Source of the DNA: Lineus longissimus
Lineage: Eukaryota > Nemertea > Pilidiophora > Heteronemertea > Lineidae
Assembly (NCBI RefSeq): GCF_910592395.1
Contig: NC_088312.1
Coordinates: 19,599,292 to 19,663,291, forward strand
Length of the DNA stretch: 64,000 nt
Direction: 5' to 3'
Part shown: positions 1 through 64,000 of the stretch, piece after piece
Numbering within the stretch: the stretch's first letter is position 1
How the letters are laid out: every line of letters begins with the position of its first letter
Translations under genes and position numbers: made by a program
The notes under the pieces: model-generated
The model's input: the letters and a program-made list of their open reading frames with translations, nothing else
What the model was told of the DNA's origin: nothing
The model's database searches: none

Positions 1-246
1 ACTTCTTCTATAACTCTTCTAAACCTCTTTGAATAATCACTTCTCAATCTCAATATACACAGGAGCTGACTGGCTGGCTTGGAAACTGTCCCAGATTGTT
101 GTGAGAGCTGCCCTTTATATACAGGCAACAATGCAGCCTCCAGCAGCCTGGATACGGTTACCAACGCAAGCCCTGTTGCAGTGCAGCAACAACAAACCTT
201 AACCTGAGTGGCCAATTTAGCCAAATTAACCAAAGATAATAATATT
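1..246. other. Left flank with no recognisable gene
   Basis: I see no convincing ORF, repeat unit or RNA gene here. It ends where the CRE-rich repeat element begins. A short TTTATATACAGG stretch near 114 could resemble a TATA box but nothing around it supports a promoter. Confidence 0.4.
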
Positions 247-925
247 GGTCGGGCGGTCGATTGGTCGGGTAGTGACGTCACCCAGAGCGGATGACGTCAT
301 TCGGGCCCCGCTTGACATCACTTCGCACACCAGGGAGTCGTCTTTGTGACGTCGTCACGTCACGTCGCCTCGTCACGTCAGCGAACAGTCTCCGGCGGAA
401 TTCCGGCCTGACTTTACAATCCGGTGGTCCATTTCACGCTCGTTCCAGTCATCGCACCTACGCATCTCATTATGGGGATTGCTCCGTCTGCTGATGCCTT
501 GACGATCTCGTAACGGCGCACCATTCAGCGACGATAAAAAGTTGAATAGCAGACCAATCGACCACCCGACCAATCGACCACCCGACCAATCGACCACCCG
601 ACCAATCGACCACCCGACCAATCGACCGCCCGACCAATCGACCACCCGACCAATCGACCACCCGACCACCCGACCAATCCACCATCCGACCAATCCACCA
701 CCCGACCAATCCACCACCCGACCAATCCACCATCCGACCAATCGATCAATCCACCTCGATCATCCCTACCAATGGACCACCCCTCATCCCCTATTATAAT
801 ACCTCCATGCCCCTACGGCTCTGCTATTCAGTGCAATTGATTCCGGGACTACTTTTTATATTTTTTATTTTTTTATTTTTATTTTTTACTGCGCTACTTT
901 TGACGGGGGATTCTACACTCCTTCC
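247..925 (+). repeat. CRE-rich minisatellite element, copy 1
   Basis: This block recurs almost base for base at 47365-48009. Both copies start at GGTCGGGCGGTCGATTGG and end at CTCCTTCC, and the flanks are unrelated, so it behaves as an interspersed element. Its parts in order are a cluster of cAMP-response-element-like palindromes (TGACGTCA at 273-280 and 292-299, with several one-base variants to about 385), a short unique stretch, a 16 bp minisatellite, and an AT-rich tail ending in a run of T-rich words. A 67-codon ORF (291-494) is kept in both copies but resembles no protein I know and probably is not coding. I see no terminal inverted repeats, so the class is unknown. Confidence 0.75.
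552..747 (+). repeat. 16 bp minisatellite inside element copy 1
   Basis: Tandem units of GACCAATCGACCACCC with drift to GACCAATCCACCACCC and GACCAATCCACCATCC toward the right. About twelve units are present. Copy 2 has fewer units, so the array length varies between copies. All frames are open across it, which explains long spurious proline-, arginine- or tryptophan-rich ORFs on both strands. Confidence 0.9.
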
Positions 926-2116
926 AAGATGTTTTACAATTTACAATTTTTTTAAGGATATTTGATTGACGGGACGCAATAGCATTGGCCAGCATCACCA
1001 TGGCAATGACGGCATGAAAGAGGCTTGGCACCTCCAGCACATATCGTTTAAGATATGTTTCAAATCAGTTGAAAAAAATTTTTTCTACCACTTACAATGT
1101 ATTTCTTTTTGTTTTGTAGATTATGATTGCATTAGGTTACCAAATCTTGGTAACTCATGTTTTTTTAAATGTGGCATTGCAGGCCCTCCGTGCCACCCCT
1201 GGGGTTTTTAATGCCACTCGTGCCCACACTCAGTGTTTTGAAGAATGTAAAATCCGTAAGTATTTACTAAAATTTTAATACAGCCTTTTATTTTACAATA
1301 AAATACTTTTACTACTGTTGTCCATTCATGATAAATTATTTGTCCGTATCGTTTTTGGGCTATGGATGATGGAGTCTAAACGAGTGGACTGGATGGTCAA
1401 ACTTTTTCAATACAAATTTTTGATTTAATTGATCTGTTATCGCTTGGAATTGAAAGTCATGGCATCGGTCGTTTTTTTTAAAAAACTGCTTGTCATTTTT
1501 TGGCATGTGATATTTGACCCTTTATATCCTAACCGGCCGATATCCGGCCACTGATTTTTGTCTAGTTTCCTAGCCTAGCTGCCTGCCAGTACGTACCTAA
1601 TCTCAAGCAACACCATCGCCATCATGAAACTAAGGCTGGTTTTCGGGCGGTTTAGGGATATGCAATATACTTGTTTTCATCCGTTTGATGAAATAATACT
1701 AGTGAAATTAATTAGCTGTCTTGTACATGGGGGGGGGGGGGGGGCATTTGGAGGTCGTTTGGGGTGAAAATTGCTGAAATACTTGGAAACACCAAAAAAA
1801 TTCAAGGATTTAAAGAGTTAAAACAGAATAAAAATCTTTTTTTCATCTGACTCTGAGTTGGGCTTTGTGCTGGGTCAAACTTCTTTTCTGAATATTCATA
1901 CATGTATGATGAAGTTCAACTTCATACACAAGCTCAGCTCCTGCATCATTCAGTCCATAAAGCATTTTACTTCTCGTGCTACAGGTATGTAAAGGCAAAA
2001 AAGGTTTGACTGTCATTGTCTGCACTTAGACAGCCGCAGAAACGTTTCTTATGTCTTTATGATGAATATGATTGTCGAAATGTTTTCAAAGGATTCAAAT
2101 TGTTATTTTTTTGCAG
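926..2116. other. Non-coding stretch with a poly-G tract
   Basis: No supported gene. A run of about 16 G lies near 1729-1744, one of several long G or C runs in the window. The rest is AT-rich unique-looking sequence. Confidence 0.4.
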
Positions 2117-2191
2117 AGTGTGTGATAAACATGTGTAAAGAAACCTTTCGTAAGAAGCCAGAAGAGCTTTACAACAATCTTGGACTGGGAG
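2117..2191 (+). CDS. Possible isolated 75 bp exon, unknown gene
   Basis: A T-rich tract followed by GCAG precedes 2117 and GTAAGA follows 2191, giving good acceptor and donor sites. The middle reads as 24-25 codons without stop (CVINMCKETFRKK and onward). The length is a multiple of three but the open frame is offset by two bases. I cannot identify the protein and find no matching neighbouring exon, so this may be a decayed exon or chance. Confidence 0.2.
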
Positions 2192-2654
2192 GTAAGAAAC
2201 ATGCAATTTTTAAATTGCCTTTTAACCATTCATGTCTTCTCCATCAGTTCATCTTCCGACTTCGTCATGGACAATTTGTACAGCAAACAGCAATTTGATA
2301 CCTTTCATTTGACAAATGTTATGTTATTTCAGATGGAGGCCATCATAAACTTCTTGTAGGATGAGTTGCCGCAGACAGAGATGAAAACCATGACGAATGT
2401 CCGTGAGCCAGAGGTGGGTCTGAAATTTGACAAATGGTCAGCCTTATTGACGGTATCTCTTCATGAAAGTACAGCACATAACAGACGAGAAACTTGAAGC
2501 GAATTGGGTTAAACTGACCGGCTGCAACCAAATACAGTGCCCAGAGATGATTTTGAATCACTTCATGCATTGTCCTGTGGATAGTCATGAAACAATAAGA
2601 CCTACGTACAGAGATGGGTACATTTTCAGGCATATGGAATAATTTGTGCTCAGA
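2192..2654. other. Non-coding stretch
   Basis: Nothing recognisable between the possible exon and the SINE. A second acceptor-like TTTCAG occurs near 2328 but the sequence after it closes quickly in the matching frame. Confidence 0.35.
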
Positions 2655-2815
2655 GGAACGCAGTGGCACAACGTTTGAGCATCAACATTGTGATCGGGAG
2701 GTCCTGGGTTCGATACCCCGCATGTGCCACTTTGTAACTCTTACCTTCTGGATAGGCTGGATAATGAAAGCTCTTTTAAAGCGCCATATAAATCTCCTTG
2801 TTATTACTGTTATTT
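2655..2815 (+). repeat. tRNA-derived SINE
   Basis: A box-A-like TGGCACAACG (from 2664) and a perfect box B GGTTCGATACC (2707-2717) are spaced as in a tRNA gene, the internal promoter of RNA polymerase III. The 3' part has the words AAAGCGCCATATAAAT and TTATTACTGTTATT, the usual type of tail in SINEs mobilised by L2/CR1-like LINEs. The A box is degenerate and no tRNA fold is kept, so it is a SINE and not a tRNA gene. Confidence 0.6.
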
Positions 2816-2917
2816 GGGCTGATTTTGTTGGGAAACACGAAAATATGTCACTTGATTGTCCACTGCATTCTTATTACAGCTGGGTAATATTGCCCTTTAC
2901 CCCTTGCCTCCCTAGAG

Positions 2918-2974
2918 GGGACGATATATCGTCCCTGTATTTTGTCTCGCGTAGGAGGTACGATATATCGTCCC
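2918..2974. repeat. Pair of ATATAT-centred palindromes
   Basis: GGGACGATATATCGTCCC (2918-2935) is a perfect 18 bp palindrome. A second copy, GTACGATATATCGTCCC within 2957-2974, follows 39 bp later with one arm mismatch. Function unknown; it could be a MITE remnant or a protein-binding pair. Confidence 0.6.
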
Positions 2975-4195
2975 TATACTAATGCTTTAGTATAGAACTC
3001 TTGGTACATGTTAGATGCTATTGTACAGTGTATTCGTGTCCCTGGTGATCTGCGGAAGACTAGATTTAGTTTCATTCATAGTTTGCAGAGAGCGCTGCAG
3101 TTTGATTGGCGCTTGTGCAGCGTCACAGTACAAGAACTCATTAGCATATAAATTAATATTATGTTGTATTATTCGATCAATCAGTAATATACAATAGTCA
3201 AAGGTTATCAATCAAGTTACGTTGATCATTAACATGTTGTAACTGCATCAATTACAGTTCCATATACTTTGTTCAAATCAGAAAAATCAATTAGAGCAAA
3301 ATCAATCAAAAAATATTGATTATTACTGATTATTGATTACCTCTTACCCAATTGATACCCAGAAAATACGCCAATTGATAGCCAAGGTAATCAGCTTTAC
3401 AAAAATGTATGGTTTGAGTAATCTTGGAAAGTTTTGAAAAATGGCGTCCATAAGTACATTTACATTCTTCGCTCGTGCCTCATCTCAACTAGAGCCCTTT
3501 GACGAGAGATAATGGCTTTTTCTGGCATTTATCTGAAAAACTTGTTATATATGAGAGTAGTAGACAGATCAAGTTGTTTGAAATGACTGACATGATTTTT
3601 AAAAAAAGCCCTTGTCCTGCAATTGCCACCGTGATAGTGTATCTCAAGTGCCCCACCCACATATGTACAAATGATAATCATGTTTGGCAAAATTAAATGT
3701 GTGGTGAATATTGAAAGTTCAAGTGTGAACACATTATGTAAAAGTGTGGAATTACACAGCGAGAACTGTATAATCCCAGTAAATGATTTTTATACATATT
3801 GAAGTCATGAAGACTGTGAGTGTGAATTTTATCCTGATACTTAAAGGCAGAAAGGGAATTGAAGATAGTGACAAAAATGGTATTTTTTCCTAATGTTAAG
3901 TCGGGATCGTGGGATTATTGATTTCTGCCCGTTTCTAGTATGGTGAGGATGTATTAATTGGTCATTTGTTTTGATGCATGAATGAAGTAACCCGGATCGC
4001 AATTATTGAAAAATTTGTGTAGAACTTCATTTGTAGTAGAGTGTGTATATCTGTTACTTCTAATGATTTTAAAGTCTTGAATAAGGGTTTGGTGTGGGCA
4101 ATGAGCAGAGCAGATAATGATAATTAAATGACCTGAAATCTATCGCCTTGTCTTTTATCTTTTTCACTAGGCTAAAATTCATTTCTGTGACTCTT
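2975..4195. other. Non-coding stretch
   Basis: AT-rich sequence without a supported gene. Short ORFs on both strands near 3015-3211 and 3499-3732 look like nothing known. Confidence 0.4.
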
Positions 4196-5031
4196 CTTTG
4201 TATCACAGTGACATCTCTGTGAGACCACCTTGTTGTCTGTTAAAGACTGCACACTAAGACATGGCTCCATAAGCAATATCTCTTTGAGAACATCTTGGTG
4301 TCCGATTAGGACTGCACACCGAAGACTTCCCTCCATAAGGAATGCTCTAGACTCGACAAGAAAATAGTGTTGACCGATTGGGACACCACACTGAAGAAAT
4401 GCCTACATACCTTTGAGACCACACCGAACACATGTCTCAATAAGGGACATCCATTTGAGACCCCCTTTTTGTCTGATCAGGACAGCACACCATAGTCTCC
4501 ATAAGTGACATCTCAATGAGACCACCTTGTTGTCTGTTCGGTGCAGCACGCACACTGAAGATATGCGTCCATAAAGGACATCTCTATGAGACCATCTTGT
4601 TGTCTGATTGGACAAGACATGTCTCCATAAGTGACATCTGTATGAGGACACCTTGTTGGCTGATTGTGACAGCACATTGAAGACTTGTCTCCATAAAAGA
4701 CATCCATTCGAGAGCACACTGAAGACTTGCATAAAAAAGGGACATGTCTTTATGACCATCTAGTTGTCTGATTGAGACAAGACATGTCTTCATAAGTGAC
4801 GCATGTATGAGGACACCTTGTTGGCTGATTGTGACAGCAGATTGAAGACCTGTCTCTATAAGTGGAATCCCTTCGACAGCTCACTAAAGACTTGCCTCAA
4901 AAAGGGACACATCTTTGAGACCATCTAGTTGTCTGATTGAGACAAGACATGTCTCCATAAGTGACATATGTATGAGGACACCTTGTTGGCTGATTGTGAC
5001 AGCACATTGAAGACTTGTCTCCATAAAAGAC
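4196..5031. repeat. 70-85 bp satellite, left part
   Basis: Imperfect tandem units built from the words GACAGCACACTGAAGACTTG, TCTCCATAAG(T/G)GACAT, ATGAGACCA and CTTGTTG(T/G)CTGATTG. The array continues at 8394 with the same words, so one array was split by the inserted elements at 5032-8393. The unit is open on the minus strand over long stretches, giving spurious ORFs that repeat METSLQCA-like peptides. Higher-order periods near 330 bp are visible (units at 4620 and 4953). Confidence 0.85.
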
Positions 5032-5854
5032 CACCCCACGTGACTTCATCGACGAGTGTGCGAAATCCTTTTGTTCGGCCTCATTCAGCCTATTGTCGCC
5101 TCCTTGGTCGGTCGACTGGCTTCCCCTCCTGTCCATTTTGCTTTTCTCCGATTTTCGACCACGATATATTGTGTCTTTCCTCTCAGGCTTGCCTGAATCT
5201 CACACGGCTCTTTATCTATCTTTCTTCGGGTCACCCTAGGGAGCTTCTTCGCTCGGCTAGGGGGGACGGCATCGTAGCAGACCATTGGGGGGCGTGCTCA
5301 AGCCAGAGATATGAGATATATATATAACTGTCGCCTTGGGAGTCTTGCGTAGGCTCGCCAGTGAGCACAGTAGAGATGAATCGGGCGTTGCAGTTCTTCT
5401 CTGAACGCGCCGATAGGCGACTATATAGGGGAAGTCACGCTCGACTATTTTTTAGTCTGATTCGAACTCTAAAATTTTCTACAATTTTACATCGCCAAAG
5501 CCAGACAGTGCACACATATATATTGGGCAAGCTTCCGTCAGAGTCACCCTACGAGCTGTCAGTTCGCCCTTGCGTAATTTTAGAATTTTCGGGCGATTCC
5601 TAGCCATGCGGGCAAGAGCAAAATTTCAAGCCGGCATTTGTGTTCCTTGTTTCGTAAGTACAAAGCCTAGAGTTCCTAAACATATGTCAGATAACAAGGA
5701 ATAGCGCCCTTGTTTAGCTCTTTACTTCCACCCGGGGTAACTTCCCTAGTGATCTTTTTCACGTGGGTGGGGGGTTGAGAGCTTTCTGTCCTTCCTAAAT
5801 GTAATCTCTATTTGTTTTGCAGAATCAACGCTTTAGAGCGTATAACGTGCCAAC

Positions 5855-6345
5855 ATGGGAACTGAAACGCCATTTGATCCGGTGTCAGCTTCGCGCTCTG
5901 CAAGGTTCTCGCCAAGCTGGGTAAACCTCAAGGGACAGAAAGCCCAACTCCCCGCCCAATTTTGCCCAAAATTTGAGGACGTTTTTTCCCGGCGGCTAAG
6001 CTTTGATGTAAATAGTATTGCGCTAAGAGACCCAGATAATTTCGTTGCCGGCCAGTTGCACGAGCATGCCAGTTCTTTGGATGAAATTCTTCCCCCTGAC
6101 GACCCTATGTCGCAACAGTACAGCCAACTGGCTACATAATGGAGTGGACATATACAGCCATTTTTTAAGCATTTCAAGGGAAATTTTAAAGGGCAAGCAT
6201 TTGACTCTCAGCGCCCGCCTTCTGAGTCGTTCCAAAATTCGCCCTCCTGTGCTAAATTTGCAAGCTTGATTGCATCAGAGTTGGAACAAAGAATAAAGCC
6301 ATCTTTAGAGAATTCGGTAGAGGAACTTCCTATTGTGACATCCTA
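5855..6345 (+). pseudogene. Upstream ORF of the recombinase element, frameshifted
   Basis: The ATG at 5855 follows a good acceptor (TTTGTTTTGCAG ending 5822), giving a predicted 169 bp intron. The first 94 codons run to 6139; the apparent continuation (WSGHIQPFFKHF, then SCAKFASLIASELEQRI) is in another frame to about 6345. It could be the N-terminal part of the recombinase polyprotein. No domain is recognised. The frame change and early stop indicate decay. Confidence 0.45.
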
Positions 6346-6351
6346 GGCGCG

Positions 6352-7241
6352 GGAAACCCGGCGGCATCTCCGCTCGTTAAATCGTACATAAAACATATAG
6401 CAGGGAAGCAAGCAAGAGCTCAGGTTGTTCCCACTCAGGCCAAGCCCATGTTTCTCTCAAAAATTATCAAAATTGCCGCCTATATTGATGATCAAATAAC
6501 TCGTAGTAACCTGTCGCCAAGGCAACGTTTCGCTCTACATAGAGATCAAGCTTATTTCAAACTTCAATTCTTTGCGGGAGATCGTGCCAGTGATTTAGGC
6601 AGAGTCGCAAGCCAACTTAGACAACTCGGGTGTGGCGATATCGCACTCCTTCACAAAAGCGATTAGGGGGGCTACCGGCGTTTGCAACACTTTCACGGTT
6701 ACACGCTGTTCCAATGTTGCTACCTGCCCGATTGCGGGTCTTGACCGTGATGTAAGCTGGGCTCGTTCATGGGCGGTGGATCTCTCGTTAGGTTATCTCT
6801 TTAGAGTGGTATCGGAAAATGGTACCGTCTTAAAAAAACCCGTATCATACACTACTATGTATCATCGCCTGGTCCATTACCTACGTACCCTCGGCATATA
6901 CCAGGGTGAGACCCCTCACAGCATAAGAGTGGGTTGCTCTATCACCCTAGCACTTTTATGATGCGCAGCAACCTCTACACCCTCGTGAAAGTAACGCCAC
7001 CGACACGATCGCCACCGACACGATGAGGCACGTGGGTTGGTCGACAAGAAAATCTTATGCTTATTACACTAGGGAAGGCTCGTTGAAGCGAGCTATCGCC
7101 GTTGCCCGTAGTTTGGCTAGCTCCTCAAGTGCACCACTCAGGCTGGAAAGAGAGTTCGAGCAGTATGCATCCTTTAATGCCTTTCCGCCAGCGCTATATA
7201 ATTTTCACGCAAATCTGATTCAGCACAAAATACGATTGTAA
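6352..7241 (+). pseudogene. Tyrosine recombinase, frameshifted
   Basis: Reading through three frames gives a recognisable tyrosine recombinase (YR, phage-integrase-like fold), the enzyme that cuts and rejoins DNA through a tyrosine. The core-binding part runs from PLVKSYIKHIAGKQA. The catalytic residues follow: the first Arg in FFAGDRASDLGR, His and Arg in GETPHSIRVGC, His in MRHVGW, and the nucleophile region SYAYYTR. Frame changes lie near 6615-6640 and near 6955 (a stop after SITLALL), so this copy cannot make the enzyme. All catalytic positions are still legible, so the decay is fairly recent. Confidence 0.75.
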
Positions 7242-7699
7242 GCGCTCATTCAATTACATTAGTTCATTAATTCAATGATATGCATGCATACATGTTCACA
7301 ACGAGGACTTCTATATCACGGTAATCGCAGGCCCCTAAACCAAAACTCTTGATCAAGTTCTAGCTTCTATCATCATTCTCACTAAAGTGATTTCGGTAAT
7401 AATAGGTTTTGCGTTTGCATCATGTTAACTCCCGTTTCTGTAGCCGTATGTCACGTATATACATGTACTCTTGGTTCAAAGGAATAAAAGTATCTCTGTA
7501 TAAGATATATCCGCCTTGTATAATTTTCTTTCACGCGTTGGAGAAGTTATAGGAGTTTTGGGAGTGGTGGGAGTGTTGGAATAGGAATGAGCGAGATTTT
7601 GCCTGGCGCATTCGAAATTGAAGGAATGTCGTGCTCAGTTCCTCCCAATACTCTTCCTCATGAGCACACGATTGGATGGAGTCACGTGGGGTGCTATCA

Positions 7700-8393
7700 C
7701 ACCCCACGTGACTTCATCGACGAGTGTGCGAAATCCTTTTGTTCGGCCTCATTCAGCCTTTTGCCCCGAGAGGGGAGGAGAATGGCTGCTCCCCAGCTGT
7801 CCCGTTCGAGGAGGCAAGACCACAATTGATTTTTAAGCCTTTAAGCAGTTAAATTGTCAATGTTTGACCGCGACGCATCAAATACTGCGTGGGGTTGTGA
7901 ATCTGAAATTTAGATTATGTTATTCCGGAGAGTCGGGCAAGTAAATGGTGAAAAATAAACTGGTAGTTGACCACGAAATTTTTTTTTTTGTTGATAATCG
8001 ACAAATTAGACAGACTTTGATATTTCCACTCTTTTCAGCCAACTGGCAGAAAAACTCAAAACACGCCCCCTATTACCCAATTAGCAAAATTCGTAAATTA
8101 ATTTTTTCATCAAATAATTTCTTTATATCGGTAGACTTGCCACAGCAAATATTTTTCAAAACCTCTCCAAATATGTACTTGAGAGTTAAAAACATGCACT
8201 CGTCTAATTGATAGGCCTAGTTCATACATTAGAAATAGCGTCGTTAGCTTTCTTGAGACGTTTGCTTTGCCCACCCACCCACCCCAGTTCTCCGTCCTTT
8301 CGCTTTTCTGCTTTTGAAGATGTCGTGCTCAGTTCCTCCTAATACTCTTCCTCATGAGCACACGATTGGATGGAGTCACGTGGGGTGCTATCA
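7700..8393 (+). mobile_element. Short non-autonomous relative of the recombinase element
   Basis: It begins with the same roughly 60 bp as the long element (CACCCCACGTGACTTCATCG...) and ends with the same roughly 70 bp (from GTCGTGCTCAGTTCCTCC to GTGGGGTGCTATCA). The 550 bp between are unrelated AT-rich sequence with no ORF of note. It abuts the long element directly, with one shared CTATCA between them, forming a head-to-tail tandem. This is the arrangement expected if a circular copy integrated into the end of a resident copy. Confidence 0.7.
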
Positions 8394-9070
8394 ATCCATT
8401 CGAGAGCACACTGAAGACTTGCCTCAAAAAGGGACATGTCTTTGAGACCATCTAGTTGTCGGATTGAGACAAGACATGTCTTCATAAGTGACGTATGTAT
8501 GAGGACACCTTGTTGGCTGATTGTGACAGCACATTGAAGACCTGTCTCTATAAGTGGCATCCCTTCGACAGCACAATAAAGACTTGCCTCAAAAAGGGAC
8601 ATGTCTTTGAGACCATCTAGTTGTCTGGTTGAGACAAGACATGTCTCCATAAGTGACATATGTACGAGGACACCTTGTTGGCTGATTGTGACAGCACATT
8701 GAAGACCTGTCTCTAGTGGCATCCCTTCGAGAGCACACTGAAAACTTGCCTCCAAAAGGGACATCTTGTTGATACCATCTTGTATTCTGATTGAGACAAG
8801 ACTATGTTTCCATAAGTGACATCTATATGAGGACACCTTGCTGATTGGGGCAGCACATCGAAGACTTGCCTCCAAAAGGGAATCTCTTTATGACAATCTT
8901 GTTGTCTGATTGAGACAAGACAGTCATGTGTCCATAAGTGACACCTCCATGCGACATTTTGTTGACTTATTGGGAGGGCACACTGAATACATGTCTCTAT
9001 AAATATCACCTCTATGAGACTATCTTGTTGATTGATTGGGACAGCACACTGAAGACTTGTCTCCATCAGG
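8394..9070. repeat. 70-85 bp satellite, right part
   Basis: Continuation of the satellite at 4196-5031, resuming at ATCCATTCGAGAGCACACTG, exactly the sequence that follows the integration point in the uninterrupted unit at 4702. The array ends near 9070. Confidence 0.85.
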
Positions 9071-10640
9071 AATATAACAGAAAAGAGGCGGCGGAAGGGG
9101 CCCTTTAGATAATGACTGAAATTACAGCTAAAATCATCACGAATGTTTCCATTTCATCATATTTTGTTGGTAGGGCATAGATCTCAACATTATTTAGCAT
9201 TCGGTGAAAATCGACTATGTTTGGAGGGTTCAAATGGACTCTTTCAATATTGGGCGGGGTACTTTTTGGGGTTATTTTCAAAAAATTTCAATTAAAAAAC
9301 AAATTTACCGTGCGATGGACATATATACCAGTTTTATATGAATAAATGATTGTTCCAGATCATTTCCACCCAAAAAAGTATATTTGCCATATTCGACTGA
9401 TAAATCAGGTACTAAGGGTTGGGGTCTATAAGGATTTTCAGTTAAAGTCAACCGAAAAACCTAAAATTATGAATTATAGTTTTTTTTATCTGTTTTTGGT
9501 ATGAGGGGATTACAAATGATGAAACGCACTAAAACTAAGATGTTCAGTGTGAATTACAGAAAATATAAGTGTTAGATCGGTCAAAAAGGGCCAAAATAAG
9601 ACCTAATGCAATACGCCTAAGATTTGCCTAAAATCACCTCATCCACTGGGACAATTTCCTGATATATTCCCAATTCTGCACATATCTAATTCAAGACCAA
9701 CGGTCTTTTACATTTTTCTCGGTTGTTGTTGGTGTCGAACGAGTTGAAAATGCCATTTTCTGAAGGACAGTCACAATTTTGTCTTCCACATCATTTGTTT
9801 TTGTTAAAAAAAAACTCAAGTGTGGTTTTTGCATTCAAACCAGTTTTCCATGCATAAAGGAACACTACATATCTCCTTCGTAACAGAAAAACAATAGACC
9901 TTGGGATAAATCACAAATGAAATCAGAGAAAGTGATAAAAAAGACAAGAAGGAAGGATGTGACAAAATTAAAGTGTCCTTAGCTTAAGTGACTTTATATC
10001 ATATGAACAAACTTTTATTTCAATATAAAGCCATGTTTCATGTAATATTATCATATTTCCTACCTTTACCGAACCATCAATGCAGTTTTTGAGCAACTGG
10101 TGAGGTTATCAGGGTTAGGGTTAGTGTTGGAACACACAAAATTCACAATAGTCAATACACAGAAAAGTCAGAAGTGGGCGTGATCAGGGCAGCACCGTGA
10201 TTTTAACATTATTCTGCTCGTTAAATCAGACATTCTCGGATTTCTACTAGCTAGCCCAAGACATTGCGATGATGTAGGCTCTGGTCAAGGTTTAATATCG
10301 ATTGATGCAAATTTTATGTTATGATTTGTCTTGTTTTCATGTTCAATCCCCCTGGTTTGAAAAAGCCGGCTTGTCTGTGTTTATACACGTGCATTTATTT
10401 ACACCTTAAATACACAGTCTCAGGGCAGCTAGTGCGCGCGCAGCTAACACGCACACATGAGCCTGCGGCGCCTAACGGCCAATCCTAAAACCAACTACTG
10501 CTTTTAGCGTTATTCCAATGTTAGTGCCCTCACTGTCCTTGGATTTCCCCAGGTTGTGACAACTGCCTTGACTTGGTTGTGACTTTGTCTCCAGGACATT
10601 ATCACTGACGCTTTACCACTCGGACAGGTTTCGCGCTACA
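9071..10640. other. Non-coding stretch
   Basis: AT-rich sequence with no supported gene or clear repeat. It ends abruptly at the left breakpoint of the segmental duplication. Confidence 0.4.
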
Positions 10641-10811
10641 ATAGCCAAGTCTCATCAAGTCGCCAAGCTGATGAAGGCAATCGTTGGTAGGATGTCCCGC
10701 CTGGAGTGTGGTGGAGAGAACCATGGTGACGGCGCGAGGGAAGATGGGCCAAGCATTGAAGCCGCTGATGACGAGCCTGACATAGGTTTTTACATCGTCA
10801 GATTAGAATAG
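10641..10811 (+). pseudogene. 3' end of an ankyrin/cGLR gene (56 codons)
   Basis: The frame reads IAKSHQVAKLMKAIVGRMSR and on to the same stop as the full gene, ending FYIVRLE. Compared with the complete copy it has only a few substitutions (H for Y, C for R, G for D, F for C) and no frameshift. Everything upstream is unrelated, so it is the truncated end of a second copy or a duplicated tail. It cannot encode the catalytic part. Confidence 0.85.
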
Positions 10812-13121
10812 CCAGCAAGGTAACTCTCTTGGTCAATCCCAATGAAGACAATTAGCTTTAAAATTAATAATTCACTCATCTTCTCGTACATTGTATATTC
10901 CGAGATGTCAGATATCAGAAAAGAGAATTTCCTGATGATAGATCCTCTAGAAGTCATTATAATTTATATCTAAACTTTTTGATGACCTTAAATTATGTTC
11001 AAGACATGCTTAATTTTTTGACGACCTTAACGTAAATGTCCATGCTTGATATCATAGTTTTTGTTGAGAGTTCCATTGTGTAAATAACGCTGATTACAGC
11101 AAGTCCTTTTTAGGATGTAAATACCATACTAGATTACAGCACATCCGGTAGAAATAATTCTTTCATTGTCTTTGATTACAGTGACCAATTCCCCTCTTGG
11201 TTCAAAAATGCATATATACACTTTGTTTGAATGAACTATCTAACTACAATATCTCTCGTATTGGCCTACAATCCACCGAATAGATTCTTGGAGAGCTGGA
11301 CAATGATTTGTCGTGCCTGACTTAATTAAATCAAATACTGTCATGATCTTTTGGGCTTGCTTTCTTTTGTCTATCCCTCCAGCATGCAAGGTGATGGCGT
11401 CACGTGAAACCACTTCATACAAAATGAATATACAACCTGCCTGTGTTGAGTAATCGCTTTCAGAAGTACAATGTGCCTGATATCAATACGTTTATTTCCA
11501 GTAATCTTCACCCCGATGAACACTTTGTATGCGAGACGGATGTCCCGGTGTAACCACATCTATGGTTATTCCCTGGCCTCACCCGGCCCGGCCAGTTCAA
11601 ACCACGAGAGTGCATGTTTACGAGTTGGACCGACACGACAGGCGCAGCGGTCGGAAGCGAGTCTCTGGCGGGGTATCTCGGACTTTGGTTCGACATCGAA
11701 AGCTTGAAGTGCGTCAGGACCTTCAAAGCCAAGTGGTAGGGAATTTGTTCTTGAAATGACACCGGGCTCAAAATAGCTGAGATGTTGACTTTGAGAGAGA
11801 GAATCGTGAGAGATCGTGTGGTGTACAAAGGAAAACAAGCACGACCGTAACATTTTAGAAAACTTCTAAAATTATTCAGACCCCCTCCACCTCTTACACC
11901 TCCCCGTTATTCAGATATGCAATTGCAAAGCTTTAGACTTTCCGAGGTTGGGGACACATCACGGAGATGATATACCAAATGTTCACCACTTCTGAAAAAA
12001 AGTATCAGAACTTTCAGATTTTGGTCAAAAATGCACCCCCCCTAATTTTAGATGATTTCTGAAGTTTTAAAATCTATTTTCTACTTTTAACTATGAAATT
12101 GATACAAAGGCGACACATTGGCATTGTTCATCCCGATTGAGTTGAATGTTGGATGGCATCCAACGACAATGCGCATATTATCTACAGGGGCCTTGGCTTA
12201 CATATTCAGACACTCTCAGATCGGTATTATGACATAGGAAGTTGGATGTTGCACTCATTTCCTTTCATAGTACTTATGAGTTACTTACACCCTTTGATAT
12301 GCTGACTGCATGGGTGAACAAAGGTATGGACTGGTATATTTTGTATTGACATGTTAACTTGTATTGATATTGTAATTGTATGAGGTAGGGTGGCTATCTT
12401 ATAACCTTAATATCCTTATGTATTGACTTGTATAAATTGTATTGTCATGTATTGACATGTATTGACATGTATAAACTTGTATCAACTTATATTGTAATTA
12501 TGTTCGTTGTAACTTTTTATAATGATATGTGTCACAATAGTATATGGTAGAAGGCAGAAGGCCTAGAGATTGCAAGCTGTTTGAAGCCAGTCTATTACTA
12601 TCATAACATTGTATTACAAGAGAGTCACATTTATTATTTCCTATATTTCGTGAGTAACATTTAAGAGTGTGAAGCCTGGTAGGCCCTGTCACAAGTTCTA
12701 AATGATCAAGCGGTTTTGTGTACGCTTGTAATGACTCTCATTACAGAATGACTGCAAACTTGTGGATGGATATAGATTGAATACTCGTTAAGGTGATGCT
12801 ATATAGTGCCTCCATGTTGCCAGTCAACAAGAATTCATCCAAAATATCCACAAACTGGTGAAAGTGTTACTCGGAGGACATAATAGTTTGCGTTGCCACC
12901 GAACAACATGTTATATGACAAAGACAAGCAAATGCTTTTACTTCAATTTTGTGCAGAAAGGTTTTGTGTACATGTACAGTACATATAGCGTTTTAGATAA
13001 AATCACCCGACAGTCTCTTTCATATCTGCCATTATCTTGTCCGATTTTTTGGTGTTTGAAAGAGTTCCGGTGTTCCTAATACACTAACATAATATAGAGT
13101 GACTATATAGTTTCACCTTAA

Positions 13122-13346
13122 TGGTTGACAATAGGTACCGCCATTTTGGCGAGACCTCCAAATCCTAAAGCCTTTAGAGCTCTTTCAAAACATAGTGACA
13201 GCTCATTTCAAGGGCTGGAGTCTGTTTATTGTTTTCCAGAGAACAGCCTCCAGGGTTTTAAATGAGCATTCACTACATTTTGAAGGAGTTCTAATTGCTT
13301 TTTGATTTCAAGTTCGAGCCAAAATGGCGGTACCTATAGTCAACCC
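13122..13346. mobile_element. TTAA-flanked MITE, 225 bp
   Basis: It has 29 bp terminal inverted repeats (13122-13150 and 13318-13346, 27 of 29 matching, core ATAGGTACCGCCATTTTGGC) flanked on both sides by TTAA (13118-13121 and 13347-13350). No coding capacity. TTAA target duplications are typical of piggyBac and Kolobok DNA transposons, so it is a non-autonomous member of one of those. The other copy of the segmental duplication lacks it, which suggests insertion after the duplication. Confidence 0.8.
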
Positions 13347-14984
13347 TTAATCTTAGTGCACCTTCAGCTTTCTAACAATTGTTTGGGTGTCTTTTTAGAC
13401 TTCAAACTATTTTGAGTTTCTCTTTAACTTTGTTTAAGCCAACTGGCTGGTCTTAATGACTGGTCATAAAATTCAGTTTTATTTAAGCTACATGTGTATA
13501 TTTTCCCAATATATGTACCGTTAAGATATTCGCTGCAGTGGCGATTTTTACGTGACCGTAATGAGACCTTAGAAGGCTATTCTAACGTGAATTATTTTGG
13601 CCGATACGCGAATTTGTTATGAAAGATAATAATTCTATGAAGGTTGAAATGATTTTATTGCGGTAAGGCTGGGTAATGACCAGTAATGTAGTGAGTGGGT
13701 TAACTTGACAAAACAACTGCGACTTGATCACTCGTTGCAACCATTCCAGCGAAGTGTCCTTGCGAACCATATGCAAGTTATTGTAAACATTTTCAGTGAG
13801 ATTTTGATTTTTGAAGGCCCAGGTGTCCTTGGTCGAAGTTCCTCAATGCAAATCTCCTTTCATTCAGAGTTTTCTAATGAGAATTTCATCATGGCATGTG
13901 TAAAAAAGAGGTAGTCGCAGTGAATGGTTGATCTTGGGTTGTAAACAATGGCTTGTGTGCCAAACTGGTGGGGTTTGGGTGGAAAGAGTTGTTAGGTTAC
14001 CAATCTGGTGTTTTAAAAACTTGAAAGTGGCAAGAGTGGTTTTATAAAAGTGGTTTGGTGTTATTAGATTTACCTTAGTAAAATTTCAGTTCGAGATAAG
14101 AATATTCATAGGTTGCAGTATCTGGACCTATCAACGAGAAGCTTGTCCGAGTATCTATAAAAATCCGCGGACAACGACCACTTTAATTTCCACCGGTTTG
14201 TCGCCAGACTGTCCGGAATATCATATCAACATCTAAGATTCAAAACTGCCCGCAGTAATTAGTGCGACGTGGGCAAACTTTGGCAAATGAACTGATGAAA
14301 GTATTTTACAAATCAATGGTGGTTTTGTTTCGTTGGACGAACGAGTCCTTCAGTTCTCACCCCCTATTCTAGTAGGCGCTGTCTACCCGTCTCAACACTT
14401 GCGACAGGCGACACTTCAAAAAAGCATGACTTGGCTTTACTGTGTGTTTCTGGACCGAAGTCTGTTGCGATTATATTTTATAGTTCGGCTAATTAAAGCC
14501 ATTATATGTGTACATGTAATCATATGCGATTTCGCAAATCATTTTGATTACAGTTGGAAATGCACAGATAGGGGGAGATATTGCTTGTAAATGGAATGTT
14601 TCATAAAACATATTTCTATTAATACCTGTATTGGGAGAAATACATTTGTGGATCCCCTCTAGGCCCTATTGTAGTTTCCCCGCTTTTTCTTTATCTTCGT
14701 TGTTATCATGCCAATAACTAATTACTATGCTCTCCCAGGTCAGTTTGCACGCTGAGCTGCACTAACGTCAGCCAATCAGATTCTTCCAGCATCCTCACGT
14801 GACATGGGGAGCCAATCACGCCTTAGCATGAGCAAGCTCGGTGGCCCAGATTCATGGGCATCATTCTTGCTCTAGATTTACACTAAGCTACTTCACGTTT
14901 TAAATATCACAATTTTGCTATTCGTTTTGCCCGTTTCATTTCGTTTTTGGCGTGTTTCGCATAGTATTATTAGGCAAGTATACA

Positions 14985-15630
14985 ATGGCACTGTCAGTTA
15001 AGATCGTAGGGAGTAGCTTTGTTAAAAGAATAGGCCAATTTGTACAAGAGCGGGGCGAGTTTGGCCAATTTGTCGCCACCGTTTGAATCTTGGTCTAGAT
15101 TACGAGTTTGCTCGTGTTGACATCCACGGCTTCGGTGGTTTAACTGCGCCTTCCCTTGGTTCAAAATACGAACCAAGCATCAGGCAGTCGGTTCCTGATA
15201 TCGTTGTATGTCATGCTGGCGGTAATGACCTCGCCAAACGGGATAGTCTGTCGACGGCGGCAGACATCCACGATTTCGGTGTGTTGCTCACTGAACACTA
15301 TGGCGTGCAGCACTTCATTGCATGCGGTACGTTGAAACGCTATAGTATCAAGCATGATGGTACTCTGAAATTTGGTATTTCGGAGCAGGAATTTGAGGCT
15401 AAGGCAAAAGATCTTAACGTTCGTCTCAGCAATTTCATGGATGGTAAGCGGCTGCGTTTTTGGGAGTTCTTTTCCAAGGCCCTCGAACTGGTCCCGCCGC
15501 AATAGACTTTTCTGATGGAGTTCACCTTAACAAGCAGGGCATGAAGAAGTACTTCAGGGAGATGAGAGGCGTGATTATGAAGTACTCCAATCGGCTCCAT
15601 CATGAAAATCGCTGGAGTTATCAGTATTAG
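14985..15630 (+). pseudogene. SGNH-hydrolase-like ORF, frameshifted
   Basis: The product begins MALSVKIVGSSFVKRIGQF, where GSS resembles the nucleophile block of SGNH/GDSL esterases. After a frame change near 15070 it continues with DIVVCHAGGNDLAKRDS, the GxND block, and after a second change near 15500 with DFSDGVHLNKQGMKKYF, the DxxH block. So Ser, Gly, Asn and Asp/His blocks are all legible but spread over three frames. SGNH ORFs are known in some tyrosine-recombinase retrotransposons (Ngaro group) and other retroelements; their role is unknown. It is convergent with the DIRS ORFs. Confidence 0.65.
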
Positions 15631-15779
15631 GCTTCAGGCTCCATTCTTCATTAGACTTGATCCGTCGGAGGGTTCGACGACTTCCATGCGGGAGGTTGGC
15701 TTACTCTCGACAGGTTTACATATATATATTTTATTGGGATTAAATGTATATCCGTCTTTTTGCTGGCATGTTTTCTTGC

Positions 15780-16140
15780 GTTGCCCGTATAGCACTTCTT
15801 GCCCCCCCCCTTACTATAGTAGTTATTTTAGCTACGATCGCTATATTGTTGGTCTTTCCGGGGTGGGGGTCTACGACACCCTCTATTTGCATAGTTAGCC
15901 CGTATAGCAGCTACTCCACTATGCCTAGTGGAGTCTCTGCAGGCTCTGTAGCTAACTAGATTAGCACCTTAGCTATCTACCTCAGTTACTTAATGGCAGG
16001 GTCCGGTATGCTTATCGGCCACCTGGGCAATATTTTATGGTTTTATGCCACGTTTTATGGAGGTGTTCTTTAGCCCGTATAACAATTATCCCACTATGCC
16101 TAGTGGATTCTTTGTTGGCTTAGTTCAGTTAACGGTTGAA
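15780..16140. repeat. Repeated GCCCGTATA block with stem-loops
   Basis: Two related segments (15898-15960 and 16072-16140) start TAGCCCGTATA and contain CCACTATGCCTAGTGG, which folds as a stem with a TGCC loop. The first copy has an 8 bp perfect stem (CTCCACTATGCCTAGTGGAG, 15914-15933), the second 6 bp (16091-16106). A third GCCCGTATAG is at about 15783. These may be the internal or terminal repeats used by a DIRS-type element. Confidence 0.5.
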
Positions 16141-16216
16141 CGGGGCCAATATCAACTTTAGGATAAACCCGTCAACGCTCTGTGAGCTACTAAGCAAACA
16201 ATAGCCAGTGAAAGGG

Positions 16217-16630
16217 CTAAATTGTAAAATATATAGTCAAGGCCAACTGTAACCTTACATCCAGTGTTTTATTGGACTTAGCAAGCCCGGACAAGGCCGT
16301 TGCGACCATAAAGTTATCACCAGGATCTTGCCAGCCATGTGTCTTACAAACGTACCTAAATGCTGAGACGTAAGATGCGATAGTGGGTGGTTTAAGTCCC
16401 TTAGCTCGCAAATGGACAATGTACAAGAGTAGTAAAATAGGTGAAGTGGAGATATGATACTGATCCAGAGAATCCTGAAGGAAGGAAACATAAGCTTGAA
16501 AGGCTCGCAAATAGGCCTTATGAGATGTAACCTCCAAGTTGGAATTCACCAAGTCCTTCACGGATGAAAAAAGTTCGAGTGATGTAGCAACGGCTCTATT
16601 CTCGTTGGACTGTGATCCATCCCGCAACAT
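16217..16630 (-). pseudogene. DIRS tyrosine recombinase, N-terminal part only
   Basis: The protein reads like the core-binding (SAM-like) domain of a tyrosine recombinase: ELFSSVKDLVNSNLEVTS, KAYLRAFQAYVSFLQD, ILLLLYIVHLRAKGLKPPT and IASYVSAFRYVCKTHGW. It stops after LAKSNKTLDVRLQLAL, before any catalytic Arg, HxxR or Tyr, so the catalytic domain has been lost. Its start overlaps the RNase H ORF in another frame by about 70 bp, as is usual in DIRS elements. Confidence 0.7.
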
Positions 16631-17230
16631 CTCGAGGCACGTCGAAAAAGTTGAATCTGTTGACGAGAAAGAGAGTCACACAAAACGTTATTTACGCCGG
16701 GAATGTGTTCAGACTTGAACAAAATATTGTAACGTAAGCATACGAGAACCAACCTGCGTAAAATAGATAGGATAGCGGGCTCCTTAGCCGACTGCTTATT
16801 AATCACATGTACCAAAGCTTCATTGTCCGTATGGAAAACTATTACTTTGTTGGACAATTCCTTGGACCATAAGTAAAGGGCCAAAACAATGGGGTAAAAT
16901 TCCAGAATCGCGATATTGAGTGAGCGATACTGTTCCTCCCACACGCCATAAGCCCAGAGGGTACCAAAGACCACTCCGAATCCAATAGTGGTGGAACTGT
17001 CCGAGAAAAGATGTAAAGTATCAGAGGAATAGAATCGGTCGCTGAGGAAAAAACAACGGCCATTAAAACCAGATAAGAATTCTAGCCACATGCTGAGATC
17101 CTACTTGACCTCCTTGGTGATACGCCTCCTGTGAGAGTGATGCTTGAGGCCAATAGCAAGATTGATGAGTCGCCTAAGGAAAGGACCAGGGTGCACCACA
17201 CAGACTGCAAAGTTCAGTAGACCGATGATA
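16558..17230 (-). pseudogene. DIRS reverse transcriptase end and RNase H
   Basis: From about 17230 the minus strand reads GLLNFAVCVVHPGPFLRRLI and LKHHSHRRRITKEVK, the terminal part of a DIRS-type reverse transcriptase. An in-frame stop follows near 17101, then MWLEFLSGFNG leads into RNase H: FSDSSTTIGFG, ILEFYPIVLALYLW, VIVFHTDNEALVHVIN and HIPGVNNVLCDSLSR, with the acidic residues in place. The RT palm with its YxDD motif is absent, so the element could not copy itself. Confidence 0.75.
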
Positions 17231-17375
17231 GACTGCAACTCGCGGAAGACGTATCTGTGGAAAAACGAGAACCCAGGTGGGGACGACCTCTATAATTGGC
17301 AGACATGTGGAGTTCCCAGTTGATGGATAACCAGGGATAAGTAACTGGATCTTGGGACCTGAGGTACCGAAAATT

Positions 17376-18386
17376 CTAATCATAAAAAAGCCAATCGCCC
17401 CCTCCTGAGGCCAAACTGCGGACTATCTCCACATACTGTACCAAACCAGGAGTGGAGTCGGGGTGAACCTTGGAATACACCGCAATAAAAACATTGAATG
17501 CGGTACACCAATCCTCTATGGATTTTATGCGACGAGCTTTAGAGGATGGAACGACCTTCAGGGTACCGTCCACTAACTGGAAGGTGCCAGCTTCGGGGAC
17601 CAGATTTGAAACGGAGGGTTTGGGCAGCATTGAATCCAGGTCTACATACTTGTCAGCGACGACCTTAGCACGGACGTCATCTGACACATGAAGATCTATG
17701 GGAATGCCCTTAGAATAAAAAAAAAGTATAGGGGGTTTATCGTTCGCGCCCTCCTCTAATACTGCTACTTTAGCATGAAGGGGTATCATACCCGTACCTA
17801 ATGAGACTGTTGGAACATGGTTTGGATTAGCGGCTACACCTATTGGCCTCACTGTTGAAGAAGCACTGGGAGGGGCTTGTGTACCCAGTTGGTTTGCTGG
17901 AATCACTCCCTCACTGCGCAAGGCCGCCATAACCTGCACCTTGACCGACTGCACAATGGTCGGCACTAAATTGTTCTGAATGTCCGCTGACAATGCCTCC
18001 ACGATTTGTTTGGTGTCCAACTGTGGAGGTCGAACTATCTGCAGCTGCGGGGTTGTGAACTGAAAGTCTGGCGGTGGGGAGCAGCGCCCCAATGGGAACT
18101 GCGGACGTGGGCGAGAGTCCTCCTTAATTGTCCGAGAAATACGCCTCCTGGCTTTGTCCTTCACTTTTTTGCTACGACGAGCCGATTTATGGGATTGTCC
18201 GACCGGGCTCGTAGTTGGTGAATTATCAATGGTGTCCAGAGATTCCTCCTGAGTTGGTGAACAAACTTTCTTCGCGACGGGGGGTGTGACCACCACCACT
18301 GATCTCATCCGACTCAGCGCTCGTGGGCCTGGTGTCGGCCCCGTGTATTCTTTTCGCCGGCGTATTCTCGAGCGTAGCCTTGACAT
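17376..18386 (-). CDS. DIRS gag-like ORF1
   Basis: A 336-codon ORF. The N-terminus is very basic (MSRLRSRIRRRKEY, then RRSKKVKDKARRRISR), followed by a proline-rich middle and a globular C-terminal part (EDWCTAFNVFIAVYSKVHPD) that ends GGGDWLFYD, a pattern I associate with DIRS/Ngaro gag proteins. After the stop the same frame continues NFRYLRSQDPVTYPWLSINW, so the stop at 17376 may be a late mutation. It would form the particle or RNA-binding protein. It sits upstream of the RT/RNase H remnant on the same strand. It is the longest open frame in the element. Confidence 0.65.
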   Translation of the reverse strand: MSRLRSRIRRRKEYTGPTPGPRALSRMRSVVVVTPPVAKKVCSPTQEESLDTIDNSPTTSPVGQSHKSARRSKKVKDKARRRISRTIKEDSRPRPQFPLGRCSPPPDFQFTTPQLQIVRPPQLDTKQIVEALSADIQNNLVPTIVQSVKVQVMAALRSEGVIPANQLGTQAPPSASSTVRPIGVAANPNHVPTVSLGTGMIPLHAKVAVLEEGANDKPPILFFYSKGIPIDLHVSDDVRAKVVADKYVDLDSMLPKPSVSNLVPEAGTFQLVDGTLKVVPSSKARRIKSIEDWCTAFNVFIAVYSKVHPDSTPGLVQYVEIVRSLASGGGDWLFYD

Positions 18387-18515
18387 GTTAATCTGAAAGA
18401 CATAAAGCGTAAGGTTTGGTCACAACCAGGACTCCAATTACAGTTATTCTCCGTTGGGACTGTCACAACCTTAGGACGGTCTCCGCCGTCTCTCACAACC
18501 TCGAGGGGGCACCAC

Positions 18516-19420
18516 AAAATTCGTGTCCGTTTTCAAGCAACAAGACTCGAAATATGGTTAGACGCTTTATGTCATTCGGTACAGATTCATCCTAACCGGT
18601 GTAGAAGTAGAAAATGTCCGAGGAAAAAACCGTCCACCCTATTGTATTTTGTCAGATTTATGGTATTATGATCCTTTCGGTGACATTACCGTTAATAGGT
18701 CAGAGATTAACGAGCATAATAGAATCCTTTGCTCTCCCGGAAATTCCTGGGACATTTCAAACTTCTACACCTTCTGAAAACACTCACGTTTCCATATGAG
18801 GGCGGTTCGTGGGGTGGGGGGGGGGGGGGGTCTCAGATGTTCCTATCTCTTTGATACTCTCTGTAGTCAATGTGAGCCTTAGAGGCAGCACGTACTTGGA
18901 TATCACTATGTATGTTTATTGTTGCTTTTGCGCTGTTTAGTTATCATGCTGTTTGTATTCTTAACGTGAGGGACAGGATTTGCAACGCTTACGAAGTGTA
19001 CTAAGTATGTAACCATTATGATAGATGTATTTTATCGACGGCGGTCTTTGATGAGTTCGCTGAGTCCTTGTACTACTAAGTGTGAAAGCCTATTTACGAG
19101 TGTCCCGTAAATGGATTCGCCCAGGACTTGATGATACTACGTACAGACCTTCGTACCTCGTACTATGTTGCTCATAAAGATTGCGAAACCTCCCTATTAT
19201 TTCAATAATTAGATTATAGCCTGAGGCAAGAAAATGACAAACATCGTTGTCAGAGTTCGATATATATGTATAGCTATTATAGTAATCAACAGAGACTGGA
19301 GGGCACCGTAACTGTGGACGAAGCCTTTAAATGAACTTGGACGAGACGCTCTTCTCTCGAAGTAAGGACTGGACAACTGAAGCAAGGATGCCCGTTTTGA
19401 AAATTGCACCAGAACCCCCC
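18516..19420 (+). repeat. Segmental duplication, copy 1, right part
   Basis: Collinear with about 38312-39238 and again about 95% identical by eye. It includes a shared run of about 15 G (18816-18830). Homology ends inside a poly-C tract near 19415-19425 in both copies, so the right breakpoint is at or in poly-C. No ORF is convincing. Confidence 0.8.
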
Positions 19421-22400
19421 CCCCCTTGAAACGCCTCGATTCGAATATGCAGCAGATACCACGGCGTAGCTAATTCATCTCCCCCCCCCCCCCCCCCCCC
19501 CCACCTCCCAAAAGAGAAACCCCTCCATTCGATTATGTCAGGAGATACTAGCGTAGCTAGATCGGCGCGTTTGACGGAGATCGCTCGATGCACAGCCCTT
19601 GACATACATAGAATGTGTGAGATATCTCGATGAATCTCAGATTTTCACCTCGTCCGTCCACTGTTGACGGAGCGAATTAGGAAATCACCATTGAAACCAA
19701 GAAGAACATGAGCAGATGCAGGACCCCAGATGAGGTAGACAGGATTGTCGCGCGTCGTCGAATGGGTTGGTGTGAACGGAAAAATAGCTCAGTCGGGCTA
19801 CAAGTCGCCCTTTGCTTTGAGTATCTTTCCCTGACTGCGCACAGAGATCCGGCTGATGGGATCGTCCTTTTTATGAAACCTATCGGTTGTCGTTGGCTGT
19901 AACCTGGGACGATTCTAAAGTTGTGACAATGTCGTCATGTCTCGGGCAATGCCCGTGTCGTAGATCTAAGAGTTTGTTTAGCACTTCTCTACTGTTCTAT
20001 AGAACCTGCTAGCGACCACATCAGAATCACCTTTCCCGTGACACTTGGATGGGCGATAAAAATAACATAACGAAATTTGGGATCAGTTCAGATGCAACCA
20101 GCTGTCCCGGTACGAGTGTGCGCCTGAGAAAGCGTCTTACCGTTCCTTGGCCCATTCCTACATTGCTTAACATCAGAAAACACTCACTGTTCGGGAAAAA
20201 AATCTTGTCATGCGTAGAGGCCGTACAAAATTCAACAACCTGAGTACCTTTGTTGTTTTGTTTTATCGTATTAGCCAAGACAGGATCGGACCGGATTCCC
20301 TGCCAGAGCAAAATGTCCGTCTCTTCCTGTTGTGATTGTCATCAAGTGCACCTTTCCAGGCCAGTCGGTTTTTCAAAACCCAAAAAGCCTGATGAGACAG
20401 GAGGGGTTAATCAGAGTCGGCCATCCTCATATAGCAGGCCTTTGAAAGGTTCCTGAAATTCACTCACCCGTTGATTGAATATATCATAGGGAGGACACAA
20501 ATGCCCGCTGTGCGAGGATGGAGTCGAGACATTTCACGAGAGTCAAGATGAGCTGCGATTGGAGGTAAGAGCATCTACAGGCAATCTTCAATCTTGCCTG
20601 CCCTGACTTTAAAGCGTCAAATAAAAAAGTTAGCAAGTCACAATCTGCGAATAAAAAAGTGTTTGGTGGTGTTTTTTAAACGTGAGTTCCTAGCTATTCC
20701 ATTATGATGGAAGGGCTTGCATACATAACGAAGGAAATCAGCTGATGGCCTAAATGAAAGATGTATACATGATTATCCCAGCGGCAGGTCAACTTTGTGA
20801 CATTCTTCGATATAGTATGGGAGTTGATATTGATGCCTGTCAAATGTATGCGAGGCCATATTAGTATAGAAGTTCAAGTTTGGCGCAAGGTATGACATGT
20901 ATGAGATATATTGAGTGTACGTTGTGGGTCATAATTTGTGTTTCAACAATGCAGCTCCGCGACATATCAACCGATGAGTTGGTATTGACGTTCATCTACT
21001 GTGAATGCAGGTCACCATGTTCAGCCAACCGTAGTATTCGTTCCAGATACTTTGCGTACTGCTTTACATGTTATTTAGTTCACGAATGATAAAGCTATGA
21101 TATGAAAGCCTGCCCCAAATACATAAAAAAACCACTAGCCCATTGCTTGCAATGAGAAGCCCCGAAGTATTGCATGATAATATCTAAGTTCTAATCCAAA
21201 TGATAGTATTTTGAGGTGTTGTTTTGAAACGTCATCAAATCGACAGGGATTTTCAGTCTCGCACTAGGACAGGGATGACACATTCGTTTCAAAGTTTAAA
21301 CAAGTTGCATCATATTTGCCGAATTTCTCATGACAATTTTATATTTTGCTATCGCAATAATTGGAAATAAGACCAAGTCGTAACTACGTTGTTTCACTGG
21401 ACTAAATCTTTATGGAACTAGTTTGGTCAATAACGTTTCGAGTCGCGAAACGAAAATTCGTGTGGATGTAGGTAACTTTAGCTATTAGAGGATAAGGTAA
21501 CTTGTATATTGTTTCATTCAAGGGCGCAGAGACAGTTCGTGACCGTATTTCATATTCAACGGAACTTTCTGAATGTACGAGTTTCGACCTCATCAGCATT
21601 TTGATAATGCATTTTGATGTTGATGTTGTGTATGCGAATAAGATCTATGCGGACGATCCAGCCGACGGAAAGACAAACCTTTGAATCTGATATTTGTGCG
21701 GTTAATGTGTCTACAATTCCACCGTCCAGATCGAATCCAAGAACCTAAGACTTCCTCCTCATACAGCTGCTGTCACTGGAACGATACTGATTACCACGAG
21801 CACGAGGACTCAAATAGAATCTGAAGGTAATATTCTTCTCTTTACTTTTCCTGACCCCTTAGAGAACCTTACATGTTATTCCCAATCAAACAATTACATT
21901 CGAGGCCGAAACTTTGGAGGAATACATTTCTACTAAGTCATATCCAATTGGTTGTCCTAAAGTCAATAAACATGTACTGAATTTAAACAATAAAAGGGAC
22001 AATATAGGCATTGACAAACTATGTCGTAGCTTGGCAAGTTGAAGTTAGCTTTCTAAAACGCATATCGCCCCTTCCAACAAACCAATTTCAAATCTCAGAG
22101 AGCTTGTTCCGTTCTATAGTGCATAGCGATACATAGCAGGCCTAGACCATGTATGCGCCGGGATTCTGGTCACGAGTCGGTTTTGGGATAGAAGGGGTTG
22201 GGTTGGTTAGCAAGGACATACCTGTAAACAAGCTAATGTTTATTTCAACGCTTTTGAAGGCCATTGTGGTCGTGAGCAAGTGATCGACCTCATTAACAAC
22301 TAATTCCCGTGATTTTCAGCGGGTCCGTCCCGGCTAGACCGTGGTACGTACATCTCATTCATGGGTGATTATCATGGTTGGCACTGTATCGTGCAAAAAG

Positions 22401-23542
22401 CATAAAGATAGCTTGAACAATTTAGCAATGTTTCGTTTCATGTCGCGCGCTCTCAGTCATAAAATGGCATCGGCACTTCTGATTACCGTCCATCAAGGCA
22501 TGCATATAAGCATGTGAGATACGAACGAAGAGGCCGAGGTTGCTGAAGTAGACTGGAAAAGAAAAGTAATAATTACAAAGTGGTGAGCGACTGCAACAAC
22601 CTGAGCATTTCTGTGTGCCTCCTCAGTGTAGAAACGCACTGTTGCTGCTCGAATTTTACTTCGGAGTTCCGGACCGTTTTTCTTTCCGACCTGCCCTCCC
22701 AGACCCAGCTCCTACGGACCTGGTATACGGAAGCGAAACCATTGGCATTGAGGCGTCAGGTACGACCGTCACGTGACTGCATGATATGAAATGGCTTCGG
22801 TATGAGTTTATCAATTTTTTCATTGCAAAAGCCATCATTCCTAAGGGACTTCATTCGATTGGTTGACACTAAAACAGTATGATATAACTGATTCAAACAC
22901 ATTCGACTGTAACGCAGCATTGATTTATATGTATCATATAATACCAAGAATTGATTAAAGACGAAAGTTTTATAAAACAAGCTATTGGTGAGGTAACACT
23001 CAGTTTTGAATATAGGGGGCTTTTGTAATTTGATTAGCCTTGACTCTTCCAAGGTTGGACTTATCTCACTGCTTCTGCGTGAAATAGTTCATTAAGACAC
23101 GATTTTACACCGGGCCTCATTTTCGAGACAGCGGTCTCAATTTCTTATCTTGAATTGTGCGACATTAAGATCTCGTGTTTCATTTCAGGCAAACTTGTAA
23201 TCGCCTGGTAAAGCACTGACCCAAACAAGTGATAACCGTCGCATGTGCTTTAAATCGCGGCTTTCACCAAGAATCTAAATCGCTCGTTTGTGGAGCTGTT
23301 ACTATTTTTTCTCGCAGACGAGAGATTCTTTTAACACTCCGTTGTTTGCAGGATTATATAAAATTAATTGGACTTGTTGATTGTGCTGTCTTTAACAGGT
23401 GGCAACATATTATATCATCGCAATTCTCTGCATATAAAGATGCTTCAACTCCGAGAATGCACTGCATTATACAGTGCGTATCAACAAAAGGTAATCCAAA
23501 GTCAAGGGGTTAATATTCCAAGACTATAGTTTCAGAAGCTAC
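19421..23542. other. 4 kb without a recognisable gene
   Basis: Contains a second poly-C run of about 20 (near 19483-19502) between two degenerate direct repeats (ATTCGAATATGCAGCAG near 19438 and ATTCGATTATGTCAGGAG near 19529). Otherwise I see only short ORFs on both strands with no family resemblance, and no clear tandem repeat or RNA gene. Confidence 0.4.
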
Positions 23543-25455
23543 ATGTGGTCTACTGATAAAGAGGATATCCTCAGGTTTCCATTGATACCATTCTTGAATA
23601 ATATCAGGAAAAATCAGGAAAGGACTGCTGCAAATAAATTAGCTGAGTCCCTAGGTAATAACAAGAATGACGACTTCTGGAAAGAAATAAAAAAGGTGAA
23701 AGGAAAAGGCACTGTACTCCCTTCTAGTATGGATAATGTGAAGGGTACGGACGCAACTTGTGAACTTTTTGGTGAGAAGTTTAAACGTTTGTATAATTCT
23801 GTATCGTATGATATAAATGAGATGAATGATGTGAAGAGAGATATTGATACGGGTATTACCAGACATTGTATTGACAATAATCATGATCATGTATTGAGTG
23901 TGCACGAAGTTATGAAGGGAGTACAGTGTCTGAAGCGAGGTAAAAAAGACAGTAGCCCCAAAATTATGTCGGATCACTTTATAAATGGGGATCATTTATT
24001 ACATGTTTACGTGTCTTTTTTAGTGAGCTCCATGATGAGTCACGGATATTGCACGATGGGGTTTGTTCGAACTAAAGTAGTTCCAATTCCAAAAAACCGT
24101 AGAAAGTCTTTGAATACGTCCGATAATTATAGAGGTATTTCGCTAAGTAGCGTTATTGGCAAAATAATGGATAATATATTCCTAAAAAAGTACGAGAATG
24201 AGCTAAGTACATCTGATGCCCAGTTTGGGTTCAAGCAGGTCTCTCCACAGCTACGTGTAGCACGGCTATAAATGAAGTAATTAATTATTATAACGGTTGC
24301 AACACCGCAGTGTATTGCGTAATGCTTGATGCAAGCAAAGCATTTGATTGTGTTCATTTTGTGAAGCTATTTCGAATTTTGATCAAAAAAGGGCTATGTC
24401 CATTAGCGGCTAGGCTATTAGCCAACATCTACACACAACAACGTGTACAGGTTCAGTGGGGGAAGCATATGTCTGGTGAATTTACTGTATCCAATGGAGT
24501 TAAGCAGGGTGGGGTGCTCTCCCCCGTTCTTTTTGGAATTTATCTGGATGAGCTTATTACGAGTATAAAAACTGACGGTTTCGGCTGCCATGTTGCCAAC
24601 ATTTTTTGCGGTGTATTTGCATATGCCGATGATGTTATTCTCTTAGCACCATCGTTCTATGGGTTAAATAAGATGCTAAACACGGCTCGTCAATTTTCAA
24701 TTGAATTCAGAATATCCTTCAACGCATCTAAAAGTAGATATTTAGTCTTCGGGTCACATGACCCGCCAGGGGAGATTGTATTTGAGGGTACAAGGGTTCA
24801 AATTTCTAATGAAGAAATTCATTTGGGCATTCTTCTTGGTCCTGATGTTCGTCGGAGTAGGGTTCAGGTTTTAGTTAATGATCTGTACAAACGGACCAAC
24901 ATGCTTATGGCTCAGTTTAGGTACGCCAACTTTGAAATCAGATATAAGTTATTCAAAAGTTTTTGTATGCCGCTGTATGGTCACCAGTTGCTAGATTGTT
25001 CAAAACCATACATGGAAGAATTGTATATTGCATGGCGTAAATGTATTCGTCAGATTTTGTGTTTGCCATATCGCACTCATAATGACCTGTTACCAGCCAT
25101 TATAAAGGACTGTAGCGTTCAAACTCAATTTGAGAAAAGGTTCGTAAAATTCATTAAAGGACTGCAGAAATCAGGAAATACACTCGTAAAGGTTACAGTT
25201 GGATTATTATTTGCCGGGAGCGTCTCATCAGTGGGGAAAAGTCTAACTATGGTATTACAAAAGTACAACTGGAATAGGGATCAGCTGCCTGATGAATGTA
25301 TAATGCTAAGGGACATCAATAGGGAATTTTGGGGATTGGGGCATAATAGGGTTGCCATCCAAGTTAGGGAATTGCTTGAAATGCGGGAGGCAGGGAATCA
25401 TATTCTCACAAAAGAGGAAATAGACACGATAATTAACTTTTTGTGTACAGGTTGA
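23543..25455 (+). pseudogene. LINE reverse transcriptase, 5'-truncated, one frameshift
   Basis: Two open stretches (23543-24271 and 24310-25455) form one non-LTR retrotransposon RT after a frame change near 24235. Motifs in order: a linker FWKEIKKVKG, VVPIPKN, NYRGISLSSVIGKIMD, FGFKQ, then YCVMLDASKAFDCVH (catalytic Asp), NGVKQGGVLSPVLFGIYLD and FAYADDVILL, the catalytic YADD (24622-24633). The thumb and a C-terminal domain of about 230 residues follow. No endonuclease precedes it, so the copy is 5'-truncated, the usual LINE fate. A Jockey/CR1-like group is likely but not settled. Confidence 0.85.
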
Positions 25456-25702
25456 TTTGATGGAGTATTGTTTTTGGTGTTAGTTTTATTGTGATAGTTC
25501 AAGATACTAATGTAACTTATTCAGGATCATCTCCAAGAATGAGAGGTTTTCGGGTTCGACTCTCAGTCTTACCTTTTACTTTGTTTGCCTTATCGTAAAC
25601 TTGTATTTGCACCCAACTCTGTATTGTCTTATTGCACCTTATTTTTTGTTATCTGTACAACGGAAAGTAGTACGAATAAACATATATATATATATACATA
25701 TA
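25456..25702 (+). other. LINE 3' flank ending in a TA-rich tract
   Basis: Probably the LINE 3' untranslated region. A box-B-like GGTTCGACTCT (25553-25563) is present without a matching box A. It ends in a (TA)n run, the target of the adjacent mariner element. Confidence 0.4.
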
Positions 25703-26222
25703 TAATTACGGTCTCGCATGGCCGAGTAAATTGTAATTGAAAATGACGAGTTCAAATCGAAAATTTCCAAGTTTGTGTAATCAGTGCAAGTTGAATGAAT
25801 ACGTTCAAATTGTACGTTTACCAACTTAAAAAGGTTAAAACGAACACGGTTTTCTCAGGAATTATTTGGCTTCATTCAGAGATCTTCTAATCTTTTATTT
25901 TATGCACCCACACTTTTAACATGCCCTCCGCCTCTTGCAACACGAAGTTCACAGCGATAGAGCATGTCCTGAACTGCTTGTCTGATCACTGCTGGATTCC
26001 CGCGTAAAACATCCACTTCGTGTTGAATTCGGCCCTCCAAGTCATTAAGATCACGGGGCGGAGTCGCAAACAACTTGTTTTTCATGTATCCCCAAAGGAA
26101 AAAGTCACATAGTGTGAGATCAGTTTGTAATCGTTTATTTCAATTCACCAAACTTGGACATTTTTGGATTTGAGCTCGTCATTTTTAATTACAATTCACC
26201 CGGTCATGTGAAACCGCAATTA
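25703..26222 (-). mobile_element. Internally deleted mariner/Tc1-type element
   Basis: About 73 bp imperfect terminal inverted repeats: 25703-25776 (TAATTACGGTCTCGCATGG...) against the reverse complement of 26149-26222 (TAATTGCGGTTTCACATGA...). Both arms share the words AATTGTAATT, AAAATGACGAG and CCAAGTTTG. TA at each outer edge fits the TA target duplication of this superfamily. Between them only the last part of a transposase remains. Confidence 0.85.
25900..26115 (-). pseudogene. Mariner/Tc1 transposase C-terminus
   Basis: The minus strand reads TLCDFFLWGYMKNKLFATPP, where DFFLWGYMK contains the third catalytic acid of the DDE/D triad, then RDLNDLEGRIQHEVDVLRG and RCELRVARGGGHVKSV, the family's usual C-terminal end. 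The N-terminal DNA-binding part and first two acids are absent, so it is inactive. Confidence 0.85.
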
Positions 26223-26520
26223 ATGCAAGAATGGTATCATTGGAAAGCTGAGGATCTCCTTTTCATTAGTAAACCACATGTTAATCAGCTTGTTAAACTA
26301 AATAGTATTGGCGTATTAACTCCATGAATTTGGATCACCTTTTTTTGATACGCACTGTATTGTGGAAATGTTTGATTTCCAGCTCCCAAGAACAGTCCAC
26401 GATGCCAGCCACACGGCGCCAACTTGCTCTGTTCGATGCAGCAGCATTCGGTTATTTTTGGCTAATCAGATTCCTCCTGTCATTCTGTGAACTGGAGTAC
26501 ATATAAAGTGCAAAAATTAC
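26223..26520 (+). other. Upstream region of the ankyrin/cGLR gene, with a decayed ankyrin-like ORF
   Basis: The ORF 26402-26506 (MPATRRQLALFDAAAFGYFW and on, 34 codons) looks like one ankyrin repeat (LFDAAAFGYFWLIRFLLS) and stops 14 bases before the gene's ATG in another frame. It could be a decayed first repeat, an upstream ORF, or the end of an upstream exon. I see no convincing TATA box or CpG-rich promoter here; the mariner remnant lies just upstream. Confidence 0.35.
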
Positions 26521-29500
26521 ATGGATCACCTAATCATCATCGCCTCGATTATAGGAGACAAAAATCTTGTGGCTCAATTGATTACAGCCGGGGCGAATAT
26601 AGAATGTAAAGACAATGACGGGAATACTCCAATCATCATCGCCTCGATTAAAGGACACCAAGAGGTGGTGGACCTATTGATTAAAGCGGGGGCGGATATA
26701 GAATGTAAAAACAATGGCGGGAATACTCCAATCATCATCGCCTCGATAAATGGACACAAAGAGGTGGTGGATCTATTGATTAAAGCGGGGGCGAATATAG
26801 AATTTAAAGACACTGGCGGGAATACTCCAATCATCTTTGCCTCGATTAAAGGACACCAAGAGGTGGTGGATATATTGATTAAAGCGGGGGCGAATATAGA
26901 ATGTAAACGCAATGGCGGGAATACTCCAATCATCATCGCCTCGATTAAAGGACACAAAGAGCTGGTGGATCTATTGATTAAAGCGGGGGCGAATATAGAA
27001 CATGCCAACGGTGAGGGAAGAACTCCTATAGGGTGTGTTTCGATTGAAGGACACAAAGAGGTGGCGGATCTATTGATTAAAGCGGGGGCGAATATAGAAT
27101 GTAAAGGCAATGGCGGGAATACTCCAATCATCATCGCCTCGATAAAAGGACACCATGAGGTGGTGGATCTATTGATTAAAGCGGGGGCGGATATAGAATG
27201 TAAAGGCAATTGCGGGAATACTCCAATCATCATCGCCTCGATTAATGGACACCAAGAGGTGGTGGATCTATTGATTAAAGCGGGGGCGAATATAGAATGT
27301 AAAGACAATGGCGGGAATACTTCAATCATCATCGCCTCGATTAAAGGACACAAAGAGGTGGTTGATCTATTGATTAAAGCGGGGGCCGATATAGAATGTA
27401 AAGACAATGACGGGAATACTCAAATCATCATCGCCTCGACGAATGGACACCAAGAGGTGGTGGATCTATTGATAAAAGCGGGGGCGAATATAGAATGTAA
27501 AGGCAATGGCGGGAATACTCCAATCATCATCGCCTCGATTAAAGGACACAAAGAGGTGGTGGATCTATTGATTAAAGCGGGGGCGAATATAGAACATGCC
27601 AACGATGAGGGAAGAACTCCTATAGGGTGTGTTTCTATTCAAGGACACAAAGAGGTGGTGGATCTATTGATTAAAGCGGGGGCGAATATAGAATGCAAAG
27701 ACAATGGCGGGAAAACTCCAATCATCATCGCCTCGATTAAAGGACACAAAGAGGTGGTGGATCTATTGATTAAAGCGGGGGCGAATATAGAATGTAAAGA
27801 CAATCTCGGGAATACTCCAATCATCATCGCCTCGATTAATGGATACCAAGAGGTGGTGGATCTATTAATTAAAGCGGGGTCGAATATAGAATGTAAAGAC
27901 AATGGCGGGAATACTCCAATCATCATCGCCTCGATTCAAGGACAACAAGAGGTGGTGGATATATTGATTAAAGCGGGGGCGAAAATAGAATGTAAAGACA
28001 AAGGCGGGAATACTCCAATCATCATCGCCTTGATTAATGGATACCAAGAGGTGGTGGATCTATTGATTAAAGCGGGGGCGAATATAGAACATGCCAACGA
28101 TAAGGGAAGAACTCCTATAGGATGCGTTTCTATTGAAGGACACAAAGAGGTGGTGGATCTATTGATTAAAGCGGGGGCGAATATAGAATGTAAAGACAAT
28201 GGCGGGAATACTCCAATCATCATCGCCTCGATTCAAGGACACAAAGAGGTGTTGGATCTATTGATTAAAGCGGGGGCGGATATAGAATGTAAAGACAATG
28301 GCGGGAATACTCCAATCATCATCGCCTCAACTAATGGACACCAAGAGGTTGTGGATCTATTGATTAAAGCGGGGGCGAATATAGATTGTAAAGACAATTG
28401 CGGGAATACTCCAATCATCATCGCCTCGACTAATGGACACCAAGAGGTGGTGGATCTATTGATTAAAGCGGGGGCGAATATAGAACATGCCAACGATGAG
28501 GGAAGAACTCCTATATTGTGTGTTTCTATTGAAGGACACAAAGAGGTGGTGGATCTATTGATTAAAGCGGGGGCGAATATAGAATGTAAAGACAATGGCG
28601 GGAATACTCCAATCATCTTTGCCTCAACTAAAAGACACCAAGAGGTGGTGGATCTATTGATTAAAGCGGGGGCGAATACAGAATGTAAAGACAATGGCGG
28701 GAATACTCCAATCGTCATCGCCTCGATTACAGGACAAAAAGAGGTGGTGGATCTATTGATTAAATCGGGGGCGAACATAGAATGTAAAGACAGTAGCGGG
28801 AATACTCCAATCATCATCGCCTCGATTAAAGGACACCAAGAGGTGGTGGATCTATTGATTAAAGCGGGGGCGAATATAGAACATGCCAACGATGAGGGAA
28901 GAACCCCTATAGGGTGTGTTTCGATTAAAGGACACAAAGAGGTGGTGGATCTATTGATTAAAAAGGGGGCGGATATAGAATGTAAAGACAATGGCGGGAA
29001 TACTCCAATCATCATCGCCTCGATTCAAGGACACAAAGAGGTGTTGGATCTATTGATTAAAGCGGGGGCGGATATAGAATGTAAAGACAATGGCGGGAAT
29101 ACTCCAATCATCATCGCCTCAACTAATGGACACCAAGAGGTTGTGGATCTATTGATTAAAGCGGGGGCGAATATAGATTGTAAAGACAATTGCGGGAATA
29201 CTCCAATCATCATCGCCTCGACTAATGGACACCAAGAGGTGGTGGATCTATTGATTAAAGCGGGGGCGAATATAGAACATGCCAACGATGAGGGAAGAAC
29301 TCCTATATTGTGTGTTTCTATTGAAGGACACAAAGAGGTGGTGGATCTATTGATTAAAAAGGGGGCGGATATAGAATGTAAAGACAATCTCGGGAATACT
29401 CCAATCATCTTCGCCTCGACTAATGGACACCAAGAGGTGGTGGATCTATTGATTAAAGCGGGGGCGAATATAGAATGTAAACACAATCTCGGGGATACTC

Positions 29501-32500
29501 CAATCATCATCGCCTCGATCAAAGGACACAAAGAGGTGGTGGATCTATTGATTAAAGCGGGGGCGAATATAGAATGTAAAGACAATTACGGGAATACTCC
29601 AATCATCGTCCCCTCGATTAAAGGACACCAAGAGGTGGTGGATCTATTGATTAAAGCAGGGGCGGATATAGAATGTAAAAACAATGGCGGGAATACTCCA
29701 ATCATCTTCGCCTCGACTAATGGTCACCAAGAGGTGGTGGATCTATTGATTAAAGCGGGGGCGAATATAGAATGTAAAGACAATCTCGGGGATACTCCAA
29801 TCATCATCGCCTCGATCAAAGGACACAAAGAGGTGGTGGATCTATTAATTAAAGCCGGGGCGGATATAGAATGTAAAGACAATGGCGAGAATACTCCAAT
29901 CATCATCGCCTCGATTCAAGGACAAAAAGAGGTCGTGGATCTATTGATTAAAGCGGGGGCGAATATAGAATGTAAAGACAATGGCGGGAACACTCCAATC
30001 ATCATCGCCTCGATTAATGGACACCAAGAGGTGGTGGATCTATTAATTAAAGCGGGGGCTAATATAGAATGTAAAAACAATGGCGGGAATACTCCAATCA
30101 TCATCGCCTCGATTAAGGGACAAAAAGAGGTGGTGGATCTATTGATTAAAGCGGAGGCGAATATAGAATGTAAAGACAATTACAGGAATACTCCAATCAT
30201 CATCGCCTCGATTAATGGACACCAAGAGGTTGTGGACCTATTGATTAAAGCGGGGGCGGATATAGAATGTAAAAACAATGGCGGGAATACTCCAATCATC
30301 ATCGCCTCGATAAATGGACACAAAGAGGTGGTGGATCTATTGATTAAAGCGGGGGCGAATATAGAACGTAAAGACAATAGCGGGAATACTCCAATCATCA
30401 TCGCCTCGACTAATGGACACAAAGACATGGTCGATCTATTAATTAAAGCGGGGGCGAATATAGAATGTAAAGACAATGGCGGGAATACTCCAATCATCAT
30501 CGCCTCGATTAAAGGACAAAAAGAGGTGGTAGATCTATTGATTAAAGCGAGGGCGAATATAGAATGTAAAGGCAATGGCGGTAATACTCCAATCATCATC
30601 GCCTCGATTAATGGACACCAAGAGGTGGTGGATCTATTGATTGAAGCAGGGGCGAATATAGAACATGCCGACGATGAGGGAATAACTCCAATAGTGTGTG
30701 TTTCTATTGAAGGACACAAAGAAGTGGTGGATATATTGATTAAAGCAGGGGCGAATATAGAATGTAAAGACAATGGCGGGAAAACTCCAATCATCATCGC
30801 CTCGATTAAAGGACACAAAGAGGTGGTGGATCTATTGATTAAAGCGGGGGCGAATATAGAATGTAAAGACAATGGCGGGAATACTCCAATCATCATCGCC
30901 TCGATTAAAGGACACAAAGAGGTGGTGGATCTATTGATTAAAGCGGGGGCGAATATAGAATGTAAAGACAATGGCGGGAATACTCCAATCATCATCGCCT
31001 CGATTAAAGGACACAAAGAGGTGGTGGATCTATTGATTAAAGCGGGGGCGGATATGGAATGTAAAGGCAATCTCGGGAATACTCCAATCATCATCGCCTT
31101 GATTAAAGGACACCAGGAGGTGGTGGATCTATTGATTAAAGCGGGGGCGAATATAGAACATGCCAACGATGAGGGAAGAACTCCTATAGGGTGTGTTTCT
31201 ATTGAAGGACACAAAGAGGTGGTGGATCTATTGATTAAAGCGGGGGCGAATATAGAATGTAAAGACAATGGCGGGAATACTCCAATCATCATCGCCTCTA
31301 TTAAAGATCACCAAGAGGTGGTGGATCTATTAATTAAAGCGGGGGCGAATATAGAACATGCCAACGATGAGGGAAGAACTCCTATAGGATGCGTTTCTAT
31401 TGAAGGACACAAAGAGGTGGTGGATCTATTGATTAAAGCGGGGGCGAATATAGAATGTAAAGACAATGGCGGGAATACTCCAATCATCATCGCCTCAATT
31501 AAAGGTCACAAAGAGGTGGTGGATCTATTGATTAAAGCGGGGGCGAATATAGAATGTAAAGACAATGGCGGGAATACTCCAATCATCTTTGCCTCGGCTA
31601 ATAGACACCAAGAGGTGGTGGATCTATTGATTAAAGCAGGGGCGAATATAGAATGTAAAGACGATGGCGGGAATACTCCAATCATCATCGCCTCGATTAA
31701 AGGACACAAAGAGGTGGTTGATCTATTGATTAAAGCGGGGGCGGATATAGAATGTAAAGACAAAGGCGGGAATAATCCAATCATCATCGCCTCGATTCAA
31801 GGACACCAAGAGGTGGTGGATATATTGATTAAAGCGGGGGCGATTATAGAATGTAAAGACAAAGGCTGGAATACTCCTATCATCATCGCCTCGCTTAATG
31901 GACACAAAGAGGTGGTGGATCTACTGATTAAAGCGGGGGCGAATATAGAATGTAAAGACAATGGCGGGAATACTCCAATTATCATCAACTCGATTAAAGG
32001 ACAAAAAGAGGTGGTGGATCTATTGATTAAAGCGGGGGCGAATATAGAATGTAAACACATCGGCGGGAATACTCCAATCATCGTCGCCTCGACTAATGGA
32101 CACCAAGAGGTGGTGGATCTATTGATTAAAGCGGGGGCGAATATAGAATGTAAAGACAATGGCGGGAATACTCCAATCATCATCGCCTCGATTAATGGAC
32201 ACCAAGAGATGGTGGATCTATTGATTAAAGCGGGGGCGGATATAGAATGTAAAGACAATAGCGGGATGACTCCAATCAACGTCGCCTCGTTTAATGGACA
32301 CCAAGATGTGGTGGATCTATTGATTAAAGCGGGGGCGGATATAGAATGTAAAGACAATGGCGGGTATTTTCCAATCATCATTGCCTCGGTTAAAGGACAC
32401 CAAGAGGTGGTGGATCTATTGATTAAAGCGGGGGCGAATATAGAACGTGAAGACAATGGCGGGTATATTCCAATCATCACCGCCTCGACTAATGGACACC

Positions 32501-32740
32501 ATGAGGTGGTGGATCTATTAATTAAAGCGGGGGCGAATATAGAATGTAAAGACAATGACGGGAATACTCCAATCATCATCGCCTTGACTAGTGGACACCA
32601 AGAGGTGGTGAAGCTATTGATTAAAGCGGGGGCGAATATAGAATGTAAAGACAATGGCGGGAATACTCCAATCATCATCGCCTCGACTGAAGGACACAAA
32701 GAGGTGGTGGATCTATTAGTTAAAGCGGATGCAATTATTG
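26521..32740 (+). repeat. 99 bp tandem array encoding ankyrin repeats
   Basis: About 63 units of exactly 99 bp with no length change. Most units are type A (ECKDNGGNTPIIIAS...). Nine are type B (EHANDEGRTPIGCVS...), with CATGCC at 27001, 27595, 28090, 28486, 28882, 29278, 30664, 31159 and 31357; their spacings are 6, 5, 4, 4, 4, 14, 5 and 2 units. The near-identity of units at DNA level implies recent expansion or gene conversion. The minus strand is open in long stretches (up to 370 codons), which is a by-product of the repeat. Confidence 0.95.
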
Positions 32741-34860
32741 AAGTCAGTAACTATGAAAACGACACTCCGATAGTTTGCGCAGCTAGTAGGGGTTATGTTG
32801 AAATTGTAGACGTTTTGTTGAAAGAAGGTGCTTGTTCCAGAAGTTCTAGTTATGGATCGATATTAAATATCGGTGCAAAATTTGGTCGAAGGCGGGTCGT
32901 TGAATACCTTTTGAGACGCGGGATGTCATTAGAAAGTTGTGACTTGAAAGGAAACACCCCACTTCAAAATGCTATCATAAAGGGTCATCTCTCAGTGGTC
33001 CAACTCCTAATAAGGAGTGGAGCAGATACATCCACACCACACTCTTCATCAGAGAGTATTATATATTCTGCGGCTTCGCGTGGCCATGCCGATATCGTGA
33101 AATACTTTGGAAGCAGTGATGCACGGAAGTTATTGGATTTGCCCAATGCCAGTGGGTGGTCGCCTATTGCCAAGGCAGTTTCAGGTGGTCATTTTCGGAC
33201 AGTTAGACAACTTCATCAGCTTGGAGCTGACATGAACTGCAGTGTAAATGGAAAAGGACTCCTTCATCTAGCAGCTGAGTCCGGTTGCCTAGATATCTAT
33301 CAATATCTTATCATCGCTGGGCTTGACTGCAAACGACTCAACATCCATGGATTGAAGGCTTATGAATGCTTCCCCTTTCAATCAAAACTTAATTATCAAG
33401 CAAGCAACCGATTAGGACATTCCTCCGAACAAAGTCTCTCTTACGTCATGTCTCGATTAAATGAGCAATATGTTACACCCGCGTATAGATACAAACTTTC
33501 AGAACTATCGGGTGTACTGGGACTAGGCAGCGTGAATATTATCGAGGGTGGTGTTTCGGAAACTATCATGAGGTTTGTAAGGGAGAAGGAGGTTTTTAAG
33601 TGTTTAGAGCTATGTGGAAGTTCGGCTGAGGGCACGAAGGTTCAGCTGCCTGATGAAATGGACTTCCTTAGATTGGTAACTGCAAATCATCTCTCTCGAA
33701 ACGAAATAGTTGATACCTTACATGGATATAAGTATATACAAACTAGAACATTTAAGAACAGGTTTTTATCAAGTAGAGCACTCCATGAGAGTGAAAGCGA
33801 AAACCTAGAATCTAGCGCAAAAGCCCAAGAGTCTAAAAAAAGCGGAGAAATACTTTTGCAGGCAGTTGCTGGAGGAGGCGGTGCCAGTGTTCCTGTGACT
33901 ATCAGATGGCCCGATGATAAACCTTCAAAACGCATTGTCTCAGAGCATATAGTAACAACCGTACCTGTAGATGATTGGCCCGATAATTGTCAAGATGATT
34001 GGTCCGATTATGCACTACAGAAAGGAGAATCTGAAAGTGAGGTAACGGCGGACGTTTGTGTTTATCAACGGACCGGATACATCTTATCTCAAGTTGATGC
34101 TAGGAGAGGATTGGCCAGTGTTCCTGTGACTATCAGAAGGCTTGAAAATATATCATCCAGTCTCCTTATCTCTGTGGATATAGTACCGATATTGCATGTT
34201 GATGATTGGCCAGACGATGCTATCAAGAAGACCTGGCGAATGGACGAGGACACCCTGAGAAAGAGTGGGTATAGGCTGGTCCTAAAACCGCCACACAAGG
34301 ACAGTGAGTACGGACGGTTGCTACCGGAGGAAGACAGAGAAAGAATGTTGCGGATCTCCTTCTCTCATCTAGAACCTGCCACAATCACACCTTTGGATCC
34401 AAGAATCAAAGACGCATACATCACAGCAAAGTGTCTGAGGTCACCTATGGCATGTGGCGTTGTGATTAGAGACACGAACGGCGTTATACATTTCGTCAGT
34501 CATTTCCTTACAAGCTACCTCCTGAAGACAGTCTTCCTCCATAACATAGACGACTTCATTGAGACAAACAGGAGCCTGCCAGAGATGGTCTACATCATCT
34601 ACAGCCAACTTGAGGATTACCTCGGCAAGGGCAACCTACCGTTCTACTGGCAGCCCAGCGTCAATCTGCTGGAAGGCTTGAAACTCAACATAGCCAAGTC
34701 TTATCAAGTCGCCAAGCTGATGAAGGCAATCGTTGGTAGGATGTCCCGCCTGGAGCGTGGTGATGAGAACCATGGTGACGACGCGAGGGAAGATGGGCCA
34801 AGCATTGAAGCCGCTGATGACGAGCCTGACATAGGTTGTTACATCGTCAGATTAGAATAG
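26521..34860 (+). CDS. Giant ankyrin-repeat protein fused to a cGAS-like (Mab-21) nucleotidyltransferase
   Basis: A single uninterrupted ORF of 2779 codons. Residues 1 to about 2075 are about 63 nearly identical 33-residue ankyrin repeats; about six divergent ones follow to about 2285. The C-terminal 490 residues match the Mab-21/cGAS-like fold: a spine helix (LNEQYVTPAYRYKLSELSG), the GSS loop and first two acids in GSSAEGTKVQLPDEMDF (G2366, E2379, D2381), the third acid D2553 in ISVDIVP, then RMLRISFSHLE (2608-2618), SYLLKTVFLH (2665-2674) and LPFYWQPSVNLLEGL (2706-2720). Family members (cGLRs) make cyclic dinucleotides or related signals in innate immunity when a ligand binds; ligand and product cannot be told here. 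The ATG lies inside the first repeat with a stop upstream in frame; an upstream exon remains possible. A truncated 3' copy is at 10641. Enzyme activity is inferred, not shown. Confidence 0.88.
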   Translation: MDHLIIIASIIGDKNLVAQLITAGANIECKDNDGNTPIIIASIKGHQEVVDLLIKAGADIECKNNGGNTPIIIASINGHKEVVDLLIKAGANIEFKDTGGNTPIIFASIKGHQEVVDILIKAGANIECKRNGGNTPIIIASIKGHKELVDLLIKAGANIEHANGEGRTPIGCVSIEGHKEVADLLIKAGANIECKGNGGNTPIIIASIKGHHEVVDLLIKAGADIECKGNCGNTPIIIASINGHQEVVDLLIKAGANIECKDNGGNTSIIIASIKGHKEVVDLLIKAGADIECKDNDGNTQIIIASTNGHQEVVDLLIKAGANIECKGNGGNTPIIIASIKGHKEVVDLLIKAGANIEHANDEGRTPIGCVSIQGHKEVVDLLIKAGANIECKDNGGKTPIIIASIKGHKEVVDLLIKAGANIECKDNLGNTPIIIASINGYQEVVDLLIKAGSNIECKDNGGNTPIIIASIQGQQEVVDILIKAGAKIECKDKGGNTPIIIALINGYQEVVDLLIKAGANIEHANDKGRTPIGCVSIEGHKEVVDLLIKAGANIECKDNGGNTPIIIASIQGHKEVLDLLIKAGADIECKDNGGNTPIIIASTNGHQEVVDLLIKAGANIDCKDNCGNTPIIIASTNGHQEVVDLLIKAGANIEHANDEGRTPILCVSIEGHKEVVDLLIKAGANIECKDNGGNTPIIFASTKRHQEVVDLLIKAGANTECKDNGGNTPIVIASITGQKEVVDLLIKSGANIECKDSSGNTPIIIASIKGHQEVVDLLIKAGANIEHANDEGRTPIGCVSIKGHKEVVDLLIKKGADIECKDNGGNTPIIIASIQGHKEVLDLLIKAGADIECKDNGGNTPIIIASTNGHQEVVDLLIKAGANIDCKDNCGNTPIIIASTNGHQEVVDLLIKAGANIEHANDEGRTPILCVSIEGHKEVVDLLIKKGADIECKDNLGNTPIIFASTNGHQEVVDLLIKAGANIECKHNLGDTPIIIASIKGHKEVVDLLIKAGANIECKDNYGNTPIIVPSIKGHQEVVDLLIKAGADIECKNNGGNTPIIFASTNGHQEVVDLLIKAGANIECKDNLGDTPIIIASIKGHKEVVDLLIKAGADIECKDNGENTPIIIASIQGQKEVVDLLIKAGANIECKDNGGNTPIIIASINGHQEVVDLLIKAGANIECKNNGGNTPIIIASIKGQKEVVDLLIKAEANIECKDNYRNTPIIIASINGHQEVVDLLIKAGADIECKNNGGNTPIIIASINGHKEVVDLLIKAGANIERKDNSGNTPIIIASTNGHKDMVDLLIKAGANIECKDNGGNTPIIIASIKGQKEVVDLLIKARANIECKGNGGNTPIIIASINGHQEVVDLLIEAGANIEHADDEGITPIVCVSIEGHKEVVDILIKAGANIECKDNGGKTPIIIASIKGHKEVVDLLIKAGANIECKDNGGNTPIIIASIKGHKEVVDLLIKAGANIECKDNGGNTPIIIASIKGHKEVVDLLIKAGADMECKGNLGNTPIIIALIKGHQEVVDLLIKAGANIEHANDEGRTPIGCVSIEGHKEVVDLLIKAGANIECKDNGGNTPIIIASIKDHQEVVDLLIKAGANIEHANDEGRTPIGCVSIEGHKEVVDLLIKAGANIECKDNGGNTPIIIASIKGHKEVVDLLIKAGANIECKDNGGNTPIIFASANRHQEVVDLLIKAGANIECKDDGGNTPIIIASIKGHKEVVDLLIKAGADIECKDKGGNNPIIIASIQGHQEVVDILIKAGAIIECKDKGWNTPIIIASLNGHKEVVDLLIKAGANIECKDNGGNTPIIINSIKGQKEVVDLLIKAGANIECKHIGGNTPIIVASTNGHQEVVDLLIKAGANIECKDNGGNTPIIIASINGHQEMVDLLIKAGADIECKDNSGMTPINVASFNGHQDVVDLLIKAGADIECKDNGGYFPIIIASVKGHQEVVDLLIKAGANIEREDNGGYIPIITASTNGHHEVVDLLIKAGANIECKDNDGNTPIIIALTSGHQEVVKLLIKAGANIECKDNGGNTPIIIASTEGHKEVVDLLVKADAIIEVSNYENDTPIVCAASRGYVEIVDVLLKEGACSRSSSYGSILNIGAKFGRRRVVEYLLRRGMSLESCDLKGNTPLQNAIIKGHLSVVQLLIRSGADTSTPHSSSESIIYSAASRGHADIVKYFGSSDARKLLDLPNASGWSPIAKAVSGGHFRTVRQLHQLGADMNCSVNGKGLLHLAAESGCLDIYQYLIIAGLDCKRLNIHGLKAYECFPFQSKLNYQASNRLGHSSEQSLSYVMSRLNEQYVTPAYRYKLSELSGVLGLGSVNIIEGGVSETIMRFVREKEVFKCLELCGSSAEGTKVQLPDEMDFLRLVTANHLSRNEIVDTLHGYKYIQTRTFKNRFLSSRALHESESENLESSAKAQESKKSGEILLQAVAGGGGASVPVTIRWPDDKPSKRIVSEHIVTTVPVDDWPDNCQDDWSDYALQKGESESEVTADVCVYQRTGYILSQVDARRGLASVPVTIRRLENISSSLLISVDIVPILHVDDWPDDAIKKTWRMDEDTLRKSGYRLVLKPPHKDSEYGRLLPEEDRERMLRISFSHLEPATITPLDPRIKDAYITAKCLRSPMACGVVIRDTNGVIHFVSHFLTSYLLKTVFLHNIDDFIETNRSLPEMVYIIYSQLEDYLGKGNLPFYWQPSVNLLEGLKLNIAKSYQVAKLMKAIVGRMSRLERGDENHGDDAREDGPSIEAADDEPDIGCYIVRLE
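33883..34222 (+). repeat. 231 bp in-frame duplication inside the nucleotidyltransferase
   Basis: The 24 bases GCCAGTGTTCCTGTGACTAT(CAGA) occur at 33883 and again at 34114, 231 bp (77 codons) apart. Both lead into a segment ending VDDWPD. The second copy has ISVDIVP with the expected third acid (D2553). The first reads VSEHIVT, with His2476 at that place. So the segment carrying the third metal-binding acid is doubled, and only the downstream copy looks functional. Confidence 0.85.
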
Positions 34861-37800
34861 CGAGCAAGGTAACTCTCTTGGTCAATCCCAATGAAGACAA
34901 TTAGCTTTAAAATCAATAATTCACTCATCTTCGCGTACATTGTATATTCCGAGATGTCGGATATCAGAAAAGAGAATTTCCTAATGATAGATCCTCTAGA
35001 ATTCATTATAATTTATATCTAAACTTTTTGATGACCTTAAATTATGTTCAAGACATGCTTAATTTTTTGACGGCCTTAACCTAAATGTCCATGCTTGATA
35101 TCATAGTTTCGTTTGTGAGTTCCATTGCGTAAATAACGCTGATTACAGCATGTCCTTTTTAGGATGTAAAGACCATAGTAGATTACAGCACAGCCGGTAG
35201 AAATAATTCTTTCATTGTCTTTGATTACAGTGACCAATTCCCCTCTTGGTTCAAAAATGCATATACACTTTGTTTGAATGAACTATCTAACTACAATATC
35301 TCTCGTATTGGCCTACAATCCACTGCATAGATTCTTGGAGAGCTGGACAATGATTTGTCGTGCCTGACTTAATTAAATCAAATACTGTCATGGTCTTTTG
35401 GGCTTTCTTTCTTTTGTCTATCCCTCCAGCATGCAAGGTGATGGCGTCACGTGAAACCACTTCATACACAATAAATATACAACCTGCCTGTGTTGAGTAA
35501 TCGCTTTCAGAAGTACAATGTGCCTGATATCAGTACGTTTATTTCCAGTAATCTTCACCCCGTTGAACACTTGGTATGAGAGACGGATGCTCTGGTGAAA
35601 CCAACAATCTATGGTTATTCCCTGGCCTCACCCGGCCCGGCCAGTTCAAACCACGAGAGTGCATGTGTACGAGTTGGGCCGACGCGACAGGCGCAGCGGT
35701 CGGAAGCGAGTCTCTGGCAGGGTATCTCGGACTTTGGTTCGACATCGAAAGCCTCAAGTGCGTCAGGACCTTCAAACCCAAGTGGTAGAGAATTTGTTCT
35801 TGAAATGACACCGGGCTCAAAATAGCTGAGATGTTGACTTTGAGACAGAGAATGGTGAGAGATCGTGTGGTGTACAAAGGAAAACAAGCACGACCGTAAC
35901 ATTTTAGAAAACTTCTGAAATTATTCAGACCCCCTCCACCTATTACACCTCCCGTTATTCAGAGATGAAATTGCTAAACTGTAAACTTTCCGAGGTTGGG
36001 GACACATCACGTGGATGATATACCAAATGTTCACCACTTCTGAAAAAAAGTATCAGAACCTTCAGATTTTGGTAAAAAATGCAACCCTGCCTTATTTTAG
36101 ATGATTTCTGAAGTTTTACAATCTATTTTCTACTTTTATGAAATTGAAATTGAAATTGATACAAAGGCGACACATTGGCATTGTTCATCCTGATTGAGTT
36201 GAATGATGGATGGCATCCAACGACAATGCGTATGATATCTACAGGGGGCTTGGCTTACATATTCAGACACTCTCAGATCCGTATTATGACATAGGAAGTT
36301 GGATGTTTCACTCAATTCCTTGCATAGTACTTATGAGTTACTTACACCCTTTGATATGCTGACTGCATGGGTGAACAAAGGTATGGACTGGTATATTTTG
36401 TATTGACATGTTAACTATATAACTATATAACATGTATCGATATTGTAATTGTATGAGGTGGGGTAGCTACCTTATAACCTTGATTCCCTTATGTATTGAC
36501 TTGTATAAATTGTATTGTCATGTATTGACATGTATTGACATGTATAAACTTGTATCGACTTATATTGTAATTATGTTCTGTGTAACTTTATATAATTATA
36601 TGTGTCAAAATATTATAATGGTAGAAGGCAGAAGGCCTAGGTATTGCAAGCTGTTTGAAGCCAGTCTATTACTATCATAACATTGTATTACAAGAGAGTC
36701 ACATTTATTATTTCCTATATTTCGTGAGTAACATTTGAGAGTGTGAAGCCTGGTAGGCCCTGTCACAAGTTCTAAATGACGAAGTGATTACGGTTTGTGT
36801 ACGCTTGTAATGACGCTCATTACAGAATGACTGCAAACTTGTGGATGGATATAAATTGAATACTCGTTAAGGTGATGCTATATAGTGCCTCCATGTTGCC
36901 AGTCAACAAGAATTCATCCAAAATATCCACAAACTGGTGAAAGTGTTATTCGGAGGACATAATAGTCTGCGTTGCCACCGAACAACATGTTATATGACAA
37001 AGACAAGCAGATGCTTTTACTTCAATTTTGTGCAGAAAGGCTTTGTGTACATGTACAGTACATATAGCGTTTTAGATAAAATCACCCGACAGTCTCTTTC
37101 ATATCTGCCATTATCTTGTCCGATTTTTTGGTGTTTGAAAGAGTTCCGGTGTTCCTAATACACTAACATAATATAGAGTGACTATATAGTTTCACCTTAA
37201 TGGTTGATGTACCTTAATGTACCGTTAAGATATTCGCTGCAGTGGCGATTTTTACATGACCATAATGAGACCTTAGAAGGCTATTCTAACGTGAATTATT
37301 TTGGCCGATACGCGAATTTGTTATGAAAGATAATAATTCTATGAAGGTTGAAAAGATTTTATGGCGGTAAGGCTGGGTAATGACTGGTAATGTAGTGAGT
37401 GGGTTAACTTGACAAAACAACTGCGCCTTGATCACTCATTGCAACCATTCCAGCGAAGTGTCCTTGCGAACCATATGCAAGTTATTGTAAACAGTTTCAG
37501 TGAGATTTTGATTTTTGAAGGCCCAGGTGTCCTTGGTCGAAGTTGCTCAAAGCAAATCTGCTTTTATTCAGAGTTTCCTAATGAGAATTTCATCATGGCA
37601 TGTGTAAAAAAAGAAGAAGTCGCTGTGAATGGTTGATCTTGGGTTGTAAACAATGGCTTGTGTGCCAAACTGGTGGGGTTTGGGTGAAAAGAGTTGTTAG
37701 GTTACCAATCTGGTATTTTAAAAACTTGAAAGTGGCAAGAGTGGTTTTATAAAAGTGGTTTGGTGTTATTAGATTTACCTTAGTAAAATTTCAGTTCGAG

Positions 37801-39238
37801 ATAAGAATATTCATAGGTTGCAGTATCTGGACCTATCAACGAGAAGCTTGTCCGAGTATCTATAAAAATCCGCGGACAACGACCACTTTAATTTCCACCA
37901 GTTTGTCGCCAGACTGTCCGGATTATCATATCAACATCTAAGATTCAAAACTGCCCGCAGTAATTGGTGCGACGTGGGCAAACTTTGGCAAATGAACTGA
38001 TGAAAGTATTTAACAAATCATTGGTGGTTTTGCCTCGTTGGACGAACGAGTCCTTCAGTTCTCACCCCCTATTCTAGTAGGCACTGTCTACCCGTCTCAA
38101 CACTTGCGACAGGCGACACTTCAAAAAGAAAGTCCTGGCTTTACTGCGTGTTTCTGGACCGAAGTCCGTTGCGATTATATTTTATAGTTCGGCTAATTAA
38201 AGCCATTATATGTGTACATGTAATCATGTGCAATTTCGCAAATCATTTTGATTACAGTTTGGTAATGCACAGATAGGGGGAGATATTGCTTGTAAATGGG
38301 ATGCTTCATAAAATTCGTGTCCGTCTTCAAGCAATAAGACTCGAAATATGGTTAGACGATTTATGTCATTCGGTACAGATTCATCCTAACCGGTGTAGAA
38401 GTAGAAAATGTCCGAGGGAAAAACCGTCCACCCTATTGTATTTTGTCAGATTATGGTATTATGGTTCTTTCGGTGACATTACCGTCAATAGGTCAGAGAT
38501 ATATATATATATTTTACAGAGCATAATAGAATCCTTTGCTCCCCGGAAATTCTATCCTGGGGCATTTCAAACTTCTACACCGGACTCATTGAAAACACTC
38601 ACGTTTCCATATGAGGGCGGTTCGTGGGGTGGGGGGGGGGGGGGGGTCTCAGATGTTCCTATCTCTTTGATACTCTCTGTAGTCAATGTGAGCCTTAGAG
38701 GCAGCACGTACTTGGATATCACTATGTATGTTTATTGTTGCTTTTGCGCTGTTTAGTTCAGTTATCATGGTGTTTGTATTCTTTATATGAGGGACAGGAT
38801 TTGCAACACTTACGAAGTGTACTAAGTATGTAATCATTATGATAGATGTATTTTATCGACGACTGTCTTTGATGAGTTTGCTGAGTCCTTGTACTACTAA
38901 GTGTTAAAGCCTATTTACGAGTGTCCCGTAAATGGATTCGCCCAGGACTTGATGATACTACGTACAGACCTTCGTACCTCGTACTATGTTGCTTATAAAG
39001 ATTGCGAAACCTCCCTATTATTTCAATAATTAGATTATAGCCTGAGGCAAGAAAATGACAAACATTGTTGTCCGAGTTCGATATATATGTATAGCTAGTA
39101 TAGTAATCAACAGAGACTGGAGGGCACCGTATTACTCTGAACGAAGCCTTTAAATGAACATGGACGAGACGCTCTTCTTTCGAAGTAAGGACTGGACAAC
39201 TGAAGCAAGGATGCCCGTTTTGGAAATTGCACCAACCC
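34690..39238 (+). repeat. Segmental duplication, copy 2
   Basis: Matches 10641-14608 and 18516-19420 in the same order and orientation. It starts inside the cGLR coding end (ATAGCCAAGTC at 34690) and ends in poly-C near 39236-39252. Here the two halves join directly at TCATAAAATTCG (about 38306-38317). No gene is supported after the stop at 34860. I see no canonical AATAAA close to the stop. Confidence 0.85.
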
Positions 39239-40440
39239 CCCCCCCCCCCCCTCTCTGAGAGAGAGCGGAATTTGTGGGAGCGGAGGGGGGGCACTGGTAC
39301 CTCCTGTTGTATATCGTGTGATTAAATGAAATGGCCAGGGCCATTGTGCTCACCTCATGTGGAGGAAAGATGGATGAAGAGCACGGTATTGTGTCATGTA
39401 ATTTTAGGTTTGATGTAGGTCCAAGCAATTACAATTTCCCCAAAATGGCCAATTTATAGAACATTTGACCTCTGTGACATTGAAAAGTAGGTCAAATCAA
39501 AAAAGACCCGGGTGACACATTGAATGGTTGTTAGAATTAGATGTACCTATGATATAATGTCGGTGCCAATTGGGCAAGTAATTTAGGAATAATAGCATTT
39601 GGAAGAATTTTGGATTTGGCCCCCTCCCTGGAGGCCAAACGGCAAATCAAATCGCACCAAACTTCGGTACCTGAGATCACCTGACCAAGGGGTACATGTG
39701 TACTTAATTTGTTATCAATAGTCATTGCGGTTAAGAAACGTGCCATAGTTATGGCCTGACGACCAATTTACGCCATTTGACCTCTGTGACCTTGAAAAGT
39801 AAGTCAAATTAAAAACCTGTGTGCCATATACTGTATGGTGGTTAGATGTACCCATGATATCAAATTGGTGGCAATCGGGCAAGAAGTTAAGGAATAATCA
39901 CTTTTTAAGGTTTTGGATTTTACCCCCTGGTGGTCAAGTGGTGAATCATATTGGACAGAACTTCGGTCTCTGAGATCACCTGACCAAGGGGTATATGTGT
40001 ACCAAATTTTGGATCAATAGTCATTGCAGTTTAGAAACGTGCCATAGTTACATCCTAACGGCCAATTTACGCCATTTGACCTCTGTGACCTTGAAAAGTA
40101 GGTCAAATCAAAAAGCCGTATGATATGTGATGTATCCTTGCTAGGAGTACCTACCATAAAATCTTTATTGAAAACGGATCATTAATAAGAGACATATCAC
40201 ACTTTTTATGTTTTCAGTTTTGGCCCCCTGGTGGCCAAATCAGGAATCAGACCGGACTGAAATTTGGTCACCCAGATGTCATTACATGGGGAAACATGTG
40301 TACAAAGTTTCAAGTCAATAGCTTCAGTAGTTACCAAACGTGCCCTGCTAACGGACAACGACGCACGACGACGACGGACGACGGACGTCACGCCAAAGCA
40401 AAAGCTCACCTCTCAGAGAGGTGAGCTAAAAATCAACATC
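39239..40440 (+). repeat. About 300 bp tandem units ending in a terminal hairpin
   Basis: Three related units start at TTTGACCTCTGTGAC (39464, 39776, 40075; periods 312 and 299). Each has GAGATCACCTGACCAAGG and ATGTGTAC words. The last unit ends with a simple ACGACGGACGACGGACG stretch and then a 25 nt perfect stem-loop (40403-40427, arms AGCTCACCTCT / AGAGGTGAGCT, loop CAG) followed by AAAA. Such ends occur in abundant unclassified repeats of marine invertebrates. A Helitron is a possibility but the usual gap between hairpin and CTRR end is missing. Confidence 0.65.
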
Positions 40441-42049
40441 ACTCACACTAATTGGTTGTTAGCAGCAAAACTGTCCTGCCCATATCTGAGTCATAAAGGT
40501 TGCAGATTACAGGCAAGAGCAGAGATTATTGATGAAGTCGGGGACAAAACAAGATGGCTGTAAGGAAGATCTTAAAGTTTTGTTTACATGGCTTGTCTTA
40601 GCCAACATCCCCACCGTTGTCATTTGACTTGTGCAGCAAATTAAAGTGACACATAATTCATCCATGTTTTGCCGAAGTAGCAAACTGTTTTGAAGATTAT
40701 CTTGACAATTCAGCACTTTGACAGAACGTGTTTGCATAACAGTCAAAAGAAGTCTATAGTATGTAAGCTTGTGTCGCAATGTTTGAAATATCACAACTGG
40801 GTGAGATTTCTAACTTTGTACTTTACTTCCTTGGTGAGCTGGCTTAGATATACCCAGTTCAAATCATGTGGAAGAGTAAGCCTTTATGCTGCTGGGAAAC
40901 AGCCAATCTCTGCACTGCCTGTGAACAGTCATTTTTATACCTGATGAACCTGGCCATCACCTAATTACTTGTTAACTCATTCGATAATGGATCAAGTTCT
41001 TAATGACCATAAAGGAAGATGCTATTGGAAGCTGGATTCAGCTGTCTTGGTGAGATCAGCGTGAGACCTGCAGCACCCTGGGTGTATTCCTTCGTCAACA
41101 TGACAAAAGTATCTCATCAACTGCGTTGACGGATCATCATTGTTGAAGTTCAAGATGAGAGTGGTTTCAGCCAGCTCTGAATACACCTTATATGATTAAT
41201 ATATCACTGTTAAAGCCAATGTTAAATGTCAAAGAAGAATGGAATGTCTTTGAACAACTGATATCTGATGGGAAACTCGTTGGAAGTTTTATTTTTAAAT
41301 CATGTGCCTGCAGCAGGTGACACCACTCATGCTTTGATGAGTGTTTAATCAGCTGGGCTGGTGTTGTATTCTCGATCTTTCAGGTGCCTGTGGCTAGGGA
41401 GTCAGTGACAAATGTATGTTTTTAAACTTCTCCTTGAAAATGTTGATCAATATTCTCACAAATCACAAGTGCTTGTTGATAATTATGGTTGACCCCCCAA
41501 CGATGATTAGGTCAAAAGAGATTCACTGGAGAGGTGTGCCTCTCTACTCTTTGGTCCACAGTTCTTATCTATAGTAATAAAATGATATCACATTTGTGTA
41601 TGTACAGTATGTCTTTTGATAACTGTTATTGGATTCTTGGCAGATCCAAATAGTATACATGCTTCCCGAAATTGCTGGCTTGCATTGGAGCTAACTTGGT
41701 CCCCCTTGTCCGTCATCAAAGGCATTCAAGTGTGTTGGTCAATCATGACTATCTCCTTTGTCCCTCCACCATAAGGCCTAGTTTCCCCTTATGACATCAC
41801 TATTTCGGACACTCAGCGCCCCATTTCTGGAAAGGTGTATGGAATCTATAAAGAAACTGAATTGAAATTCAATTGAGCAGAACCCTCAATAATTGTGTTA
41901 ACCAAACATTATCTGGTGACACTTTCCATTAAACAAAACTAATCTGACCCTAATTATTGTGTGGACAATAACTAAAGGAGTGGCATGGCAGCCTGACACC
42001 GGGACAATGAACAACGGATTAGGCCAGCCTAGACAATATTATTTATTTA
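40441..42049. other. 1.6 kb without a recognisable gene
   Basis: Short ORFs on both strands (for example 40690-40944) resemble nothing known. No clear repeat seen. Confidence 0.4.
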
Positions 42050-42155
42050 TTAATTTTTGTATTCATTACACTATAAGGCCTGTCGGCCTAAAGTACAGGA
42101 GTACAAGGTAGTAAGTGTCTTACATCATTTTGGCAGCGTGAGGATACATACACCA

Positions 42156-44499
42156 TCAATTTAGGCTATCTCGTCTTCTAAACAAATGATATACAAAGTG
42201 TCCCAGATTAGTGCAAACTTTCTTATTGTCCGAATTAAGTAATTCAATAAATTTAAACATATTGGGTCTAATTCTATAGAATCTTGGGATCCATTTGGTT
42301 CTTAGAACATTATACAAAGGACACCTGAGACAAGCATGATATTCATCCTCGAGATCATTCAGGTCGCAGAATTTACATATTCTTGCTTCTCTAGGTATAG
42401 GTCTTGGCTTATGCCACCTACCAATCTCAATATATAACTTATGCGCAGAGCATCTAAGCCTTGTTAAAGCTATTCTAAGCTTCTCGTCTTTTACAACATT
42501 CAGATAATTTGAGAGAACATAGCTAGTTTTCGTTTCTACTAACAAATTCAATCTATTCATTCCTCGACTTTCCATCTCCCACGATTGTTGGTAACAATCA
42601 TACACTCTCTGTTTAAAGGCACTCAAGAACACTTTCTTGTTCGCTACACCCTGGTTTTCTCATACATCTCTAAAAACCATACATAGACAGTAAATTACTA
42701 ACACTCTTTGACCAGTTTTTACCACGCGTCTGACGTAAGCCATCATAACATATTCTTGGGTAGCGATCCTCATTCATATTCAAAATTTTTAACCAGTATT
42801 TGACAATAGATAGTTCTAAATCCTTCTGGACCGGCAGTCGTCCATATTCAATTCGTACAGCATTATTTGGAGTACTCGTTCTAACACAAAGTATTTTTTT
42901 CAAGAAATCTGTCTGAACTTGTTCAACACATCTGGCTGTTGCAAAGCCCCAAATCTCAGCTCCATACTTATAAACTGGTGCAACACATGTATCTAAAAAT
43001 TTTAATCTTTCGTTAACATTGACATTATAGAATTTCTTTAACTGGTCTTGAAGGGCAAATAAACTTCTGTTAGCTGCACTTGCAGTCTGTTCTATGTGAT
43101 AAAACCATTTACCTTTATAATGGAAATACAGACCTAGATATTATTAATGGGAACAATTTCGACCTCCTCTTCATTAAAGTACCACTTCTCATTTACTAGT
43201 AGTTCTTCTGTATTACGAAAAACAACGATCTTTGTCTTAAGCAGGTTTACAATCAGACCCCATTTTTCTGTGTACTTCTGAAGGGAATCTATCAAGGCCT
43301 GTAGTTCTTCTGGTGTGTTTGCCATTAATACCATGTCGTCTACGAACATCAGTATAAATATATCGAGCCAAGCGATACCTGTTCGTATTTTACCAATACC
43401 TAGTTGCGATACTATATCATTAGTGAACAACTGAAATAATAAACAACCTTGTTTCAAACCTGTATTGCATGTGAAACCGTCTCCAACATCACCATTTACC
43501 AAGACATGTATCAGGACACTGCTGTATGGTACCATCAGAGCCTTTACCAGATATTCTGGGACACGACATTTAATTAGTTTATACCATAGAAGGTTTCTGT
43601 CAATACGATCGAAACACTTCGAAAAATCTATAAATAGACAATAAAGTTTACCTTTCCGTCTTTTCAGTGCTTCTTGTATGCTGGCATTTAGTATGAACAT
43701 GTTATCAACCGTTGAATATTTTGGTCTAAAGCTCGCTTGCTCTTCGACTATAATGTTCCGCTCTTTACAAACTTTTTTAATCTATCTAACAACACACCGG
43801 TATAGACCTTACCTAAAATGGTAGTTAATGAAATGCCACTATAGTTATCTACACTGTTTCTATTATCTTTTTATATATAGGGCACAATAATGATTTAGAC
43901 CATGTTTCCGGGTACTGGCCATCTAGCAATGATTAAACATGATTCTCAAAATGTCTTTGCACAGGTCCGGGTAAGACTTGAATAACTCGGTAGGCAGGCC
44001 GTCAATTCCTGCAGCTTTACCCGCCAATACAAAGCTCTACCTCGATACCTGTTATCGGTTCTACATCCAGAGTTGTTGTTCTATTCCACCACGTTAGATA
44101 TTCTGAAACATACTCTAGCCACTGCGCATTCTTATTATGTGTTGTGTCTACGTTCAAAAGCCCATTAAGATATCTTGTCCATTCTTCCATTCTCACATTC
44201 GGTAGTACAAGTGGGCTTTTATTTCCTTTCAGCTCTCGCCAGAACTCTCTTGGGTTTCCTTTTTTCATCATTAAATTCCTCGTTTTCGTTTTCATGAACG
44301 CTCTCCTTTTCTTTCTAACCAATGTCCTATAAAAAATTTTCTCTTCGTGATATCTCTGCTTGGTTATAAGGTTTCTTACTCTTCGCCAATGATTTAATAG
44401 CCTTGTTAACCTTGTTTTACTCTCTCGACACTCTCGGTCAAACCATGATTTCCAATTTGCTTTCAATACTTTCTTATTTCCTCCACGTGCACTGAACAT
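42156..44499 (-). pseudogene. LINE reverse transcriptase and C-terminal CCHC region
   Basis: Four open pieces. 44017-44499 is the linker before RT (FWRELKGNKSPLVLPN). 43134-43700 has LYCLFIDFSKCFDRIDR, NTGLKQGC and FVDDMVLMANTPEELQ, the catalytic FVDD in place of YADD. 42670-42903 and 42156-42632 are thumb and C-terminus, the last with a zinc-knuckle-like CKFCDLNDLEDEYHACLRC (C-x2-C-x9-H-x4-C). Frameshifts separate the pieces, and part of RT is lost near 43700-44000. Confidence 0.8.
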
Positions 44500-44555
44500 G
44501 TCTTTACCTACTTTTTGTAGAATTCTGTTTACACTCTTTTCAAAGGTATCAACAC

Positions 44556-45765
44556 TCAGATCATCATTTCTTTCAACACATAATCTAGTTCCCTCGCAAT
44601 TAGATTCAACTTATTTTCGAAATTATGACGATTTTGATCACACCATCTAACTGACATTAACACTCGATTGTTTTCGTTCACCTTCTGCTGCACATTCGCT
44701 GTCTGGTTCGAAACACGCCCGGTGTTGGACAAATCATATCTAAATTGTAGCGGTAAGTGATCTGATTCACACCTTAGACCCACCTCGAAATCGATCAGTT
44801 TACTGAAATTTCTATAGCTGCACAGCAAGTAATCTACAGAACTCTGCCCTTGTGCGCCGATAAAGGTAAAGTCACCAATGTCTTTGTCCTTGCCTACTCT
44901 ACCATTCACAATTCCTACACCAATACCAGCACAAAAATTACAGAGGGTTCGACCGAATGCACTTACCTTCTTATCCCTATTATTTCTATTATAAGGGGTG
45001 TGAATTGTGTCACTAGTTTGTAAACACGTCATTTGGTTCGGCTTTACACATGCCATCACTTAATGTTCCAGTCCGTCCATTGAAATCAGCAAAAATCAAT
45101 AGGTCGCAATCTGGGTCCTCAGGGTTAGTATTGACATCTAGTTTGTCCTTACAAACTGAGATCACTCGATCCTTGCATTGATCCTCATTGTCGTCATTTT
45201 GATCGAATCCAAAAATTCGTATATTCTGCCTGCGACTGTGTGCTCCTATCTCGTCAACTTTGTTCACTAAACTTTCATTCGTCCTTTTTTTCGAATCTCG
45301 CAGTTCATTTTTCACATGCTCCAGTTCGGTATTGACACGGGCCTGTTCCCCACAGATGGAGTCCAAGCGAGCACCAATGGTTGTCTTGAAATCTATTAGG
45401 TCGTACCTCATAGCATGGACATTTTGCGTAAGAATATTGATTGATTGTTGAATGTCGTTTAGAGGGTCGATTACAGGCGTGACTGTAGGGCCTAATGACG
45501 GTATAGTATGGTGAAGGTAAGCGTCCATTGGTACATGCCCTACATGGTATTGGTTTGCCTCGGGTCTGCCCTCCTGTTGCATTGGTGGTGGGCCTGGGTT
45601 GATTTCCACCAAGCAGCAAATTGCAAGGAGCATGAATAAACAAAGCCTTACGGCTAGACTTGGACTACACTTGATTCCGTAAACTTCTAATGACCCACTC
45701 CTCCATGCACGTGGCATAGTGTATGAACCTATGCGTGCCCGATATGCTGTAATATCAATTCCCAT
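44556..45765 (-). pseudogene. LINE ORF1-like region with 2A-like motif and endonuclease remnant
   Basis: Starting at 45765 the product has a hydrophobic stretch ending CLVEINPGPP, close to the 2A self-cleaving consensus DxExNPGP but with Leu for the Asp. A coiled coil with HVKNELRDSKKRTNESLVNK-like heptads follows, then RRQNIRIFGF. The frame runs directly into DLLIFADFNGRTGTL, a piece of an exonuclease/endonuclease/phosphatase domain, so the N-terminal part of that domain is deleted. A second ORF (44556-45059) carries SSVDYLLCSYRNF and ESDHLPLQFRYD, with the catalytic SDH. Confidence 0.75.
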
Positions 45766-45790
45766 TTTATCCTCTTTCTCTGGGGTGCAC

Positions 45791-46457
45791 TTCTTCTAAG
45801 GAGCCTATACTGCTTGGGTGGGTGTTTACTTACTTAATAGTCACTGAAATAATGTCACTTCTATAAGAAAAACTCAAAAAAACTGGGAATTTGTTGGAGG
45901 GGTTGTATGTGGTGTCCTCCTCACGCCGCCATGTTGTCACTTATGGTGTACAGGCATAGACTATTGAATCAAATGGGTTGGGGGGGGGGGGGGGTCACAT
46001 GACTTAATTAGCAGAACCACTGCCCAGTGCATTTTGAATCAGTGCACAGTCTGTCTTTGGGCTGAGGTGTTTGGAAAAAAACTGTTTCTCATTCAAATTT
46101 ATCTAAATTTGAGGGACGAAATTTCATGTCTTTTATGTCTAGTAGCCAGTAGATTCTTGGAGGGTAACCTCCAAACTGCTTTTCAACAGTTGAATATTCT
46201 GTTCCCTCTTTTCTCGCCGAAGGAGTTTCTTTCGCATTTTTCCATTGACGATGACTAGAGGTACGGCAGCCTGGTGTTAGCTGCTCCAAGTTGGGTAAAG
46301 TACAACTTCTTTTCTAGTTTCCAAATCAAAACAGATTATGCTTTTGTTAATCTCGTGGTAACCTGACAGATGATACCGACTTCTAATCTTCTCATCACAG
46401 TAGATTTTTGTTCAGAAATACAGATTTTGTTGATCAGTCACACTGAAGTTAAGAACT
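45791..46457. other. Non-coding stretch with a poly-G tract
   Basis: Run of about 15 G near 45980-45994. Short ORFs near 46034-46289 are not recognised. Confidence 0.35.
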
Positions 46458-46873
46458 TTAGTAATCTCCACCGGCAATAACTCCTTTGAGAAGCTGACCA
46501 TACACAATTCCCAACCTACTCGTCAGCCATTGCTGAAAGATAACCTGGGTTGAACGTGTTACTGGGATGTATTCAATACGATACCTGAGGCTGTTGGAAA
46601 GACAGCAAAGACCCACATGATGTGATGTCACATGCTTTTCTGCCCCCTCTAGGGGCATACACAGTGGTAACTAACAAACTGACTGCAAAATGAAAGCAGG
46701 TTGAACATGAGATGTGTATCATTCCATCTTGGGTTGCAGAGAACTTCAAAGATAGGAATATCATGGTCCTTGACAGCCACAGCGGCTTCTAACCATTTTT
46801 TGGCAACTTCATCAAATGAAAGTGAAATGAATTCTATCAGTATTGGCCGGTGCGGGAGAGAAAACAGCAATCC
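46458..46873 (-). pseudogene. Fragment of an unidentified host gene (two exon-like blocks)
   Basis: Block one begins after a TTTCTTCAG acceptor at 46873 and reads GLLFSLPHRPILIEFISLSF, DEVAKKWLEAAVAVKD and PIFEVLCNPRWNDTH to about 46700. Block two begins after a TCTTTCCAACAG acceptor at 46590 and reads LRYRIEYIPVTRSTQVIF, QQWLTSRLGIVYGQLLKGV, stopping at 46458. Composition and splice signals look like real coding sequence. I cannot name the family. No clear donor follows block one and no upstream exons were found, so it may be a fragment of a gene duplicated from elsewhere. Confidence 0.4.
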
Positions 46874-47252
46874 CTGAAGAAATTGTATTTTGGGTTAGGC
46901 GTCCGTCAGCAGTAAGGCACCAGAGGTCAAATACAAAGCAACTCAAAACTCGACAGTGACAAAAATACTGTCTGACACCGCCATCCCGACTGTGGTGTAC
47001 ACCCGACTATAACAAGTGTAAAGGAAATATACTGTTATGGATGTCAGATGGTGGTTCCTCGGCTTTGCAAACAATTTCCGGAACAACACCCCGCGGCGAC
47101 ACCAAGGACCGCTCCGCTTATCAATTGATTCGTTCGCAACGGTGTCAAAGTCGGGGACTAGCGAAGGGTGACTCGCTTCCTGTACCGGGTGTCGGTAAGT
47201 GTTTGCATTGTTAGCCTACAAACACGAGATTTCAATTCTCGTCTTGGGCGTC
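46874..47252. other. Unassigned stretch
   Basis: GC-richer than its surroundings. An ATG near 47037 opens a 44-codon frame and a GTAAGT donor-like site lies near 47194, but no product is recognised. Confidence 0.3.
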
Positions 47253-47354
47253 TTTGAGAAGCCGACCATACACAATTCCCAACCTACTCGTCAGCCATTG
47301 CTGAAAGATTACCTGGGTTGAACGTGTTACTGGGATGTATTCAATAAGATACCT
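47253..47354 (-). pseudogene. Partial duplicate of the second gene-fragment exon
   Basis: About 102 bp nearly identical to 46484-46587, covering IEYIPVTRSTQVIF and QQWLTSRLGIVYGRLLK on the minus strand. It ends just before element copy 2 starts at 47365, so the duplication may be tied to the arrival of that element. Confidence 0.75.
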
Positions 47355-47364
47355 GTGGTCGGAT

Positions 47365-48009
47365 GGTCGGGCGGTCGATTGGTCGGGTAGTGACGTCACC
47401 CAGAGCGGATGACGTCATTCGGGCCCCGCTTGACATCACTTCGCACACCAGGGAGTCGTCTTTGTGACGTCGTCACGTCACGTCGCCTCGTCACGTCAGC
47501 GAACAGTCTCCGGCGGAATTCCGGCCTGACTTTACAATCCGGTGGTCCATTTCAGCCTCGTTCCAGTCATCGCACCTACGCATCTCATTATGGGGATTGC
47601 TCCGTCTGCTGATGCCTTGACGATCTCGCAACGGCGCACCATTCAGCGACGATAAAAAGTTGAATAGCAGACCAATCGACCACCCGACCAATCGACCACC
47701 CGACCAATCGACCACCCGACCAATCGACCACCCGACCAATCGACCGCCCGACCAATCGACCACCCGACCAATCGACCACCCGACCACCCGACCAATCCAC
47801 CATCCGACCAATCCACCACCCGACCAATCGATCAATCCACCTCGATCATCCCTACCAATGGACCACCCCTCATCCCCTATTATAATACCTCCATGCCCCT
47901 ACGGCTCTGCTATTCAGTGCAATTGATTCCGGGACTACTTTTTATATTTTTTATTTTCATTTTTATTTTTTACTGCGCTACTTTTGACGGGGGATTCTAC
48001 ACTCCTTCC
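47365..48009 (+). repeat. CRE-rich minisatellite element, copy 2
   Basis: Second copy of the block at 247-925, with the same CRE-like palindromes, minisatellite and T-rich tail, and the same last bases CTCCTTCC. The right end abuts a LINE reverse transcriptase exactly after its GVPQGSVLG motif, so the element sits in, or has truncated, that LINE. Confidence 0.8.
47670..47829 (+). repeat. 16 bp minisatellite inside element copy 2
   Basis: Same GACCAATCGACCACCC unit as at 552-747, with about two to three fewer units. Confidence 0.9.
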
Positions 48010-48612
48010 CAACACTGACCCCTGTGGAACACCATATTTTAAGAGAACAGCCGTAGATCTTTGACGATCAATAACGACGGTCTGATATCTGTCATCAAGA
48101 TATGATGCAATCCAGGCAAGAGCAGAGCCAGTGATGCCAAATAACTGTTCAAACCTTTTTAGAAGGATCTTATGGTCAATGGTATCGAAGGCTGCAGAGA
48201 GGTCGATCATGACAAGCACTGTCACATCACCCCTGTCCAAACTACCAAGGATGTCGCTCTGAACCCTTAGTAGAGCGGTCTCTGTTGAGTGACCTCTTCG
48301 GTAGGCGGATTGCATTTCTTCATGCAGCGAGTTGGACAGGAGGTGATGTTCTAGGCGGGCATCAACGACCTTCTCCACAACCTTCGACACAAAGGGTAGG
48401 TTTGACACAGGGCGGTAGTTTCCGAGAATGTCAGAGTCGAGACCTGGCTTCTTTAGTAGAGGCCCAATGAGCGCAGATTTAAAAGTGCGGGGGACACAGC
48501 TAGCTTTTAGCGATGCATTTATTATGAACAGTCTATTAAATGGATTGGGATTTATTATTTCTGGGATTGGGCATATGTCTACCAACACCAATACCGGTAC
48601 TGCCCCTATCAA
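48005..48612 (-). pseudogene. CR1/L2-like LINE reverse transcriptase fragment
   Basis: The minus strand reads [71 protein letters not shown] (catalytic Asp), [16 protein letters not shown] and GVPQGSVLG. It then breaks off at 48010 before the YxDD motif, where element copy 2 begins. No endonuclease is seen upstream. Confidence 0.85.
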
Positions 48613-48799
48613 ATGATCTGCGACCCACGGTCAAAGTGGAACAAAAGTTCATCACCACGGCTCTTACAGTCCATAAGGTCGACTCCCGGTACAAAATAAG
48701 ATAAAACTCCATGACAATGGTCGTAATCACTAAGAATTTCTAGGCCCGGTATACATTGATAGATAGCGCTAATTACCCCAGCAGTAAAATAGGCCTAGA
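48613..48799. other. Short unassigned spacer
   Basis: Unassigned sequence between the LINE fragment and the palindromic repeat. Part of it may be further LINE sequence. Confidence 0.3.
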
Positions 48800-48960
48800 T
48801 AGTGACCCGGGTCGCTACGTAGCGCCCCGGGACAGATTGTTTGGAGATAGGTTTGTCCCGGGGCGCTACGTAGCGGCCCGGGACAGATTGTTTGGAGATA
48901 GCATTGTCCCGGGGCGCTACGTAGCGGCCCGGGAAGGGTTGGATGGAGTTGGCGTTATAC
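48800..48960. repeat. Palindromic CGCTACGTAGCG tandem repeat
   Basis: Three units about 62 bp apart, each with CGCTACGTAGCG between CCCGGG-type arms, separated by ACAGATTGTTTGGAGATAG. Because the core is a palindrome, both strands encode the same peptide PGRYVAPRD, giving mirrored spurious ORFs. Confidence 0.85.
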
Positions 48961-49188
48961 CGGGCCGCTCCGTGATAGGTTGTCGGGAGATTGCGCCACT
49001 TTTTGTGGAGCTGGATGGAGGCCGTATATGCTAGAGTATATGCTAGAGTGATGACCGGTCGTGCCTGCATAGTGCATATGGAGGTATTATTCAGATGGAG
49101 CAACTGCATGCATCTCAAAGGTGATATTACTACATCAAAATGAATTCGAAAGAGGGGGCAGAATTTGGAAACTAAGATCCCCTGATGT

Positions 49189-50105
49189 ACAAAACTAAGA
49201 CTCTGATATTTTTCTTCAAAATTTCAGTTTGGAATTGGGTCTTAGTTTTGTAAACTAAAACTCTGATATTTTTCTTCAAAATTTTAGTTTGGCATTGGGT
49301 CTTAGTTTTGTACCTCGGGGGATCTTAGTTTTGTACGTACAAAACTAAGATCCCCTGATGTACAAAACTAAGACTCTGATATTTTTCTTCAAAATTTTAG
49401 TTTGGCATTGGGTCTTAGTTTTGTACCTCGGGGATCTTAGTTTTGTACGTACAAAACTAAGATCCCCTGATGTACAAAACTAAGACTCTGATATTTTTCT
49501 TCAAAATTTTAGTTTGGCATTGGGTCTTAGTTTTGTACCTCGGGGGATCTTAGTTTTGTACGTACAAGACTAAGATCCCCTGATGTACAAAACTAAGACT
49601 CTGATATTTTTCTTCAAAATTTTAGTTTGGCATTGGGTCTTAGTTTTGTACCTCGAGGGATCTTAGTTTTGTACGTACAAAACTAAGATCCCCTGGTGTA
49701 CAAAACTAAGACTCTGATATTTTTCTTCAAAATTTCAGTTTGGAATTGGGTCTTAGTTTTGTACCTCGGGGGATCTTAGTTTTGTACGTACAAAACTAAG
49801 ATCCCCTGATGTACAAAACTAAGACTCTGATATTTTTCTTCAAAATTTTAGTTTGGCATTGGGTCTTAGTTTTGTACCTCGGGGGATCTTAGTTTTGTAC
49901 GTACAAAACTAAGATCCCCTGATGTACAAAACTAAGATCCCCCGAGGTACAAAACTAAGACTCTGATATTTTTCTTCAAAATTTTAGTTTGGAATTGGCC
50001 TCCCCGGGTCTTAGTTTTGTACCTCGGGATCTTAGTTTTGTACCTGGGTCTTAGTTTTGTACTTCGGGGGATCTTAGGTCTTAGGTCTTATGTCTTAGGT
50101 CTTGG
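49189..50105. repeat. 113 bp palindromic satellite
   Basis: About seven to eight units with junctions at 49336, 49448, 49561, 49674, 49787 and 49900 (period 112-113). Each unit folds on itself: a left arm GTACAAAACTAAGATCCCCT and GTACAAAACTAAGA pair with TCTTAGTTTTGTAC words on the right, around an AT-rich centre. Unit junctions are perfect palindromes with arms CTTAGTTTTGTAC and GTACAAAACTAAG. The last unit degenerates into short GGTCTTA repeats. Confidence 0.9.
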
Positions 50106-51247
50106 TTTTGTATACACCCCTCCAAAACTGTTGATTTAAGCACTCGCGACACGTTAAGCGAGGTTTTAGCAATTATTTTCAGTGAAGGTATATCTCATGT
50201 GTAGAGTCTGGGTGATTTTGAGACATTCTTAGGTGTTTAAGGCGCACAGTTTGATGAAACTTGCCAGAATTCGTAATTTTTTTGATGAATGTATATCCGC
50301 CATTGCGGGGATCTGGAAACTTTCGGATGACAAGTTTGCCTCAAAAGATGGACGGGCTCCCTATAATCACCCAAACTAACAGCGAATATATATTCTTAAG
50401 ATCCTTTTCATGACCTCTGATGAGTTAATTTTGTCTGATGCAGTGTTTCAACACAAATTTGAGGGCGATTACAATCACGAAAAATTCGCACTCACCCAGT
50501 CCAGAATGCGTAGACGAAATGTCTGTTGGCTCTTCAATGTAGCGGGTATCCTCCCACCTGTTCAGGTCGGGGACAGATCAACGTTGAGCAACTTGCCTAA
50601 TCGGTAAAAACGCGGGAGGCAGTGCTATTACCGGAACGGTTCAGAACCGGCGATTTTCATAAAAAAATCACCCGAAAACTAAAAAAGTAAGCAACGGCTG
50701 CAAAAATAAAGTACACGTTGTTCGTTAGCAGGTTATGAAACGTAACCTAACCAAATTTCAGGTCGTTCCGTGCGGCAGTTTCGGAGATACGTGTCGAAAA
50801 CCACATCCCTCCGGTCCTGGCGATCGGCTCAGTAAAAACAATAGACCATATCCACGGAGTTGTGGATATGGTCTAATTAGGCCACGGCAGCCTCAGCGCC
50901 ACCACGCGGAGCCTAATGGTATTAAGATCAAGAGATGAAGGGGAGAGTTTACAGTTGGGGCCTACATGTAGGATAGGTCCCACTGGTGCTGCCACATTAA
51001 AGGTTCAGACAGCTCCAATGTTAGTTTACAGTGGGGGGGGGGGGGGGGGGGCAGCCTATACAAATGATGTATCCAGCAGGTGCTGCCATCTGAAGGTTCA
51101 AACAGCTCCTGGCCAGGTGAGTTTACAGTAGGGGACAAGAATATCAAGACAGGTCCAGCCGGACAGCTCCTGAGTGAGTTTACAGTAATGGCCGGTAATC
51201 ATTTTAACCTTTCAAAATATAGACCATGTCAATGAGGTACTTTCTTA
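50106..51247. other. Non-coding stretch with a hairpin and poly-G
   Basis: Holds the stem-loop at 50842-50875, a poly-G run near 51036-51050, and degenerate repeats of the words CAGCTCC and GAGTTTACAGT (about 50946-51190). No gene seen. It lies beyond the likely 3' end of the zinc-finger gene. Confidence 0.4.
50842..50875. repeat. 14 bp perfect stem-loop
   Basis: TAGACCATATCCAC (50842-50855) and its exact reverse complement (50862-50875) surround a 6 nt loop GGAGTT. Possibly a MITE remnant or a structured RNA; nothing else supports a function. Confidence 0.6.
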
Positions 51248-51253
51248 TTTATT
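51248..51253 (-). terminator. Probable poly(A) signal of the zinc-finger gene
   Basis: AATAAA on the minus strand, about 450 bp after the stop codon at 51703, in an AT-rich 3' untranslated region. It is the first canonical hexamer I noticed downstream, but other sites could be used. Confidence 0.45.
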
Positions 51254-51702
51254 ACATTATACATTTTATACTTCATTATTTACATTACACATTTTACATT
51301 TTATAAACAATATTTGATTGAGAAAACAAATATTTTAATGAGCTGGCATACAAAAGAATATCGTACATTGCAAGTTAACTGTTTTATCGGATGGGCCACA
51401 CAAATACGAGTACACCAGTAGATATCATACGTTATTCAACGGGCTGTATCTGTGAACCGGGTAACCTTTGTGCCAATTATAGCTCTTGGTTTTTTTTGAT
51501 TACTTTATTCTCGGTTTTAAACGACCAGTTCAGCATGTGGTATGTGAAGCCCATTTTCAACAATGAAGCGGTCATATTTTAGGTCATATTTTAGATTATT
51601 ACTTCTGCAGATTCCTCATTGCAGGTCAGCTGCTTGCAAGAAGGAAAATTGCATTAGAAAATGCCCTAAACAGTGCCTGTTCAATGCATTGTCTCAAGTT
51701 CT

Positions 51703-52792
51703 TTAGACATTTAGACTTGGATTTGTCGATGCTAACTCCATCAGATGTTTCAGAAGTTCAACATCAGAGGACGCCACCTGAGACTCCACAATCACCTCAT
51801 GTATCTGATCGGCAGGGACCGCCATATCAGCTCCCTCTACATCGTGTTCATGAACTACCGTAGGAACGATCCGACTCTGCAGGTTCATCCCAGTAACCTG
51901 TTCAGAACCAATTTGAATTTGCTGACCACCTGTGTTTTCAAACGCGACGATGCTCGCAACTTGTTGTGACGTCACCTCGTCGAGGACAGGTTGCGTTTCA
52001 TTCACAACAAAACCTGCCTCCATCTCCTGCGGTACTTCAATATAGATTGTCTCAACGTCTTCTCTTTGTTCAATCACTTGTGGGACAGGGCAAGCTTTTT
52101 TATACATGTCGCAATGAATCGTCTTGATATGTCTGTGAACGGTACTCCTGTGCTTTCCCCGAAAGTTGCACAGGCTGCACTTGTGTGGTTTCTCTCCTGT
52201 ATGCAACGGCATGTGATTTTTCAACATCGTAATAGTCTTAAACCGGCGATTGCATTGAGAACATGGAAACCGACGTGAAGAACCGTCATCAGTGTGAGAA
52301 TTCTTAATGTGAGATGCCAAGGTTTTTTGGTCCCTTGCACGAAAGTAGCACCTTGTATAGGGACATACGTAAGGTCGATTCTCCGTGTGCATTTTCATGT
52401 GGGACTGCAGTACATCTTCCGTCATCGTCCCGTACGGACACACCTCACACTGATACGGCTTCGGAGCATGTTTCTTTGCGACATGAGCTTTCAAATACGT
52501 ATTATTCGTCGTAACAAATTCACAATGTGAACACCTCACCAACGTTTGTTTTTCATGTTTACGCTTTTTGTGGACCATCAAGCTCGCTTTCGTCTTCAGC
52601 GCTTTGCCGCAGAGATTACAAGGGACGCGTTCCCCGTTGTAATGGTGAACGAGTTTCTTGTGGGATTTTAACGTGTAGCCATTCCATGTTCGGTAGCTGC
52701 ATTCTGAACACTGGTATGCCTTCCCGTCGTGGAATTTCATATGGTTTCGCAGAGCGATGGAATGACTGGCAACAAAGGAACATTGGTCACAC
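51703..52792 (-). CDS. Zinc-finger gene, last coding exon with eight fingers
   Basis: 1090 nt with stop. Eight successive fingers from FKCDQCSFVASHSIALRNH to KCSLCNFRGKHRSTVHRH, one preceded by the linker HTGEKPH, then an acidic, glutamine- and valine-rich tail (about 115 residues) that could be an activation region. Acceptor GGAATTTCAG. Confidence 0.9.
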
Positions 52793-55700
52793 CTGAAATT
52801 CCACAAGAAGTGTACGAGGGTTAATCGTTTTTAAAAACCGTCCACGTTTAAGCCAGAAAATGATACAGAACTGGTGGTATTTGTTGTCTCTCCAAACCCT
52901 GCGAGGGCGGAGCTAAAATGAATGTAGGCAAAAACGGAAACCGCTGCCAATCTGTGACTGCTTCATCTTCAGTTTGTTCAGATTTTTGCTAAGAAATACT
53001 CACTTGAAAGCGCCCGCAGTGCTGTGCTCTATATCCTCGTGACGCCGCCAACTGGACCAATTCGTAAACGTCTTCTCACAAGAGCTACATTGGCGTGGCT
53101 CTCTGAAGTGACCACGATTGATGTGGATGTTCAGCTGCGTCTTGGTCTTTTTCACTTTACCACAGATATGGCATCTGGAGAAAGAATTCAAGAAGAGAAC
53201 ATGACGAGATAAGCACAAACCAAAACGAGAACAAACCCAGGGTTATTTAACCGAGTGGACACACTTCTCCAAATCGTTCTCGCGCATGACCCGAACCCTA
53301 ATTATTGATGACGGCATTGCACCTGTAAATAAGCACAACTGACTCCCGACAATGATATTGCAGAGACAGATTCATGCGCTGTTTATGCCACCCTGGGCGG
53401 TCAGAGTGGTGCATTGGAAACATCAGCACCTGTCACCTCTGATGTCCAAGGTTTGATTCTCCGTCAGCATGCCCCTGGTATCTGATCCTATGGCAGAGAG
53501 GGTGACTCTCTTTGACAGTGTATAGGTTACCTCCGGGGTCTCCAGTTTCCTCCTACAGGAGTCACTGAGTGATGACTATCCGTACTCACCTAAACTCTGG
53601 TAGATTCTGCCATTTGAAGCTCTTGCCACCGTTGTGATCCATGAGGTGGGTAACCATCGCATGCCAGGCCGTCGTCTCCTTGCTACAGCTGGGGCAACGG
53701 AACAGGCGCTCTTTCCCTGGAAAGGAACAAACCTTCTTGAAGGGAAAGTGATATACCACAGGATATCTCAAATGTCAAATGAAATGGAAACAATCAATTG
53801 GAGATCAAAGCTAGTGTCATGATAGGGAGGTTGTCCTTGATAGAGAGGCGTCTGCTGTGGGAAGTTCCACTGTCCACACTTGGGGTGACATAGATTTTTT
53901 CACATCCATGCAGTGAAGACATCTAGATGTGAAGCATTATCTGTAGGTACCATATTTAAGTAGAAATTTGCATCAGGCACTGGATCCCCACTTCATTGAA
54001 GATAACTGGATCACCACTTCATTGACGATCGCCAGTTATCAGGTTGAGGTTAAAACAACAATTCTCAATCCAGTGAACATACCTTCTACATGACAAGAAT
54101 CATGAATCTCCACCTCTTCAAGACTACGCAAATGGATTGTCGAACACCGATTACATCTGTACGGTCTCTTGCGCTTTTTACCACCGACAGCCAGGGTTGC
54201 TGGGACTTTTTTCTTCAACGCAGAAACCCATACTACTTTCTCCTTGTGGCATTTTTCATAGTGCTCTTTGAGGCGGTCCCAGGTTGCGTAGGTCGTGTCT
54301 TCCTCGAACATACCACTGCAGATACCGCATTGGTGGTCGTCCGTGTCTGGAAGTTTTAAAACAGAATTAGGCCGAGCTATCATCGTATTTGATAGAACAA
54401 AAATTTTTACCAACACTTTAACAAAATTTCATTTTAAAGTGATACTATATGATGTGATTTACAACTTCGCGGAAATACGTCCGTTTTTAATTGTTGATCA
54501 CAAGTGTAAAGCTCAAATTTTCCATTTTTGGTTAGATTTATTATAAAATCGCTGAATGTAAACCACCGCGACCGCGAAAATGTTCATGTTGTGACGTCAT
54601 CAACGAAAACGGCATCGAAGCGAGCCGTCCGGGCGGGATTAAACCATTAATTTCTAGAAAATGTGCATTTCGATTCGAAAACCTTACCGATTTATGAGAA
54701 AGTGACGTAGTCATTTGTCAAAAACAGCTAAAACATTATATGGTGAAATTTGACACGAGTTACCCCTTAACTGTTTTGGTTCATGGGCTACTTGTCTTGA
54801 CGGTGTAAAGGCATAACCAGAGGAAGGGTCGTTTGGAAAAATCCTAAACTGACTAAGAGCTCATATTTTGGAAAATGACTGCCCTCTGTGAGTCCTGCTG
54901 TGGTCTACTAAGTCCCTCTGTGATCACTCACCTTCCATATGGGATGAAGTATGGAGCCTTATCTCAGCAAGAGATCCCTTGGTCAGGACGCAGCGTGGAC
55001 AGAATGAAGATATTCCTTTTGGCTTTGCCTCAGCTGAACACTCCTCAAGAGTACCACTTTCTCCTTTATCTTTCACGACATCTCTAGCAGCAGTTGAAAT
55101 ATTCTCATAATTTTCATCGTTATCCTCCCTGACAAGATCTTCTCCACTCGTGGACTCCTTCGAGGAACCGACACAAGTACCAGGATCACGATCATTCCGT
55201 TTAGCCAACAACGTTTCTGCATTACTAGATTCAGACACGACTGGTTTAGAGGAAAAGCCACCTCCAGGTTTGGGATACAGAAAGAATGTCTGTATGATAG
55301 GCTTAGCAGGTTTCTTTTTCATTGGAAATTTGTTGTCTCTTGTAGAGAGGACATGATCAGGGTCATCATTGTTAGGATTTACCCCGTTAGTTTTCTCAAG
55401 AGACTCTACATTTTCAGCAGTTCTAATATTTTCTGGATCAGTAGACCGAGACTCAGATTTCAACATTTGAATGTTAGTCTCGCTTTCAGAAAGTTCCTTG
55501 GATGCACGCACGACCTGAATATGACTGTCATTCCGGTTCTCTGAATTTGGAATCAAAACTACACCTTTGTTATCTTGTTGGATTGCTATTTCAACTGCTT
55601 CGAATAACCGTCCTATTTCACCTGAAGAACATACAGTGCCAGTGTAAACCGGAACTGTTTCATCTGACATGGCAGGTACATCTTCATCAGGATTTACCGA

Positions 55701-58700
55701 ACTATCGATGTCCATTGGCTCATTCTCAAAGCTATCCTGAACTGGGACTGGTTCAGTAAGATCAGTTTCAAAATCATCGTCAGAAACTTCAATCTCACCC
55801 CCCTCAGGTACAATGGGTATCGCCACCTCCTTGATTCGCACCGAATGTTTGCGTGGCCTGCCACGTCCACGCTTTACATCTCCAAGCGTGTAAATCTTAC
55901 GACAGATTTGCCGCTTTTGTGTGATGTTGAATGGCAAATCAACCTTCTCGCAAACCTCTTTAGCAGTAACAGTCAGTTTCTTAAATGCACCAGAATCACC
56001 GATTTTGCCACACTCAGAAATTTCAGTCGCTGCATTCCCATCACCTTGTCCCGTAATTTTAGACAGTGCTGCCACCTGTTCCTCAAAATCTACTTCATCG
56101 CGAAGATTGTCTTCCGGTTTTATCCGCCGCTGTTCCGTCTTGGCGAGAAGATGGCTGCTGTTCAAATGGTCTAGCATCTTTATCCAGCTCTTGGCAGGCC
56201 TGTCACAGTACGCACAGAGGAAACCCTTCCGTCCTGCAAAGACAAACGAAACAACTCAACTGTAATCAAATGACACCTTAAACACTTGTACGACTACACC
56301 AGGACTTTCATCAGTGTCCACGAGATGGCCTTTGCAATTGCTTTTGCATTTTTGCTTTATTCAATCCGTCTTACCTAAGACATGGCAGGTAAAGTGTAGC
56401 TGAAGCTCATCAATTCCGGAGACGAAGTCAAGAGGGCAGAGCGGACATGGCATAGGCTTGTTCTTCGTCTCCCGTCGCTGACGTCGAGGGCGTGTACTGG
56501 TAGATGGCGCTGAGTGTCTCCGCTCCTGATAAGCCTGAATATGGTTGCTCTGGTGGGAGGTGAGATCTTCGTATTCCTCAAACCGCTCAGGGCAGAAACC
56601 GCAGCGGAAATCTTCGAACGGAGATTCCGATCCCTAGAAAAAATATTTTACATGCTTTGAATTTGTATGATCAAAATAAGTTCACAGGGTGCTTCAAAAA
56701 TGTTGCTCACCATGGGATATAGCAGTGCTTTATGCAACTACTGAAAAAAAATCCAGAAACACTTTTTGAGGACCCAAGTGCCATGTGACTGAACTGATGT
56801 CACAGTCTATTTAAGGACAACATGAATACTCCAGCCGACCTCAAGAGGATCGAAAATGCCAACACCACCAAAGATTTATTAACAGCTCTGCTTTTGCTTT
56901 ACGATAAATTTAGTTATTAGCGTTACTTAGTACTATTGCACAGTCGAAAGTTAGTGGCAAAAGCAATCAAACGTTGCATGTCAACTGCTAACAGGCGATG
57001 TCTCTACTACATGTACCACAGTACATTTTTCAACACTGTTCACGCCTGTACAGTGAACATTTTTATTATATTAGTACTTGACAGAGCTCATCGACAACCA
57101 ACTGGAACCCCTTGCCCCTGCCAAGTGACTTCTTTATATATTACAAGTACCTCTTGTTCCTCTTCTACACCCTCCTGTATAACTTGTCCTGGCTCGCTAA
57201 GTACTGTCTCTGCCATTTGAGCTGCATCAGTTTCCATAGCTGGGTTAGATTGAAGAGTCTGAAAGCGAAAAAGTGCATTTGATATTGTTTGATATGGGGT
57301 TTACCTGAGCCATAAGTGACAAATCTCCAATCTACTAACACTTGAAGGCACCTGCCTTGTTACCTTTAAAACTAGTAGGTTGATGGTTTGAGACCTGTTC
57401 GTAACTCATTGCATGGTAACCTTTTCTTTCATATATTCTTTAACTGAAATGAATTCACCCTTAACACTCGGTGTTCTCCACAAGGCTATTTGTCAGGGCG
57501 GCCCACCCTACCTTGGCAGCTTACCACCCTACCTTGGAAGTAGCCGCCCTACCTTGCTCTAGAGTTTTATAAAGGGTTTCTAAAGGGCCACCCTACATTA
57601 AATTGCCAGCCACCCTACCTCGTGTTGCACACTGGCAAAACTTCTTGAATATCCAGAAGTATTAAGGTAGCAGGAAGGGTTGGGCGTTTGTGGTTTCTGA
57701 GTCTGAGGGGGTTGGTGTCTGTTGACTGTGCTTTAAGAGAGACTAGGCATGGCGCCAGTCTCTCTTAAAGCACAGTCAACAGGCATTTGGTCTCAGTATT
57801 TGGGTTTTGATTGCCATGACTGTACCCCTGTAAAAGTCAGAGGAGGAGAAGTTTGGAATGATGAAAGCATTGAAGAAGAAGAAATGTTATTATTGAGGAA
57901 AGCACAATTTATTATGAGACTAGAAGGCAGTGTCCTGACTTGATTATTTTGAAAATGGCGGTCTGAACACATTAAAAGGTGGAACATGGCATTTTATTGA
58001 CTTTGAAGTGTTCCGCAGTTAAAGGGAGACTATAGGCAGCAGCTAGGTAGGCAAGATAAAGTCATACAAATTTGCCAATAGGGGTCAGTCATATCTCTAG
58101 GCATGGCGCCAGTCTCTCTTAAAGCACAGTCAACAGGCATTTGGTCTTAGTATTTGGGTAAGTACAGAATCAAGGCAGCTCAGAGAGCAATGATTGAACG
58201 ATGCTGTGGACAAGTCCAAGGATACTGCATCAGTCACGACCAACTTCTCATCAGAAAGCGTCACCACCAGCATATTCAATGTTCAGTTCCAACCTGTACC
58301 AGTCCAATGCACGCCTGTCATGGTCAGCAGTGGTCAGCTTAGCGCGATATGGAACATTCTTCCGAAACTCAAGCGAGGGAAGTCTGCTCATTAGCCTATC
58401 TCGCGCACTGCTCCTTCTTGTCAAACATCGTAGTGAAATCGTGGTACAGTGGGGCGTCCTCGAGGATTGCAGCTGGTCGGACAGACGTGAGGTGGAATGT
58501 GGGCGGCTGCACTTCTTCGTTGATGTGCGATGGCAGATAGCACAGTTGTTGCGTTGCATGACAGCTGAAAGTGAATGTGATATCATAGAACTGAGGCGTT
58601 TGCAATGAGACTATAGTTGAAGTAGAAGCAAGGAGTGAAATGGGCCATCTTCCAGTGACTAATATACAGAGTAAGGGCACTGGGTGTTGTTAGATTCAGC

Positions 58701-61092
58701 ATTGAATGTATTCCTCATACAAGCGTGAATAGTGTGGACATACAGTGAGAGGTGAGAGACCCCTATTGACTACTTCTTGTAACTTTATCTTGGATATTAT
58801 ATTAGTATTGAACTTCTAGCCATGGAATATGAAGAAATTGAAGTTGTAGGCATGGAATATGAAAAATTATTCAACGGTGAAAGACATTATTCCATGAGGC
58901 TTTGCCGTGATCGCAAAGGACGCGACGTGATTGGTTCACATGCTAATGAGGTATGAATGATAATGATAATTACCTCTATAATGCTACTTGGATAGCGACT
59001 GTGTCGTTGATTGCAACAGTGGTCTATGTCAATGTGTGCCTGTAATGTCAATGAAGTATGATGAGGTGATGACGATAGTGCAATTATTAAATATTGGCAA
59101 GAGATCATACTGCAACATAGGTCTTGTTTTTGACAGATGACTGTGCGACATTCCCATTGGGTCTTGTTAGAGTCAGCGCTGCATGTATTCCTTGTACAAG
59201 CTTGAATAGTTGTGACGGACTTTGAGGGGTGAGAGACCCCTATCGACTACTTCGGCTAACTTTATCTTGCCTACCTAGCTGCTAGCAATAGTGCCCCTTT
59301 ATCAAGACTGAAACCCACTGTGCGGGGCTAAGAAATTACCTTTATAATCCTAGTTGGATAACCACTGTGTAGATGATTTGAAGAGTGCTCTGTGGATGTG
59401 TGCCTGTAATGTCAATGAAAGTATGATGAGGTGATGACGATAGTGGAATGACGAAATATTGGAAAGAGATCTATTCCTAGAAGAACATATGTCCTGTTTT
59501 GACTAGGTGGCGCATTTTAGAATCAGCAGTGAGCACTGTGTGTAACATGGTGGAGGCAGCGGAGATAATAACTGTGTCAAAAGTATTGTTATAGGGCCTT
59601 CCCTAGGCCCATGGGGTTAAATTTACAATCCACGATTGAAAAGACGTAGTTTGATCGCATTCAACTATAAATCCATTGAACAGTTGTGTTCCTTTAGTCA
59701 ACCGATGACCTTTTGTTGGGCCATGATCGGGGATTGTAAACTGTAAATGTATTATGGACTGGGAGACGGGGGAAACACAAGTGAAATAGACCAAAACAAG
59801 TGATTTTGGGGCTTTGGTTTAGACGCATGCCCCACATGCGCCATGCGGGATTATACGGTTCATGTGAACTTGTTTGTTGACATCTACATGATCTAGTGCT
59901 GTTATTGGTCATGGTACATGGTAGGCCTAATCATCATGGCTATATGTTTCAGGAAAAGCTCGGAGTAAAGTGAACTGCCGATGAATAATGATGTTGTTCA
60001 TGTTTACCATGTTTACTAGTACATAGCCATAGGGTATGCACTGGCCAGTGCACTTTCTGCACGTCGTCATGGTCATGTACGTGATACCTTGCATATTTTG
60101 TTTTTTGAATGCGCATGCTTTTTGGGCAAAATCACTTGTACCAACACTAATGAATAATGTCTTCTTATCCCTATGACTCCATACACAGTGAGGGCATTGT
60201 CCCATTCCCATCAAATGGTAACTTATTGTACCGTATTAGGGTGGAAGTTGGGGAGCAGATACCTACCGTTGCACGCCTGTCATAATCAGCAGTGTAGCGC
60301 GATATGGAACATTCTTCAGAAACTCAAGCGAGGGAAGTCTGCTCATTAGCATATCTCGCGCACTGCTCCTTCTTGTCAAACATCGTAGTGAAATCGTAAT
60401 GGAAAACGTCTGGCTTTGCGCCAGACGTTGAGACTAATAAGTGAAGAACTAATAGGTAAAGAACTTCTACTTGCGCGAGACTGCTCTGATAAAATTATCA
60501 TTGCAGAGACTACGGTGACGTACACATATATTTTTTACAATCAAAAATGCCCTCAAAAGACGACATGGAATGATTATTTTATTGATATTTCCTACTATAT
60601 ACCTTCCAATTATCACTTTATACAAATAGATCGGCGTTAGGTCGCATGCTTTTCTTTCCTGGCGACACTATAAAGCAAAATAGTTGCAACCCCGTAAATG
60701 CGCTATAAGTCCAATAATAAGTGACGGTGACCCGTTATAAATGTTTCGCCAGCTTCGCTTTTTTGCCGCTACGCGGCGCGTTGGGCCCTTGCGTCAAGCC
60801 TACCACCCTACCTTGAGAAAACCCTGTGGAGAACTCTGAACACTATACATAAACCCTGAATCATTACCTCTTCCTTGTTAGTGCCCCCCTCTTCCACCAG
60901 TGGTTTCATCTCCTCCGGAGCACAGCCATTTGTGATGTGCTCAGACAGGCTGTCAAGAAGGGGGCTGGAAAAGCCACATGCCTTACATCGATACAAGGCC
61001 AGCACATCTATCACGCTCTCCAATTCCCCAAGCTCAAAGAATGAGCTCACACTCATCAACCCATCAAGTCCAGTTATCTTTAGGGTCGTCAT
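51703..61092 (-). CDS. Multi-C2H2 zinc-finger protein with AT-hook, eight coding exons
   Basis: Spliced model on the minus strand: 61092-60868, 57258-57151, 56633-56375, 56233-54932, 54346-54083, 53716-53590, 53174-53004, 52792-51703. All introns are GT-AG, every phase agrees, and the total of 3546 nt gives 1181 residues and a stop. It carries about 18 C2H2-type fingers: one in exon 1, two in exon 3, single ones at both ends of exon 4, five across exons 5-7 and eight in exon 8. Some have the TGEKPH linker. An AT-hook KRGRGRPRK lies at residues 318-326 in a long acidic, probably disordered region. This predicts a nuclear DNA-binding regulator. I do not recognise a named orthologue. The start follows a stop codon at the beginning of the same exon, so a 5' UTR exon lies further upstream. 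Confidence 0.88.
53004..53174 (-). CDS. Zinc-finger gene, coding exon 7
   Basis: 171 nt with two fingers, RCHICGKVKKTKTQLNIHIN and RQCSSCEKTFTNWSSWRRHE. Acceptor CTTTCTCCAG, donor GTGAGT. Confidence 0.88.
53392..53565 (+). repeat. tRNA-like SINE in a zinc-finger gene intron
   Basis: Box-A-like TGGTGCATTGG (from 53407) and box-B-like GGTTTGATTCT (53450-53460), then the phrase GGTTACCTCCGGGG and CCAGTTTCCTCCTAC typical of marine-animal SINE bodies. Antisense to the gene, between exons 6 and 7. Confidence 0.5.
53590..53716 (-). CDS. Zinc-finger gene, coding exon 6
   Basis: 127 nt with one finger, LFRCPSCSKETTAWHAMVTH, and the tail GGKSFKWQNLPEF leading into the next exon. Acceptor CCTTTCCAG, donor GTGAGT. 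Confidence 0.85.
54083..54346 (-). CDS. Zinc-finger gene, coding exon 5
   Basis: 264 nt. Fingers HQCGICSGMFEEDTTYATWD (with its His pair in KEHYEKCH) and YRCNRCSTIHLRSLEEVEIH, with the basic run VGGKKRKRP between. Acceptor AAACTTCCAG, donor GTATGT. Confidence 0.85.
54932..56233 (-). CDS. Zinc-finger gene, coding exon 4 with AT-hook
   Basis: 1302 nt. It starts with a finger (FLCAYCDRPAKSWIKMLDHL), ends with another (FCPRCVLTKGSLAEIRLHTS), and between them is a long acidic, Ser/Glu/Asp-rich stretch with the AT-hook KRGRGRPRK. Acceptor TTTGCAG, donor GTGAGT. Confidence 0.88.
56375..56633 (-). CDS. Zinc-finger gene, coding exon 3
   Basis: 86 codons plus one base. Two fingers: FRCGFCPERFEEYEDLTSHQ and MPCPLCPLDFVSGIDELQLH, separated by a very basic linker (TRPRRQRRETKNK) that may be a nuclear-localisation signal. 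Acceptor TTTTTTCTAG, donor GTAAGA. Confidence 0.85.
57151..57258 (-). CDS. Zinc-finger gene, coding exon 2
   Basis: 36 codons in phase 0 (TLQSNPAMETDAAQM...VEEEQE), acidic, no finger. Acceptor TTTCAG; the donor GTACTT is weaker than the others. Both neighbouring exons are also phase 0, so it could be skipped without a frameshift. Confidence 0.7.
57716..57785. repeat. Near-perfect 29 bp hairpin
   Basis: 57721-57744 and 57757-57780 are exact 24 bp reverse complements around a 12 nt loop (AGGCATGGCGCC), extended to 29 bp with one mismatch. The right arm and its flank recur without the left arm at about 58100-58158. The perfect long stem suggests a recent inverted duplication more than a microRNA. 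Confidence 0.75.
58690..59480. repeat. Imperfect direct duplication inside intron 1
   Basis: Two blocks of about 300-400 bp repeat in the same order: GTGAGAGACCCCTAT(T/C)GACTACTTC at 58750 and 59230, and GTGTGCCTGTAATGTCAATGAA at about 59034 and 59400. No coding content is recognised. Confidence 0.6.
60868..61092 (-). CDS. Zinc-finger gene, coding exon 1
   Basis: 75 codons beginning MTTLKITGLDGLMSV. One finger-like YRCKACGFSSPLLDSLSEHI ends in Cys (C2HC pattern). Donor GTAATG. An acceptor (CAATTTCAG ending at 61111) precedes 18 non-coding bases that start with TAA in frame, which fixes the ATG at 61092. Confidence 0.85.
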
Positions 61093-63340
61093 GTTGTCAG
61101 GGGGTTGTTACTGAAATTGGAAAGTGAATTCAAAATGTATTTCAACGGAAAAAGCTGGCAATGGTGGTTGTACCTGTCAAAGCAGCATACCGTGCGGGAG
61201 ATCTTTAGCCCCCATTCAGTGGAGCCAGGAAAAACAGTGGAGCCCTGGTTTTCAAACAAAAACTACCTGGCCGACCAGCCGACTTGCAAATTCTATCAAT
61301 ATGAATAATAAAACAGCTATTATTCGAGTTTGTGGCATATGTACTACCTCTGTCTCCGACTCTGCCTCTGGACGGTTCGTCGGTTCATTCAGGTTAAGAG
61401 CATTGCCATTACATTTTACAAGTAAGTGGCAGCAGTGAATCCTTCAGACGGGCAAGAGTGAAGAACAGGATGGATAGATACTGGGATGTCATAGCAAACA
61501 ACTACAACCCATACACAAGTCCTATGCATACAGCATAGTATTGGCATAACCTACTGCTGTACATTTTGTACACACACATATCCGACTGTACATCACCGGC
61601 ATAATAACAAAAAAGTACAAAAATATTCGCAACAAAATGCATTCAAAATAAGAGACAGAAACAACATCACACCTCAATCTTCTGCTCTCAAAAAGGCATA
61701 AATACAAAAGAATATATATATATAGCTGAGTTTAATGTTTGGTTCAGAGAACTCACGAAAAACGGAGTTATATTCGTGCTTTTTCAATGCAGACCGCAAT
61801 TCTGTCATTTTAGAACACGAATATTTTGTCTGTACATATTTACTACGTCATCAAATGTTGTGTACAAAGTCGGGGAGAAAAACATGTGCGTCCCATCATT
61901 AAGAAACTATATAGTCATCGCTAATTAGTAGATAATCGAATATCCTTTTTACATCTAAACATGGATTTCTTCAAAACCTAATAATCACACCGGTAATTAA
62001 CACTCATTGGTTTTATTACCACGCGTTTGTGATGACGTATATGGAGCGCCCGTTGACGAAAAATTCACGCCAGACCATCTTTACCCACAAGCCTTGGATC
62101 CACTGCACCGACCCGGACTCCGTTACACCAATGATGGGAGGTGACGAACTGATTAACTCCGATGGTTCAGAAATGCACCAGACCGGTATATTACCGTCAT
62201 TATTCTTCATCTTACGTGAATTCCTCCCGTTATAATCAAGAAACTCTGTTAAAGCAGGTGGTTGAGTTTGTAGTCTCTGGCATCCTCGAAAATGAGAGAA
62301 ACCAGACTAGTCTGGTTACTCTAAGGTCTCATTAGGGAGTTTTTTTTGTTATTCATGCGCGGCCAAGCCCTAACCGTAGTTCCTAAAATCACTGATTTCT
62401 CGGTCCTTACAGTATGTCAGCGTTGATTCAGCAGTTGTTTTGGCAAAGACATGTTTTTTTGGAGTTTCTGAAACCTAGAGCGCTACTCAATAGACGACTA
62501 ACAAGAAACTACGCATTTATACTGTTGTTGCTGACGTATGTGTACACTGAACTTGGGATGTGCGTCGGCCCCGTATTGAAATGCCGTCCAGTGCCAGTTG
62601 GTGCGTTTTTCGCTGATTTGTGCAAAATTCAACATATCTCAAAAGTTCAATGGTTGACCCTCGAATTTTTTTTGATTTTTGTGTAGCGTAAGCAACTGTC
62701 TTTCATGGGAGAATGGTCTCTGTAAGAATTATTCAGGAAGAAATGTATAATATTTGGGGTTTTTCGTGATTGTCCGGCCCAATTGGCAATATTGCCATTT
62801 GGGATGATGAACAGAGCTAGGAGTAAATGCGACGCTAATGATTTATTTAAAGAAATAAAATGCCCGATTTAACATCCTGCAGAATCAGGGGAATCGGGCG
62901 TTTCCAGTGATATACGACACAAATGGGTTGTCCTCATGCATTCACTTTGGAAACGCATTTTAAAATAGATGTTACGTCCTGTTAATGGGGCACGTCATCA
63001 TCGCGTACATTTGGGAAAAACTCCCTAACGAGACCTAAGGTCTGTCGTTGGGCAGATTTCGCAACCCCCTAGTATGAACGACCAAGTACGAAAGACGAAG
63101 GTCTGTCGTGTGATCAAGCCATGTGCTATACATACTTCGTACTTCGGTGTTCGAAGCTCTTCGTAAGACGTAATGTTTGCGAAACCTGCCTAACGAATGT
63201 TGGGATGCAGTGGGCAGAAATGTTTTTCTGTCAGCTTTGGCGCGTCAAATGAATTTGAATTTCCCGCTCTTCGAACTTTGCCACATGAATAGATGATGTC
63301 ACCAAAAGTGGTGTAGTAGGAGTAATCTAAAGACGGCAAG
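61093..63340. promoter_or_regulatory. Shared 5' region between divergent zinc-finger and sorting-nexin genes
   Basis: 2.2 kb between two divergent start codons. It must hold the 5' UTR exon and promoter of the zinc-finger gene and the 5' UTR of the sorting nexin. I cannot place either transcription start. ORFs at 62016-62235 (both strands) and 62414-62686 are not recognised. The word AAGGTCTGTCGT recurs near 63047 and 63109. Confidence 0.4.
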
Positions 63341-63514
63341 ATGGCGACTGCTCCAACCAGCCAAAATGCCACTGCAAGAATACAAGCCAACAAAAAACAA
63401 ACTTTAGAAGATGCATATGGGTTGCCGGCCAATTTTCTAGAAATAGACGTGGTTAATCCACAAATACAAGGAGTTGGCAAGAAAAGATATACTGACTATG
63501 AAGTCAGAATGCGA
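63341..63514 (+). CDS. snx3: SNX3/SNX12-type sorting nexin, first coding exon
   Basis: 58 codons from an ATG in good context (GGCAAGATGG) to a donor GTAAGA at 63515. The product contains TLEDAYGLPANFLEIDVVNP and GVGKKRYTDYEVRMR, the start of the PX domain as in SNX3 and SNX12, small endosomal proteins that bind phosphatidylinositol 3-phosphate and take part in retromer-linked sorting. The N-terminal 20 residues are family-typically variable. The exon ends just before the conserved TNLP segment, which must be in a downstream exon outside the window. SNX3 and SNX12 cannot be told apart from this exon. Confidence 0.88.
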
Positions 63515-64000
63515 GTAAGAAGATCACCACATCACAACAACAAAGTCTGAAGACGGAAGTGTAGAATGTACACGAAAATGTAGGCCTATATCTATGCACT
63601 GCACTGTACAGTACAGTATTTGTGTGGTAACAAGTATGGATAAAAGATAACATGTATGAGGCATGTACATGCATGCATGCATGCATGAATACAGCGTACA
63701 ATGCAATGCTTGATTGAGATGTCCTTAGGCTTAGGCATACGACACACTGGACGACGTATGTCAATTCGACAATTGTCATGTCATGACGTCACTTGATAGA
63801 TAGCCCTAGAATCGTAGGATATCTTAAGTTTTTATATTGAAAAATGACTTCATTCTAACCTCATGCAAAAAATTGTCATCGCCCTCAGCTGCAAACTTAT
63901 AATCATGCCACTCGACTGAGAAACTGAGTAAGGCCAGGGGGACGTGATGTAACAAATTTCAGTCGCATGATCAATGCTATAGAGGCCAGGCTAGGCCTTT
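63515..64000 (+). other. Start of intron 1 of the sorting-nexin gene
   Basis: Begins with the donor GTAAGA. Includes a short (GCAT)n run near 63670 and a TGACGTCA palindrome near 63784. No acceptor followed by PX-domain sequence is seen before the window ends. Confidence 0.6.

Follow-up and report, generated by a model that had tools for sequence, protein, structure and literature searches.

The best-characterized cGAS-like receptors (cGLRs) are nucleic-acid sensors in which the surface of the enzyme itself binds the ligand. In the passages of the published survey that we draw on, cGLRs are recognized by G[S/G] followed by three acids in the pattern [DE]h[DE]...[DE], and a stricter form of this pattern has Q or T before GS and 50-90 residues between the second and third acid (PMC9980059). 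The same passages report that 87% of cGLRs are without extra domains, that some carry ankyrin or TPR modules, with ankyrin-fused members known in animals such as Stylophora pistillata, and that some animals have large cGLR expansions, over 200 in some bivalves (Li et al. 2023, PMC9980059). Fungi offer a second point of comparison: passages of Dyrka et al. (2014, PMC4986451) describe positive selection on the concave binding face in those NLRs whose ANK, TPR or WD repeats are highly conserved.

Here we describe a gene of the ribbon worm Lineus longissimus that lies within a 64,000-nucleotide stretch of DNA (C5:19599292-19663291, hereafter the window), and the family to which it belongs. Like the published ankyrin-cGLRs, the Lineus family joins a core cGAS-like enzyme to ankyrin repeats and keeps the catalytic acids; the fusion with ankyrin to which the first-pass annotation of this DNA drew attention is, as such, already known (PMC9980059). 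The text of that survey mentions neither nemertea, ribbon worm or Lineus nor positive selection, the passages that we draw on give no array lengths, and our literature search on cGLR or Mab-21 with ankyrin or Nemertea found no report of the Lineus family. With the fungal NLRs the Lineus arrays share near-identical repeats, change in repeat number and selection on the binding face, as far as the passages of PMC4986451 go, and fungal NLRs with high-identity repeats would be the nearest known parallel in way of working. The output module differs, being NACHT/NB-ARC in the fungal proteins and a cGAS-like nucleotidyltransferase in this animal, and no homology is claimed.

A single open frame of ankyrin repeats

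The proposal of about 69 ankyrin repeats in one 8.3 kb frame was confirmed: the frame runs without a stop from end to end (Table 1) and, by our reading of the repeat split, holds 69 repeats (1 + 62 + 6). Ankyrin repeats were recognized by Pfam in 59 Ank and 61 Ank_4 significant stretches, and a scan with our own profile counted 65. No match to a NACHT or NB-ARC domain was found by Pfam in the 2779-aa protein at E up to 0.01. The 62 in-register repeats lie at a mean distance of 8% from their consensus, and the identical 386-bp block within them is a recent internal duplication. The N-terminal start TGVHIK.K.YM is also found in 6 of the paralogues fetched from the genome.

The openness of the frame alone says little, because antisense frames in the array are likewise long, the array being repetitive. 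The frame is nevertheless not open by chance, since the 493 differences from consensus across the 62 repeats include 0 stops, where 8-17 would be expected, and there is no indel in 62 x 99 bp.

Table 1. Features of the window gene and of related stretches within the window.
Feature	Position	Strand	Remarks
Copy of part of the gene (3' end) with the flank that follows it	10641..14608	+	pairs with 34690-38313
Upstream flank	25702..26560	+	also present at 8 paralogue loci (92.7-95.5% DNA identity), entire or split in two
ORF, ankyrin array and Mab-21/cGAS-like nucleotidyltransferase	26521..34860	+	2779 aa, 295 kDa, one frame without stop
First, N-terminal ankyrin repeat	26521..26619	+	residues 1-33; starts at first Met
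62 ankyrin repeats	26620..32757	+	residues 34-2079; exact 99-bp register, no indel
386-bp block	28181..28566	+	mismatch-free copy at 28973-29358, 792 bp downstream
Six diverged C-terminal ankyrin repeats, adjoining the enzyme domain	32758..33348	+	residues 2080-2276, by our reading of the repeat split
cGAS/Mab-21-like nucleotidyltransferase domain	33448..34683	+	residues 2310-2721
Activation-loop GS (2366-2367) and catalytic E2379, D2381 in DEMDF	33616..33663	+	motif reading
First copy of old in-frame duplication within the catalytic domain	33864..33998	+	third acid lost in this copy
Second copy, bearing third catalytic acid D2553 (34177-34179, in ISVDIVP)	34092..34231	+	DNA copies compared
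Mab-21_C (PF20266) stretch	34501..34683	+	residues 2661-2721, Pfam

The enzyme domain belongs to the Mab-21/cGAS superfamily

The array is followed by an enzyme domain of about 410 residues and then a C-terminal tail. GS 2366-2367, E2379, D2381 and D2553 were all located where the first-pass annotation had read GSS...DEMDF and a third acid in ISVDIVP. Its proposed check by Mab-21 HMM succeeded in part: the window protein matched PF20266 (30.4 bits, cut-off 24.1), while on its own it gave no match to PF03281, the N-terminal Pfam Mab-21 domain. Among the 26 sequences of a profile built from family members, PF03281 was found in 24 and PF20266 in 25. With phmmer, the window protein matched solved structures of a cGAS-like receptor (2.6e-4) and a Mab-21 protein (0.0086).

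Against the PDB, the 26-member profile reached 2.2e-14 with C. virginica cGLR1 (8gjw; profile positions 23-323 of 363) and 1.6e-11 with the best of the cGAS entries (profile positions 16-323). In all, 43 PDB sequences were matched at E up to 1, of which 39 are cGAS or cGAS-like receptors by name or content, or are the two named only 'Uncharacterized protein'. Under this last name, 4jlx is, with 4jlz, porcine cGAS by PDB title, and 4kb6 is presumably porcine cGAS also. A Mab-21 protein and MB21D2 were matched too, and one match is an unrelated chimera (E 0.23). Sequence homology to the superfamily thus extends over the nucleotidyltransferase (NTase) core and the C-terminal helical part. With cGAS and Cv-cGLR1 the profile match covers most of the enzyme domain, and the catalytic acids are aligned; neither of these two has, to our knowledge, an ankyrin array. 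Unlike both, the window domain is acidic, is without a zinc-thumb pattern and has extra residues inserted after its second and before its third acid. AlphaFold2 gave a low pLDDT of 39.6 for the window domain with 8 sequences, and one of 59.9, also low, for the metagenome relative P0004, in which it was chiefly the ankyrin portion that was modelled with confidence; the PDB structures listed as similar to the P0004 model are ankyrin or designed repeat proteins, which says nothing on the enzyme part.

The catalytic G, E, D and D are present in 39/39 loci examined (the window gene and 38 of the 73 others), among 21 columns that are invariant across these loci at a median pairwise identity of 0.40 (minimum 0.24). 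Together with the profile matches to cGAS and cGLR structures, this bears out the proposed cGAS/Mab-21 relationship with an intact triad. S2665, Y2666 and K2669, which we take to match nucleotide-contacting residues of cGAS, are likewise invariant in 39/39. The NTase domain is under moderate constraint (dN/dS 0.37-0.67 between the window gene and 13 close paralogues, 0.63 over all 91 close pairs); the duplicated insert within it has a dN/dS of 1.11.

The duplication that produced this insert is about 140 bp long and older than the 386-bp block of the array. The window gene (171), its nine fetched C17 relatives of the same subfamily and two further loci (L018, L019) have 171-173 residues from the second acid to the third, a spacing that agrees with the in-frame duplication. 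Elsewhere the spacing was 83-88 residues in ten loci, 103 in L020 and 386 in L021 (C8:20318923-20328922), where the loop duplication seen in the window gene has apparently gone through several rounds.

The published G[S/G] and three-acid pattern is present in 39/39 loci examined, the window gene included. The strict pattern is missed by the window gene at two points: C precedes GS in place of Q/T, and the 171-residue spacing exceeds 50-90 residues, a range into which 10/39 loci fall. Because of these two departures we call the window gene cGLR-like, outside the strict cGLR definition; the motif that had been described as intact is so in its G, E, D and D and not in its agreement with the strict cGLR pattern.

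These data also bear on whether the domain is an enzyme at all. MiD51-type relatives and MAB21L1, which are without known second-messenger synthesis, would be precedents for a catalytically silent scaffold, with the fold kept for nucleotide or protein binding and the array serving as a structural linker; MiD51 and MAB21L1 do appear among the fold matches, and the stretch between the acids, with its 171 residues in the window gene and as many as 386 in L021, also speaks for this reading. A passage of the cGLR survey adds that whether Mab21L1-related proteins make such signals is not understood (PMC9980059). We nevertheless consider this reading unlikely, since all 39 loci examined keep the activation-loop G and each of the three acids, and in a dead enzyme some members would be expected to lose acids.

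The nature of the ligand can be approached in the same way. That the enzyme domain, like cGAS, binds a nucleic acid as its activating ligand, with the array only localizing the enzyme, would agree with the response to dsDNA or dsRNA of the cGLRs tested so far, although the ligand of one active coral cGLR enzyme is unknown, according to passages of the survey (PMC9980059). The window domain, however, has a pI of 5.34 and a net charge of about -15, the family domains divide into 31 negative and 8 positive, and a zinc-thumb pattern was found in 0/39; we will see later that amino-acid changes concentrate on the binding face of the array. Nucleic-acid sensing by the enzyme domain is, on balance, somewhat less likely again than a silent scaffold.

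A large family in the Lineus genome

A search of the genome (391,118,348 bases in 30 contigs) with a 470-aa enzyme query matched at least 92 pieces, which merged to at least 74 loci on 16 contigs; these counts are lower bounds and include the window gene itself as well as a fragment that lies at 10629-10808 of the window. Stop-free frames of at least 600 aa surround 67/74 loci (range 600-3205, median 1247), 7/74 are short or interrupted and 41/74 lie in clusters. Eleven family frames reach 2000 aa or more. The suggestion of a solenoid far longer than in known cGLRs is not supported in that form: the solenoid is not unique, the window gene being one of these 67 loci and only second in frame length. 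The longest, a 3205-aa open frame at G000:C20:3987369, has the family enzyme domain and repeats that are only about 30% identical to those of the window gene.

Comparisons within the family cover 38 of the 73 other loci; the 35 of 74 left out include the in-window fragment, and L001-L008, which duplicate in shorter form the window gene and C17 loci that were also fetched by position, were set aside. For 18 of the 38 (L029-L046) the fetched sequence is limited to 3 kb, which truncates their arrays. The enzyme domain lies inside an open frame in 38/38, and our own scan found at least one ankyrin match in 36/38, with none in L030 and L041. Array length differs greatly between close paralogues, from 6 to 65 ankyrin matches.

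A protein database search in the whole-length setting found no relative among 6895 candidates. In a shorter setting, two Lineus and two metagenome proteins were found among the best 7998 candidates scored, to which a profile search added at least two mussel proteins and one metagenome protein; one database relative, P0007, is without the second acid. The ankyrin-enzyme fusion seems older than the expansion within Lineus longissimus itself, because the metagenome proteins P0004 and P0005 fall among Lineus members in the tree, where support is 0.956 for a clade of 28 including P0004 but 0.316 at the node that joins all family members. A viral origin was rejected: 199 pattern matches were seen in viral contigs, and none was confirmed as a relative.

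Both Lineus proteins in the database are shortened. LOC135501136 (718 aa) corresponds exactly to residues 194-911 of the 911-aa L009 frame, and LOC135492269 (316 aa) exactly to the end of the 2444-aa L021 frame, starting at residue 2129 and so without array or catalytic motif. Surveys built on predicted proteins may for this reason miss such families.

Amino-acid change concentrates on the binding face of the array

Changes were counted by codon parsimony on trees of repeats, an approximate measure since repeats recombine, in the 11 arrays that have 8 or more repeats in register. Of the 62 repeats of the window gene, a regular expression took 58, 54 of them unique; the first window test used 61. 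A first set of positions (2, 3, 5, 13, 14 and 33), which we take to be the binding positions of the DARPin design, was fixed before the window test. A second set, adopted after a first ranking of positions had been seen, consists of the six positions randomized in a designed ankyrin library (2, 3, 5, 10, 13 and 14), as given in a passage of PMC3308923; such libraries are artificial binders and serve here as a yardstick for the binding face only.

Over the whole window array, dN/dS relative to the consensus was near 1. This value is a mixture of fast and slow positions, and simple purifying selection on the array was rejected. At the first set of positions the rate relative to synonymous change was 2.04 vs. 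0.75 elsewhere (permutation, 0.00045), and 10/10 other arrays went in the same direction (binding face 1.33-7.57 vs. 0.52-1.59), giving a higher binding-face dN/dS in 11/11. Pooled synonymous rates were nearly equal in the two classes of positions (0.197 and 0.191). Jointly, for 214 unique repeats, dN/dS was 2.47 vs. 0.72 with the first set (Fisher, 1.4e-12), binding positions lying above neutral (1.7e-6) and the others below it (0.001), and 2.56 vs. 0.69 with the published set. In 100 neutral simulations on the inferred tree, the first set gave a mean of 1.02 (SD 0.14) and a maximum of 1.39, and framework positions a minimum of 0.83. Positions 2, 3, 5, 10, 13 and 14 were all among the eight fastest-changing at each of three kappa values. 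Amino-acid change is thus concentrated at the ankyrin binding face, with the framework conserved, and the combination of near-identical repeats and binding-face selection holds for either set (2.47-2.56 vs. 0.69-0.72). Concerted exchange of whole repeats between the window gene and other members was also considered and set aside: the window gene has no identical repeat in common with any of the 10 other arrays.

A control array outside the family (C5:23605361; 26 repeats, 25 unique) gave 2.22 vs. 0.83 with the first set (permutation, 0.025) and 2.01 vs. 0.89 with the published set (permutation, 0.053), on few changes (18 non-synonymous at first-set positions), most of which affect the hairpin and position 10. 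Because this array also shows an excess, part of the binding-face pattern may be general to such ankyrin arrays. Positions 13 and 14 were not among its twelve fastest, so that on one comparison array change at these two positions is particular to the family. The control array itself (L048 and L049, C5:23605361-23610000) is a second high-identity ankyrin array, with its frame interrupted downstream, where long frames read as further ankyrin repeats; it gave no match in the enzyme-domain search of the genome.

A possible sensor of proteins

The immune-sensor reading of the first-pass annotation gains support from the concentration of change on the binding face. We consider it probable, from sequence comparisons, that this is a large family of intracellular ankyrin sensors coupled to second-messenger synthesis, in which a diversifying binding solenoid is joined to a cGLR-like enzyme. 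The array would bind a protein ligand, whether microbial or a non-self or modified-self protein, as suggested by the selection pattern on the binding face. Ligand binding would then release or cluster the enzyme domain, which, since the catalytic acids are invariant, may be expected to make a cyclic nucleotide. A STING-type receptor would read this signal, a step proposed because the genome has a single exon for the start of the STING ligand-binding domain (L047, C11:2036599), which scored 27.4 bits in the genome search and 30.1 as a frame, and 2.4e-5 for the frame against STING of the PDB; the neighboring frames tested gave no STING match. In such a cGLR, the task of sensing the ligand would have passed from the surface of the enzyme to a solenoid of diversifying repeats, by the same evolutionary logic as in fungal NLRs whose repeats are of high identity.

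The ligand could also come from within the species, by self/non-self recognition like that of fungal NLRs in heterokaryon incompatibility. The range of array lengths (6-65) and the binding-face change do resemble fungal non-self genes as described in passages of PMC4986451. The STING exon, however, is no less compatible with an antimicrobial route, and we regard recognition within the species in place of pathogens as improbable.

A more far-reaching version of the protein-sensor model, which we offer tentatively as possible and somewhat less likely than not to hold in full, is that of a germ-line repertoire of ~70 cyclic-nucleotide-producing receptors built from interchangeable ankyrin units, which would be diversified at their binding positions, in arrays that are re-cut by unequal exchange and connected to cGLR-STING signaling. 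If this is true, each gene, and perhaps each individual, would recognize different proteins, and the family would be the ankyrin equivalent of variable lymphocyte receptors or of fungal NLR repertoires. The position of a long diversifying solenoid ahead of a cGLR-type enzyme that is intact suggests that this pathway can sense proteins directly and that its specificity evolves one repeat at a time, and would bring the evolutionary pattern of fungal NLRs into animal cyclic-nucleotide immunity.

Copying by DNA duplication and the genomic surroundings

The shared upstream flanks (Table 1) extend up to 0.86 kb and are non-coding; on the downstream side, as much as 1.6 kb is common to paralogues at 86-99%. 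Because non-coding flanks are shared with paralogues, recent copies are DNA duplications; a retrocopy origin of these was rejected on the 92.7-95.5% identity of the upstream flank with 8 loci. The gene had been said to have just duplicated part of itself, and 34690-38313 does have a counterpart at 10641-14608, split into two parts with DNA identities of 94.6 and 96.3%; 38307-39247 recurs at 18513-19425 (93.2%).

Such copying raises the question of whether the locus is simply selfish or decaying, with array size and diversity as by-products of unequal exchange in a transposon-rich region. Reverse-transcriptase fragments lie on both sides of the window gene, there are partial duplicates, 7/74 loci are short or interrupted, stops occur further upstream in several arrays (4 of the array matches listed), and the shared N-terminal start is missing from the frame in four close paralogue loci. 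Against this, 67/74 loci are open over at least 600 aa, the window array has none of the 8-17 stops expected, the enzyme domain is under constraint and the neutral simulations do not give the binding-face pattern; of the alternatives considered, we hold this one to be the least likely, and very improbable.

Retrotransposon-type frames were seen at 23495-25455 (+), 42156-45795 (-) and 47935-48630 (-), and RVT_1 (Pfam) was found in three of five frames tested (24217-25455, 43134-43781 and 47935-48630), indicating retroelement remains on both sides of the window gene. One frame within 16217-18419 (-) has a weak phage-integrase-type N-terminal match (E 0.014), and this stretch is perhaps a tyrosine-recombinase retroelement. 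At 54924-56255 (-) there is a weak zinc-domain match only, and at 51703-52830 (-) a C2H2 zinc-finger gene with many significant Pfam matches. Tandem repeats occupy 48806-50103, including about six 113-bp units at 97% matches.
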